DNA of 64,000 nucleotides from Lolium rigidum (lineage: Eukaryota; Streptophyta; Magnoliopsida; Poales; Poaceae): contig NC_061510.1 of assembly GCF_022539505.1 (NCBI RefSeq), positions 399,386,249 to 399,450,248 of the forward strand. The letters are read 5' to 3'. The notes below the pieces were generated by a model. That model saw only the letters and a program-made list of their open reading frames with translations. It ran no database searches and was not told the DNA's origin. Positions within the stretch are counted from its first letter, which is position 1. Every line of letters begins with the position of its first letter. Shown in pieces: positions 1 through 64,000 of this stretch. Both the position numbers and the translations under genes were made by a program.

Positions 1-436
1 AACATGTTCATTATCCAATTGTTTAAAATTCATTATGCTACTCCTCAAAGATATAATTTTAGCGAGGGGATAATATCTTCCAATAAAAGCATCCTTGCAT
101 TTAGTCCAGAAATCAATACTATTCTTAGGCAGAGATAGCAACCAATCTTTAGCTCTTCCTCTTAATGAGAAAGGAAACAATTTTAATTTAATAATGTCAC
201 CATCTACATCTTTATACTTTTGCATTTCACATAGTTCAACAAAATTACTGAGATGGGCAGCAGCATCATCAGAACTAACACCAGAAAATTGCTCTCGCAT
301 AACAAGATTCAGTAAAGCAGGTTTAATTTCAAAGAATTCTGCTGTAGTAGCAGAGTGGAGCAATAGGTGTGCATAAGAAATCATTATTATTTGTGCTAGT
401 GAAGTCACACAACTTAGTATTTTCAGGGGTGGCCAT
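1..436 (-). pseudogene. Ty3/gypsy gag, partial (runs off left edge)
   Basis: This is the N-terminal part of a retrotransposon Gag (capsid) protein, read leftwards. A start codon at 436-434 opens with MATPENTKLCDF. The conserved retrotransposon gag block follows, including LFPFSLRGRAKDWLLSLP and FWTKCKDAFIGRYYPL, the hallmark of plant gypsy gag. A one-base frameshift near 375 separates the first 20 or so codons from the rest, so this copy is broken. It lies 255 bp downstream of an LTR and primer-binding site in the same orientation, as expected for the 5' end of a gypsy element. Pol would lie off the left edge. The family resembles Triticeae Sabrina/WHAM (recognition from memory). Confidence 0.85.
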
Positions 437-660
437 TTTAGCAGTAGTAAATAAAACAAACTAGATAAAGTAAATGCAAGTAACTAATTTTTTTGTGTTT
501 TTGATATAGCAAACAAGATAGTAAATAAAGTAAAGCTAGCAACTAATTTTTTTGTGTTTTGATATAAGTGCAGCAAACAAAGTAGTAAATAAAATAAAGC
601 AAGACAAAAACAAAGTAAAGAGGTTGAGAAGTGGACACTCCCTTGCAGGCGTGTCTTGAT

Positions 661-680
661 CTCCCCGACAACGGCGCCGG
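661..680 (-). other. Primer-binding site of the gypsy element
   Basis: On the minus strand, just inside the LTR, is GGCGCCGTTGTCGGGGAG. This matches the tRNA-Asp type primer-binding site (TGGCGCCGTTGCCGGGGA class) used by many grass gypsy elements. It fixes the element orientation and shows that the LTR at 691-2286 is the 5' LTR. Confidence 0.75.
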
Positions 681-690
681 AAAAAGAGCT

Positions 691-2286
691 TGATGGCGTG
701 TAACTCACACGTTCGTTGGGAACCCCAAGAGGAAGGTATGATGCGCACGGTAGCAAGTTTTCCCTCGGAAAGAAACCAAGGTTTATCGAACCAGGAGGAG
801 CCAAGAAGCACGTTGAAGGTTGATGGCGGCGGGATGTAGTGCGGCGCAACACCAGAGATTCCGGCGCCAACGTGAAACCTGCACAACACAACCAAAGTAC
901 TTTGCCCCAACGAAACAGTGAGGTTGTCAATCTCACCGGCTTGTTGTAACAAAGGATTAACCGTATTGTGTGGAAGATGATTGTTTGCAAGAAAGCAGTA
1001 AAGAACAAGTATTGCAGCAGATTTGTATTTCAGTTTAAAAGAATGGACTGGGGTCCACAGTTCACTAGAGGTGTCTCTCCCATAAGATAAAAGCATGTTG
1101 GGTGAACAAATTACAGTCGGGCAATTGACAAATAGAGAGGGCATAACAATGCACATACATGTCATGATAAGTACAGTGAGATTTAATTGGGCATTACGAC
1201 AAAGTACATAGACCGCCATCCAACCGCATCTATGCCTAAAAAGTCCACCTTCAGAGTTATCATCCGAACCCCTCCAAGTATTAAGTTGCAAAGCAACATA
1301 CAATTGCATTAAGTATGGTGCGTAATGTAATCAACAACTACATCCTTAGACATAGCATCAATGTTTTATCCCTAGTGGCAACAACGACAACACAACCTTA
1401 GGGGTTTCGTCACTCCCCGGATATCAATGTAGGCATGAACCCACTATCGAGCATAAATACTCCCTCTTGGAGTTACTAGCATCAACTTGGCCAGAGCCTC
1501 TACTAATAACGGAGAGCATGCAAGATCATAAACAACACATAGGTAATAACTTGATAATTAACATAACATGGTATTCTCTATCCAACGGATCCCGACAAAC
1601 ACAACATATAGTATTACAGATATATGATCTTGATCATGTTAGGCAGCTCACAAGATTCAACAATGAAGCACAATGAGGAGAAGACAACCATCTAGCTACT
1701 GCTATGGACCCATAGTCCAGGGGTGAACTACTCACTCATCCCTCCGGAGGCGACCATGGCGGTGAAGAGTCCTCCGGGAGATGAATCCCCTCTCCGGCAG
1801 GGTGCCGGAGGAGATCTCCAGAATCCCCCGAGATGGGATTGGCGGCGGCGGCGTCTCTGGAAGGTTTTCCGTATCGTGGTTCTTCGTCTCAGGGGTTTCG
1901 CGACGGAGGCTATAAGTAGGCGGAAGGGCAGAGTCGGAGGGCTGACGAGGGGCCCACACCATAGGGCGGCGCGGCCCCCCCTCTGGCCGCGCGGCCCTAT
2001 GGTGGCGGCGCCTCGTCGCCCCACTTCGTATCCCTTTCGGTCTTCTGGAAGCTTCGTGGCAAAATAGGACCCTGGGCGTTGATTTCGTCCAATTCCGAGA
2101 ATATTTCGTTACTAGGATTTCGAAACCAAAAACAGCAGAAAACAAGAATCGGCTCTTCGGCATCTTGTTAATAGGTTAGTTCCAGAAAATACACGAATAT
2201 GACATAAAGTGTGCATAAAACATGTAGATATCATCAATAATGTGGCATGGAGCATAAGAAATTATCGATACGTCGGAGACGTATCA
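691..2286 (-). mobile_element. 5' LTR of a Sabrina/WHAM-like Ty3/gypsy element
   Basis: A 1596-bp LTR on the minus strand that begins TGATACGTCTCCGACGTATC at 2286 and ends ACGCCATCA at 691, giving TG...CA ends. A primer-binding site and gag follow on the left. The GC-rich stretch around 1740-2050 is untranslated LTR sequence, so the long frames across it on both strands are not genes. Its inner end closely resembles the partial LTR at the right edge of the window (63928-64000) and the LTR at 41648-43196, so several copies of related families are present. Confidence 0.85.
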
Positions 2287-2490
2287 TTCGTCCAATTCCG
2301 AGAATATTTGTAAACCAACTTTTCTGAAATCAAAAACAGCAGAAAACAGGAACTAGCACTGTGGCATCTTGTTAATAGGTTAGTCCTAGAAAATGCATAA
2401 AAATATTATAAAGTGTGAATAAAACATGTAAGTATTGTCATAAAACTAGCATGGAACATAATAAATTATAGATACGTTGGAGATGTATCA
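2287..2490 (-). mobile_element. LTR start fragment of a related gypsy element
   Basis: A 204-bp fragment that on the minus strand begins TGATACATCTCCAACGTATC at 2490. It is a diverged relative of the first 200 bp of the neighbouring LTR. It ends abruptly where the 691-2286 LTR starts. The simplest reading is that the left-hand element inserted about 205 bp into this older LTR, whose remainder lies outside the window. Confidence 0.7.
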
Positions 2491-3560
2491 GTGGTTGCTG
2501 GTTGATCAGGTATGCCGCGAGGTTGGCCGTAGCTCCCTCAACGGTTTTTGGTCTCAACATGCCCGCGGTGTCCATAGTCATAAAAGATTTGGACAAGTTT
2601 GAAGTTATTTCCCTTGCATCTTCTTCCGAAAGCCAAGGCATCGTTGCCCGATATCTTCCTGAACCTTGGTTGCTCCGAGATGCGCCTACCTGTGAGGCTC
2701 TTCGGCGTTCGCTAGATTGATCGGCCACAACCCGACGTCGATCGAGAGTTGCCTGCTCATTTGACAACCGCACTTGATTTCTCTCTAATATGGAACGATA
2801 TGCATTAAGGGTCCCTACTGAGGTCCCAGAGGGGAGCCAGTACTGTTGAGTATAGCAGCTCGAGCCGCCGCCCATTCTTCTTCGGCGATAGTGTAATCGC
2901 TGTCGTCATTGCTGGCGCTATTTTCGGGGTTACGGCGCCTGCTAGCGTGTGGTGTACGTTCTCCTTCTTCTCCTTCGTTCGCTGCATTGAGGATGGCATA
3001 GATTTGATGATGCGCCACCCTCCAAGTAGTCGTATTGACAACGCTGTCGATACTTTCCTCACCCGAAAAATAATTAGCACTGCAGACGAACGGTGTGTCG
3101 TCCGAGTCCAACCTGTGTATGGTATCGCAGTTTAAACTGTAATATGAAGTCATGTCGGATGACATAGAATCATCAGATCCAACTGACATGGATGACATTG
3201 ATCAAGGGGTCGTTGGCGGTGACGAATTTGCTGATGCAGATAACTCAGTTGATGAATCAACCGAACCCGGATTGGTCACGATTGACTCTATCGCCATCGA
3301 GGATGGCGTCCTTGCTAAGTTGCAGGTGATCGGTTCGGGCAGTCGAGGGATGCCCTCAGCACTGATGTTGTAGTGGACGCTCCCGAACTTCATGCCCAAT
3401 CATCCTTGTAGATCCGAAAAGGTCGGGCGAGACGAGTTGTCATGCGGTGTGAATTCGAAGGACCCGAATCGAATCGAGTTCCCCGAACTTGGTGACGAAG
3501 GGGCCGGCGATACCGCCGGTGATGATGAAGAAGTTGCTGCTAGCATGGCCGAAGGAGATT
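2491..3560 (-). pseudogene. Degenerate gypsy gag, Fatima-like
   Basis: Broken minus-strand coding sequence is readable in several frames. It has a Ser/Pro-rich N-terminus (about 3540-3400), an acidic Ser-rich block (3399-3150), then a segment with RVAHHQIYAILNAANEGEEG and RRNPENSASNDDSDYT. Last is an arginine-rich segment (2875-2500) with MPWLSEEDAREITSN. Frameshifts separate the blocks. No capsid or zinc-knuckle motif is reached before the 2287-2490 LTR cuts it off. Assignment to gag rests on position just inside an LTR and on the style of grass gypsy gag N-termini. The family name is tentative. Confidence 0.5.
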
Positions 3561-4000
3561 TACCCAGGTTCTGGGCCCTCGGCGAGGTAAAACCCTTACT
3601 TCCTGCTTGTCTGATCTTGATTATTGAGAATATGGGGTTACAATGGGGCAGCTGAAGGCTTTGACTAAGAACTCGACGCAAAGCTAGGATTGTGTATATG
3701 ATCTAACTCTCGACTTACGGTGGTTATGGCTAGATTGATTGTGTGTCCCTCGGCAGCCCCTCTCCTGGCCCTTATATTGTGAGCCAGGTCTCGAGAGGTC
3801 TGTCCGGGTACGACTAGATTACAAAGAGTGCTACATCTAAACCTTCCTTGTTTCTTCGTCTTCTTGCCTTGTTCTTCAATAATTCTTCATGGGAACCGAC
3901 ATGGCGGCCCACCTTGGTCGATGGATGATATTCATGGGCCACTGGTTGGGCCGCAGGAGGTAGCGTAATATTAGTTACCCGAAGGGTAATTCCCACATCA
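3560..4000 (-). mobile_element. LTR of a Fatima-like gypsy element
   Basis: The minus strand begins TGATGTGGGAATTACCC at 4000. The segment GCCCTTATATTGTGAGCC-like (about 3768-3786) and the reverse complement of CTGTCCGGGTACGACTAG are typical of a grass gypsy LTR. The outer end is sharp because LINE coding sequence resumes at 4001. The inner end near 3560 is a guess, since no clear CA end or primer-binding site was found. Confidence 0.55.
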
Positions 4001-5065
4001 CCATCTCTCCCATTTTGTTTAAAGGTAGGTAATGTTTTCACAAAACTTCTATCCAAAGCTCCTGCTAATGGCTTGATTAAGAGCTTGTTGCCTCAGGTTG
4101 TTCCTGGTGGTGTCATTAGCCTCGAATATGCTGATGACACCAAGAAAAGGATGAGTCTATGGCTAGAAACTTGAAATAGTTTATTTCTTGTTTTGAGGAG
4201 ATGATTGGGGTGTGTATTATTTATGATAAGTCTGAACGTATGACAATTAATGTTGATCCTAGTGAAAGCCATATGTTTTCTCAAAAAATTGTTGTAAGAT
4301 AGGAACTTTCCCTTTTAAGTACATTGATGTCCCTCTAGATTATGCTAAGATTTAAAAAAAAAAAAGAACATTCAACCTGTTGTTGACAAAACTCTTAAGA
4401 GATTTGGAGGTTGGAGGCATAAGCTACTAAATTACAAGAGTAGCTTGGTACTGTTGAAGGCTTGCATTGCTAGCATGCATATGTACCTCCTCTCTGTTAT
4501 TAAATTTACCAAATGGGTAGTCAGGTCAATTAAGTACCAGATGTCTCATTTTTTGTGGAATTACAAGGAATATAAGTGTAAATTTCATTCGGCTAACTGG
4601 GATCTAGTTTGCATCAAACAAGAGTTTGGTGGCCTTAGTATAAAGAATTTAAGAGACTTTAACTTGTGTTTGCTTGTCTCTTGGATTAAACGCTATCACT
4701 TGGACTCTAATAAACTTGTAGTAATTTTTTTTGATTTTTAAATATGATTTATCCCAAATGTTTTGTGGGCATAACTTGCTGCTTGCTCCTCTTTTTGGAA
4801 AGGTGCTATTTGTGAGGCTAGTACTGCTTAGCACAATTAGAAATGAAAAGTTGGGAGAGGGCATAACTTGCTGCTTGCTTGCCTTTTTTATGTTTGTTAT
4901 TTCTAATGAACAACAAGTGATTGTATGTCAAGCTAGATAGAGTGAATTTGAGGATCACCTTTCGTCGGAGTGTGTTCACGGAGCAATTCAATCGTTGGCT
5001 TGGACTAACTCAGCTAGTTAGCAAGGTGGTGTTAACTGAGGTGGACGACGAGCCAATTTGGGATG
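4001..5065 (+). mobile_element. LINE (L1-like), reverse transcriptase remnant, left part
   Basis: A degenerate non-LTR retrotransposon. Around 4001-4140 a frame reads into ISLEYADDT, the LINE reverse-transcriptase active site of the YADD type. 4445-4741 encodes ACIASMHMYLLSVIKF, then FLWNYKEYKCKFHSANW and GGLSIKNLRDFNLCLLVSWI, the conserved C-terminal RT/thumb region of plant L1 elements. 4940-5057 continues with FRRSVFTEQFNRWLGL. Stops and frameshifts are present. The RT N-terminus and endonuclease are absent, cut at 4000 by the Fatima-like LTR. The element resumes at 7562 after a gypsy insertion. Confidence 0.8.
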
Positions 5066-5540
5066 TGATGCCCACAAGTATAGGGAATCGCTGAAATCTT
5101 CGATGGAAAGTATTGCCCAAATTTATAGTTCGACTCAAGGGAAACACAAGAATACCAATAAGATCTTAGCAATTGAGACGTCACTCTTAGTCACACCTGA
5201 ATATCAATAAACTCACAAAGCAAGTGGTGATTTTATAATAGTTGATTCAAAGCAGTAAGAGAAAACGGTAAATAAAAGCTCTCGGCGCCGGTGCATGACA
5301 AGCACCGGGCACGACAAGCTTCGTTGTAATATTGAACGCTTAAATAATTAGCACTGGAGATCTGTTTGTCTTGTTAATCTCCTATGTAAATTTAAGAGAG
5401 AGAAAGAAATCGTTGGCCAAGAGTTCCGATGGCGGCTCGCTCCATCCAGATCTCGGCGACAACCCACGCACACATGCTGCTGTCGCCCGACAACAAAATA
5501 AAGGACAAACGTAAAGGTAAACCAAATGTGTAGTTGCCGT

Positions 5541-6117
5541 CTAGTGATAAGTTGGGACGGCAAAATCCAAAGGTTCTACACAAGATCCAACAGTGGCGAA
5601 CGCATGCACACGTATCCACCTGATCACCAAATTCACTCTCTTATCTTTAATGTAAATCATAAGTGCTTCAGTTTTTCTAGCATCAGAAAATAAATCATCT
5701 AAGCAGGAACTTAAGCTAGCTTCAAATTCATTCAAATCATCTAGCTCGACATTCATAAAAGCTTCAGTAAAAATACCATATTATTTAGCATTTGATATTT
5801 TAGGACTCAGAGATTTATCATTTTCATTAAAAAGTTCATCGTCATCTTCAAATTCAGATTTCATATGTTCATCAGACATGCATAGACTTAGATAAATCAG
5901 GCGTACCCTCTTTATCCTTGTCAACATCCAACAATTCTTTTTCATTACTAGTTGACATAATAGATAATGGTGAACTAGTTTGAACAATAGCTTTCTTTTT
6001 AGTAGCAGGAGTAGTAGAAGCTTAAGGCGAATAATATGGTCTGGAAGGTAAATTCGTACCTTGCATTGTGGTGGAGGGCATGCTAACCTTCTTAGTAGGT
6101 CCCTTATCCTTTCCCAT
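5541..6117 (-). pseudogene. Gypsy leader/gag start remnant
   Basis: From a start codon at 6117, minus strand, a frame begins MGKDKGPTKKVSMPSTT, hits an internal stop, then continues with acidic, Ser-rich and Lys-rich sequence including FDDLNEFEASL-like blocks to about 5541. This is the N-terminal, poorly conserved part of a gypsy gag. The rest of gag and all of pol are gone. 5280-5540 between it and the 3' LTR remnant is unassigned element DNA. Confidence 0.5.
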
Positions 6118-6208
6118 GCTGAGAAACAAATAAGTGCAGCAAGTAAATGATAACAAGTTATCTTACCAATAAAGCTAGGTTCCCCGGTAACGGTGCCAGA
6201 AAATGTCT

Positions 6209-7561
6209 TGATGCTCACAAGTATAGGAGATTGCTGAAATCTTCGATGAGAAATAAATTTATAGTTAGACTCAAGAACACAAGAATACCAATAATACCTT
6301 AGAAATTGAGACGTCACTCTCAATCACACATGTATATCAATAAACTCACAAAGCAAGTGGTGATTTTATAGCAGTTGATTCAAAGCAGTAAGAGAAAACA
6401 GTAAATAAAAGCAGTAGATTTCCACTTTTTCACCGGAAGAAGTAATGTGAAACTTTCAGTGGCTAAAAAAGCATAGGGATGATGAAGCAATTGGGTAATG
6501 TATGTATGATATTGATCATATAATGTAATCCAACTAACACAGCATTCATCTCCAATTCAGTTGTGTGTAGGTGTGTGATCCAAATATAGTTACGCGTACT
6601 AACTAAGAGAATTTACATAACATCTTTTGTCCTGCTTTCCCATTTTACCGGGGCCAACCTGGAACTACAAGCAATTAATGTCTATCCTTTCGAATAGATC
6701 AGAACAAAGCATTAAGATTCATAAACACACATAATACTTGAACTATCACACTTTCCCCTTGTTTTCCCCATCTGTCACCTTAGGGATTCGCAGGGTCAAC
6801 ATAATAATAAGTAATACACTTTGCAGATAAATACTAATTCATATATATGATAAAGCAATATAGATTCAGTACTGAAATCATGTCACTCGGACCCTAGTAA
6901 CAATCATTAAACATAGAAAAGTTGTACCAACACTCATACATAAATATCTTCAAGACGAACACCTAAAATCTCGATACATATGGAGGATTACATGGTCAAT
7001 CTTATCCAAAACCCATCCACCTCTTAAGCCTACAGAGAACTACTCCCTTATTGGAGAGTGAGTCCATGATGGTTGGTGATGATGTCGGTGGCGGTGATGA
7101 TGAAGAAGCCTTCAAAATCCCTCTCTCCAGGGTGGAGAAAAGGATCAATTTGGACCCCGAAACAAAGATCGTGGTCTCGATGGCACTCTGTATCGCGAAA
7201 CGCCGTGTCCTCCCAGGGTTTTTTTTAGGGTACATAAGGCACCACATGAAGTGGGGAGGTGAGACGACGACCGAGGGCCAAATGGGGCCTGGGTGGCGCG
7301 CCCAAAGAAGTATGGCGCGCCACCTAGCCTCGTTTGGGCCTCGTGGATCCCCTCTTGTGATCCAAAGCTACAAACACTTCCGTTTCATGAAAAACTTCCG
7401 TGGTATTTTTTCTCGATTTTATTTCCTGCGAAAACTTGACAAAAGTGATACTTTGCTAAAAACAACATCAGATTCGGCAGTTTTCATCCAAGTATGCTGA
7501 GATTCCGGAGCAAATCATTAACCAAAGTTCTTGAAAAAGTATATACATTTGAGATGTATCA
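6209..7561 (-). repeat. 5' LTR (1353 bp) of the deleted gypsy element
   Basis: A TG...CA LTR. Its last 211 bp or so (6209-6420) repeat at 5066-5279 with scattered differences, which identifies the pair of LTRs and shows that the 3' copy is truncated. Long frames inside (for example around 7051-7500) are LTR sequence, not genes. Confidence 0.8.
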
Positions 7562-8435
7562 GGCTGTTCACTCGTCGCCAAAATAATGTTAGCTCGTTCT
7601 ATGCTAAAATATATAATACAAGGGTTATCATTGTTCATACCCCAACCGTTTGGTAAGTTGATGTCCATCCCTGACATCATGTTTTTCTTTGGATGCTGGC
7701 TAACAACAAGCTACTAACTAGGTATAAACTTATCAAACGTGTGCACATTTCGGATCCATCTTGCTTATTCCATTCTGGTAGAGAGACCAGCCAACACTTG
7801 TTCTCTGATTGGTTTGTAGAAACACTGGTTTGGCTTGTTATTTATGAATTTTAGGGTGTTGAGGTTGGCTCTAACTTTGAATTAGTTGCTAGATGGTGGT
7901 TGAAAAATAATAAGAGCTCAGTGACAAATTTAGTGTGTACCTCTACACTGTGGTACTTACCGAAACTCCGGAATGATCTTTGTTTTCAGGGAAAGGTTTG
8001 GCCAACCTCTCGAGAAGAATAGCGTTGTAGATAGACCAATGGAAGACTATCCAAGGAGTCTATGTCTTCACTGTTGGTGTGCAACATGATGGTTCTAAAT
8101 AAGAAGCAAGAATACCTACTCAGGATAGCTTAGGTGTGATGTCTCTTTTCCCTGGGCCTGGTGGCATGTCTGATGACCGCGACAAGGAGCTCGATGCACA
8201 CCGGGAAGAAGCTTGCAAGATGCTGATCTTCAATCTTCTAGAGTAATTTAGTTGTCTTCCTAGTGTCATAGTGTGTAGTGTTCCTGGACGTCATTTCTTG
8301 TATTTCCTGTTGTTATGGTTTGTTTTGAAGTGGTTGTAGATCTAGAGCTTTTGCTCTGCTGAACCTGCTCTCATAGATGGTGATGTACGTGGAAACTTTT
8401 ATACTCTGCTTTTGCCCCTTTTTGTCCAAAAAAAC
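7562..8435 (+). mobile_element. LINE, right part with 3' end
   Basis: Continuation of the LINE at 4001-5065. Degenerate frames give the C-terminal zinc-binding/RT-associated region (for example a block ending LRNDLCFQGKVW near 7970-8000, with HISDPSCLFHSGRET before it). A 3' UTR of the plant LINE style follows (GGTTTGTTTTGAAGTGGTTG region, 8316-8335) and ends in a short A run near 8430. The coding content is heavily mutated. Confidence 0.65.
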
Positions 8436-8849
8436 ATACGCGTACGAATCATCCACTAATTAGTCGATCAACCTTCAGAAAAAGGAAAACCAACGACACC
8501 AATTAATCATCAATCAATCCATAGACATCACTGCTTGCTACATACGAGGATGGTTTCACTAGCCTCGGTTCCATCGTTCGGGTTCTCGCTAATATAGGGC
8601 AACTGATGCTCACTAGCTAGCTAGCTCAATCAGCCAACGGCTCCTTAATTGAATCATCGTTAATTCCTCTATCATCCAGTGCGAAAACCGCAGCCGTATG
8701 CAACCCAGTCTCTCTTTTGCTCTTGTCACATATTTTCTTTTTGTATATGTTTATTATATGTATCCAGATAATGAACTAACTAAAGTGATTGGTAGTTATC
8801 CATGACTTCAACCCAGCCCACATACCTTTTACTGCATAGACCTAGCAGC
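8436..8849. other. No gene recognised
   Basis: AT-rich low-copy sequence. No convincing coding frame, terminal repeat or RNA gene was seen. Confidence 0.5.
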
Positions 8850-8930
8850 TACTACCTTTGTTCCATAATATAAAACGGGTTGGTAGGTTACCAAAACATT
8901 TTATTTATATTTAGGAACGAAAGTGGTACT
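8850..8930. mobile_element. Stowaway-like MITE, about 80 bp
   Basis: Starts CTACCTTTGTTCCATAATAT and ends in the imperfect inverse ATATTTAGGAACGAAAGTGG, with TA at both borders. This is the classic Stowaway (Tc1/mariner-type) terminal sequence of grasses, here diverged. Confidence 0.65.
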
Positions 8931-10505
8931 ACTTACACTACAAGATTGCTTGTTTATTTACCGTTCTCTTGTTTCTACTAGTTCTTCTCTGCAAGATGAC
9001 AAGGGGCACACATCTCACTCATGCCGCATGTGCAATGTAATTTTTTTATTGTTTGAGATTGCTTCTTTTTTTAGAGGAAGAAACCAGGGGCACCGGCAAT
9101 GCAGTTTGGAGAAAGAGTTACATATATTACAGAAAAACTGGTAGCAAAGCAACTCCAATAGACCTGGAGAAGATTGGAACTCATCACTGTGTGCACATGG
9201 TACACATTTCACACGCGTGCGTGTTGTGGTTAAGTAAGTATCAAGTTAACAACTTAGCACCTTAACATCACTAACTTTGGGTGGATCTACACCTTGAGCT
9301 CAGTTGCGAAAGAATAGTCATGGGGTAGAGCGACTTAGAATACCTGAAGTCACAAATACCTTAAGTCACACCCTGAAGAGAGTGACTCGATTCACATCTT
9401 GATGGATGCGTGATAATGCAAGTTTGATGTTGTTCGCTTCGTCTAATGGCTATGATTCCATGAAAACAATAATAAGTAGGAGTGTGTTTAGGATGAGATC
9501 TGGAATGTTTGAGTACAATAGTGTGTTGTAGTTTTACTTTTGTTTTGTTGCTCAACATCGTATTTGGAGGATGATGTTTGGTTTCGCTCCAATGAAAAGG
9601 AGCTAGGGCAGGGCCATGTTTGTTAAAAAATTACTTTGCCGAGAACATACATGCATGGTCACTCCTAATTCGCATGACACGCCACACATTAATGGCTCCA
9701 GTGAAATGGTATACTTTTCTGAGCTAATGACCCACTTTCAGCGATTGTCCAATAAATGGTAAATTCAGATAAGAAACTGCATGACCAATGTAGAGAAAAA
9801 AAGTTCAATAAAAGTATTTCAAATATCGTAGTATGCATTTTGGTCATTAGCTCGGAAATGTATACATTTGTAGTAGGCAACTTGAGTAAATTCATCTCAC
9901 ATATGCAACATAAAAGCAAATTTTTGAAACAAAAACAAAGATTAACTGAAGCATTAATGCAAAAATTGTGGTAGGCATCTAGAGATGCCATAACATATCG
10001 CTTGTTTCTGTTTGCAACAACCCACACGCAAGATTGCAGCAAATCAAAACACCTATTTCAACATATGAAATGGATATTACATACCTCCAACATCAGCATC
10101 GCTACCCTAGGCTTGCTGACAGCGAGTCCGGCTCACCGGTGCCCCGCCCCAGATAAGTTCATAGTAGTCCCAAGCCAATGGATCAGTTGGCAGTATTAAA
10201 GTATTTTCCATGCTTTTTTAGGAATTGTAGTATGTAACTCTCACCTTACAAAAACTTTAATGTCAGCAAGTGGATTGTCAGTAAAAAAAGAACAAGTTTC
10301 TTTAGGAAAAAAAAAGAACAAGTTGATCGTGTGAGCCCATGCCTTGCCTAGCACAGCACAAGCCACAAGAGCTAGATTGGTCGTCTAAGCATAGATGGAT
10401 ACCCCATGTTCAGAAATAAACGTTGGGACATCGTCCATGGGCGTGCCATCAGGCTCTACTATCGGGCTTTATAGTCCAGTTTGATTAGCCGAAGGCCAAG
10501 CCTCC
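8931..10505. other. Low-copy sequence without recognisable gene
   Basis: Short frames occur on both strands (for example 9689-10042 minus and 9756-9974 plus, which overlap each other), but none has family motifs. A 20-bp GC-rich island near 10120-10150 is the only compositional change. I see nothing that can be named. Confidence 0.5.
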
Positions 10506-10508
10506 TAA

Positions 10509-11023
10509 GGCCTTGTTTGTTAGTAGTGTTTTAGTAGGGATTAATGGGGATAATATTCTAGAGTATTGGGTGAATCACTTTTGTCACCCAATCCCCACAA
10601 AACCTAAACCCCAATCCACTAGGTAGGGGTAGAGTATTGGGGATTGAAAAATTACACTAAGAGCTTGTTTGGTACTAGAGTTTTAGTGGGGATTAGCGGG
10701 GATAATCCGCTCCAAATTTCAAATCCCCACTTATCCCCAATATATGTTTGGTGCTAGAGTATGAGCGAGTTTAATCCCTACTTATCTCCAAATTTTAGTG
10801 TAATTTTTTCAATCCCCAATACTCTACCCCTACCTAGTGAATTGGGGTTGGGGTTTTCTGGGGATTGGGTGACAAAAGTGATTCACCCAATATTCTAGAG
10901 TATTATCCCCATTAATCCTCACTAAAACAGTAGTACCAAACAAGGCCGGATAAGTGGGGATTTGAAATTTGGAGCGGATTATCCCCGCTAATTCTCACTA
11001 AAACTTTAGTACCAAACAAGCCC
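10509..11023. mobile_element. Interleaved Harbinger/Tourist-type MITEs
   Basis: Two pairs of long inverted repeats alternate. Arm A is 10509-10659 and its inverse A' is 10796-10947 (about 150 bp). Arm B is 10661-10736 and its inverse B' is 10948-11023 (76 bp). Both arms start GGCCTTGTTTG / GAGCTTGTTTGG and continue TTTTAGT(A/G)GGGATTA, so A and B are relatives. B...B' is flanked by TAA (10658-10660 and 11024-11026). A is preceded by TAA, but A' is not followed by it. The 3-bp TAA duplication points to PIF/Harbinger-type (Tourist) MITEs. No coding capacity. Confidence 0.7.
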
Positions 11024-11026
11024 TAA

Positions 11027-11399
11027 GCTGCTATTGCTAACGTGACATAGTGTATATTCATTTATGAATTTCACTCCGAACACATAAAGTTTCTAGCCAA
11101 AAATGTTATACTTAATGGAGTATATGTTTGAATAGAGCCAAGCCCTTGAATATAATTGTGCATGCAGCATGCTGGCCTCCGTGGCCGGTGGGTTGAATTG
11201 ACTACTCGCGTGGTGTGAACAGTTTGAGGCTTTCGGCGAGGCTCCTCCAAACTGCGTCTGGGATGGTCGGAGAAGCTCCTACATGTGTGCCAACCGCCAA
11301 CTAACGACTGATCTGATAGAAATCGTACGCTGTTAGCACTGGCTGTTACGTATGGTTCTCGTTTTCTTGTAGGATGAGAAGTAGCTAGTGTCTCTTGGT
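11027..11399. other. No gene recognised
   Basis: Mixed low-copy sequence between the MITE complex and the copia LTR. No feature can be supported. Confidence 0.5.
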
Positions 11400-12395
11400 T
11401 GTTGAAATATTGGACCTGTACTTAGTGGTCTATACTAGATTTTAGATTTTTCTATAAATCTCAAAGCCCATTTAGTGGTAGCCTTGTGAATTTGAGTTCA
11501 AGTTGGTGGCAGCTCACTAGGGAGTGGCAAGAGGTGGAAAGTTTAGTCCCACATGAAAAGTTGGGAGGAAGTTAGACCACCTTATAAGGTGGGTTGTTCC
11601 ACCACTAGTAAGTGAGTGAGAATAGGAGTGCTACACGCTCGCTCGTCTCGACTAGACTCGACACGTGCCGACGTGCGCCGCGCTCGCGGTGAGTGGATTG
11701 AGCCTCGAGCCGAGACTTTCCTTACTTTTTGCAGCTCAAGAAAATGAACAGAGTCCTAGATGGACGCGTCCCGAACCGTGGGCTATCTGTAACCGACTCG
11801 AAACGTGCGCAACGTGGGCGTGCCCCACGTTGCCTAGGGTTTCCTGCGCCTATATAATCTCCTGCCCAGCTACCGCAGAAACATATCTGATACACGAGTT
11901 AGGGTTTTGCCACCTCTCTCTGCTTGCGCCGCCATCGTAGCCTACTCCATCCCGCGCGCCGACGTGCATCGGCGAACGGGAGAGCAGGTCTCCGGAACCG
12001 CTCGTCCTTGCGATCCTGTACGGGAGAGGGTGATTTAGGTTTTTGGGAAGCGCTCTGCGCGACTGCTCAAGCTCTTCATCACGGGTCACCTTCCGTCCAA
12101 GTCGGGCGGTGCTGCCTACCGTCGTCTTCAACGCCGTCTACTTCGACCCGTCGTCCCTGTCGTCAACAATGTTACTGCTGCGACATCATCTGCTACACCT
12201 CCACCGCCACCTCCACCAGATCGGTACATGCGACATATCTCGATCTGTTTAGCGATGGATGCTTTACCGTTTGTGTTGCTGCTACTCATGTTGATTAATG
12301 CATCTAGTATGTTCGAGTTTCACATGTTAGTAGTTGCTGTCACCATATTTTATATTCTGGAATTAGTCATAGAAATTGTGCCTAATTATCCAACA
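11400..12395 (+). mobile_element. Candidate 5' LTR/leader of a Ty1/copia element
   Basis: Begins TGTTGAAATATTGGACC and possibly ends TTATCCAACA at 12395 (TGTTG...CAACA). It has a TATA-like CCTATATAATC at 11851 and the composition of a copia LTR plus leader, directly upstream of a copia gag in the same orientation. No initiator-Met primer-binding site was found after 12395 and no second LTR exists in the window, so the end is uncertain and the element is truncated. Confidence 0.55.
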
Positions 12396-13298
12396 ATCCA
12401 AAAACCTAAATGTAGGCAATTTCCTGAGTTAACAACGGTTGGTTTTGCTGATGCACTAAGGCCGGATATGTTTACCGGTGTGCACTTTAAGAGCTGGCAG
12501 GTTAAGGCCACGCTCTGGCTTACTCATCTGAAAGCGTTCGAAGTTAGTGATGGTTTACCTGAAGGAACTATATCTGACCAAGATCAGAACAAGTTCAAGG
12601 AAAACAGTACTCTCTTCGTCGGATGCGTTATGAGTATTCTTGCTGATCGTCTGTGTGATGTGTACATGCACATAACATATGGTAAAGAGCTCTGGGATGC
12701 ACTGAATACTAAATTCGGTGCAACCGATGCAGGCAGTGAACTGGACATCATGGAGAGCTTTTATAACACCAGGATGGTGAACAACCGTTCTGTAGTCAAA
12801 CAAGCTCATGAGATACAGTGTATTGCGAAAGGGCTTAAACTTCTTAAGTGTGCCTTACTTGACAAGTTTGTGGCTGGATGCATCATTGCTAAGTTGCCCC
12901 CTTCATGGAGGAATTTTGCCACAACTCTCAAACACAAGAGACAGAAGATATCAATTGAAAATCTGATAGCGTCTCTTGATGTTGAGGAGAAAGCTCGGGC
13001 TAAGGATACTACTGAGAAAGAAGAGGGTCAGTCTAGCGTCAACATGGAGCAGAAGAAACCCTACAACAAGAATAAAGGGAATAACAAGCCCTCCTTCAAT
13101 AAGCATATCAAGACTACAACCTTCAAGAAGAAGATGATAAACAAAGCAGATCTGAGCTGCTTTACCTGTAGAGAGACTGACCACTTTTCTAAGGACTATC
13201 CAGAGAGGGCACACGGCAAGAAGAAGGCGAGACAAGTTAACACGGTGACCGCTAGCAAAGTGAATATAGTGCGTGCGAATCAGCAACATGTAATATGA
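12396..13298 (+). CDS. Ty1/copia gag, element truncated after gag
   Basis: A gag polyprotein of the UBN2 / gag-polypeptide-of-copia family. In order it shows the N-terminal block FTGVHFKSWQVKATLWL, the middle helix region LWDALNTKFGATDAGSEL and YNTRMVNNRSVVKQAHEI, and the C-terminal LPPSWRNFATTLKHKR. A basic linker and a zinc knuckle CFTCRETDHFSKDY follow. The knuckle has lost its last ligand (Tyr instead of Cys in the CX2CX4HX4C pattern). The open frame starts at 12228, but the first 55 or so residues read through leader sequence, so the true start is probably near 12400 and may have lost its Met. Protease, integrase and RT are missing. Confidence 0.8.
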   Translation: MQKPKCRQFPELTTVGFADALRPDMFTGVHFKSWQVKATLWLTHLKAFEVSDGLPEGTISDQDQNKFKENSTLFVGCVMSILADRLCDVYMHITYGKELWDALNTKFGATDAGSELDIMESFYNTRMVNNRSVVKQAHEIQCIAKGLKLLKCALLDKFVAGCIIAKLPPSWRNFATTLKHKRQKISIENLIASLDVEEKARAKDTTEKEEGQSSVNMEQKKPYNKNKGNNKPSFNKHIKTTTFKKKMINKADLSCFTCRETDHFSKDYPERAHGKKKARQVNTVTASKVNIVRANQQHVI

Positions 13299-13807
13299 AT
13301 CGGATGAAGTATATGTATATTATAAAACATATATCATTAAAAACTGATGTTATACATGCTAATGGTATAATTTTTATGTATTTACATTATATTTTTTAAA
13401 TTAACGATCTAGAGTTACACATATGACCTATACACGGGGATGATAATAATAATAGCAATTAAGGATTTATTGGCACATCACCAGTGTACGACCTCTCTAT
13501 TCGACTTCAATTATGACCAAGCAATCAAAAAAGATCAACTCAGGAAGGCAAAGCCGACAAGAGATCAATCCCCATTATTTCGGCTTCAAGCTTTTTCTCA
13601 ATGGACTTTTGGAAAGGTGACGCGGTAAATATATTTTGGGACCTTATATTAGCAACGGGCGTCGGGTAAATTTAATCTGGTTAATATATTTTCTGAACTA
13701 AATCAGAGCCGAAGAAACAGAATTTCAACGCGCGACAACTACACTCACGGACTGCGGAAAAACGTGCTGCACATGTTAGTGCGCGCGCGCCCTCCGCTTA
13801 GCTCAGC
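13299..13807. other. AT-rich spacer and upstream region of the phospholipase gene
   Basis: AT-rich sequence follows the copia gag, then presumed promoter sequence of the gene that starts at 13903. No further coding frame is convincing. Confidence 0.45.
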
Positions 13808-13813
13808 TATAAA
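13808..13813 (+). promoter_or_regulatory. Candidate TATA box of the phospholipase A1 gene
   Basis: TATAAA in the context CAGCTATAAACC, about 95 bp upstream of the ATG at 13903. It would put the transcription start near 13840, downstream of the alternative in-frame ATG at 13834. This favours the ATG at 13903 as the start. Confidence 0.5.
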
Positions 13814-13902
13814 CCACCACACTTCCATGCTCTTTGCTCTGCACTGCACACGCGCTCTATCGACAACTACTCCACGTAGAAGAGGAGTTGGGTTTTCCGG
13901 CC

Positions 13903-14092
13903 ATGTCCGCCACCGCGGCTGTCGCGCCGCCACTCCGTCACAGCCGTCCGTCCCCGCTCAACCCAAACGTGACGGCAACCGCTACGACGGCCAGGCCCAG
14001 CTCCGTCAACACGCGGACGCACCTCGCCAACCTCGACCGCCTGCTTGTTCGGCCACCGCCGCTGCCGCTGCCGCTCCCGCTCCCACCCAAGA
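13903..14092 (+). pseudogene. Phospholipase A1 class I, segment 1 (N-terminus)
   Basis: First segment of a host acyl-hydrolase gene (the class that releases fatty acids from the sn-1 position of membrane lipids, in DAD1/DONGLE-type jasmonate or senescence pathways). Starting MSATAAVAPPLRHSRPSPLN, the 63 codons are rich in Ser, Thr, Arg and Pro and poor in acidic residues, as in a chloroplast transit peptide. The CDS is broken after 14092 by a gypsy element with TSD CAAGA (14088-14092). The frame resumes exactly at 21879. An in-frame ATG at 13834 would add 23 residues but lies at or upstream of the likely transcription start. Confidence 0.75.
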
Positions 14093-15196
14093 TGATGAGG
14101 ACATCCCTACCTCACTACTACCTCCGTCATTAACAAACGAAGATGAACCTGCTGTGAAGCTCAAGTCCAATGAAGTTCGGATTGGACCAATTACAAGAGC
14201 TCGTGCGAAGCTACTTAATCAACAGGTGAACTTGTTCCTAAACGATACTTTGATTGATGAGAACTTTATACTGCCTAAGTCCTATTACTTATGTATCATC
14301 AGGTATCAAGAGGAGACAAGCATCGCACGAGGAGAGGAGCAGCTGAACATGAAGACGGACGTCAAGAGGGCCGTGAAGCTGGACATGGAGCTGGACATGA
14401 AGATATCTCATGGACGCGCGAGGGAGGAGCGGGAGGAATGCGCGAGAGGAGAAGAAGAAGTCCAGGCCGGTCCAGAACCCGGTCTGACCGGCCACCTGAC
14501 CGGGCCGCCGGTCCTCGGCCCTGGCCGACCGGTCGTAAACCGGCCACCAACCGGAGGAAATTTATCGTACCGGAGCGAGACCGGAAACTTCGCAGTTTCC
14601 CGGTTTCCGCCCGGTCGACCGGACCCCGACCGGACCGCCCGGTCCACAGCCCGGTTGACCGGACCCCGACCGGATCGCCCGGTCCACAGCCCGGTCGACC
14701 GGATTCCAGACCGGACCAGTCCGAGTCTGTCTCGACCAGATCTATTCTGGGTCGGTTATTTTTGTATCTTTTCGACCAGAACTCGTCCCGGACACCTATA
14801 TAAGTGCCCAGGACGCCCCCTAGCTGCTTTAGACCACGTTTAAGATAAACCCTAGTTCTTAGTTGTTTGCTCTGCAAAACTATTGAATTCCCTACACCAT
14901 ATTGCTTGGATATTGTGTAGATCCCGTTTAAGTCTTGTGTGATCTCGCTGTTCCATTGGGAATTAGACGGTTGCAACTTACCGCTTCGTGGTCGGCGGCT
15001 ACGTGCGCAAGTGTGTGGAGTTGCGAATATCTTGCAGGGTTGAGAGCTGTTGCATCCGGCGACGAGGACCAATCGAGAGATCTCGTTGCGTCATACAAGT
15101 TATCATCCACTACATCGTCGTGTTTCTCCGCTGCCATCACCCCGTGATCATCATCACCACCGTTGCTTACCGAGAAGATCGGGCCACCCCATATCA
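14093..15196 (+). repeat. 5' LTR of the gypsy element
   Basis: A 1104-bp LTR, TGATGAGGACATCC...CCCCATATCA. It has a TATA box TATATAAG at 14797-14804 in CACCTATATAAGTGCCC and a GC-rich tandem array at 14612-14710. It matches the 3' LTR with only a few percent differences, clustered in the GC-rich part. Apparent frames here, including one fused to the phospholipase N-terminus, are LTR sequence. Confidence 0.95.
14612..14710 (+). repeat. 40-bp tandem repeat inside the LTR
   Basis: Two full 40-bp copies (14612-14651, 14652-14691) and a partial third, each starting CGGT(C/T)GACCGGACCCCGACC and ending GGTCCACAGCC. The array is rich in the palindromes ACCGGT and GGTCGACC. A diverged copy lies in the 3' LTR at about 21286-21385. 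Confidence 0.85.
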
Positions 15197-16137
15197 TCTT
15201 GGTATCGATTTCCAGTTTTCCTCGGTAAGCCATCCACAATCCACCCCATAGTTGAGTTGTGAGTGTTTTCCTATCCAGAAAAAGCCATAAAAAAAAAATT
15301 AGGGTTAGGGTTTGCCATAGCCTTAGATTGCACTAATTTCGAGTTTTAGTTGCTTTTTGTAGTTGTTTTTGCGTATCTTTATCTTTCTTCTAGTAGAATT
15401 GTTAGGGTTTGCGTTTCCCTATCATCTTCTGTCTAGTTTATTATAGTGTGTCAGTTTTGTTACTCCGAGTCCACATAGCGTACAGTGTGCTTGTTCCCAA
15501 CCATAGACACAGCCTATCGATATAAAGTGACTAGGAACTTCCCCATAAGAGACTAGTTTTACCGCTCGACAGGCTGCTCGTTAGGGTTTTGGTGCTTTGC
15601 AATTTCTGTTGGCCGTGTTATCAAGGAGTTGAGTCAAAAAAAAAAAAGCAAAAAGAGCTACATAGCTGCGTGTGTTATACAAAAAGAAAAATAAAAAAAA
15701 AAGAAAAGTGTTGTGCTAGTTGAATCAAGTGAAGGCCTAAGTTACTTTACTGCACCCGTAGTTGAGCAATCTTGTGCCTGTCTCATTGAGCTTTGCTAGC
15801 GTCTCTCTAGTGCATTGCAACTTTTCCCACATATAGTTGCATTGCCCCATTATATCGCCTTGTGTGAGTATCTTTGGTTGTCTACGGTCAGCGCTAGAGC
15901 TTGTTATTGGTGCAAATAGGTAGCCTACCTACAGCCCCACATATATCCTGCTTTGTCGTGTGATTGTTCTTATACCCTTGATATTCGCTTCGCTACATCC
16001 GTGCACTAGTTGTTACTACAAGTGGTAAGCAACACTAATTTACTTTGGAACGGTAAGATTTCCTTTTCTTATCAGTTTTGAGTGAGTTGTGAGAGTACCA
16101 CCATATATTTTTGATTTAGTGCACTAACCTACTAATC
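15197..16137 (+). other. Gypsy primer-binding region and untranslated leader
   Basis: Just inside the LTR is TCTTGGTATCGATTTCC, which looks like a weakened initiator-Met primer-binding site (TGGTATCAGAGC class). The 940-bp leader is AT-rich, with A-tracts near 15635-15705, and no coding frame was seen. Confidence 0.6.
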
Positions 16138-17340
16138 ATGTCTGCTAGTGATAATAAGATTGTTAACCAGGACAACAAGAATTCGGCAGATATCGTCACA
16201 TGGAGGGAGTATGAAGCTCTTCGTAACGAGATGCGACGTGAATTCCGCACTAAGGATGATGAGCTTAAAGATACAGTTGACGAGATCAAACGTACGCTGG
16301 ATGCTACTAATATCACCGTCACTCGGATTGGCTGATCAAATGACCGATATACAGCGCACTCTTGACGATATGCGCCTTACTATTGAGAATTTGACTATAC
16401 AACAACAACAAGACGATGATGAAGATCCCGAGCTTGAAGATGACGCACACAATGCTCGTGGTGCGCCTCATGGTCATCGTCCGCGTGGTCGGGCTCCACT
16501 TGGCCGTAATGGTCGTGGGCAAGATGAAGAAGATGGATTGGGTAAGCCCAAGTTTTCCATACCCAAGTTTGAAGGGGGAGCTGATGTTGAAGAATATCTC
16601 ACTTGGGAGCTCAAGATTGAGAAGTTATGGAGCTTACATCCCAACTACTCTGAAGATAAGAAGATCAAGCTTGCTTCTTCTGAATTTGATGGTTATGCAT
16701 TACGTTGGTGGGATTCTTTGATTCGTAACCGCGACGAAGATGGTGCACAACCTATCCGTACATGGCGTGCTATGAAGGAGGTTATGACTTCTCGTTTTGT
16801 GCCTACAAATTACATGCGGAATATATTTGATAAGCTAACACTATTGAGGCAAGGTGTGAAGACTGTACGTTGATGAGTACTACATGGAGATGGAGATGCT
16901 TATGCAGCGTGGTCGTGTCCGTGAGTCTCTAGAGATGACAATGCAGCGTTTTCTCAATGGATTGAAGTATGATGTTAAAGGCATTGTTCGTCATTACACC
17001 TACACCGATATGAATCAATTGTTACATCATGCAAGAGAAGCTGAATCACAGCTTGGCTGAAGAAGCAAAGGTTAAAGGACGTGCTACGGGAGCTGGGCGT
17101 TTTACACCCCGCGCGCCCTCTACGGCGCCGGCACCGTCGACGCGCTCCGTTCCTTACTCTACTCCGCCTAGCAAACCGGTCTCCAATGTATCTAATGCAA
17201 AGAAGTCCGAATCTGCGGCAAGTATGAGTGGTTCTAGTGTGTCTACAACGCGCAACCGCGATATGCTTTGCCATACATGTGGTGGCAAGGGTCACTTCAA
17301 GAGAGATTGTCCTAACCGCAAAGTCATGTTTATCAATGAG
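16138..17340 (+). pseudogene. Gypsy gag
   Basis: Capsid polyprotein starting MSASDNKIVNQDNKNSAD. A coiled-coil-like N-terminus (EYEALRNEMRREF, DEIKRTLDA) leads to the retrotransposon gag block (KPKFSIPKFEGGADVEEYL, EFDGYALRWWDSL, MTSRFVPTNYMRNIFDKL). A Ser/Pro-rich linker and a zinc knuckle CHTCGGKGHFKRDC at 17269-17310 follow, with all four ligands present. Frameshifts near 16320 and 16865 break the frame. Confidence 0.85.
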
Positions 17341-18330
17341 GACAATGAGTATGAGACTGGAGATGATGTTGATCCAAATGCTCCAGACGATGATGACTAT
17401 GACACTGATGGTGAAGATGCATATCCTTCTAATGCTCGTACCATTGTTGTGTCGCAGCGTGCTCTTAATGTGTTGCCTAGTGCATCTACTCAGCGCTGCA
17501 ATTTGTTCCAAACCAAAGCTTTGGTTGGTCCTGACAAGGCTTGCAAGGTCATTATTGATGGTGGGAGTTGCCGCAATTTAGCAAGCAAGGAGTTATGTAC
17601 CAAGCTGAAGTTGAAGTACCTACCGCACCCGCATCCATATTATATTCAGTGGTTGAGCGACAGTGGTGAGATGAAGGTAAACCATATGGTGCGTGTTGAG
17701 TTTGAGATTGGACCGTATAAGGATTGCATTGATTTTGATGTGGTTCCTATGACGGTTTGTCACCTCTTATTGGGTCGGCCTTGGCTCTATGACCGTTCGT
17801 GCAACACAATGGCCGCGCCAATACATATCACTTGGAGTACAAGGGCAAGAAAATTAACTTACAGCCTATGTCACCACAACAGATTGTCAATGAGTCTCGT
17901 CAGAAGATTGAAGTGAATTTGGAGGATGCACCTCTAGATAGGCGAGAGAATTGTAATGTCGTGAGTGATATAACGAAAAGTGAGAGAGTGAATTCCTTAG
18001 TTTCATTAGCCACCAAAGAAGACATGAGAGAATTTAGTGAGGATCCTACGGCCATGCCTCTTGTGCTTTTGTACAGGGGTACGGTTTTGGTTTCTAACGA
18101 CATGACCCCTCTTCCTCTTGGTGTTTCTAGTGTTTTGCAGGAATTCGGCGACGTGTTTCCGGAGGAGGTACCCGCAGGACTACCACCATTGCGAGGTATT
18201 GAGCATCAAATTGACTTGATTCCCGGAGCATCGCTGCCCAATAGGGCGCCATATCGCACTAATCCCGAAGAGACGAAGGAGATACGAAGCAAGTACAAGC
18301 GCTACTCGACAAAGGTTATATCCGCATAAG
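17341..18330 (+). pseudogene. Gypsy protease and linker to RT
   Basis: A retropepsin-like domain follows gag with VIIDGGSCRNLASKELC (about 17550-17600). This is the aspartate active-site region in the DGGS form common in this group, followed by HLLLGRPWLYDR at 17761. A frameshift near 17800 shifts into the linker encoded by 17799-18329 (LQEFGDVFPEEVPAGLPPLR, then the RT entry sequence HQIDLIPGASLPNRAPYR). Another frameshift near 18290 precedes RT. Confidence 0.8.
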
Positions 18331-18341
18331 CCTTAGTCCTT

Positions 18342-19225
18342 GTGATGTTCCTCGTTATTCTAGTTCCTAAGAAAGATGGTACTTGGCGTATGTGCGTAGA
18401 TTGTAGAGCTATAAACAACATTACTATTCGATATCGTCATCCTATTCCCCGTTTAGAGGATATGCTAGATGAATTGAGTGGTGCCGCTGTGTTCTCTAAA
18501 ATTGATTTGCGTAGTGGTTATCATCAAATTAGGATGAAAGAAGGGGATGAGTGGAAAACCGCCTTTAAAACAAAATTTGGTTTATATGAGTGGTTAGTAA
18601 TGCCTTTTGGGTTAACTAATGCACCTAGCACTTTCATGAGACTAATGAACCATGTTTTGCGTGAATTTATTGGCAAATTTGTGGTTGTATATTTTGATGA
18701 CATATTAATCTACAGCCGCTATGAATCTGATCATACTATACATATTCGACATGTTTTGCAAGTGTTGCGTGATAATAAACTCTATGGTAATCTTGAGAAG
18801 TGCACATTTTGCAAAGATAAGGTCATATTTCTGGGTTATGTTGTCTCTAAGCATGGAGTAGAAGTAGATGTGTCTAAAATTGAAGCTATTCAAAATTGGC
18901 CTACTCCCATGAATGTGAGTCAAGTTAGAAGTTTTCATGGTCTAGCCGGGTTTTATCGCCGTTTTGTGCCCAATTTTTCTACTATTGCTGCACCTTTGAA
19001 TGAATTGACTAAAAAGGGTGTTGTCTTTGAGTGGGGCGTTGCCCAAGATCATGCTTTTGATGAACTGAAACGATTGTTAACTTCCGCACCGTTGCTTGCA
19101 CTTCCCGATTTCAATAAGCAATTTGAGATTGAATGTGATGCTAGTGGTATTGGAATTGGTGGTGTGTTGATGCAAGAGGGTCGCCCAATTGCATATTTTT
19201 CTCGAGAAATTATCTCGGTGCTAAG
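18342..19225 (+). pseudogene. Gypsy reverse transcriptase
   Basis: Ty3-type [60 protein letters not shown], and the catalytic YFDD box at 18690-18701. The thumb/connection follows ([32 protein letters not shown]) and the start of RNase H with [20 protein letters not shown]. This domain is intact over 290 codons, then a frameshift near 19225 moves the RNase H tail to another frame. Confidence 0.9.
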
Positions 19226-19480
19226 TTGAACTATCCTATATATGATAAAGAATTGTATGCTTTAATTAGAATTCTTGAGGTTTGGCAACATTATTTGTGG
19301 CCAAAAGAATTTATCATACATTCTGATCATGAAGCTTTAAAATACCTGAAAGCCCAATCTACTTTGCATAAGCGTCTAGCTAAGTGGGTTGAGTTCATTG
19401 AGTCTTTTCCATACATCATTAAACATAAGAAGGGAAAAGATAACATTGTTGCTCGATGCTCTATCTAGGAAGAATATGCT
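19226..19480 (+). pseudogene. Gypsy RNase H tail
   Basis: [20 protein letters not shown], then [16 protein letters not shown] and [19 protein letters not shown]. This is the C-terminal half of the Ty3 RNase H, with the conserved Glu (YDKEL) and Asp (HSDHEAL). A frameshift near 19455 falls just before the usual ADALSR motif, which reads ALSRK in the next frame. Confidence 0.85.
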
Positions 19481-20766
19481 ATTAACTCAACTTGATGTTA
19501 AAATTCCTGGTTTAGAGATACTATGTGATTTGTATGCTACTGATCATGATTTTGCTGAACCATATCGCTTATGTGCTCTTGGTAAAGCATGGGAAAAATA
19601 TCACATACATGATGGGTTCTTGTTTAGAGCTAACAAACTATGTGTTCCGGAATCGTCCGTGCGTTTGCTCTTATTGCGGGAATCACATGCTCGGAGGTTT
19701 GATGGGTCACTTTGGGCGTGAGAAGACGCTACTCATGCTAGCTGACCACTTTTATTGGCCAAAGATGAGGCGGGACGTGGATAGATATGTGAGGAGATGC
19801 ATTACTTGCAACAAGTCCAAGTCCAAGCTGAAGCCTCACGGTTTGTATACTCCGTTACCGGCACCTACTACACCTTGGGAGGATATTAGTATGGATTTTG
19901 TGTTGGGTTTGCCGCGTACTAAAAGAGGCCATGATTCTATATTTGTGGTAGTGGACAGATTTTCTAAAATGTCACACTTTATTGCCTGCCACAAAAGCGA
20001 CGATGCGTCGCATATTGCTAACCTCGTTTTTCGTGGAGATTGTTCGACTACATGGAGTCCCGAAGACTATTGTTTCTGATCGTGATGTGAAGTTCATGAG
20101 CTACTTCTGGAAGACACTTTGGGGAAAGCTGGGGACAAAGCTACTATTCAGTACTACTTGTCATCCTCAAACTGATGGTCAAACTGAGGTGGTGAATCGA
20201 ACCTTGTCACAACTGTTGAGATCCATGATCAAGAAGAACCTGAAGGAGTGGGAAGAGTGTTTGCCGCATGTGGAGTTTGCTTACAACAGGGCGGTACATT
20301 CTACCACGTAGCTATGTCCTTTTGAGGTGGTGTATGGTTTCAAACCCATTACTCCACTTGACTTGTTGCCTTTGCCCATACATGAGAGAGTTAATATGGA
20401 GGCATCCAAGAGGGCAGATTTTGTGCGTAAGATCCATGTGAAGACTAAAGAGTTGATCGAGAAGAAAGGCAAGAGCAATGCTGCAAGGATGAACAAGAAG
20501 CGCAAAGAGATGTTGTTCAAGCCCGGTGATTTGGTCTCGGGTACATTTTCGCAAGGATAGGTTCCCGAAGCTGCGGAAGTCTAAGTTGAAGCCGCGTGGT
20601 GCTGGTCCTTACAAAGTGCTTGCCAAGATCAATGATAATGCATACTCGATAGATCTTCCAGCTTGATGAGTTTGGTGTCGGTAATTCTTTCAATGTTGCT
20701 GATTTGACACCATATGACGGAGAAGACCTTGGAGCGTCGGGGTCGACGCCTTTTGAAGGGGGGAGA
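19481..20766 (+). pseudogene. Gypsy integrase and polypurine tract
   Basis: A zinc-binding HHCC region ([28 protein letters not shown]) is followed by the core with the DDE acidic residues: Asp in [12 protein letters not shown], Asp in [11 protein letters not shown], Glu in [13 protein letters not shown]. The C-terminus has VYGFKPITPLDLLPLP and [11 protein letters not shown], then [20 protein letters not shown] in another frame. Frameshifts lie near 19690, 20030, 20545 and 20660, and a TAG at 20309-20311. It ends in the polypurine tract at about 20752-20766. Confidence 0.85.
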
Positions 20767-21873
20767 TGATGAGGACATCCCTACCTCACTACTACCTCCG
20801 TCATTAACAAACGAAGATGAACCTCGTCGTGAAGCTCAAGTCCAATGAAGTTCGGATTGGACCAATTACAAGAGCTCGTGCGAAGCTACTTAATCAACAG
20901 GTGAACTTGTTCCTAAACGATACTTTGATTGATGAGAACTTTATACTGCCTAAGTCCTATTACTTATGTATCATCAGGTATCAAGAGGAGACAAGCATCG
21001 CACGAGGAGAGGAGCAGCTGAACATGAAGACGGACGTCAAGAGGGCCGTGAAGCTGGACATGGAGCTGGACATGAAGATATCTCATGGACGCGCGAGGGA
21101 GGAGCGGGAGGAATGCGCGAGAGGAGAAGAAGAAGTCCAGGCCGGTCCGGAACCCGGTCCGACCGGCCACCCGACCGGCCCGCCCGGTCCCCGGCCCGGT
21201 CGACCGGTCGTAAACCGGCCACCAACCGGAGGAAATTTATCGTACCGGAGCGAGACCGGAAACTTCGCAGTTTTCCCGGTTTCCGACCGGTCGACCGGAC
21301 CCCCGACCGGACCGTCCGGTCCACAGCCCGGTTGACCGGACCACAGACCGGATCGCCCGGTCCACAGCCCGGTCGACCGGATTCCAGACCGGACCAGTCC
21401 GAGTCTGTCTCGACCAGATCTATTCTGGGTCGGTTATTTTTGTATCTTTTCGACCAGAACTCGTCCCGGACACCTATATAAGTGCCCGGGACGCCCCCTA
21501 GCTGCTTTAGACCACGTTTAAGATAAACCCTAGTTCTTAGTTGTTTGCTCGCAAAACTATTGAATTCCCTACACCATATTGCTTGGATATTGTGTAGATC
21601 CTGTTTAAGTCTTGTGTGATCTGCTGTTCCATTGGGAATTAGACGGTTGCAACTTACCGCTTCGTGGTCGGCGGCTACGTGCGCAAGTGTGTGGAGTTGC
21701 GAATATCTTGCAGTGGTTGAGAGCTGTTGCATCTGGCGACAGGGACCAATCGAGAGATCTCGTTGCGTCATACAAGTTATCATCCACTACATCGTCGTGT
21801 TTCTCCGCTGCCATCACCCCGTGATCATCATCACCACCGTTGCTTACTGAGAAGATCAGGCCACCCCATATCA
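20767..21873 (+). repeat. 3' LTR of the gypsy element
   Basis: A 1107-bp LTR, TGATGAGGACATCC...CCCCATATCA, followed by TSD CAAGA at 21874. It has a TATA box TATATAAG near 21475. In one frame its first 200 bp encode GPITRARAKLLNQQVNLFLN, a motif usually found at the C-terminus of grass gypsy Pol. The pol frame of the ancestor therefore probably ran into the LTR. Confidence 0.95.
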
Positions 21874-21878
21874 CAAGA

Positions 21879-22989
21879 AGACACCGGCCGACGAGCCGCG
21901 GGTCGAAGTGGATGCAATCCCCGACGATGATCGCAGCGGCCGGGGCGGGCTCCTCAACGCGCTGAATCTTTCCACGTTCCTGCCGTTCACGCGCAAGCCA
22001 GCCGCGGACGAGATGTCCCCGCGAAGCCTGGCGCACATGCAGCGACTCCTGACGCTCTCGCCGCGGCCGTCGCCGAGGGGCTCCATCGCCGCCGAATGGC
22101 GACGATACCACGGCGAGGGCGCGTGGGCGGGCCTCGTCGACCCGCTCGACCAGAACCTCCGCCGCGAGGTCCTCCGGTACGGCGACTTCGTGCAGGCCGC
22201 GTACGCCGCGTTCCACTCCATGCCGTCGTCGGCGACGCACAGCCACTGCCAGCACCGCACCCTCGTGCTCCCGGATCGGTCGTACCGGGCGACGCGTAGC
22301 CTGTTCGCCACGTCGTCCCTGTCCATCCCGCCGTGGGCGCAGCGGCAGTCGGCGCCCAAGTGGCTGACGCAGCGCTCCAGCTTCGTTGGCTACGTCGCAG
22401 TCTGCGACAACGAACGCGAGGTGCAGCGTATGGGCCGCCGTGACATCGTCGTCGTGCTGCGCGGCACCGCTACGTGCCCTGAGTGGGCCGAGAACCTCCG
22501 CACCGGCCTCGTGCCGGTGTCGGACGACGGCGACGTGTCACCGCAGCAGCACGCGCCGAAGGTGGCGAAGGGGTTCCTCAGCCTGTACAAGACGGCCGGC
22601 GACCACGTACCCAGCCTGTCCGACGCCATTGTGGAGGAGGTGAGGCGCCTCGTGGAGGTGTACAAGGGCGAGGAGCTCAGCGTCACGGTGGTGGGCCACA
22701 GCCTCGGCGCGTCGCTGGCCGTCCTAGCCGCCGACGAGCTCAGCGCGTGCCTGGCCGCCGACGCGGAGAGTAAATGCACCGCCGCAGATGGTCACCGCCC
22801 GCCACCCATCGCCGTGGTGTCCTTCGGCGGCCCGAAGACCGGCAACCGCGCGTTCGCGGACCGGCTGCGGCACGAGCGCGGGGTGAACGTGCTGCGCGTG
22901 GTGAACGCTGGTGACGTGGTGACGCGAGTTCCCGGGCTCGCGACGCCGACGACGATCGCCGAGGGGTACGTGCACGCGGGTGGCGCGGA
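21879..22989 (+). pseudogene. Phospholipase A1 class I, segment 2 (catalytic domain)
   Basis: Main body of the interrupted lipase, residues 64-434 if both insertions are removed. It shows the class I PLA1 N-terminal signature (WRRYHGEGAWAGLVDPLD, LRREVLRYGDFVQAAY), APKWLTQRSSFVGYVAVCDN and DIVVVLRGTATCPEWAENLR. The lipase GXSXG box GHSLG follows, with the nucleophile Ser at residue 338 (codon 22700-22702), then FGGPKTGNRAFADRLR and NAGDVVTRVPG with the likely catalytic Asp 409. It is very GC-rich, as many grass single-exon genes are. No stop or frameshift was seen. It ends at the TSD GCGGA (22985-22989), where the copia element begins. The open frame reads on 48 codons into the copia LTR to 23134. 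An in-frame ATG near 22012 could start a product lacking the transit peptide. Confidence 0.92.
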
Positions 22990-23416
22990 TGTTAGCATTA
23001 AGCACGATCTGTGCATGTTCCGTCGGCAAGACATAGTGCATAAACGTATTCGATTCGTGTACGGTGTAGTGTCCGTACAGGTCTTGTTTTGTAAACCGAC
23101 TAGGACTAGTGCTCAAGCCTATGCGTGTATATAAGTGCACCCAAGGCCTTGTAATCTTGTATCAAGTCAGAAGAAATAAAGCAAGACAACTACGAGGCTC
23201 GATATGAGCCTCTAGCAATCAAATCGATTTCGCGTGCGTGTGTTTCGTGAGCCAGCTTCGAGGCGTACGTGTATCGGCGACTTGGTGTGTGCTTGCTCGT
23301 CTCGCCGGATTGCCATCTCGCCGGAATAGCTCAGAAGCAGTTGAGCTTGCGTATACGTGCGCGTACAGCCGGAAAGTACTCGGCGAGTTCACGCGACGTA
23401 GGGACCAAGTCCAACA
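22990..23416 (+). repeat. 5' LTR of the copia element
   Basis: 427 bp, TGTTAGCATTAAGC...CAAGTCCAACA, with TATA-like GTGTATATAAGTGC near 23125-23138. I found no difference from the 3' copy. Confidence 0.95.
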
Positions 23417-23418
23417 AT

Positions 23419-23430
23419 TGGTATCAGAGC
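23419..23430 (+). other. Copia primer-binding site (initiator Met tRNA)
   Basis: TGGTATCAGAGC three bases after the 5' LTR is the standard plant copia primer-binding site, complementary to the 3' end of initiator tRNA-Met. Confidence 0.9.
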
Positions 23431-23473
23431 TCAAGGTTATTCGTCCGTGATTTTCTGAAAGTACTAGAAGATC

Positions 23474-25891
23474 ATGGCGATAGTGAAGGCGGGCGAGAAC
23501 TCGGTGGTGGAGACGGTGGGGCCGGCTTTGTATCCGCGCCTCGATCGCAAGGACTACGGGCTTTGGGCCCTCAACATGGAGGTGGCTATGGAAGCTGCGG
23601 AGATCTGGGAGGCCGTTGATCCAGGCGGCGATGAATACGTCAAGGGAGGCGCGAAGTACACGAAGGATCGCAAAGCACTAACGGCGATCTATTCCGTCGT
23701 GCCGAAGGACGTGATGCAGCACCTCGTCGGAAAGAAGTCGGCGAAGGATGCATGGGAGACGATCAAGACCTTACACCAAGGTCATGCCCGCGTGAGGGAA
23801 GCGCATCTTCAAACTTTGACGAAAAGTTATGAAGATCTGAAGATGGAGGAAAGCGAGACGGTTGATCAGTTTGCCGCCCGTTTCGTCACCCTCATCAACG
23901 CAATCAGGGGTTATGGCGAGAGGTTGGATGAGGTCAAGAACGTCAGAAGGTTCTTGCGTGCCGCACCGGCGCGCCATATGCAGATCGTTACATCGATCGA
24001 ACAATGTCTCGACCTGAATACACTGACGGTTGAGGATCTCGTCGGAAGGTTCAAGGCCCATGACGAGAGAATCCGGCTTAGCTTCGATGATCCGGAGCAG
24101 AGTGAGCACTTGATGCTCACGAAGCAGCAGTGGATGACTCTTTCAAAAGAAAAGCAAGGAGGGTCCACGAGCCGCAGCAACGGGAAGGAGAAGCAGCGCC
24201 CGGCGAAAAAGTACATCGCCGAGCAGGAGGAAGATGACGAAGCTCCGCCGCGGAGGAAGTTTGACATAAAGAAAGTAAGGTGTCATAACTGCGGGAAGCT
24301 CGGTCACTTCAAGGCTGATTGCCAGAAAGCATCGAAGGATAGGGCTCTCCTGGCCCAGGAAGAAGATGATGGACCAATGATGTTGATGCTCGAAGTATGC
24401 GAGCAGGAGGACACGGAGGAATTAACTCCTCCAGCGCAGGCTCCGGAGATGGTGGACCACATGGATCAGCAGCGGAGTGCCCCGTTCCCATGTGAAGAGG
24501 CTTCGGAACTTGTTCATGGTGATCTATGCGTTGAAATATCACCTGCAACCCCGTCCGGCAATAAGTACTTCATGCTTGTGGTGGATGATTACAGTCAATA
24601 CATGTGGATTGTGTTGCTGAAAAGTAAGGATCAAGCCCTACAAGAATTCATGAAGATCAAAGAAGCTGGAGAGTTCAAGGCGCAGGTGAAAATAAAGGTC
24701 TTATGCATAGATCAGGAGGGTGAGCTGCATCAAACCGTGGTGGCCATGGCACGGAGCATGATGAAGAGTAAAGGCTTGCCAGGAAAATTTTGGGGTGAGG
24801 CCGTCAATACGGCTGTCTACTTGCTGAACAGGGCGCCAACTAGGAGTGTAGCTGGTATAACGCCGTACGAAGCATGGTACGGATGGAAGCCCTCGGTTGA
24901 TCATCTTCGCACTTTTGGGTGCGTGGCGCATGTCAAGACGGTGTCCGGCCATAATAGCAAATTGGTGAACCGGAGTACTCCAATGATCATGACCGGTTAT
25001 GACGGCTCGAAGACATACCGTTTGTGCAATCCCTATACCAATAAGGTGGTTGTGACGAGCGACGTAGTCTTCGAGGAAGACAAATCATGGAATTGGAGCT
25101 CCAACGAAACGGTATATCTGACTTTTCACGTTACTTACGGTAATTGTGAGCATGCAGAAAATATTGATCAACCAGGCGCAAGAGTAAATCCTGTAGCAAA
25201 GGCCACGTCGTGGCCAGAAGATATAGGAAGCGGAGCGTTAGACCGCGAGCTTCCAGCAACTAGAGCTCGGTCAGGGGAATCAGCAGCGATCATCATTTGT
25301 TCTGGTAATCCAGACGCGAGCGAACCTGGTGGGCTACGCACGTACGGCGCGTCGTGTCCAAGAAGGCTCTGTAGCCTAGAAACCACGCTACAAGGAAGCA
25401 ACCCTTGTGCTGTTACCAGATGGCTAAAAGAGAAAATCAAGCCATCAGGAAGTGCTTCACGTGAAGAAAAAATCACAGAAGCAGGAGATGTCGTTGGTGG
25501 TTCAATGCTACCACGTAGCCCACAGGCGGGCGGACCAAGTGCAGCAGCTCCAGTCCGTCAACAAAAAGAAGCTCCAGAAAGTGAAGGGCTTAGCAGCCCA
25601 GAAAGCGGCCACGATGGGGGCAGCAGTGTTGTTGTTCTAACCGAGCCAGAAGAGACTAATCCAGAAGCTGAAGGTCGAACTAGTGCATCGCTAGAAGGAG
25701 TCAAGCCAGTTTCATGCTACATGGAGCTAGCTAGGAAGTTTAATCAGCATAGTTTGGCTGGCTCTGGATATAGGTGCCTAGGCCAAAAGCAGCGGCCAGA
25801 ATCATATGAGCTAGTTACTTTTGCTATATCTTTCGAGAAATACTTCGACAAGGTAGTAAGCAAAAGGAGAATAGAAGGAAAACCAAGGTGA
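23474..25891 (+). CDS. Copia gag-integrase fusion frame, 805 codons
   Basis: One uninterrupted frame starting MAIVKAGENSVVETVG. Residues about 15-230 are a copia gag of the UBN2 class (DYGLWALNMEVAMEAAEIWE, KDAWETIKTLHQGHARVREA, MQIVTSIEQCLDLNTLTVED). A complete zinc knuckle CHNCGKLGHFKADC is near residue 270. Residues about 345-540 are integrase pieces (ELVHGDLCVEI, YFMLVVDDYSQYMWIVLL, then TVVAMARSMMKSKGLPGKFW, APTRSVAGITPYEAWYG, VTSDVVFEEDKSWNW). The DNG...QNG stretch carrying the second Asp and the Glu of DDE is deleted between IDQEGE and LHQTVV. Protease, RT and RNase H are absent. Residues about 545-805 are a Ser/Glu/Pro-rich tail I do not recognise. Gag may be functional; integrase cannot be. 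Confidence 0.9.
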   Translation: MAIVKAGENSVVETVGPALYPRLDRKDYGLWALNMEVAMEAAEIWEAVDPGGDEYVKGGAKYTKDRKALTAIYSVVPKDVMQHLVGKKSAKDAWETIKTLHQGHARVREAHLQTLTKSYEDLKMEESETVDQFAARFVTLINAIRGYGERLDEVKNVRRFLRAAPARHMQIVTSIEQCLDLNTLTVEDLVGRFKAHDERIRLSFDDPEQSEHLMLTKQQWMTLSKEKQGGSTSRSNGKEKQRPAKKYIAEQEEDDEAPPRRKFDIKKVRCHNCGKLGHFKADCQKASKDRALLAQEEDDGPMMLMLEVCEQEDTEELTPPAQAPEMVDHMDQQRSAPFPCEEASELVHGDLCVEISPATPSGNKYFMLVVDDYSQYMWIVLLKSKDQALQEFMKIKEAGEFKAQVKIKVLCIDQEGELHQTVVAMARSMMKSKGLPGKFWGEAVNTAVYLLNRAPTRSVAGITPYEAWYGWKPSVDHLRTFGCVAHVKTVSGHNSKLVNRSTPMIMTGYDGSKTYRLCNPYTNKVVVTSDVVFEEDKSWNWSSNETVYLTFHVTYGNCEHAENIDQPGARVNPVAKATSWPEDIGSGALDRELPATRARSGESAAIIICSGNPDASEPGGLRTYGASCPRRLCSLETTLQGSNPCAVTRWLKEKIKPSGSASREEKITEAGDVVGGSMLPRSPQAGGPSAAAPVRQQKEAPESEGLSSPESGHDGGSSVVVLTEPEETNPEAEGRTSASLEGVKPVSCYMELARKFNQHSLAGSGYRCLGQKQRPESYELVTFAISFEKYFDKVVSKRRIEGKPR

Positions 25892-26129
25892 CGAGCACCG
25901 ATGAACAGGTGAAGACCGAAGACGCGGACAAGGATGGTAAGCGTCAAGCCATGGAGAAGCCGGCGAAGGTAAAGTCGGTGACATGGAAGACACAAAGAGC
26001 GGCGAAAGCAATGTCGATGATGATGGCCGAAACGGTGAAAGAAATACCAAGGGTAACACCTACGCAAAGTAAGTGGCGTATTTGGGACCCTGGTCGAGAT
26101 GAAGTGCACGTCGTGCTTAGGGGGGTGAT
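25892..26129 (+). other. Copia 3' internal region
   Basis: A second frame (about 25888-26129, running on into the LTR) encodes a Lys/Glu-rich segment ending WRIWDPGRDEVHVVLRG before the polypurine tract. I cannot assign it. It may be the end of the polyprotein after a frameshift or a captured fragment. Confidence 0.4.
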
Positions 26130-26556
26130 TGTTAGCATTAAGCACGATCTGTGCATGTTCCGTCGGCAAGACATAGTGCATAAACGTATTCGATTCGTGT
26201 ACGGTGTAGTGTCCGTACAGGTCTTGTTTTGTAAACCGACTAGGACTAGTGCTCAAGCCTATGCGTGTATATAAGTGCACCCAAGGCCTTGTAATCTTGT
26301 ATCAAGTCAGAAGAAATAAAGCAAGACAACTACGAGGCTCGATATGAGCCTCTAGCAATCAAATCGATTTCGCGTGCGTGTGTTTCGTGAGCCAGCTTCG
26401 AGGCGTACGTGTATCGGCGACTTGGTGTGTGCTTGCTCGTCTCGCCGGATTGCCATCTCGCCGGAATAGCTCAGAAGCAGTTGAGCTTGCGTATACGTGC
26501 GCGTACAGCCGGAAAGTACTCGGCGAGTTCACGCGACGTAGGGACCAAGTCCAACA
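26130..26556 (+). repeat. 3' LTR of the copia element
   Basis: 427 bp, same ends as the 5' LTR, followed by TSD GCGGA and then phospholipase coding sequence in frame. Confidence 0.95.
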
Positions 26557-26561
26557 GCGGA

Positions 26562-26847
26562 GCTGAGGCTGGACAGCCGCGACTCGCCGTGCCTGCGCCC
26601 AGACGCCGGCCCGGCATGCTGCCACGACCTGGAGGCGTACCTGCACCTGCTGGACGGGTTCGCGGGGTCCGGCCGGCCGTTCCGCGCCGACGCGAGCCGC
26701 AGCGTGGCAGGGCTGCTGGCGTTCCAACGGTCCAACGTGAAACGCGCCTACTTGGAGCGCGCGAGGGTGCTCGGGTTCGAGCCGGCCGCGGCCACGGCTA
26801 GCGGCTCCGGCGACGGGCAGTACGGATACCTGGCCAGCCCCACGTGA
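26562..26847 (+). pseudogene. Phospholipase A1 class I, segment 3 (C-terminus)
   Basis: The last 95 codons of the lipase, completing the codon split at 22989. It reads [16 protein letters not shown], then [17 protein letters not shown], which holds the likely catalytic His (residue 455 of the joined frame). It ends with [20 protein letters not shown] and a short Gly/Ser tail at TGA 26845-26847. The usual class I C-terminus is complete. Because it is downstream of the copia element, any product made from the upstream segments lacks the catalytic His. No stop or frameshift lies within the segment. Confidence 0.92.
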
Positions 26848-27713
26848 CGCTCCGATCGCACCGTGGTACCAAATTACCAATGCGTGATTCATCTGCATGC
26901 CTACACGTGTACCTATTATCAGAGTCAAACACGAGAAACTTAACGCATGTGCAATGTAATCTATAATACCTAAATGAGAGCAACCCACTAAAAGTATTTC
27001 TCTTAACATGCAAGATGTCCACCTCACCAACCATTACAGAGCAATTGTAGTGTGCCACGTTGTGCAGCTTTACCACATCAGCATTTGTTGTCTGCATGTT
27101 TAGTCGTTTCACCTGCACACCACATGCTAATTAGAACGTTGATGTTGTGGCTTTTTGGGCGGCAAATAAGATGCCCATCCAGAACGGCAATGCTCCACTC
27201 TGAAAAAATTGTCAATGCTAATTATTAACAGGGCATCAACCATTCATCTACCAAAAAGAGGTGCACTATTCGTTTCTGAGGCATCGCTATTTAGTTCCCT
27301 ACTGATGGGTTGTCCAAAAAAAATTCCATGTGAATGAAATTACTAGTAACGGATGGAGGCATTCCAGGAGTTGTTTGGGAACGTCTCAGCCCTCTTTATA
27401 GAACAACTATCCCTCAACTTTTGTGAGCCTTCTTCCATCTTCCGATGCATGTGAAGCATTGGCCATGAAACCATTACTACCACTTCTATGCCTGTGTTCA
27501 AGTCTCCTATTATCTTAAATCGCCCAGTCTTGCGAGCAAGGTCGTGGAAGCTGCTCCTCCAGATTGGTGACGCTCCTGTTGTTGAAGTGTTTGTACATTC
27601 CGGCGCCATACACACTCAGGTTGCTCCATTCTATGCTCTCTACTTCTTGCAGTTTCCGAGTGGTATGTATTCTCTGCAGTTGAACACTAGAACCTGATAC
27701 GTTTGACGAAATG
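26848..27713. other. 3' flank of the phospholipase gene
   Basis: Presumed 3' UTR and intergenic sequence. Frames at 27343-27757 on both strands overlap each other and show no family motif. Nothing else can be supported. Confidence 0.5.
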
Positions 27714-27716
27714 TAA

Positions 27717-28177
27717 GAGCATCTCCAGTCGCGTCCCTCAAAAAACGTCCGGCACAAATGATTTGGGGCACGTTTGGGACCGCGCCGGACAAAAAGAGAT
27801 CAAAAATCTGTACAGAAAAAAGACCCTTTCCAGCCGCGTCCCTCAAACAGCGTCCGGATGCATGCATTTTAATAGAAGGGACCACCCCATGTGGGAAAAG
27901 TAGGCGAGAGAAAGTGTGGGGAAAGAGAATGGCATGTGGGGACTAGGGGCTGCATGCATGCATATGGGCTCTCATTTTGTGTCCGGCGTCCCCGGTAGAG
28001 ACTCTATTTTGTGTCCGGCGTCCCCGGTAGAGACTCTATCATAGAGTCTCTACCGGGGACGCCGGACACAAAATGAGGCGCTATTTAGCTTTGGGGGACG
28101 CGACTGGGACGCGATTTTCTCCATTTCTTGTCCGCCGTCCCCTAAACGCCGTTTGGGGGACGCGACTGGAGATGCTC
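27717..28177. mobile_element. PIF/Harbinger-type MITE with internal hairpin
   Basis: A 461-bp element with 20-bp class terminal inverted repeats GAGCATCTCCAGTCGCGTCC / GGACGCGACTGGAGATGCTC and TSD TAA (27714-27716, 28178-28180). Internally a 32-bp unit (ATTTTGTGTCCGGCGTCC...) is repeated in tandem at 27974 and 28006. The second copy forms a 33-bp perfect inverted repeat with 28041-28073 around a one-base centre at 28040. No coding frame. Confidence 0.9.
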
Positions 28178-28180
28178 TAA

Positions 28181-28930
28181 GTGAGGTATGACTCTTCCTG
28201 TGTTTCCATCATGACAAAGGTCTTCTATCCATTTCTGCAATCAACCAGTGGATGTATTTTGACTGAAATTATGGCTTTCTCCTATTCACACTTGATGATA
28301 TGCAGTAAGGCCTATGGAGACTATCTAAGGAACCTAAAGATATGCAACTATTAAATTATTTATTGCATTGTTCTAATGGAACGTCGTTGTTATTGGCTAC
28401 TATCCATTCCTGGGGTGACTTTCAGTGGATCTAAAGATGTACTTCGAGAAGGAACTTTCAGAATTATAATTTTTCAGACAATAGTTTGGAGAATAATAAA
28501 TTGTATTGTAGGCATCAACAGTCTAAGCCCGACAACATGCAAGAGTGACAACTGATTTCCTACGTCGTCTTGCTCTTGATTCCTTGCTACAGATCTATAC
28601 TCCAACAACATTTTGTATCTCCCATCATTGCAGAGGTATATATTTACCCAAAAGTTAGTTCTTTTTTGTTGCATACAATATATAATCGCAAGTTCTATGA
28701 CTACTTTTTTAGAAAGGTTACCCTGCATATTCTTTGTTGTATTGGAAATATGTAAACATTTGACAATTGCAGACGTAGTATAAATAGCTCCACCTAGATA
28801 CATGTACATGCATGGGCATGATATGTTACACTAAGTAATTCAAATAATAGCATGTACGTTGCAACATAAGTAAACGGCTAAATTAGCTTTTTCACTTATT
28901 AACTTCGCTCATGTATATGTCTAAAAATTA
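28181..28930. other. No gene recognised; probably inside a Helitron
   Basis: AT-rich sequence leading to the Helitron-like 3' end at 28931-28958. Short frames near 28474-28809 have no motif. Confidence 0.4.
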
Positions 28931-28959
28931 CCGCAGCAACGCGCGGGGAATCGTCTAGT
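28931..28959 (+). mobile_element. Candidate Helitron 3' terminus
   Basis: CCGCAGCAACGCGCGGGG, able to form a short GC hairpin, is followed after a few bases by TCGTCTAG and then T. Plant Helitrons end in a hairpin about 10 bp before CTRR and insert between A and T. This resembles common grass Helitron ends. The 5' TC end was not located. Confidence 0.55.
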
Positions 28960-29566
28960 ATGAACAAATGCATACGTCCCGAAACATCCCGTGCATGTTT
29001 ATACCGTTAGATTCATCATGCTTTCTGCTTCAAGATCCGTGCTGCTAAGTTTTATTATGTTTCAGCAAGTATTGAGAATTTAAAGTAGACCAGCATGCAA
29101 CGAAATCTAATGATTTCGTGCACGGAACAAACGTAGCTCTCATGTAATGTGCTCTCCATAGGGAAGAAAGGGTGTGACTATTTCTTCGTTATTTCTTCGT
29201 TGTGAGAATTAATTTCGTTCTCCATATGGAAGAAAGAGTGTGACTATTTCTTCGTCGACTCACTCATTAGTAGCACGAATCACAAAGCAAATCTAACTGT
29301 CTGGATTGTTTTTCTTAGTACATCTTCTATTGCAACTGAAAAATCTTAGTTGTAACTCCACTTGCAACTGAAAAAAACTTGATTGCAACTTAACTTGCAA
29401 CTCATATGCGCAAATCACGATGCCCAATTAATGTAGGACTTGACTGAGCATGACCTTAGTTCTCAGCTACATGAGAACTAGCAAATTCCTAGAAAAAAAC
29501 GATGTGGACTTATATATGCCTCTGTTTGCCAATTATAGGACGTGTAGGATTGATGACGTGGCCTCG
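28960..29566. other. No gene recognised
   Basis: AT-rich low-copy sequence. It contains a local duplication of a TGTGACTATTTCTTCGT segment near 29172 and 29241 but nothing else to name. Confidence 0.45.
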
Positions 29567-29569
29567 TTA

Positions 29570-30210
29570 GAGCAACTTTAGCAGATTACTCGAAAAATTG
29601 AAACCGGATAACTCATATCAGGTACAACCCAAAACACATGTGGGGTATGTACATTGATCTACCAGAACATATACTGAAACTGAAATTAAAGAGAGGGTTG
29701 TGTGCCATGATATTTCAACTAGTAGTTCATAGAACCCGGTAGCAATACATAGATTTCATACACCTATTTCGTAGAACAATATCTAGTTACTTAGCAAGAC
29801 CTACAAGATCCCTCATCCTAGACCTACCTAGATCTGACATGGCGTCCTTGTCGAGGAGACGATCCTTACCGACAACCCACCGATGCACCACAACATGGGC
29901 TAGATAAACCCCCACGACGGACATGTGGCCATGCGTCATCGAATCTACAGTGGATTTTTCGCTGAAGTATTTTGGTACTGCGACGGAGGAATGTGAGATT
30001 GCGGCAGAGGACCGGGAACGGAACCCTAAGTTGTGGTCTAACCCAATATATAATGGTGGGAGCAGCAGATATCGGGCTCATTGAATATAATTATCCAGGC
30101 TAGGCTGATATGGATACCCTGTTCGGGAACAAAATGACCTAATACCGCATATCCACCACACTTATCCGGGCAAGGGGAGGTGGTTTTTCCAATACCTGTT
30201 AGAGTTGCTC
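29570..30210. mobile_element. PIF/Harbinger-type non-autonomous element
   Basis: 641 bp with imperfect terminal inverted repeats GAGCAACTTTAGCAG / CTGTTAGAGTTGCTC (13 of 15 paired) and TSD TTA (29567-29569, 30211-30213). No transposase. The internal frame at 29866-30081 minus has no recognised motif. Confidence 0.75.
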
Positions 30211-30632
30211 TTAGTCGTTACCAGTTGCACATGTCGCTGATGGAGTCTAGCCGACCATGATTCCACGGTAAAAGAAGGTGAACGATAAGTTTTGTGATCT
30301 CATATTGTGCTCCTCTTTGTGTCAGATTAGGGTTTTGCTTCAGTGTCCCCCTCTCCAAACTTTGGACCATGTGGATGGCCAGGATCTTCCGATACCCTTT
30401 GGTGGGTTAACTTACTCCTACAACTTTGGTGGTGGATAGAGGGTCTATGTGTGGGAGGTGGGGGGCACCGGATCACACCTCGTCAAATGAATGAAATATG
30501 TGTTGGGAGTGAGTGGGGGCGGATCGCGTGTCGTGAGAAATTTATCGTAAAATGGTTGATGCAAATTTGTGTAAAATTGAGAAACAATGTTGCCATTAAA
30601 GGATCGATCTTTAAAGGATATATGATCTAGCC

Positions 30633-31830
30633 TGGACACAAACAACTTTTATGCCGGTAGACACATTCTTGAAGGTGTCGTCATTTTACATGAGACGATC
30701 AATGAACTTCATAGGAAAAAATGGATGGGGTCTTCTTTAAGAGGTATTTTGAGAAAGCTTATGATAAGGTAAAGTGGTATTTCTTACAACAAGTTTTACA
30801 AATGAAAGGTTTCGATCCGAAATGGTGTGACTGGATTCGGAGATTTATCGAGAATGGTAGTATTGGGATTAGGGTTAACAATGACATAGGTCACTACTTT
30901 CAAACCAGGAAAGATCTTAGACAAGGTGACCCGTTCTCACCTATTTTATTTATTAATGTCGCAGATATGTTAGCAACATTGATTGCAAGAGCAAATGCAG
31001 ATGGGCAAGTGGCCGGTCTCATTCCTCACTTAGTGGATGGTGGGGTTTCTATTCTTCAATATGCGGATGATACTATACTTTTTATGGAACATAACTTAGA
31101 AAAGGCTTTGAACATGAAACTAGTTCTCTATATTTTCGAACAATTGTCAGGTCTCAAGATAAATTTTCATAAAGCGAGCTCTTTTGTTTCGGTAAGGCCA
31201 AGAAGAGAGAACAAGACTGTAAATTATTTTGGGGTGTGACATAGGGTCACTTCCTTTTAGATATGTTGGTATACCAATCCATTTATGTAAGTTGGGAAAT
31301 GGGGAATGGAAAACAGTAGAAGATCGATTTGCGAAGAAGCTAAGTAGTTGGATTGGTAAAATGTTATCTTATGGTGATCGTCTTATATTAATTAATTCTG
31401 TTCTCACAAGCCTACCCATGTTTATGCTCTCTTTCCTTATAATTCCAAAGGGAGTTCGGAAGAGATTAGATTTCTTTAGATCACGATTTGTTTGGCAAAG
31501 TGATGGTCATAAAAGAAAATATAAGCTAACCAAGTGGAATATAATATGTAGACCAAAAGAACAGGGGGTAGGAGTGGAGGATTTAGAGCTAAAAAATGAA
31601 AGTTTACTGGCTAAGTGGTTCTTTAAACTTATGAATGAAGAGGCATGTGGGAAGAATTACTGTATAAGAAATATTTGGGCTCTAAAATGCTTTCTCAAGT
31701 GTCAGATTCACCTATTTGGAAGGGGTTAATGAATGTAAATATGAGTTGTTTCTTAGAGGATCTTTTGTTTTTGGTAATTGTGGTAATACTAGATTCTGGG
31801 AGGACATTTGGTTAGAACAAAGGTCCCTGC
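30633..31830 (+). mobile_element. LINE (L1-like) reverse transcriptase, left part
   Basis: A 5'-truncated LINE. From about 30640 it reads FYAGRHILEGVVILHETINE (with YA where PG is usual). The frame at 30721-31239 continues with AYDKVKWYFLQQVLQMKGF, RQGDPFSPILF and the catalytic ILQYADDTILFME box. After a frameshift, 31229-31729 has LPFRYVGIPIHLCKLG and WNIICRPKEQGVGVEDL, the RT C-terminal region. It is interrupted at 31830 by the Sirevirus-like copia and resumes at 45577. Confidence 0.88.
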
Positions 31831-33194
31831 TGAAAGGACCATATGTCACCTAGAGAAGGGGGTGTGAATAGGTGCTATATCAAATTTTAATTCTTTTTCA
31901 ATTTAGGCTTGACACAGAGGTAAATTTTCTAGATATGCAATTATGTGAATTTACATATATGACAAGATGCAAGCAAACAACACACAATACAAGGTACAAG
32001 TAGTAAAGTGCTGTAAAAGGATAGAGGTAACCGAGGTGGAGCACGCGGAGACACGAGGGTATGAGTCCCGTAGTTCCTTCTTTGTAAAGGGAAGTACGTC
32101 TATGTTGGAGGGGTGTTGTGCCACAAAGCAAACCAACGCCATGAAGGCCTCAACCTATTCTCCGGTGAGCAACGCCACAAAGGCCTAGCTCACGCTCCAC
32201 TAAGCGGTTGCCTCAAGGTCGCAACCGTCACCTTTACACAAAGGTTGGGGCACACATCAACAACCCAATTGGAGGCTCCCAACAACCGACGATGGAGCTT
32301 TTACAACACAAAGCAAGCTCTGAGGGCGAAGTCTCACAAAGCTAGGGTTTCACAACATGGATCTCCTACAAAAAAGTGTGATACTCAAATCCCTTTGGTG
32401 GAAGTGTAGATCTAAGGTTCCTCCCTTGATTCCCAAGAGATCAACAAGATTGAGTGGCTAGGGAGGGAGATCTTGGAGTTTTGAGCTTTGGAACAATTGA
32501 GGAGAGAGAGTTGAATACGCAACCTCTCCTTGGAGAAGAAGGGTCACTTTTATACTCCCACGATATAAGTGACCGTTGCAGAACCTTTTTGTCTGGTGCC
32601 TCTGAGCTAATGTCTGGAGTCTCCGTTGTAAGTCCCGAAACTCCGGTGTAGTTTTCGGCCTAGTCCCCGGACCCCCATGCCGTAAGTGAGGCCCACTCGC
32701 CAGCCTCACAATCCTGAAACTCTGGAAACTTGTCCGGAGTCTTCGGCCAGGGGAGGCCAGAGTATCCGGAGTGCAATGAACGAGAACTTGATTAAAGTCC
32801 CCGGTCGAGTATCAAGACCCACATACATAGAGTGAGGCACCTTGGCAGGCTTCTCGAAGTTGGTCAGTCCGGAGACTTGTCCGGAGTCTCCGGCCTGGAT
32901 GACCAGAGTCTCCGGTGTACTTGTCCGGAGTCTCCGGACTGAAGATCTGCACTTGGTTCTTTTGTTGTGGGTCAACTCCACTACCATTTCCATCCAACCC
33001 CCGATCTTTTCTTAAACATTTTAGACACTTCACCACAAAGCTTCAATGCACATCTTGTTCGTTTCAATTTTTAGGGGTCAGCCACCGTGACAAGCTTAAC
33101 ACATATATCATCTATGATCCATAAGCACATGGTTAAAGATCTCTATGTTGACAGCAATCACACAAAACCATGTTAGGAGGTAAATTCCCTTTCA
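31831..33194 (-). repeat. 3' LTR of the Sirevirus-like element
   Basis: A 1364-bp LTR, paired with 44247-45571. It carries several copies of the palindrome CCGGAGTCTCCGG and near variants between about 32710 and 32945. Many substitutions and indels against the other LTR show an old insertion. Confidence 0.88.
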
Positions 33195-33660
33195 ATCTCC
33201 CCCTTTTTGGTGTTTGATGACAACATAGAGGTTTGCAAAGATATTATGATAGGCATATCAAATAAGATATAAGAAGGGGTGAGCTCCCCCTAGATGTATG
33301 CAACATGATTTGCAATGAACACTAAGCATATGCATAGAGGAACAACACTCCCCTATCTTTAATACACTAAACATATGTGCAAGATCGCATAACTTGCACA
33401 AGCTAGAGACAAGATAGGTAAAGACTAGGAGTTTAGAGGCCATACCATATAGATGACGACAATAGCACTTAGGAAATGTCATAGCCTTTACCACTACGAT
33501 AACATAGTTGCACAAATGTCACAAACCACACATAACATAGTTTAGTATAAGCCAAATTTTAGAAGATCAACGCTAAGACAAATGGGCACATGCAAAGAAG
33601 CATAAGGTAGCAATAGAAAAACATCGCAAGCATGTGCCCGACCCAAGAAAATCCCATAGA
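33195..33660. other. Sirevirus internal DNA, non-coding
   Basis: AT-rich sequence between the 3' LTR and the extra coding region. A C-rich stretch next to the LTR (AATCTCCCCCTTTTTGG, 33195-33211) is, on the minus strand, the polypurine tract CCAAAAAGGGGGAGATT. No coding frame is convincing. Confidence 0.6.
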
Positions 33661-33664
33661 CAAC

Positions 33665-35396
33665 CTAATAGAACCACATCTCCACCTTTGGCATCGAGAC
33701 ACCAAAAAGGGAAACGAGCAATGCTACATGACCCGAAGGAAGGTAGTCAGAATCCTCCTCGTCATCATCGGAGGCGTCACTCTCATCATATTCTTCATCA
33801 TCATCCGCGGTCGGTCCCTTGCCCCTGTCACCAGAGGGTCCTGAGGTGATCTCCTCAAGCTCCTTCCAATTCACGCGGCCACCTTGGTTCCATGTGGTGA
33901 AGGACAATGTGACATCCGACTCGGTAGAAGGTGAAGACGACTCGGGAGGGCGCTCATTTGCTGGGAGGAGCTTGTTCATTGTGTCTTGGAGCACTTGCTG
34001 ATTTTTGTTGATATGGTGCTGAGCAACATATGGCGAATGTCAAGCCCCATGCACATCAAAGTCTTCTCAAAGAAAGAGGGCTTCTTCTCCAAAGAACCCA
34101 TGGCCATCCTCGATGAAGGAGCTTCATCCCAAGAGAGGTCATTGCTTGCTCTCTTCATGCAGGGACGGCGAGTGGCATCATGAACATGCTCTTCATCACT
34201 AGCTGCAAAGGGAGCCCGAGAAGCACTAGCACCCACTACATCCTTTGGCTTCTTCTTCTGAGGACGACTAACCTTATGATTCACAAGGTTGAATGTAACA
34301 AGAGGGCAAGTGGGTGCCTTCTGAAGGATGAGCTTCATGATGAAAGGAGCATAGAATAGGTTCCTTCTTCATGTCAAGCATGCATAGGTACATCTCCTTG
34401 TAGATGAAATCCACCACATAAAGCGGTGCCAAAGGTGGTTCCTCATCACCATGGCGGTAAATGCGGTGTGAGAAGAGGAGGAGATTGACAAGAGCTCCTC
34501 TAATGTCATCCTCATTGCCCGAAGATGGGACAATGTTATCCTAGAATATGCGGAGGAGAATGTTGTAGAAAAGCTTGAGGCCGTTAGCCTTTCCAGCCTC
34601 GAATTCCTCACTGGCATAGAGAGGTGCAAGCTTCTTCTTAGAGTATTGGACACCTTCCACATGCATGCATCCTTTTCCCATAGGAGGTATCATTTGCACC
34701 ACCGTACTCATATCCCAACAAGGCCCCAAACTCCACCATGGTAGATTGGCAAGGAGTGTTTCCGGCATCCAATAGAAGTCAACGGTGTCCTGCTGACTGA
34801 AAACAAGAGTGGAGAAAAAATGCTGAATGACCTGAATATTGTAGTCTTGTTGGCGGGTCATCAATGGTACAAGTCCAAGCCTCTTGCATATCTAGAGAGC
34901 ATCAGCAAAGTAGTCATCACTCAGGTGGTCCATGCACATCACAGTTTGAGGAGCAACCTTGTTCGTCAAATTTGCATACTTCTCATTCATGATATGCTCT
35001 TGCTCACGTCGGTGAAACATGGGACCACGTACTAGCAGTCCTTGGCAAGGAATAGTTGAGCTGGAGCCTCATGTCATGAAACTCCTCCTTAGAAAAACCC
35101 TTGAGTGTGGTCAACAATTCATACTTTTGCCTTTTAGTCTCCTCCCTCTCATTACTAGCAGTGAACGCCTCACGCTGCCGGCGAACGGTTTCTTGCACAT
35201 AGCTGCCTCTCTGCGGATCATACCTCAAGCGAACTTCCCCGACACAACTTTCCCTTGGCTTCCGGTTTGGATCGGATGTTTGACGCTTAGTACGACGTGG
35301 ACGACCACCTGTGAACAGCAAGGGGTTGTAGCAAATATAGGTAAGTAAACATCTCCAGAGTGTCAAAGAACAACAATTGACCAAAACTGGGTACAA
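33665..35396 (-). pseudogene. Env-position extra coding region of the Sirevirus
   Basis: Broken minus-strand frames that together form one protein-like region between pol and the 3' LTR. It starts near 35396 with a basic segment RGSYVQETVRRQREAFTASN. A hydrophobic, Trp-rich part follows at about 34864-34541 (WWSLGPCWDMSTVVQMIPP, KANGLKLFYNILLRIF). 34338-33980 has QKAPTCPLVTFNLVNHK, and an acidic tail at 33900-33665 (DDDEEYDESDASDDDEED) closes it. The layout is that of the extra frame some Sireviruses carry in the env position. I see no fusion peptide or convincing transmembrane helix, so a virus-like envelope role is not supported. Confidence 0.55.
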
Positions 35397-35399
35397 AAG

Positions 35400-36066
35400 T
35401 CCCTATGTAGTCCAGAGTTTCCGGGGCAACCGTGGAGTCTCCGGCCAATGGACCGGAGTCTCCGGCCTTGGCACCGGAGTCTCCGGCCAGAAACCCTAGG
35501 TTGCCCGGGAACTTCCTCTAGATGATGAAAAAATTGCACAAAACCAGTTTTAGATGATTGCTACGAAAGTTAGGATGCCAGCATTGTGTTTTCCACCATA
35601 GAATAGTCGGGAATAGTCACATCTACACAAATTTAGCAAGAAGTAGATGGGGAAGAGGAGATTCATTACCCGAGCCCTCCATGGTGGTTCTCAACCAAGG
35701 GAGGAGGATCCCAAGGGTGAGGTGAAGGAGATGGCCGGTGGCATGGTGGATCTAGGCCGCCTTGGCTTCCCGGCGGCGTCCTAAGGTTGAGGGCGGCGGT
35801 TTGGAAGGAGTTGGGGCCGGGGAAAATGAGAGGAAACCTCTCTCCCCGAGCTCCCTCTCTTGATATGTGAAACCCGCAAATACCGGAGTCTCCAGACCCT
35901 CGACCGGAGTCTCCGGTCCATGGATCGGAGTCTCCCCCCCCCCTCAAAGTCAGAACACCAGAATTGTGTATTGGACATGTTTCATGAGAGATAATGTTTT
36001 ATAGATGAGTGTTTGGCTTGGGTTTAGAGTGAACACAGTAGTGTGGTACTAGTAACTCCAAGTTGC
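35400..36066. other. Sirevirus internal DNA rich in CCGGAGTCTCCGG palindromes
   Basis: Non-coding. The palindrome family occurs at about 35405-35500 and 35885-35935, and a C run lies at 35934-35942. RT and RNase H, expected between integrase and this region, are absent. Confidence 0.55.
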
Positions 36067-36399
36067 AAGATAAAACATCAAGAAAGGCCAACTTGGAGTC
36101 AATTCCCATAAGAACTATATAGAACAATGAAGCACAATGGTGGCCGGTTCGTTGTCGGCAGTGGCGGTATCTTCAGCAGTCTCTTCAACGGGTTCTTCGG
36201 CTTCACACCGGTATATGAGACAAAAGCCCAAGCAGGCAAAGCGTCAAACATGCCCAAGCTGGCAAAATCTATTCCGGTAAACGCCCAAGAAGGCTATATA
36301 CGGTATATGAAAAAGATGCAAAAAAACGCCCAAGAAGGCTAAACCGGTATGAAAAAGATGCCGGTAAAAGAAGGAGATGGGAACAAGAGCTAACCGTTG

Positions 36400-36815
36400 G
36401 CAAGTTTCGCACTAAGTACTGCGTGCTTAACCCGAAACTCGGGGACTGGCTATGCCGGTTTTTTGGCAAGTTTCACGCCAAGTACTACGTGCTTAACCTG
36501 AAACTCGGGGACTGGCTATGCCGGGTTTTTGTTAAGTTTCACACCAAGTACTGCGTGCTTAACCCGAAACTCGGGGACTAGCTATGCCGGTTTTTTGGCA
36601 AGTATAAGTACTGCGTGCTTAACCCGAAACTCGGGGACTAGCTGTGCCGGTTTTTTTTGGCAAGTTTCGTGCTAAGTACTTCATGCTTAACCCGAAACTC
36701 GGGGACTATGTATACCGGTATGAAAAATATGCAAAAAAAAGAGGAAGTGTTTTTTGGAAGATTCACGCTAAGTGTTTCTCACTTAACCCGAATCTCGGGG
36801 ACTGTGAGTATATAT
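36400..36815 (+). repeat. 66-bp tandem repeat array
   Basis: About six diverged copies start at 36400, 36466, 36532, 36598, 36660 and about 36755. Each contains TAAGTACTGCGTGCTTAACC and CCGAAACTCGGGGACT, itself a near-palindrome CCGAAACTCGGG. The period is 66 bp in the first four copies. It is the 3' untranslated tail of the gypsy fragment. The repeated short frames are not genes. Confidence 0.88.
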
Positions 36816-37071
36816 ACATCGGGTTTCATCTGTAAACCAGTATTAATTAATATCATGCTATGAGGGTGCAAATTTTTCAGCGGATGGAGGCTTGTTGGTA
36901 AAAGAAACCGGCTAAAAGAAGCCGGAAAAGCTCGGATGAGTTCGGTTGTTCGGATTGAGTTCGGTAAAACACCGGCTGAGTTTAACTTGAAACCGGAATG
37001 ATTAATCGGAATAGGAACCTAGCGTGGCCCGTCGGAAGAATCAGCCGGACCGCACCAGCTTCGGGGACTAA

Positions 37072-38075
37072 TGTCGGGGGATGGCCCCCGGTAGGCCAAG
37101 ACTATGGCAAACATGCCATGATAAATAGTTTGTATACCAGTTTAAATATTAAACCAGATGCTCAAAGTTGAGTGAGATTTGTGATAAGTTGAAACAAATC
37201 GGTATACCAGGAGGGGTATACCGGAGTACGAGAAACATAAGAGATTGAGTTACAGAGGCAAAAGATGCCGAAGCTCAAAGGTAAAGATATCGGATAAAGA
37301 TACTGGAAAAGGTGATACCGGCTTAAACTAAACCGGGTTCAAGAATAAACCGGATTATGAAGGCTTAGTTTAACAGTGTTGGATGAAACAATCCGGTATA
37401 CCGAGAGGGGTATACCGGACTAAAGGAAACCGGTGATGTCTAAGCCAGAGATATGCCAAAGAGGATAAACTGAGATACAAAGGGTAAGAAGCCGGATAAA
37501 GATACCGGAAAACCGGCATAAGATACCGGAGAACCAACATAGGCTCAACTGTAGCCTTTCGACACTTTGGTCAAAGATTCCATCAAGGACTAAAGGACAA
37601 GGATGAGCGAAGCACATCAGCTTTAAACGAAGCCCTGATGCCAAAGCAAGAGGATGACGTTAAAGATACCGGCGGAGGTCACCGCTCCTTGATTAAAGAC
37701 AGGACCGGTGTCATCAAGGCCAAAGAAGCTTTATAAAGTAGCTTAGCTCATCAAAGATGCCATTAGGGTTTCTTCCCTTGTAAGCCACCCTCTCCCCTAT
37801 GTAAGAAGAGGGGGCACACCCGTGCGTGGGGATAGGTGAGGATCGACTGGACAGAACATTAGGCTTTAGTGAGAAGTAGAGCGGGATAGAGGTGCTCACC
37901 TTGTAGCCCGTACTGTCTTCAACCTCCGGCCAAGGCCAAGTTCATCCAATAAAGATACCGGAATTCTTTCCCAGACCTCCACCCTTGTTACCAAAACCCT
38001 CCCCCGAATCCTCTAGCGCACATTCAGCCCCAACTTAATCCATCCCATGGCATCTATCTGTTCACCACGACGACA
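37072..38075 (+). repeat. Gypsy LTR, TGTCG...CGACA
   Basis: A 1004-bp LTR with inverted TGTCG/CGACA ends, preceded by a purine-rich GCTTCGGGGACTAA. Many CCGG(A/T)-rich words (ATACCGG) occur throughout. No second copy is in the window. Confidence 0.7.
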
Positions 38076-38076
38076 A

Positions 38077-38822
38077 AGATTCAACTCAATCACCGAGGCT
38101 ATGTCGAAGATTCTATAAGTGTGGGATTCGACACCATAACCAGCAAATATATCCTCCAAATCTTTAGGTTGAAATTTAGACAAAGGAACTCCTTTGATTT
38201 TATAGAAACACTTACAACTGAACACCTTGAAGTAGGAGATATTAGGCTTGTGTCCGGAGAGGATTTCATAAGGAGTCTTGTTCAATCCCTTGCGAAGATA
38301 GAGCCAGTTTGAAGAATGACATACGCTGGAGATGGATTTGGCCCAAAAGTCATAGCAAATTTTATAGTCCGACAACATAGACATTTCCATACTCATGAGA
38401 GTCCGGTTCTTCCTCTCCGCAACACCATTTTGTTGAGGGGTGTACACGGAGGAATATTGATTTCTTATCCCCTCATCACTAAGGAAATCATTGAGTGTGT
38501 AGTTCTTAAACTTGGAGCCGTTGCCACTTCTTATTGCCAATATAGTGAGGTTGTGTTGACATTGCACCTCCGTGGCAAATTCAATGAAGATTTGTTGAGT
38601 CTCATCCTTCTTCTTGAGAAAATAGACCCAAGTATACCTTGAATAATCATCAACAATAACCAAGCAATGTTTCTTCGCACCAAGACTTACATGAGTAGTG
38701 GGGGAAAAGGTCCACATGAAGGAGTTCCAATATCCTCTTGGAAGAGATGATGGTCTTGCTTGGATGCGTAAAATCATGCATTTTACCCTCAACACAAGCC
38801 CTACAAACACGATCTTTGGCAA
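38077..38822 (-). pseudogene. Sirevirus integrase
   Basis: Copia integrase core on the minus strand: HCLVIVDDYSRYTWVYFLKK (first Asp), AIRSGNGSKFKN and PQQNGVAERKNRTLMS (Glu), then NKTPYEILSGHKPNISYFKVF. The second DDE Asp, normally in RSDNG, is Gly here, so the enzyme is dead. It is truncated after SVIELNL by the gypsy LTR at 38075. Confidence 0.88.
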
Positions 38823-38856
38823 AACAAGAATTGTCTCTTAGTCCAACAATATGGTT

Positions 38857-39306
38857 TCACTTGTGGAGACTTTGAAAAGTCCTCATGTTGACATGGGCCA
38901 AGCGGCGATGCCACAACCAACCCACGTCCGCCTTTCCGAATAGGCTCATCACATTTGTAGTGCTTTTCCCCGAAAAGTCCACCATATACAAGTTGTTTTC
39001 GAAGTACCCAACGAAAGCGACTTTTAGAGTCTTGCTCCACAACAGAACCACAATATCAATATCAATAAAGACGGCGAAACCCATCTTGCCTAGGGCATGC
39101 ACGGATAATAAATTGTAACCAAGAGTCTTGACAAGCATGATGTCCACAAGAGTAATGTTGTGTGCAACCACAACCTTTCGAAGACCCAATGCCTCGGATT
39201 TTGAGTTGTCGCCGAAAGTAACAGTCACCTTGTCTAAATTGGGCCTCAACTCCGCCACGAAGTTCTTTCTGCCGGTCATATGACTTGTGCATCCACTATC
39301 AAGCAC
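38857..39306 (-). pseudogene. Sirevirus protease end and gag-pre-integrase
   Basis: Starts MLDSGCTSHMTGRKNF, the copia aspartic protease active site (DSG). It continues with GLRKVVVAHNITLVDIMLVK, YNLLSVHALGKMGF and the zinc-binding WHRRLAHVNMRTFQSLHK. A frameshift near 38850 separates it from the integrase core. Confidence 0.85.
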
Positions 39307-39329
39307 CCATTTTTACCCTCCAGCGGCAT

Positions 39330-41056
39330 AGTCCTACAAGAGATCAAGTTCTTGTTTTAGGTCCCCATTTCTCAATGGGTCTTCTTTTGTTAGCAACAAG
39401 GGTCTTAGGAACCCAAATATACCAAACAACATATCCCTCATAAGGACCAACATAGTAGGCATAAACATCACCATAATAATATCTATATATTTCATAGCAC
39501 GAGTTATGTTTTCATGCAAAGTTTGTATCCTTAGGTCCGGAGACTATGGTTCTCTTGACCGGAGACTTTGGTTTAGAAGGTGATACTGGAGACTCCGGTG
39601 TTGATGGACCGGAGACTCCGGTCTCGGCAACTTTCCCTTTGTTCTTCTTCTTCTTCTTCTTCTTGTTCTTGTTCTTCTTGCTTCAAGTTGTCCCAAATCC
39701 AAGTCACTCCTTCCCATTGTTTGACCTTTGATTGCTCAAAAGATCATCCAAGTTTTTATCACCTTGGGAAGGAAAGAACTTAGCAAACTTTGCCTTCAAC
39801 CTAGTGTTCTCCTCAATAGCATTGGCATGATCACATGAAGGTGTAGAAGAGCAAGGTAAATCATTTTTAGCTAGTTGAATTTCAAGTTGCTCATGAGACT
39901 TGGTAAGGGTAGAGAATTCACTTTCCAATGCCTTGTGAGCCTTTTCAAGTTTCTCTAACTCCTTAGTTAGTTTAGCATTACCAACACCAAATTCAAACTT
40001 TTCCTTTTTAAGCACATTATACAAGGCAATATCATGATCACGCTCTTTAGTGAGGTTGGATAAGGTTTCATTTTGAGTTTCCTCAATGGAAAACAACTTT
40101 TCCTCTAGAGCTTCTCTAAGTTCTTGCTCTTCTTCATGAGCTTGAGACAATGCCCCAATCTCATCGGCATTTTCTCTCCCAAACCTCTCATTGAGATCAA
40201 GAAGATCATTAGCATGTGCAAGTCAATCCATGAGTATTTGGAAATGCTTTTTGGCTTCACCTTGCAAGTTAGATATAAATTCATCCAAAGTAACAATTTA
40301 TCTCTTTATCTTGAGACTCTCAACATCACTCACCGAAGCAATAGTCTTGGAGGTGGGTTTAGATGGAGTCGTTACCTCGGAGGTCTTTGCCATGAGGCAC
40401 TTGTTGAGGTTAAAGGAGAGGTTATCATTGGGAGATTCAAAGAGAGATTTCAAAGGTGTAGAGGTACTAGTGGCCTCCTCACTCAATATGTCTTCGTGAG
40501 CATCTTCTTCATCTCCAGAAGAGTGATCTAGAGAAGTCTTGACCATAAGGCATCTTGCATTGTTGGAGGAGTTCTCATTGGGGGATTCAAAGAGTGATGA
40601 TGAAGGTGTGGAGTTGATAGCAATGGCAGCCACCTCACGTCTTGCATCGTCTTTGTCATCTTGTTCATCCACGGAAGAATATTCCTCATGGGCGATCAAC
40701 ACATACTTTGATGGCTTCTTGCAAATGTCAAAACCACTTTTATTGACAAATGGATTCTTGCAAGAAGCCTTTGACTTTTCCTTGAGGATGAGCTTCCCAC
40801 CATGATCTTATCTATTTTCATATGGGCACTCGGCAATGAAGTGGTCTTGGTTACCACAATTGTAGCAAGTTCTTGCTCTTCGGCCCTTGGCATCTCCTCT
40901 TTGGTTTCCTTTTAACTTGTACTTGGAAGGGTCTCTCCAAAAGTATTTTGTAAGAAGTGCAATGTGACCATCTAGATCACGTTTGAGCTCCTCGGAGTGC
41001 ACCTCATACTTAGTTTCCCTCAAATATTCTTCATCTTCTTCAACAACATGTGCCTT
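39330..41056 (-). pseudogene. Sirevirus gag, C-terminal part with zinc knuckle and coiled coil
   Basis: Continues the gag from 43202 after an inserted element. 41056-40808 has YEVHSEELKRDLDGHIALLT and the zinc knuckle CYNCGNQDHFIAEC, ligands intact, then a stop after PYENR. The next frames give an acidic Ser-rich region with an internal duplication (SLFESPNENSSNNARCLM versus SLFESPNDNLSFNLNKCLM, 40702-40298). A long Glu/Lys-rich coiled coil follows (40150-39704, KLTKELEKLEKAHKALESEF). The palindrome family appears again at about 39538-39620. Such an extended gag tail is typical of Sireviruses. Confidence 0.75.
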
Positions 41057-43196
41057 TGATGGCGTGTGCTCGTCGTATGCAGAAACGATGTTGGGGAACC
41101 CCAAGAGGAAGGTATGATGAGCACAACAACAAGTTTTCCCTCAATACGAAACCAGGTTTAATCGACCAGTAGGAGAAAGGCGTGACTTCTGAAGGTGTTG
41201 CTGGCTGACTAGTGGCAGGGCGCACTACCAGCGTCAGCAACAACGTGGAACCTGCACACAACACAACCAAAGTACTTTGCCCCAACTTACAGTGAGGTTG
41301 TCAATCTCACCGGTTTGCTGAACACAAAGGATATATCTCTCTAATTTTGTTGTTGTTTTACATTAAGCCTAACCAGTGAAAAAAATATAAAAAACATCAA
41401 CTTGGAAAGTAAGCATGGAATAAAATAAGCAACAGAAATAACAGCTATAATAGAAACTATTTTTGTGTGTTTTAGATATAAAGATAACTATAAAGTAAAC
41501 TAATTTTTTTGTGTTTTTGATATAATAAAGCAAACAAAACAAAGTAAAGTAAACTAAGCAAACTATAACAAAGTAAAGAGATTGGGGATGAGAGACTCCC
41601 CTTGCAGAAATGCTCTTTCTCCCCAGCAACGACGCCAGTAAACAGCTTGATGGAGTGTGCTCGTTGTATGCAGACATGCCGTTGGGGAACCCCAAGAGGA
41701 AGGTGTGATGAGCATAGCAGCATGTTTTTCCTGAGTACGAAACCAAGGTTTAATCGACTAGTAGGAGAAATGTGTGACGTCTGAAGGTGTTGCTGGCTGA
41801 CTAGTGGCAGGGCGCACTACCGACGTCAACAACAACGTGGAACCTGCACACAACACAACCAAAGTACTTTGCCCCAACTTACAGTGAGGTTGTCAATCTC
41901 ACTGGTTTGCTGAACACGAAGGATTAGACGTATCGAATGGAAGGAGATGTTTGCAGAAAATAAACAGAACATGATTGCAGTTGAATTTATAAGTAAAGGA
42001 AATAGGACCGGGGTCCACAGGTCACTAGAGGTGTCTCTCCATAAAGATAATAGCATGTTGGGTGAACAAATTACAGCTGGACAATTGACAGAATATCGAT
42101 CGATACATGACAAGATGATTACTATGATAATTTGGTATTGGGCATTACAACATAATACATAGATTGTAATCCAACTGCGTCTATGAATAATAATCCACCT
42201 CCAGGTTAGCGTCCGCACCCCTTCCAGTATAAAGTTGCAAGCAACAGACTATCTATTAAGTAATGTGTGTAAAGTAAACAATATAATTACCCTCGGATAA
42301 AACATTGTTATTTTATCCCTAGTAGCAACAACACATCTACAATCTTAGAAGTTATAAAGCCACCCTCCCAGAAAACTAGAGGCATTAACCTACTATCAAG
42401 CATAAATACCCCCTCTTGGAGTCACAAGTGTTCACTTGGCCAGAGTTTTTACTAGCAACGGAGAGCATGCAAGATCACAAATAACATATGACATGAATAT
42501 ATAATCAATCTCAACATAGTATTCAATATTCATCGGATCCCAGCAAACCAAACATATAGGACAACATAAAGATGATCTTGATCATGTAGGGTAGCTCACA
42601 AGATCGATACATGAAGAACAAAGTTGAGAAGACGACCATCTAGCTACTGCTATGGACCCATAGTCCATGAATGAACTACTCATGCATCACTTCGGAGGCG
42701 GGCATGGTGATGTAGATGCCTCCGGCGACGATTTCCCCCTCCGGCAGGGTGCCGGGAAGAGCTTCAGAACCCCCCGAGATGGGTTCTGCAATGGCGGCCA
42801 CGGCGGAACTTTTCGTGGATGGAGGATCGGGTATCCAGGGTTTTCCCGAGAAGATGTATAAATAGGCGGAGGAATTAGTTCGGTTGGGTGCCTGCTGGGC
42901 CCAGACCCCCCTAGGTGCGGGCCAGGTCTAGGCCGCCCTGTGGCGCCTCTCCTACACCCCTCTGGACTTCGTCTTCATCTCGGTAAAATATTGACTTCGG
43001 CTTTTGTTTCGTTCCATTCCGAGAATATTTCTTGTACAACTTTTTTGAAATACAAAAACAGCAGAAAGCAGGGAACTGGCATTGTGGCATCTCGTTAATC
43101 ATGTAAAAGTGCAACGAAGTGTAAGCAAAATATATATGAATTGGTATAAAACAAGCATGGAGCATCAAAAATTATAGATACGTTTGAGACGTATCA
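41057..43196 (-). mobile_element. Internally deleted Sabrina-like gypsy element in the Sirevirus gag
   Basis: Perfect TSD GCCTT at 41052-41056 and 43197-43201. It retains a complete 5' LTR (41648-43196, 1549 bp, TGATACGTCTC...CCATCA on the minus strand), a primer-binding site (minus TGGCGTCGTTGCTGGGGAG, 41620-41640), 315 bp of leader and the terminal 276 bp of the 3' LTR (41057-41332). All coding sequence is deleted. Removing it restores the gag frame. Confidence 0.9.
41648..43196 (-). repeat. 5' LTR of the deleted Sabrina-like element
   Basis: 1549 bp, TG...CA. Its last 276 bp are repeated at 41057-41332 up to the word GAACAC(A/G)AAGGAT. It is clearly related along its length to the LTR at 691-2286. 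Confidence 0.85.
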
Positions 43197-43201
43197 GCCT
43201 T

Positions 43202-44196
43202 CAATGAAAGATTTCCTCCTCTCTTCATCCCAATGGCTCGGGCACGAGTATCATCCACAATCTTTGACTCAACTTTGAAGGCATCCATTTCTTGCATGAC
43301 ATCATTGGAGGTCATTTTCTCATAGTTGTGCTTGTTCTTGAGGATCCTTAGATCGGCCGGTTCAAAGGCAAGAGAGCATTGATGTGCTTCCTCTTGATCC
43401 AATTATCATCAACATGGGTGGAACCAAGTTCCCGAAAAGTGATAGCAAGGGCCTTGAGGCGGCGGTACATGACTCGATGGTCTTCACCATCTTCCATGTA
43501 GAATCCTTCGGCTTGATTTCTAACCTCTTCGAACTTGTTTTTCTTCATGCTTGAGCTTCCAATGAATACTTCGAAGAGAATATCCCAAGCCGTCTTGGCG
43601 GTGGTGGACTTCTCGATGTAGGGTCTATCATCCTCACCGACAGCTTGTTGAATCATGTACAAGGCAATGGCATTGAGTTGACAATCAACCACTTCCCTAT
43701 GAGACAAATTGTTTGGATTGTTAGGCTTGTTTCCTTTCATCACAATCCTCCATAGCTAAATAGAGGAACAATTTCTATAGGACTTCATTTTAGTTTGCCA
43801 CAAGGAGAAAGCATTATGATTGAGCTCCGGGGGATCTCCTCGTTGAGTTATGCAAGGGTGGGGAATGGGTGGATCCGGAGAGTACACGGGCGGAGGAGCA
43901 ACCGTCGAGTACACTCCGGGAGCATTTGGATCTATCTTGGGGAGGGTCTCACCACTACCTTCTTCATACTTGGTTTCGGCCTCCGAAGGGGCACCAAGGG
44001 AAATCTTTTGCACACTTGGAGTGCCAAACTCGGTAGTGGTGGTAGGAGGGAAATGAGTTTTATTGGCTTGCATAAATCTCACCATCATATCCCTTAATTC
44101 ACCTATGGAATCATTCATCGAGGAGATTGACGATTTCAATTTCTTTATGTCCTCCATAGATACGGGCTCCGAACTAGCCGCCCCCGTCTCGGACAT
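43202..44196 (-). pseudogene. Sirevirus gag, N-terminal part
   Basis: Starts MSETGAASSEPVSMEDIKKL with a coiled-coil-like segment, then a Pro-rich linker and the copia gag core: DPPELNHNAFSLWQTKMKSY, VVDCQLNAIALYMIQQAVGE, KSTTAKTAWDILFEVFIGSS, DHRVMYRRLKALAITFRELG and EKMTSNDVMQEMDAFKV. Frameshifts or stops lie near 43750 and 43385. It is cut at 43201 by the nested gypsy element. Confidence 0.85.
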
Positions 44197-44232
44197 ACTC
44201 TCTTAGGCGGTAAAGCCCGAATAAGAGCCAAG

Positions 44233-44246
44233 GCTCTGATACCAAT
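44233..44246 (-). other. Sirevirus primer-binding site
   Basis: The minus strand reads ATTGGTATCAGAGC directly next to the 5' LTR, the initiator tRNA-Met site used by copia elements. It shows that the right LTR is the 5' LTR. Confidence 0.9.
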
Positions 44247-45571
44247 TGAAAGGATCGTATGTCACCTAGATGGGGGGGTGAATAGGTGCTATATAAATTT
44301 TTATTTCCTTTTCAATTTAGGCTTGACACAAACATAAATTCTCTAGATATGCAACTATGTGAATTTACCTATATGACAAGATGCAAGCAAACAATACACA
44401 ATACAAGATACAAGTAGTAAAGTGCGGTAAAATGATAGATGTAACCGGGGTGGAGCACGCGGAGACACGAGGGTACGATTCCCGTAGTTCCTTCCTTGTA
44501 AAGGGAAGTACATATACATTGGAGTGGTGTTGTGCCACGAAGGCCAACTAACGCCACGAATGCCTCACCCTATTCTCCGGTGAGCAACGCCACAAAGGCC
44601 TAGCTCACGCTCCACTAAGCGGTTGCCTTAAGGTCGCAACCATCACCTTTAAACAAAGGTCGGGGCACACATCCACAACTCAATTGGAGGCTCCCAACAA
44701 CCGAGCACGGAGCTTTTACAACACAAAGCAAGATCCGAGGGCGACTTCTCACAAATCTAGGGTTTCCCCAACATGAATCTCCTACAAACAAGTGGATACT
44801 CAAATCCCTTTGGTGGAAGTATAGATCTAGGGTTCCTCCCTTGATTCCCAAGAGATCAACAAGATTGAGTGGCTAGGGAGGGAGATCTTGGAGTTTTGAG
44901 CTTTGGAACAATGGAGGAGAGAGAGTTGAAGCAGCAACCTCTCCTTGGAGAAGAAGAGTCCCTTTTATAATCCCACAACATAAGTGACCGTTGCAGAACC
45001 TTTTGGTCCGGAGTCTCCGGGCTAATGTCCGGAGTCTCCGGTGTAAGTTCGGAAACTCCGGTGTAGTTTTCGTCCTAGTCCCCGGACCCCCAGAAACTCT
45101 GGAAACTTGTCCGGAGTCTCCGGCCAGGGGAGACCGGAGTCTCCGGAGTGTAATGACCGAGAACTTGAGAAAAGTCCCTGGCCGAGAATCCGGACCCCCA
45201 TACATATTGTGAGACACCTTGGCTGGCTTCTCGAAGTTGGTTAGTCCGGAGACTTGCCCGGAGTCTCCGGCCCGGATGACCGGAGTCTCCGGTGTACTTG
45301 TCCGGAGTCTACAGACTGAAGATCTGCACTTGGTTTTTTTGTTGTGGGTCTTCTCCACCACCATTTCCAGCCAACCCCCGATATTTTCTTGAGCATTGCA
45401 GACACTTCACCACAAAGCTGCAACGCACATCTTGTTCGTTTCACTTTTTAGGGATCGGCCACCGTGACAAGCTTAACACATATATCATCTATGATCCATA
45501 AGCACATGGTTAAAGATCTCTATCTTAACAACAAACACGCAAAACCATGTTAGGAGGGAAATGCCCTTTCA
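44247..45571 (-). repeat. 5' LTR of the Sirevirus-like element
   Basis: A 1325-bp LTR. CCGGAGTCTCCGG-type palindromes are dense between about 45005 and 45315, better preserved than in the 3' LTR. Confidence 0.88.
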
Positions 45572-45576
45572 CCTAC

Positions 45577-46545
45577 CAATGAATATCCGTCATTATATAA
45601 TATTGTTAATCATAAGAATGATACAGTGAAAAATGTGTTAGCATCACATCCTCTGAATATTAGTTTCAGAAAAACTTTGGATGATAATAAATGGATTAGG
45701 TGAACACATATGTTACATCAATTAATTCGTGTCCAATTAACTGATCAGGAAGATACTTTCAAATGGAGTCTCACCACATCTGGTATTTTAACTGTTAAAA
45801 TAATGTACAATGACTTGCTTAATGACCACACTGTTTTTCTTAAAAAATATACTTGGAAGATAAAGGTATCGCTGCAAATTAAGATATTCATGTGGTATCT
45901 CTATAAGAAAGTTATTCTCACGAAATATAATCTTATCAAACGTAATTGACATGGGGACGTTAAATGTTGATTTTGTGATCAAGAGGAGACAATACACCAT
46001 CTCTTCATTGCATGTCCTTTTCACAGAACTGATTTGGAGAATCATCTACATGACATTTAATATGCCAACCCTGCAAATATTGCAAAAATGTTTGGAAATT
46101 GGTTGAATGGGGTTTCCAAAAAGCATAAGAGACAAATTAGAGTTGGCATTTGTGTTGTTGTGTGGTCAATATGGAAAGTACGCAATGATTGCATTCTTAA
46201 CAAAACAAGTTTTTCATCATTTTTGCAGGTTATCCCTTTAGCTACTCATTGGATTCATATGTGATCCTATCTACAGTCGGAGGATGAGCGTCCGGCTATG
46301 GATATTAGGTGCAACCGACAACAGGGATTTTACACCAGGTGTGGATGGTGTGCTGACAAACGGTTGACATGCTAATGCAAAGGCGTTTCATGACTCCTTT
46401 TGTTTTTCGGTGGCTTATTTTTATTGAGATCTTTGTGATCCATGATGTGTAATAATTTGAAGACTCTTGTAAGACTGGTTTATTTAAATGAAGGCAACCG
46501 TATGCATCAACTGATGCAGAGGCTGAGGTACCCCATTCGGAAAAA
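45577..46545 (+). mobile_element. LINE, right part with 3' end
   Basis: Continuation of the LINE at 30633-31830. 45710-45949 encodes RVQLTDQEDTFKWSLTTSGI and WKIKVSLQIKIFMWYLYKKV. After a stop, a zinc-binding CDQEETIHHLFIACPF follows at about 45970-46020, the zf-RVT region of plant LINEs. The 3' UTR has the usual LINE ending (ATGAAGGCAACCGTATGCAT near 46488-46507). Frameshifts are common. Confidence 0.82.
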
Positions 46546-47254
46546 GAAGTGCTTTGAGGTTAGCTACTAATTTTCTAGATTTCGTTCCAAACATTTTGGA
46601 ATTTTTTAACTGCTCATCTTTGCAAATGCTAGGCTCCTAGTGTAATTCAGTAACATATTTCCTCTATTTGGTTACGTGGATAGAGCAATCTTTTTCTCTT
46701 TTCACAAATGGAGGAATTTCCCCCCACCTATGCATCAACTAATACACATAGATATTTTGTTGCTAGGATCGTTGTTTTATATCTGGTTTGAGTGGCGAAC
46801 ATACAATTGGTGCTTGAATGTAAATTGTATTAGTTTTTTCATGGAGATGTCATTTGGAATATGGTTGAGTATACCACGGACTATGTTAAAAGTGTTAATC
46901 GAGAACATCGACTACTTTGTCCCATGATATGTACACAATTGTAGCAATTTTCTCACGTAATAATTCTAAAGGATTACTAATGATCAAACTATCTAGTACA
47001 ATTGCAAACGAGCTCATCAACAATCACATTGTAGATACACATGCAAAAAAAAAATGGTGGAGTGATTGCGGAAATGTTTTGCTTGTTTAAGAAGTTGTAC
47101 TCTTATCTCGGTTTGAGACACCTTTACCTCTTTAAAGACTATGGTGAACGTCTAGCATGTATGCTATAATTAACACAAACCCAAATGTGCAAGCAATGTT
47201 TTTTCGTAAAAAATCAGGATTGTTCTTGTTGTCAGCTAGAACGTTCTTGTCAGT
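46546..47254. other. No gene recognised
   Basis: AT-rich low-copy sequence. A frame at 46676-46927 has no family motif. The last 50 bp or so (TTGTTCTTGTTGTCAGCTAGA) recur at 52136-52156. Confidence 0.45.
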
Positions 47255-47259
47255 GTCAA

Positions 47260-49487
47260 TGTAGAAGGATAGAGAGGGAGAGAGATTGGCGGAATATGAT
47301 GGATGTATTATTGAGCCTCATGGGCGAGTATATATAGGCGTACAGGGATCATCTTGGAGTGCAAGACAAGACACAAGATCTATCTCTATCCTAGACTACC
47401 TAAACCGTACGTATACTAAATATATCTCTAACACCCCCCCGCAGTCGTAGCGGTAGTGACGTGAACAACAATAGCGTCGCGGACGGTCAGACTGGAGATA
47501 AACCGAAGTGGACCCCAGAAGGCTGACACTCCCCCGCAGTCGTAGCGGGAGCGTCGTGGACGGAGTTGCGTCGCGGATGCTTGGACTGTAGAGGAAGCTG
47601 GTGAGGCGCAGGCGAGGTGGTAGCCCTTGTGCCGATGTCGAGGGAGCCGAGAGCGTTGGGTGGTGCAACCTTGGTCAGGGTAACCGCGTGAGGGGATGCC
47701 GTGGTCGATGTCGTCGTCGGGTGCCGGTGTCGAGGTAGTCGCACATGAAGCCGCAAGCGCATAGTGCGCGAGGAGAGTGACGGAGACGTGTCGAGGCAGT
47801 CGTGGAGATGGTCGATGCCGAAGTCGATGCAGTCTGAGCCGTCGAGGACGAGGTGCGGCCCTAGTTTTGCCGTGAACCGGGCGCACGTCGGGGACGAAGG
47901 CATACTTCGGTTTTGCCGGAACCGAGTACACATAGAAGAAGTCGGTGACGCGGTCGAGGCAGGTCGTAGAGGCGATGCCGAAGAAGACGTTGTCGAAGCC
48001 GATGAAGACGAGACGTCCGACGCGAGTTTGCCGGACTCGGGAACGTGTCGGGGACGAAGGCACTTCCGGTGTTGCCGCACCGGGCATGCGAGGGTGGGGA
48101 ACATTACAAAGTGCGCGCCATGTCGGAGTAGACCGGTAGAGGAGGTCTCGACGACGGGTGTCGGAGAAGAGGAGCAGGTGGTGTAGTCGGGGAAGAGGCG
48201 AGTCTCGACGACGGGTGTCGGAGTAGAGTAGCAGGTGACGTAGTCGGGGAAGAGGCGAGGACGCTGGCGGCGAAGCTGTAGTGTACGAAGACGTAGAAGG
48301 CGGCGAACCCAGCGGTGACCGGGGTGGTCAAGCTGGACGCCTAGACGGGCGTTGCGGTGGTCGGCGAGCCCAGCGCGACCTGAAGAGGTTGGCGAGCCCA
48401 GCGGCGACCTGGGGTGGGGGCGCGACGGCGGTACACGAAGTAGGCGAGGAAGACCCAGCGGCGTGACGAAGACCATGCGCAGACGGAGGCGACCCGCGCC
48501 GAAGGGGCGGCGCTGTGGTGGCCTCGGACGTCGATGCGCGGGGGACGGCGAAGTAGACTGCGTGCGGCAACGTCTCGGCCCGAGGGGCCGGCGTAGCTGC
48601 AGGGCGCGAGTCGATGCAGCGGCGGGAGACCACCAGCAACGTACACGCCTTCGAAGGCGCGTCGGAGGCCGGTAGCATGGACCAAAGGCGGCGGCGCTGC
48701 GGCCCGAAGGGGCGACGCAGCGGCAGCCCGTAGCTCGATCGGTGGTAGGCGCGTGCTCGGGGACGTGCTTGGCGGAGACGTGCACGAGGTCGGTTGATCA
48801 GACCGACGGCGGCGCTGTACGCGCCATGGCGTGGACGACGTGCCGCAGATTGGAGTCGTTGGCGACGTTGTCGGTGATGTCCCGGGCGATGACGGCGAAG
48901 ACGGACCGGCGATGGAGACCGCGCGGGCGAGACAGCCTGCTGCGTCGCACGTAGGCGTCCCGTGTGTGACGCGTGCGGCCGTGCCGCGCGGTTGATGAAG
49001 ATGACCGGTATAGATCGATGTCGTTGTCGGAGTAGAGGCGCGCGGTGACGGCGGCGGTGGGCGACTCAATCCGATCTATGATCGGTAAACCAAAAAAGAA
49101 AACGCCGGTCAAGCGACCGGCGGAGCAAAAAGAAAACCAATCTACGGATTGGAAAAAAAAGACTCGAGGGCAGCGGATCAACGGATCGGCGGACGAACCC
49201 TCATACGGGTTGCGCGGCCCCCGGAGTAGATCATGGAGATCGACCTCCCCGGGGGCGGCGCGGCGCGGAAACTTTGCGGCGACTAGGTCAAGGAGCGTGC
49301 CGCTCTGATACCATGTAGAAGGATAGAGAGGGAGAGAGATTGGCGGAATATGATGGATGTATTATTGAGCCTCATGGGCGAGTATATATAGGCGTACAGG
49401 GATCATCTTGGAGTGCAAGACAAGACACAAGATCTATCTCTATCCTAGACTACCTAAACCGTACGTATACTAAATATATCTCTAACA
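47260..49487 (-). mobile_element. Short-LTR non-autonomous retroelement, 2.2 kb
   Basis: Two 174-bp LTRs that look identical (47260-47433, 49314-49487), TG...CA on the minus strand (TGTTAGAGATATA...CTTCTACA), with perfect TSD GTCAA (47255-47259, 49488-49492). A Met primer-binding site (minus TGGTATCAGAGC at 49302-49313) abuts the right LTR. A C run at 47434-47440 is the polypurine tract GCGGGGGGGTG on the minus strand, so the element runs leftwards. It has no gag or pol. A TRIM/LARD-like copia derivative is likely. The apparent LTR identity implies recent movement. Confidence 0.92.
47434..49301 (-). other. GC-rich internal cargo of the short-LTR element
   Basis: About 1.87 kb of very GC-rich DNA with no recognisable retroviral domain. 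The longest minus-strand frame (48785-47487, 432 codons, MHVSAKHVPEHAPTTDRATG) is open, but Arg/Pro/Ser/Thr-rich and probably low-complexity. Overlapping frames exist on both strands. It contains a direct repeat of about 60 bp (GTCTCGACGACGGGTGTCGG at 48146 and 48202), repeated CGGCGA(A/G)CCCAGCG words near 48303-48407, and a second CCCCCGCAGTCGTAGCGG near 47532. Its origin is unknown. Confidence 0.5.
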
Positions 49488-49492
49488 GTCAA

Positions 49493-50500
49493 GTGTAGAA
49501 CATGACGAGTTTTGCTACGGTAGACTCTCTGTCTAAAAAATGTTTTGAACTTTCGATGTAAATCGACCGATAAAAGTTTATACGGGTAACTTTGTGAGCC
49601 ATGCATGTGCAAACTTAGGCCGATCTTCTTCATGTACCAATTTCTGGAATAAGCGAAGCATAGATGATGTAATGGCTACACAAGGAACTTCTATAAGGGG
49701 CTTAATTTAATATATTTCATTCACAATTTTTTTATCTCGAATAAAAATAGGTTAGATTTTAAGAACAACGTCACGATCTTTTACAACATGTCATTGCCTC
49801 TCACCCACTTCACCTACCAGCTTCACCCTCTTGCTCCATGTAGTATAAAATTCCTACCACATAATCTCTCTATCCACATATACTAGGTCATTTCTCATCC
49901 ATGCATGAATGGCTTATCAGTTCTCTCTACCTCACCACGCAACTCTCTAAGCCCCACACACGGTCTCACCACCACTGTTATAGAACTTGTAGGCATGAGA
50001 GATATGGGGAAAGAAAGAGACATTTTCTGAATATATTTTCTACTAACATTGAAGTATCGACCGTGGACGGCTGCCCTTCGTTTACGTACCGGACAATTCC
50101 CTCCACCAGGTCCACAACAGCAAGTTGTAGAACGTTGACAGTTTGTGCGCCTCCTTCCAAGCAAAATTTACGGGGACCACACAACCGTGTGCATATAATC
50201 CTCCCTATCGAGCCCGCTAGCTCCCATAGGTGTGAATCGTAAGACCTGCAAATTAATGTATAAGGCATGTTCGAGGGCCTCAATCCCGTCTATCACATTA
50301 CCCTGGGTGCTTGTGGGAGGCTTCAGGATGGCTCATACGTCAAATTCTCTTGGCGCTTCCATGGTTATCACATGTCAATAGCCAAAGGAAGCACCGTCTA
50401 GAACGGATCAATGCACTGAAATTATATACTGTGTTTTACGGCTATTTTCTACTACATACTATAAATCAAGTTAGCATGCCACAGCCGCAAAGTAAGCCTG
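49493..50500. other. Unassigned sequence with one minus-strand frame
   Basis: The first 100 bp are the right half of a repeat also found at 52170-52260. A minus-strand frame 50283-49978 reads AGSIGRIICTRLCGPRKFCL and VNVLQLAVVDLVEGIVRYVN. It looks protein-like, but I do not recognise it and no neighbouring exon was found. Confidence 0.3.
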
Positions 50501-50519
50501 CTTGATATTGTCAAGTTTG

Positions 50520-51149
50520 CGAGGGCCCTCCGCTTGGGTTAGCATGGCTTGAATGGGAGGACACGGATATAATTTGGGTGGGTTCTGGAAATCCTTGCAA
50601 CGAAAAAGACATGGATCTCTTTTAGGTGCCACCACGATCACGGTTGTGGATGGAAATAAAACGCCTCTTGGGATGCCCTTTGGATTGAGGGGAAGAAGCC
50701 GAAAGATGTTGGCCCTCTCATTTTCTTGGCTTTCAAAGAGGAAAAAATGGTTGTGTTAGCAAAGTAATGGCCAACACAAGGTGGATTGAGAAAATTGCCA
50801 AGGATGCCAACTTCTCCATAGACCATGCTCAATAATTTGTGAGCCTTTGGTCTCATCTTAGACATATGGATCCTCAAGATAATGTGGATGATCATATCAT
50901 TTGGAACCTGACGACAAGCGGTCAATACTTGGCGGCTTCCGATTATAAGGCGCAATTCCGAAACCTCCACCAACATGAATAACATGATTTGGAAGCCCCC
51001 TCCCTAAAATCAATTTCTTTGTGTGGCTTGCAAACCAAAGTAGGCTTTGGACAGCCAACGGTAGCGCAAAATAGGGTTGGCCAAATTTTCGGATGTGCCC
51101 GTTTTGCAAAACAGCTCCGGAATCAATTGTTCACCTCCTTGTCCATCAC
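50520..51149 (+). mobile_element. LINE remnant, left part
   Basis: Broken plus-strand frames give TRWIEKIAKDANFSIDHAQ, DDHIIWNLTTSGQYLAASDY and, near 50990-51120, the zf-RVT signature (phrases such as FFVWLACKPKxLWTA and CPFCKTAPESIVHLL, across frames). This is the C-terminal end of a plant LINE. It is interrupted at 51150 by a TIR element and resumes at 51586. Confidence 0.7.
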
Positions 51150-51570
51150 TTCTACTCCGGTGCTCCCCCCTTGGCAAATTTCAGGCTGTGTCATAAAGAA
51201 GAATGGTTGAGATCTTCTAATACCGCTTCGTAAGCGGGGATATGATCGTAAAATTTAAAAATCTGATATATACGTACGACCCTCTAGAGGCCCATATGGC
51301 CCGCTTTATCTTGTACGATTATTTTATGTAAGTATAGTGTACTACTACGATGACGTGCGTGTACCGAATAGGCAGGACATATAAAAAAGGGCCGTAGACG
51401 TCTCCGCGTACGTCACCCCACCAATTTGCCCACCAAATCAGGAACGGAAATACCGTATGTATACAGACGAACAAACATGGGCTGGATATGGGTCAGCAGG
51501 CCTAAGGTTGGAAAACAAAAAAAAGAATATAACCTTTTAACTTGTGTCAGGGGGGAGCACCGGAGTAGGA
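51150..51570. mobile_element. 421-bp TIR element inserted in the LINE
   Basis: Terminal inverted repeats T(T/C)CTACTCCGGTGCTCCCC at both ends (21 of 22 bases match). Flanking direct repeats are CTCCTTGTCCATCAC (51135-51149) and CTCCTTGTCCATTAC (51571-51585), 14 of 15 identical. LINE coding sequence continues across. A long duplication would fit a Mutator-like element (usually 8-11 bp), but 15 bp is longer than normal. No transposase frame. Superfamily unresolved. Confidence 0.65.
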
Positions 51571-51585
51571 CTCCTTGTCCATTAC

Positions 51586-51995
51586 CCCTACATTATTCCA
51601 TTTGGGCGCTCATCAAAGATTGGATTGGCCTCTATGGTTTAGATTTTCAACATTGGAAAACCACAACATGGAGATTTGGTGGCTTAGGAATGTCGACTGG
51701 CACATCCTACAATCGGAAAGCTTTGGAGTCGTTCACCTTGCTAAGTTCTGGACCATTTGGAATGAAAGAAATGCTCTAGTTTTTCAAAGCAAGCAAGGGT
51801 CTACGGTGGTTCTCCTCGACAAAATCAAGAAGTAGGCTCACCTTTGGGTGATTGTCAGGGCTAAGAATTAGTTGAGCGAAATAATGTCGAGCAAGTAATG
51901 GCATGTTGTAAAGTAAATTGGTTGGGACATCTTGTCATACTTCATCTTAATTAAATGTATGGGGCGAAACTTTTATCCTTGTTAAAAAAGCCTCT
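51586..51995 (+). mobile_element. LINE remnant, right part
   Basis: Continues the LINE at 50520-51149: IKDWIGLYGLDFQHW, then VHLAKFWTIWNERNALVFQS and LLDKIKK, the common C-terminal end of plant LINE RT polyproteins. A 3' UTR runs to about 51995. Confidence 0.75.
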
Positions 51996-52124
51996 ATATA
52001 AATAGCTATAACTTGAATGAAGCGGATCCAATTATTTTTTGCGAAACACGAAGCGGATCCAATTATACTAGAGGTTCAAATTGATATGACTACAGAACCA
52101 ATTAACACCCCTGCCAGCTGCCAA

Positions 52125-52260
52125 AAAATGTTAGGATTGTTCTTGTTGTCAGCTAGAACGGTCTTGTCTGTAGCAAGTGTAGAACATGGCGAGTTTTAAT
52201 ACGGTAGAACCTCCTCTGAAAAAGGTAGCAATTTTCGATGTATTCAACGATAAAAAATAC
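52125..52260 (+). repeat. Paralogous empty site of the short-LTR element
   Basis: TTGTTCTTGTTGTCAGCTAGA and GCAAGTGTAGAACATGGCGAG match the two sides of the short-LTR element (47210-47259 and 49488-49600) joined without it. This shows the insertion site in its unoccupied state and a local duplication of about 130 bp. A shorter match, GCAAGTGTAGAACATG, recurs at about 53839-53854. Confidence 0.75.
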
Positions 52261-52468
52261 CCTTTTGTTAGTTCAATCTATTCGAAAATGTGGAAACCCT
52301 GAAAATAACAAATTAGATAATACCGGAACGTTGTGTCGCCACGTTGAATCCGTGGGTTCCATTGTCAGGCATATTTTACACTGGAATCTTGTTTCTTTTG
52401 ATGCAAGTGTTGCATGGAGCCCATAAGTAGCGAGAAAGGAATGTCGTTTGGTTTTGATTCTGAGTGGC
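52261..52468. other. No gene recognised
   Basis: Short low-copy spacer before the Harbinger-like element. Confidence 0.4.
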
Positions 52469-52471
52469 TAA

Positions 52472-53587
52472 GGGCATCTTCAGCGGCGGACGTTCGAAAT
52501 GTCCGTTTGCGTCGGCCCGCGGATGCGTTGTGGCCGCGGCGACCGTTTGCGTCGGGGGTAGCTCTAGCGGTGCGGACGCATATTTTATCCGGGGACAGCG
52601 TCAAGGTCGCTAATGGCGTTTTACGTCCCGTCGAGGACTGCCGCCGGCGATTAACCGTTCCCGCGCAACGACGATCGTTCCGCGCGCGCCCAATACATTC
52701 GCAAGTTTCGCCGGCGTTTGCGCGCGCGGGAAACACCCTGCGCGCCAACGCCGTTTCCCGCCCCGCCGTGGCTATATACGGTGGACACCGCCGGGTGCGA
52801 CGGGCACACCTCACACTACCATCCATCCATGGCGGACCACATGAGTTGGGAGCAAGTTGTTGACATTTGCCGCCAGCTCCAACCGGAAGCTGGAGGTCGC
52901 CATCGCCGCCAGGGACGAAGCTGTGGCGGCGGCGGCTAGGGACAGGGCCCGCTTCGTCGCCGACGTGGCGGCGATCCAGGCGGCGGTGGCGGCGGAGGAG
53001 GACGCGGCGGCGGCGGAGGAGGAGGCCCGGGCGGCGGCGGTCCTGGCGGCGGCAGAGGAGGAGGCCCGGGCGACGGCGAAGGCGGCGGCTAGGAAGGTTG
53101 CCTTTGCGACGGTGACGGCGCTGTGGCAGGACGAGATGTCCGTTCGCCGCCGTGCAAGAACCGCTCCCGCTTCGACGACGGCGCCGGCCAATCCGGCGGC
53201 CAGTAGTAGGGCGCGCGACTGTGAGTAACCGAAGCCGGTGTAGGCCGCGCGACGGCGAGTAGGTACGGCCGTTGTAGTTTTAGGTTAACTCGACTAACCA
53301 TCTCTGTAAAGATGGTCCTTTTGGCCAATCAATAGTAATGAAAAAATATTTTGCTTATCTAGTCACTGCCGACCGGGCCCGGATGTACCCAACGCGGACA
53401 TTTTCCGCGACCGCCGAGCGTCCGCGGAGACGCAAACCTGGGGCATATTTGGATCAGGTTTGCGTCTCCGCGGACGGACCGGTCACTTTGCGTCGCCCCG
53501 CTGGAGCAGGACCTAGACGCATTTCCGGTCACGACGGACGAAAACGGTCGCTCAGCGACCATTTGCGTCGCGCCGCTGGAGATGCCC
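52472..53587 (+). mobile_element. Harbinger-like element carrying a gene-like insert
   Basis: A 1116-bp element with terminal inverted repeats GGGCATCTTCAGCGGCG / CGCCGCTGGAGATGCCC and TSD TAA (52469-52471, 53588-53590). Internally there is a TATA-like GGCTATATACGG near 52769 and an ATG at 52829. Subterminal inverted words (CAAACCTGGGGCATATTTGG ... AGGTTTGCGTCTCCGCGG, 53430-53475) are present. No transposase DDE motif. Confidence 0.8.
52829..53228 (+). pseudogene. Ala/Glu-rich coiled-coil frame inside the Harbinger-like element
   Basis: Starts MADHMSWEQVVDICRQLQ. After a one-base shift near 52870-52885 it continues RKLEVAIAARDEAVAAAARD, AEEDAAAAEEEARAAAVLAA and ATVTALWQDEMSVRRRARTA to a stop at 53226-53228. 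It is strongly heptad-like and rich in Ala and Glu. I do not recognise the family. A possible ORF1-type partner protein of Harbinger elements cannot be confirmed. Confidence 0.45.
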
Positions 53588-53590
53588 TAA

Positions 53591-54114
53591 TGGATAAAGC
53601 AGTCACTAGATATGGTTCATATTTGGGAGCTCCCCTGGCGAGGAGGTATGGATGTGAGTCCATTATCCTACTGGTGGGATCGGCTTGGGATGAGATGCAT
53701 GGTGACGTGCACACAGACTTATGTCAGTGGATATAGGAGGGATGTGTTACTTCATGTGCTAGGACAAGCTTTTAACTATTCTAAGGGTGATTGTGCACAC
53801 AAAATCTAGATTGATCTCGCTGTCAGAAATAGTTCTCGCAAGTGTAGAACATGTCATGGTGATTAAACGATACCCATTCCTGTCTAAGAGACGATTGCCG
53901 TGCTAGGTGATCTAAGAATCTATTTATATTTTTATTGTTTTTAATGTCTTTTAGCTGATGTTGATGATTATTGATAGATCGGTGAACCTTTTGTTTTTAA
54001 AAAGTACTGCTGGTACAATTTCACTACTTCATTCGATGCACCATTTGCATGCCTGTCAAGAACTTAAGTTTGTATAGTTTATTGTGTGCGTGTGGGCGTT
54101 AGTTTGTGTATCTC
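53591..54114. other. No gene recognised
   Basis: Low-copy sequence between two TAA-flanked elements. No coding motif. Confidence 0.45.
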
Positions 54115-54117
54115 TAA

Positions 54118-54414
54118 GAGCAAGTACAATAAAACTGACTCAGCATGCTATAAGAATTAAAATAGTGTTGTTTTGCTTAGGTGGATGAGAGAGAAGTGGA
54201 GAGAGAAAAGAGATGGGCTCTCATGCAAGAGCCAACTCTTGCACGCGCTTCCTGAGCGACTTTGTGAGTATGTGTGGTGGGCCTTTTACACATAAAGTTA
54301 TCAAACCTTAAAGCCAACTATTGTACAAATTAGCTATAAGCTGACTATAGCTGGTCTTATAGCCAGCATCCATGGTCTTATAGCCAGCATCCAGCTGCAC
54401 TATTGGAATTGCTC
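54118..54414. mobile_element. Tourist-like MITE, 297 bp
   Basis: Terminal inverted repeats GAGCAAGTACAATAA / TATTGGAATTGCTC (imperfect) and TSD TAA (54115-54117, 54415-54417). It contains a tandem 21-bp duplication of TCTTATAGCCAGCATCCA near 54354-54392. Confidence 0.8.
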
Positions 54415-54754
54415 TAAGGAGCACTAAGCTCCCAGGGTTTTGGAGAGCTATCCTTGCTCCACCGATGCTGCCTGGTTTCGGATCCACATGTCTGTGTCCA
54501 CTCTACAGCTGCGAGGTAGGCCTCTCCTTCTTTTTAGATAGTCGGTTTCTATGCGTGTGTGACTTTGCAGCTCCAATGCCCTCAAATGTCCAGCCGTCAA
54601 CTCGCTGAGCCCCCCACGCCCGTTCCACTCCCTCCCTCTTCCCAAATTATCGCTGCCGCCTCCTGTGCTTCCGGCCGGCCGTCCTACACGGCTTCGACCT
54701 AGCGACCTGCAGCTCGTCGCGTGCTAGGCCTTCGCCTACCCCGGCGTCGTGGCC

Positions 54755-54916
54755 TGACCTGGAGATTGACGCGCGCGATGGCTCTGCCTACGCCCGCGCC
54801 GCCGCCATTGAAGAGCGCCGAAGAGTGCGCTAAAGACGGCGCTGCCGATGCGTGGGTGTTCGACATCGATGAGATGCTGCTCTCCAAACTCCCCTACTAC
54901 GCCCAACACAGATACG
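54755..54916 (+). pseudogene. Acid phosphatase (HAD, class B type) exon remnant
   Basis: DAWVFDIDEMLLSKLPYYAQ is the DXDXT active-site signature of plant acid phosphatases and vegetative storage proteins, normally DAWVFDxDETLLSNLPYYA. The essential first Asp and the second Asp are present but the Thr is Met. Upstream, in another frame, DLEIDARDGSAYARAA resembles the preceding part of the same exon, so a frameshift lies between. The exon ends at a good splice donor (ACGG|GTGAGCC, 54917). No signal peptide exon before it and no later exon were found. This is an isolated gene fragment. Confidence 0.7.
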
Positions 54917-55400
54917 GGTGAGCCAGAGTGCCAGACCCTCAATCCTCCCATGATTTCAGTTTCTAAATGGCAAATTTGAACTGTTGGACCACCGCGATTT
55001 TGGGTAGATGGGAGAGGCGGTGGTGATCCCCTCCAGCATGACTGTTGTACAAGGAGGTGTGAGAGGGTAACAAGGGTGTCACGGTGGACAATCTAAAAAA
55101 AAGAGTTCCATGAGTGGGGCAAGCTCTCCTGAGGTACAACTTCATTGTCTTGCTACTATCAGCGCCATTTTCCATTGCTTTCACCCAGCTTGGTGAGGAA
55201 ATTTTGGCGTGGTGATTATCTTCAGAGACCCTGACTAAGCCCATGACCGTTTTTTACGAAAACTAGAGATTTGCCCCTCGAAGCTTCAGACTTTTTTATT
55301 TCATTGACCTTTCTTTGGTATGCCAATAGATCATACAGTAACTAGGCATGGTTAATCTGATCGTCTTTCATAGAGTACTAGCCTTTCTTGCACCGGGAAC
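54917..55400. other. No further exon recognised
   Basis: Possibly intron of the broken phosphatase. A minus-strand frame at 55244-54963 has no recognised motif. Confidence 0.4.
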
Positions 55401-55469
55401 TTGTGTTGATATGTGTTCCTATATTCCATCCTCTTACCTCTGTTTTGGCTGCATAAAGAACCAAATTAG

Positions 55470-55626
55470 TGCTGGTACTTTGAATCTTGGCCAGACTGTA
55501 GGCCAAATTACAGGATTTGCAGCTATAGTGCAGCAACACTCATGTATGGTTCAGTCCAATCCAGTGCAGATGATATATACAGGCGTAGCAAGCAATGCCC
55601 CTATAGTCTATTCTAGAGGTCAATGA
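55470..55626 (+). pseudogene. Exon-like fragment 1, function not recognised
   Basis: A frame ending at a TGA at 55624-55626 reads SAGTLNLGQTVGQITGFAAI and QSNPVQMIYTGVASNAPIVY, rich in Gln, Ser and Gly. Together with 56212-56379 it looks like the low-complexity C-terminal part of a regulatory or RNA-binding protein. I cannot name a family, and no upstream domain is nearby. Confidence 0.35.
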
Positions 55627-56211
55627 GAGTCTTGGTATTTAAATACTGCTGGTCCGAGCTGGAAAAAATAATTGAGGGGCATCACTAGCGACAGATATCA
55701 GGAAGAAATCCCTTTTATAAGAAAAATACTTTAGCAATTGGACTAGAGAAGGAAGAGGCTAATGATTTACATATAGCATAATATTATTTGGCATAATGTA
55801 ACGCATCATCTTTTATAAATCATTATGATAACAGAAATTAGATTAGTGTAAGGCGGTGGATTTATTGCAATAATCACGACAATTGATACTACCTTTAAGG
55901 ATGTTGAAGATGATATAGTTACAAAATTAGACTGCAACTTTGTCTTTTGATCAACGTTTTCTATAATACTATTATGTGATAAATGTCTTCGTAGTGTAAA
56001 CTATACATTTTTTCGATAAAGGTGTAACTGTACATAGCAAAGTCCCTAACATAAATCATGACATAAGACATACGTACATTCTTATTTTTCTGTTATTTGG
56101 AATTAACTACGACGCTATTGCGGGTACCCAGTACCCATTCTATGAAGAAGTACTAGAGCAGGAACTAGCATGTTGACCGGAGCCAATCCCTTCTATTCAT
56201 ATTTTCAGTTT

Positions 56212-56379
56212 GGGCAGTCATGGAGCACTACGGCCAGCTATGCAAGTGGACGACTACAACATGCAGTATCCTCAGATGTTCCAATTCTCATCTATGGCCT
56301 CCAGAGATGCTGCTGTAACAGGCTTTGAACGGAAATACGGAGAACAATTGTCACTTGCAGGGAGTCCTCAAGCCTAAGC
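56212..56379 (+). pseudogene. Exon-like fragment 2, possible RNA-binding protein tail
   Basis: Preceded by a polypyrimidine tract and acceptor (TATTTTCAG, ending 56207). One frame gives GALRPAMQVDDYNMQYPQMF, then QFSSMASRDAAVTGFERKYG and a stop. The word QYPQMFQFSS resembles the tails of some plant single-RRM proteins, but this is a weak resemblance from memory. Exon status is inferred. Confidence 0.3.
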
Positions 56380-56399
56380 AGGTACTACGAGCATCTTGT

Positions 56400-57516
56400 A
56401 TACATCTACTTCATACTTCTCTAACAATTTGGCTTTGGTTGTTCAAGCTAGACAGTGTCTGGCTAAACAAAGCAATAAGTACAACCTTTTAGAGTTTAGT
56501 ACATATATTCCTCATGATAAATAAATTGCATCCCATAATAGTAGATTACATTTCAGTATAGTATAGCTCTATCTGCTCTAGCGTATTACTAACATATTAG
56601 CTTTATGTATGGATTTCTCTCAGCTTACTCACAATAGAAGCATCTAATTTTTGGCTTCAAGACTTTTCGGTGTATGATATATGTTTCCAGCTCAAGTTTT
56701 CGTTGTAAGAGTAGAGTATGTAGCGTTAGAATATGCCTACCCTCTTTTATCTTTTACCTTCCCATTCTTATTTTAAACTGGGGATTTAGATTGGCAAATG
56801 ATTTGTTGATATTATACATACTCATAAGACACATGCTTCGCGCGTTTGAAAACTGGTAAGATTGTGCCATTGGTGATCAGTTTGTTCATTGATCAGCCTA
56901 GAGATGATTCCAAGCTGTGGTTTTATTGTTGCCTTGCATGTTTGATGGTTGCTTCTGGGGTGCGGCTAATGATGAGATTGTGATAAAAAATATCGAATTG
57001 TTCTGAGGTGCAAAAAAAAAAAAACTTGATACACCATAAATAACTTCTGCAATGTTGTTCCTTCTTTAGCTTTACGAATATGATATTTTGTTCATGCATG
57101 TGTACACTTCATCTGAATTATAAAGGTTATGTTTTCTTGTGATGCTTGATAAAAAAAAAGTACTAAGGAAAATGCATATCTACCTACATGCTTTTTCTTC
57201 AAACATGGCAACGAAAGGAAAAAAATATTAATTATTTCCATTTATTGGACTCACATTATACAAAAAAGAAAATTAGCGAACGTGTAACTCTGCTACTTCA
57301 TCTTCATTAAAGCTATTCATTTATCGATTTTAGATAGATTGGTTAGCAACAATACTATTTGCAAATTCTACATCACATGATCGAAGCAAGCTGTTTGGCA
57401 TGATTAATATGTGTACATGTTGTTGAGAAGTAATCATATGTTTAGAATTGCCAAAAACTTTTTAGGGTCCCCACGGAGATACATCGTGTGTTTTTTTGTT
57501 GGGATAGACTGCTTGT
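56400..57516. other. AT-rich sequence without recognised gene
   Basis: High AT and many homopolymers, intron- or intergenic-like. No coding motif. Confidence 0.5.
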
Positions 57517-57521
57517 GCTAG

Positions 57522-60500
57522 TGTAGCGACTTCACCTTTCAAGGTACCGATCTCTGTGCGTATCTGTGCTAGTCCTTGGATCAATCGCTAGCACACACAG
57601 TACAAGATGTAATACCAAGAAACAAGGATCTTTATTACATCGTATGATCCAGAATTTACATAAAATATTACAAATTGCATAGCACAAGGCTAGCATATCA
57701 TCAGAGTTTTACAACGAACAAACATGGACAACATTGAGTCCTTCGTCTTCATGTACCACAGGCGAGCATGTCGAGGATAGACTCGTAACACTAATCATCG
57801 TAACTCACTCGTCTTTCAAAACATCTGCAACATGAAAAATTACAGCCACGAATGGTCAATACTTTGAATGTATTGGCAAGATGACACTATATTGGACTCA
57901 AATGGCAACCTAACACTTATGTGTACATTTGGCTGGTAGAGCTCAGGTATGATTTGCATAAAGCAAGTTTTCTCCTATCAATTGTCAAATCATTTTCTTC
58001 CCTTCTAATTAGGCGGTTCCATTGATAGAAATCAATGAACCTGGAATACCACTGATGGAAACTAGTGAATTCCTCCTACCCTTGTTCACCCATCAAATTT
58101 TAATTTAAGAAGTTGGGATGAGGAGACTTTCGAATATGTGCCTTATCAGTTCGCTCAAATTGTCCGTAACCGGGGACAAGGCTAAGTACTTAGTTTTAAC
58201 ACACTGCAGAGGTTGTACAATTTACCCACATGACCTAGCCTGTTCTTTTTCCATGATGCACATTTTGCTCAAATGGACAGATGTCGACTAGGACGAGATT
58301 TTTCTGAAGTGATCCCCCAGACCATCCTCTACGGACCCGTACCGACCTACATTCCCCTACATCATCTGTCACGTAGGGCCCGGGTTCTCACAACATACTC
58401 CGTCAAGCCAGAGCCCATATAGCATGTGGTTATACGGTAAGCTAATGAGCAAGGTTGTCTACAATCTCTTTAATCCTGGGTGACTTTCCGCAAATGTGCA
58501 CTCACACCAGGGTATCGCCGTTGACAGGGCCCCCCTGATGCAGCCACCCGCTCCAAAGCTCCACCATTCACCCAGGTGGATCATTAAACTTAGTTGTTTT
58601 TCCTTAACCACTAGCAAAACATTTTCATAGCATAGCTAAGCATCCTACTAAGTTTAATGGCGACAAAAGATACAAGTCAAGATCAAGTACCTATTCTACT
58701 AGGTGTGAATAGCAAAGCATATAATCCTATACATGCATACTACAAAAATTACTACAGTGCATATGTAAAACTGGGATATTTGTGATTGGTGTGTCACTTG
58801 CCTTTGGTGAGAGGACGAGTTGGTACACTCTTCGTAGAAACACTCGTTGCAATCAGCACAACCACAATCTACAAACAAACATTTTCACTCCATAAACACA
58901 TAGCAACACATATACAATCGCAAATAAAAATATGGATGCAATATGTGGATTAAACATGAATAACACACTTAATATGTTCTCTAATTTCAACTATATGCAT
59001 GATGCCATGGTACAATTTTAATGTTGCATTAATAATTAAAAACATTTCCTATCATTAGAAAAGATCTACAACACTAAACAAATACTACAAGAGAAATGTA
59101 TAGGTCACATATTTCTTTTCTAATGATACTATACAGAGGGTTCAATTCTCTGTTAATAGTAGAAGGAATTACTCCAAAATAATTTGTAGAACTATTTATA
59201 TAGCCAAAATACTCTATTTGAGTTTCTGCAAAAACTGTGTAAAAATATGATGAAAAAGTGCAATATTATGTGTCTACTGTATTCTACACGTTTTTATGAA
59301 TCCAGGGACACGAAGTTTGCTAAATTTGGATAAACGAAACTATAGATATGATTTTTACAAGTTTCTATGTTTCTCTATCCAAATATTCGAAAATATAAAA
59401 TGTTGTGACAAGTGGCATGTTTCTATTCGACGATACCCCTTCGTTTAAGTCATCTAGCATCAGCCTTAGGATCTAGATCCTGTGGTTCATGAAAATGATG
59501 AAGGGAAAAAAAAAAAAAAAAGAGAGAGCAGCTCACGTACGGGAAGCAAACAGAGATAATTGCCTGAGTTCCCTCGATGATCTTTAGCGATGGTGAAGCA
59601 AACCCATGGCGTTCTGCTTGACAAGACGAACTCGATGAAGAAGTCGTGAACTTCGAGTACACTGTTTCGCCGGAAATCGCTCGCTGGAGACGCTTCCCGC
59701 GAACTGCAGCCGAATATGTCGTCGTCGCTGTGGTGCGTCAAAAATTGTGAAACAAAACCTGAAAGATGCGCAACGAAGAAATAGGATGTTTGGAAGAAAC
59801 TAGAGATCAAAAGGTGGACCGTGCTCACCAAATTCGACGAACTAGTGCAGCAGTGCTGCGGAGCTCCGAGCTCGAATTCGAGCAGCCTGAGGGCTCTCAG
59901 GATGTGCCGTTTGGGGGGGGGGAATGAAGAGGGGGAATGAAGAGGAGGGTGTGAGGCTTAAGTAGAAACAAACTGTGCATCAAATGGTGGCTTAAAACGG
60001 CCAAAATTAATTGGAGAAGAAACGTAAAGAAACTGCAAAAGTTGATACGTCCGTGCGTTGCAGTTTGGCTGAAGCTTGATGATGATGGTTATGGCAGTGG
60101 GCCCCGCGTGTGAGGAGAAAAAAAAAGAGAGGAAAGGATCAGCGTGAGGATACTCCTTTGCTGATGCGTGCTCGTATGGCCTGGCCTGATCTTTCGAGTC
60201 TGGCTTTGGCCATTTGCCCCGCTGGTTCTTTCTTTTTTTCTTTTTTTTTTTTGAGAAACACAATATAAACATAGACGCTCACATACACGCGCATACATTC
60301 ACCCCTATGAACGCACACGCGCACGTTCTACCCCTATGAGCACCTCCGGACTGAGCTGGCTGATTGGATCTTGAAATTGATGAAGTCACCACAGACGCCT
60401 CACTGTCGATGGGAACGTCGTCTCCCACTGAATAAATATTTCGCCTTTATGAGACACACAGATGTCAAATCTGAGGTTGGAACTCTGGTGGGCTGGGGGT

Positions 60501-61018
60501 ACAACCACCCTCCTAGCCACCCAACCTCAGGTTGGTTCTCTTTTCTCTTTTTTTTTCTATTTCTCTTTTTCTATTTTTTTGCTTCGTTTTCAGTATTTGT
60601 ATTTGGAATATAATCTGAAAACCGAATTGATCAAAAGTGACTCAACCTAAGTCAGAAAAATACAAATAAAATATCAGCGGATTCCTTATTCAATGAAGAA
60701 TATTTTGGAACCACTTTTAAAACATTTTGAAAATTTTGAATTTGGCACATAGGCCTATATGGCTTTATTTGCATTTCTTCGGGTTTAAGGTTTCTTTCTA
60801 AATTTGAATTTCACTCAAATTTTCTAGGGAATGCAAAGATGTCATGATGCTTATGAATGCAATGCATGCATGTTTTTAAAAACTCCATTTTTGAAAAATA
60901 GTTTAAGTAACACCAAAAGTTTTATTTTATTGTAAAATTTAAATCAAGACAAGCAACCATGCTTAAATTTTATTTTTATTTTACATTCCCAAAATTTAGA
61001 AAATTTTGGGATGTGACA
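57522..61018 (-). mobile_element. Solo LTR, 3.5 kb (long-LTR gypsy type)
   Basis: On the minus strand it runs from TGTCACATCCCAAAATTTTC (61018) to GAAGTCGCTACA (57522), TG...CA ends, with flanks GCTAG (57517-57521) and GCTAC (61019-61023), four of five bases identical. TGTCACATCCC starts are typical of the long LTRs of some grass chromoviruses. No primer-binding site, coding region or second LTR is attached, so it is a solo LTR. A SINE lies within. Frames inside are not genes. Confidence 0.72.
60230..60540 (-). mobile_element. tRNA-derived SINE inside the solo LTR
   Basis: The minus strand carries a Pol III A-box-like TGGCTAGGAGGG (about 60522-60510) and a B-box-like GAGTTCCAACC (about 60487). 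A body with GACGACGTTCCCATCGACAG and GGAGGTGCTCATAGGGGTAG follows, ending in a poly-A run (T run at 60229-60252). This is a common Poaceae SINE pattern (recognised from memory). Flanking GGTTCT(T/C)T words at both ends may be the TSD. Confidence 0.75.
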
Positions 61019-62120
61019 GCTACATACAGGTTGTTGTTTCCAAGTGTAACAAAGGCTCTTTGATATCCGGTTATTGAATTCTGAATTTAAAGGTATGGTT
61101 ATGCTTTGAGCAATGATAACCATTTGTTCACATGGCTTCTGTATTTATGCAGAATTACTTTACACTTCAACAGTTTTGAAATGATTTCTCATGTATATTT
61201 GGGTACGGTAAAGGTAATTAGGAGAAATATTTATTGTTCATTGGTTTCTTTCAACCTGCCTATGATCAAGAAACTATTCAACTCTTTTTTCCACTCACTT
61301 TCTCCTTCATCTTTACAGAATAGTTGTAGTTCATTGATGCCATCTATTCCAGATTTTCTTTAAGCCGCTATGATTTACTAGAACAAAACAAATACGCAGT
61401 GGATGCTGAAGAATTGTACTATCAAGTATCTTCAGTTAATCATGTAATTTCTTGCAGATTATCATATTAATACTTATGTGGAAGTTATATATTTTTTCAC
61501 CTAAACGTTATATTTTCTCTTAATTTTAACTTACAATTATACACATCTTGATTACCATCTTTAAACTTCCCCTTGTCAGACATTTTCTTCTAAAGTCTGT
61601 AACATGCCTTGAAATCGTGATAACATGTAAGCCAGTAACAGTTGGCAAGATGTACCATGGCATCGGAAAAAAGACCCACTTAGGTAGAATGAATGATGTT
61701 CATCATAGGGGAATACATAAAAGGGACATACGTTTTCTTGCTGTGCAGTTCTTTACATATATTTAGAACAAAATACATGTGCTATGGGCAGCTTTGTTGT
61801 ATTCTTTTTTTTGCTGACGGCGAATAACAATATACACATATACACATTTCACAATATTGCTCTTTGTAAGTTATTGGTATATTTTGGATTTTCCTTTGAC
61901 GTTATTACCTCTTCGGCATATATATTTCATTTCTTTAAACAATAACAATGATAACCATGTAACGACTGAACGAAATGATGTTGAAAGAGAAAGTGTTGAA
62001 AGATAAAACAACGAGGCAAGACAATCAACAAACAATGAAGCGAAGAAAAAACGACAGGTATAGAAGAACGGCGCAAGAGAGCGTATGGTCCATCTAGTAC
62101 AAATACTAATCATCACAAGC
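61019..62120. other. AT-rich sequence without recognised gene
   Basis: Continuation of the low-copy DNA that precedes the solo LTR. No coding frame with family motifs. Confidence 0.5.
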
Positions 62121-62123
62121 TAA

Positions 62124-63760
62124 GAGCATCTCCAGTCCCCTCTTCCAAAGCATTTCTCAAAATGATTTGAGGCGCGTCGGACAAAAAATTGTTGTCAGCT
62201 CGCATCCCAAAAGCTCTTTTCATCCGGCGCGGTCCAATACGGTGTCCAGCATCCAAATCTGTGCCCGCTACATAGGGGACGTTCCGGGCACGCCGGACAC
62301 AACAAGAAGAGAGGCGAGGAGACGCGGGCCCGACTCGTTAGCGGCACATTCAAGTTTAAACCTAACCGTCGCTTACCTCGCGACGGAAATTATTGGCGCG
62401 CAGTGACGCACGAACGAAGCGTCGCAGCTTTGCCTTAATGGCGACAGAGGGGCAGGTGAGATGTCTCGTCGCTGCTGCACAGCCTCCACGCGTTGCCGGC
62501 GTTCGCACGCCACCGCAAGTTCCCGCGCTTTCTTCCCGCCACTTCTGGCGTCTTCCCATGCTATCTTCCGGCCTCTTCTGGCGACGCCAGCGTCTATAAA
62601 AGCACCCCCTCCAACTCAATGGCAGTCACCACAGCCGCCGGCGCCCCTTTCTCCGCCGCAAGCACAACCCTCGTCGCATAAACACCACTGCGCAATGATG
62701 AACAGCCCCGGCGCCGGCCAGTTCCCTCCACCATCGTCTCCACCACCTCCACCACCACCTCCACCACCTGAAGCACCGCAGTTCAACATCGACCCCAAAG
62801 CTGCGGAGAATGAGGCGGGGAGGAGGCGGCGCTGGCGGACACCATAGCAGTGCTCGACGCCGCCACGACGGAAGAGGCGCGGCGGCGCCGGACGGAGGAG
62901 ATGGCCGAGCGGCGGCGTGCACAGCGGCAGCGCCTGCACATGTAGCGGGATCTCCAGTACCATGAACGGCGGGAGGCGATCGAGCAGCGGCGGCGGGAGG
63001 TGGTGGAGCGTCAGCAGTGGCTGGCGGCGTAGGAGCGTCAGCAGCGGGAGTCGGCGCTGGCGGCAATGGAGGCGACCTGGGGGATGCGGGCGGATGCGTT
63101 GGTGGCGGAGGCCGACACGTTGGTGGCGCAAATGGAGGCGCGGGAGGAGGATGAGGAGGAGGAGGAGGAGGAGGAGGAGGAGGAGGATGAGGCGGCGGAG
63201 GAGGAGGAGAACGACGACGACTTCGAGCGGTTCGACGACGACGGGCCACACCGGATGAGGCGGCGGATCAGCAACGAGCGCTCGTCGAGTCCTTCGAGAC
63301 GGAGAAGAAGCTCCAGGACAACGCCCGTGCCCGCAAAGACGCGCAGATTCGCCGCGCCGTCGAGCTCTCCCTATAGGCAGCGCAGTAGGGGAGGGCAGGC
63401 GACGACGCGCTGCTGGAGAAGCGGCGTCTGGCCTCCGCCCTACGCATGGAGAGGCGGCGCGCGCAGCAGGAGCTGCGACGGAGGGGAGGCGACGACGGGA
63501 CGGGGCCATCGAATGCACCGCCGGGCGGCCAGTAGGCTAGGGTTAGATAAAATCTAGTCGTTTTTATTCGAACTTGTAATATATAATCAAATTTGAATGA
63601 ATACTTTTATTTTCATGTACTTTATTTATTTGGAATGCGTTTTTAGGGGACGCGGCTGGGAAGCGATGTCCCACAAACACGACACGAAGGAAACACGTCC
63701 CCAAACGCTCGATTCGACGCCCGTTTGAGGACGCTTTGGGGGACGCGGCTGGAAATGCTC
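62124..63760 (+). mobile_element. Harbinger-like element carrying a gene-like insert, 1.6 kb
   Basis: Terminal inverted repeats GAGCATCTCCAG / CTGGAAATGCTC, TSD TAA (62121-62123, 63761-63763). The ends are of the same family as the MITE at 27717-28177 (shared GGGGGACGCG(A/G)CTGG subterminal word). It contains a TATA-like GTCTATAAAAGC near 62594 and a decayed coding region. No DDE transposase motif. Confidence 0.82.
62695..63534 (+). pseudogene. Pro- and Glu-rich coding remnant inside the Harbinger-like element
   Basis: Starts MNSPGAGQFPPPSSPPPPP with a proline run. It continues across a frameshift as ATTEEARRRRTEEMAERRRA, EAIEQRRREVVERQQW, MEATWGMRADALVAEADTLV, then an acidic run (63150-63235), FERFDDDGPHRMRRRI and VESFETEKKLQDNARARKDA. 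In-frame stops fall near 62943, 63030 and 63375. It is charged and coiled-coil-like throughout. Family not recognised. Long Pro-rich frames on the opposite strand are shadows of this repeat-rich coding sequence. Confidence 0.5.
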
Positions 63761-63837
63761 TAAACTAGTCAGCTTGGAGATATTTGTTATCTTGGATAAA
63801 TAGGCTAGACTTGGGGAAGCGAGGTTGTGACCGATAA

Positions 63838-63927
63838 GGGCATCTCCAACCGAGCGACCCAAACGGACGCGCTGGACCGTCCGTTTTGGGCCGTTTGGGT
63901 GGCCGAGCGGACACGCGGACAGCGGCC
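63838..63927. mobile_element. 5' end of a further TIR element, cut by an LTR
   Basis: GGGCATCTCCAACCGAGCGA preceded by TAA (63835-63837), then a CCAAACGGACGCG-rich subterminal region. It is truncated at 63928 where a Sabrina-like LTR begins. The rest is outside the window. Confidence 0.6.
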
Positions 63928-64000
63928 TGATGACGCGTAAAGCACACGTCCGTTGGAAACCCCAAGAGGAAGGTGTGATGCGTACAGCAGCAAGTTTTCC
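63928..64000 (-). mobile_element. End of a Sabrina-like LTR (runs off right edge)
   Basis: TGATGACGCGTAAAGCACAC, then AACCCCAAGAGGAAGGTGTG, closely matching 691-760. Non-element DNA lies on its left, so this is the outer end of a minus-strand 3' LTR whose element extends to the right. Confidence 0.8.

Follow-up and report, generated by a model that had tools for sequence, protein, structure and literature searches.

Plant class I phospholipases A1 (PLA1) include the Ibeta group, and many of the database matches discussed here carry the name "phospholipase A1-Ibeta2, chloroplastic". Group I PLA1 genes are described as intronless, and DAD1 is named Ibeta1 in the same source (PMC3281901); DGL (DONGLE) is named Ialpha (PMC11546879). 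In blackgrass, a related grass, young LTR insertions are reported to be common, one peak lying near 0.1 Myr (PMC10108218).

The window, the whole 64-kb stretch of DNA analyzed here, contains a gene that has in common with PLA1 Ibeta genes the Lipase_3 domain, the GHSLG motif and the Ser-Asp-His set, likewise an intronless frame and full-length alignment to grass orthologues. The present copy differs in being interrupted twice, and an enzyme product is not to be expected from it. Very probably, it represents a single-exon, plastid-type PLA1-Ibeta gene of a Loliinae grass, most likely a Lolium, that was inactivated by two successive insertions of LTR retrotransposons in sense orientation. It is a well-preserved yet ordinary gene loss by retrotransposon insertion, and a clean, datable case of how such elements can remove a gene stepwise from within its coding exon. 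Should the insertions segregate in ryegrass, they would be a natural source of null alleles for a plastid-type lipase. No paper was found that treats phospholipase A1 and chloroplasts of grasses together with retrotransposon insertion, or Lolium pseudogenes together with LTR insertion times. By title or opening of the abstract, none of the papers listed on phospholipase A1 with retrotransposons (20 of 25) mentions such a split gene, and the literature on loss of function by exon insertion in ryegrass does not treat the gene; the locus is also absent from the titles among the matches listed for Lolium phospholipase A1.

Structure of the split gene

The original prediction placed three coding segments on either side of two elements and had them join exactly at the target-site duplications (TSDs) CAAGA and GCGGA. 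The coordinates bear this out (Table 1): the joined segments measure 1,587 bp, that is, 528 codons followed by TGA. When the doubled TSD copy is kept at either or both of the joints, 10, 2 or 9 internal stops appear, and all three such joins are broken; the frame is also lost in two alternative joins with the start shifted 5 bases later. As the locus stands, the coding frame breaks off after 14092 and again after 22989. No intron beyond the two elements is needed for the joined frame, which is thus intronless like group I genes, and its alignment to relatives is gap-free at both joints. A TATAAA lies upstream of the first piece at 13808-13813, and an Rfam scan of the 64-kb window returned no matches.

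Table 1. Coordinates of the PLA1 pieces and of the inserted elements in the window
Feature	Position	Strand	Remarks
PLA1 coding piece 1	13903..14092	+	residues 1-63 plus base 1 of codon 64; N-terminal region
TSD CAAGA, left copy	14088..14092	+	
Element 1, LTR retrotransposon, Ty3/gypsy-like	14093..21873	+	7,781 bp; TG...CA ends, LTR pair, domains; coding region broken
Element 1 5' LTR	14093..15196	+	1,104 bp
Element 1 gag ORF	16136..16873	+	Retrotrans_gag PF03732
Element 1 ORF, CCHC zinc knuckle	17014..17916	+	
Element 1 reverse transcriptase with beginning of RNase H	18330..19229	+	
Element 1 ORF, remaining RNase H	19145..19468	+	different frame
Element 1 integrase zinc-binding domain ORF	19516..20079	+	
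Element 1 ORF, Tf2-1-like SH3 domain	20493..20666	+	
Element 1 3' LTR	20767..21873	+	1,107 bp; TATATAA at 21475
TSD CAAGA, right copy	21874..21878	+	
PLA1 coding piece 2	21879..22989	+	bases 2-3 of codon 64 through residue 433, plus bases 1-2 of codon 434; Ser338, Asp409
TSD GCGGA, left copy	22985..22989	+	
Element 2, LTR element, Copia-type gag	22990..26556	+	3,567 bp; TG...CA ends, LTR pair
Element 2 5' LTR	22990..23416	+	427 bp
Element 2 primer-binding site region	23417..23440	+	ATTGGTATCAGAGC...
Element 2 ORF	23474..25891	+	805 aa; copia-type gag (Retrotran_gag_2), CCHC knuckle, SH3-like domain
Element 2 3' LTR	26130..26556	+	same sequence as 5' LTR
TSD GCGGA, right copy	26557..26561	+	
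PLA1 coding piece 3	26562..26847	+	base 3 of codon 434 through residue 528, plus TGA; His455

TSDs, TG...CA ends and LTR pairs confirm that two LTR elements were inserted in the coding exon of a single-exon class I PLA1 gene, both in the orientation of the gene. Element 1 entered after residue 63, and element 2 between the catalytic residues Asp409 and His455. Element 1 resembles Ty3/gypsy LTR retrotransposons in its LTRs, TSD, gag, reverse transcriptase and RNase H, as well as in its integrase zinc domain and Tf2-1-like SH3 domain; the reverse transcriptase lies upstream of the latter two, which is the gypsy order. It is unlike them in that its coding region is broken into plus-strand ORFs of at most 300 aa, and the integrase core was absent from the 11 plus-strand ORFs scanned. 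Element 2 is similar to Copia-like non-autonomous LTR elements in its copia-type gag, CCHC knuckle and SH3-like domain and in the primer-site motif TGGTATCAGAGC; we take its primer-binding site to match initiator methionine tRNA. It departs from Copia elements, in which integrase precedes reverse transcriptase, in that neither reverse transcriptase nor RNase H was found in the two frames scanned and in an interior of just 2.7 kb. The gag of element 2 shares 98% identity with a protein from Lolium multiflorum.

Identity and relatives of the protein

At an E-value limit of 0.001, the joined frame contains a single Pfam family, Lipase_3 (PF01764; E 9.4e-29). Residues 131-482 can be aligned to two solved PLA1 structures, 7x0d and 2yij, with Ser338 (in GHSLG), Asp409 and His455 in register, so the complete catalytic set that had been proposed is present. 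The best 120 of 887 matches in the homologue search all have E values of 7.1e-141 or better, and their best local alignments cover 47-100% of the query. Judged from these comparisons, the homology is not chance, and the names of the matches point to the PLA1-Ibeta group. Some relatives are labeled chloroplastic, and the N-terminus is common to close orthologues; by analogy with the family, the N-terminal region may hold a putative transit peptide. Any tie to jasmonate would likewise run through the family: the sole DAD1-named match among those listed is a Cocos protein (P0153), with 61% identity over 78% of the middle-ORF query.

Among the matches listed, the nearest relative of the joined protein is P0001 (95% identity), and P0002 and P0003 are each 93% identical to it; P0003 is a full-length copy in Festuca glaucescens. 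Taken alone, pieces 1, 2 and 3 are 97%, 96% and 99% identical to P0001 and 93%, 93% and 98% identical to F. glaucescens P0003, and five paralogue rows reach only 42-47%, 61-64% and 63-69%. All three pieces thus belong to one paralogue. In a tree, the split-gene protein is sister to P0001 and P0002 (support 98/96). The tree and the residue counts below draw on 25 of the 120 listed matches, 19 of them treated as orthologues, and the counts leave aside the five paralogue rows and Typha; ten more listed matches of the same clade (68-79% identity; P0014, P0019, P0021-P0028) stand outside both. The gag match of element 2 and this tree point to Lolium as the probable host genus; against it, neither PLA1 search has a Lolium name among the matches listed (best 120 of 887 and 120 of 679). 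A search for other records with the same element 2 junction, made with the middle ORF and the LTR-derived tail it carries, gave no match with query coverage above 91% among the best 120 of 679, in clusters at 90% identity that may hide close alleles.

Timing of the insertions and of the loss

The LTRs of element 1 differ at 24 of 1,102 sites and by 7 indels, and those of element 2 at 0 of 427 (427/427 bases identical). With its identical LTRs, element 2 is young. At a rate of 1.3e-8, the 1.3-2.2% divergence in element 1 would correspond to approximately 0.5-0.85 Myr. If both elements were of equal age, the probability of finding no difference in the 427 sites of element 2 would be 9e-5, or 0.004 without a cluster of 10 changes. 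This difference in LTR divergence suggests that element 1 was probably inserted first. The original prediction is to be corrected on this point: the two insertions differ in age, and when element 2 arrived the gene had probably been split by element 1 for some time.

The original prediction also concluded from the lack of decay in the exon that the loss is recent. Recency stands, but the missing stops and frameshifts do not prove it: with indel-to-substitution ratios assumed to be 0.15-0.05, 6-32% of neutral copies aged 0.8 Myr would still be free of stops and indels. Strong inference from their absence alone was therefore dropped. The small number of missense changes is better evidence. Three residues of the split-gene protein are unseen in the 19 grass orthologues when at least 15 of the 19 are required to have a letter at the site, and at the position of one of them, all orthologues that have a letter share the same residue. 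A two-residue LP insert (residues 53-54) is not among the three because of this threshold. The same test gives 0 and 2 unique residues for P0001 and P0002, fewer than for the split-gene protein, counts that are lowered because these two are mutually nearest rows. With 95% identity to the nearest relative and three unique residues, the loss therefore appears to be recent.

If the exon and the LTRs have the same mutation rate, the time since the insertion of element 1 should have brought 17 neutral changes, and too few are observed (joint probability 0.0016; 0.048 without the LTR cluster). With the exon assumed to mutate half as fast as the LTRs, the probabilities become 0.10 and 0.36, respectively. 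The shortage of changes would mean either that the LTRs overstate the age of element 1 or that the remaining gene was constrained for a time.

In the favored explanation, stepwise inactivation by two insertions, a gypsy-like element would have inserted immediately downstream of the N-terminal region some hundreds of thousands of years ago, and a shortened element with a Copia-type gag would later have landed in the C-terminal part. The N-terminus, the part with Ser and Asp and the part with His would thereby have been set apart, so no active full-length enzyme is expected from this allele and loss of function is the predicted outcome.

Alternative explanations

A period of constraint would also fit a different history, in which element 1 stripped off only the N-terminal region with its plastid signal, and the 3' LTR of this element drove expression of a 420-residue lipase (Met109-528) that was selected until element 2 arrived. 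The product would then have moved from the plastid to the cytosol and been destroyed by element 2 no more than a few hundred thousand years ago. This LTR carries a TATATAA, and the first in-frame ATG (22013, Met109) precedes the structure-aligned stretch, but out-of-frame ATGs at 21912 and 21927 lie ahead of it. Two of the three unique residues and the LP insert fall within the first 63 residues, ahead of element 1, yet the N-terminal excess of changes is not significant (2/3 versus 48/238 for the 19 orthologues; Fisher p 0.11). Missense changes are also below the number predicted from the age of element 1, although a younger element 1 would account for the same facts. Such a history is improbable.

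Spliced retrotransposon insertions occur in maize waxy alleles. With this precedent and a frame that is intact on joining, the two elements might be spliced from the transcript like introns, leaving the gene functional. Exact removal of 7.8- and 3.6-kb elements at the right bases is unlikely, however, and the LTRs of sense elements would be expected to end transcripts, which makes retained function highly improbable. A patchwork of different PLA1 paralogues or an assembly chimera has a negligible chance of being correct, since each piece is nearest to the same orthologues against 42-69% identity to the paralogue rows, which refutes different paralogues for the pieces, and the TSDs match at both joints.

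Structure and identity of the split lipase gene

The locus is an ordinary, well-preserved gene loss through two LTR insertions. The anatomy in the original prediction, a phospholipase A1 (PLA1) gene split at target-site duplications (TSDs), is correct at the coordinates tested: joining the three coding pieces with one copy of each 5-bp duplication regains a single frame of 528 codons plus TGA, and the protein is ungapped across both joints when compared with its relatives. Keeping the duplicated copy in the join creates internal stops (10 for the first duplication, 2 for the second and 9 for both). Both elements share the orientation of the lipase gene.

Lipase coding pieces and the two elements that separate them
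Feature	Position	Strand	Termini and flanks
Lipase coding piece 1	13903-14092		
Element 1	14093-21873	+	starts TG, finishes CA; CAAGA at either flank
Lipase coding piece 2	21879-22989		
Element 2	22990-26556	+	starts TG, finishes CA; GCGGA at either flank
Lipase coding piece 3	26562-26847		

The joined protein matches Lipase_3 in a domain search (E 9.4e-29), and the plant PLA1 structures 7x0d, 2yij and 7x0c match its residues 131-482 or 133-484 (E 1e-47 to 1.8e-41). The complete Ser-Asp-His set claimed earlier is confirmed by Ser338 (within GHSLG), Asp409 and His455, which are in register with the triad of 7x0d and 2yij. In a protein search with the joined lipase (E up to 1e-3; best 120 of 887 matches listed), the closest relatives among the matches listed were P0001 (a JGI record, 95% identity), P0002 (93%) and P0003 from Festuca glaucescens (93%); further grass matches listed include Alopecurus (90%), Avena (88%) and Triticum (82%), and many carry the name "phospholipase A1-Ibeta2, chloroplastic". 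No Lolium-named record was among the matches listed in either PLA1 search, where clustering at 90% may conceal one. In a tree of 26 rows, the window lipase groups with P0001 and P0002 (support 98/96), P0003 branches next at a weaker fork (87/74), and five grass paralogue rows are separate from this clade.

The pieces belong to one paralogue, because each alone is far closer to P0001 (97%, 96% and 99% identity for pieces 1, 2 and 3) and P0003 (93%, 93% and 98%) than to the five paralogue rows (42-47%, 61-64% and 63-69%). An origin from different PLA1 paralogues, named in the original prediction as an outcome that would count against it, is ruled out by these piecewise values (96-99% and 93-98% vs 42-69%). 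One account has group I PLA1 genes lacking introns, apart from one Arabidopsis exception, and terms DAD1 Ibeta1 and three rice PLA1 genes Ibeta (PMC3281901); DGL is termed Ialpha (PMC11546879), and jasmonate production is said to involve class I PLA1s (PMC8895301). Judged by length, our guess for the rice counterpart is Ibeta3 (535 aa).

The inserted elements and their order

Element 1 is gypsy-like with a broken coding region. Its LTRs measure 1,104 and 1,107 bp, and between them lie, in order, a gag ORF, a zinc knuckle, reverse transcriptase (RT), an RNase H divided between the RT frame and a different one, an integrase zinc domain and, last, a Tf2-1-like SH3 domain; a scan of 11 plus-strand ORFs revealed no integrase core. 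Element 2 has 427-bp LTRs, the TGGTATCAGAGC motif directly after the first of them, and a single 805-codon reading frame that encodes copia-type gag, CCHC and an SH3-like domain. This frame and a 128-residue frame downstream both lack a match to RT or RNase H. A Lolium multiflorum protein is 98% identical to the first 330 residues of the 805-codon frame, three more are 89-91% identical over 98% of those residues, and one L. multiflorum relative contains PF07727, which we take to be copia-type RT. Together with the placement of the lipase next to Festuca, these matches make Lolium or a near relative the likely host.

An alignment of the two element 1 LTRs over 1,102 sites shows 24 substitutions (17 transitions and 7 transversions) and 7 indels (K 0.022). 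Of these substitutions, ten fall within a single 29-column stretch, without which divergence is 0.013; this cluster (~14497-14525) lies within GACCGG-rich repeats found inside the LTRs at 14475-14700 and 21150-21380. With the rate applied to blackgrass (1.3e-8 per site and year; PMC10108218), element 1 is ~0.85 Myr old using all substitutions or ~0.50 Myr without the cluster. The LTRs of element 2 show 0 differences in 427 bases (age < ~0.27 Myr, 95%). If both elements had the same age, the probability of this identity would be 9e-5, or 0.004 without the cluster; therefore, element 1 inserted before element 2, unless its LTRs were unequal from the outset.

Timing of the loss

Recent loss had been suggested on the basis of the undecayed exon. 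A neutral copy at 0.8 Myr would lack stops and frameshifts with a probability of 0.06-0.32 (assumed indel ratios 0.15-0.05), so the intact frame is weak evidence of recency; residue counts are more telling. The window lipase has three residues unseen in 19 grass orthologues (A9P, R61P and S183T), one at an otherwise invariant site; some may be older than the insertions. The corresponding counts are 9 for P0003, 11 each for Alopecurus and Avena, and 0 and 2 for P0001 and P0002, each of which is the nearest row of the other. With a probability of 0.56 that a random substitution yields an unseen residue, 9.7 are expected at full element 1 divergence (P 0.0016, taken jointly with the absence of stops and indels) and 5.8 without the LTR cluster (P 0.048); at half the LTR rate the exon would show 4.9 (P 0.10) or, without the cluster, 2.9 (P 0.36). 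The loss of constraint on the lipase is therefore recent, and dating element 1 purely by its LTRs gives an age a little too great for the state of the exon, unless mutation is slower in exons.

This tension between LTR age and low decay would also be eased if, after element 1 arrived, pieces 2 and 3 had stayed under selection as an LTR-driven lipase without its N-terminus, which we consider quite improbable. Such a product could draw on TATATAA at 21475 in the 3' LTR and on Met109 (22013), the first in-frame ATG, upstream of the stretch aligning with solved structures; however, two out-of-frame ATGs precede Met109, and the concentration of unique residues in the N-terminal part (2 of 3 in the window lipase, compared with 48 of 238 for the remaining 19 rows) gives p 0.11.

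A full-length lipase copy is present in F. glaucescens, so the insertions are not common to all Loliinae. A second F. glaucescens copy, P0016 (451 aa), misses 75 residues between two EVRR repeats, either because the repeats mediated a deletion or because an intron was wrongly called there. It has 18 unique residues, 6 of them at otherwise invariant sites, and is either a gene decaying by a different route or an erroneous gene model.

Other features of the window

Upstream of the lipase, a 419-codon open frame with copia-type gag (12039-13298) stops ~600 bases before the start codon. The minus strand carries a third young LTR element at 47260-49487 (identical 174-bp LTRs, TSD GTCAA), with the TGGTATCAGAGC motif, also on the minus strand, adjoining 49313. 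Its GC-rich 1.9-kb interior may include captured host sequence; the minus-strand ORFs there (436, 299, 245 and 244 aa) have no Pfam match. The direct repeats at 31831-33194 and 44247-45571 (~90-91% identical) probably represent an older element, either as its LTRs or as two copies of it, and a further pair at 541-1837 and 41498-42783 is 76% identical across ~1.3 kb.
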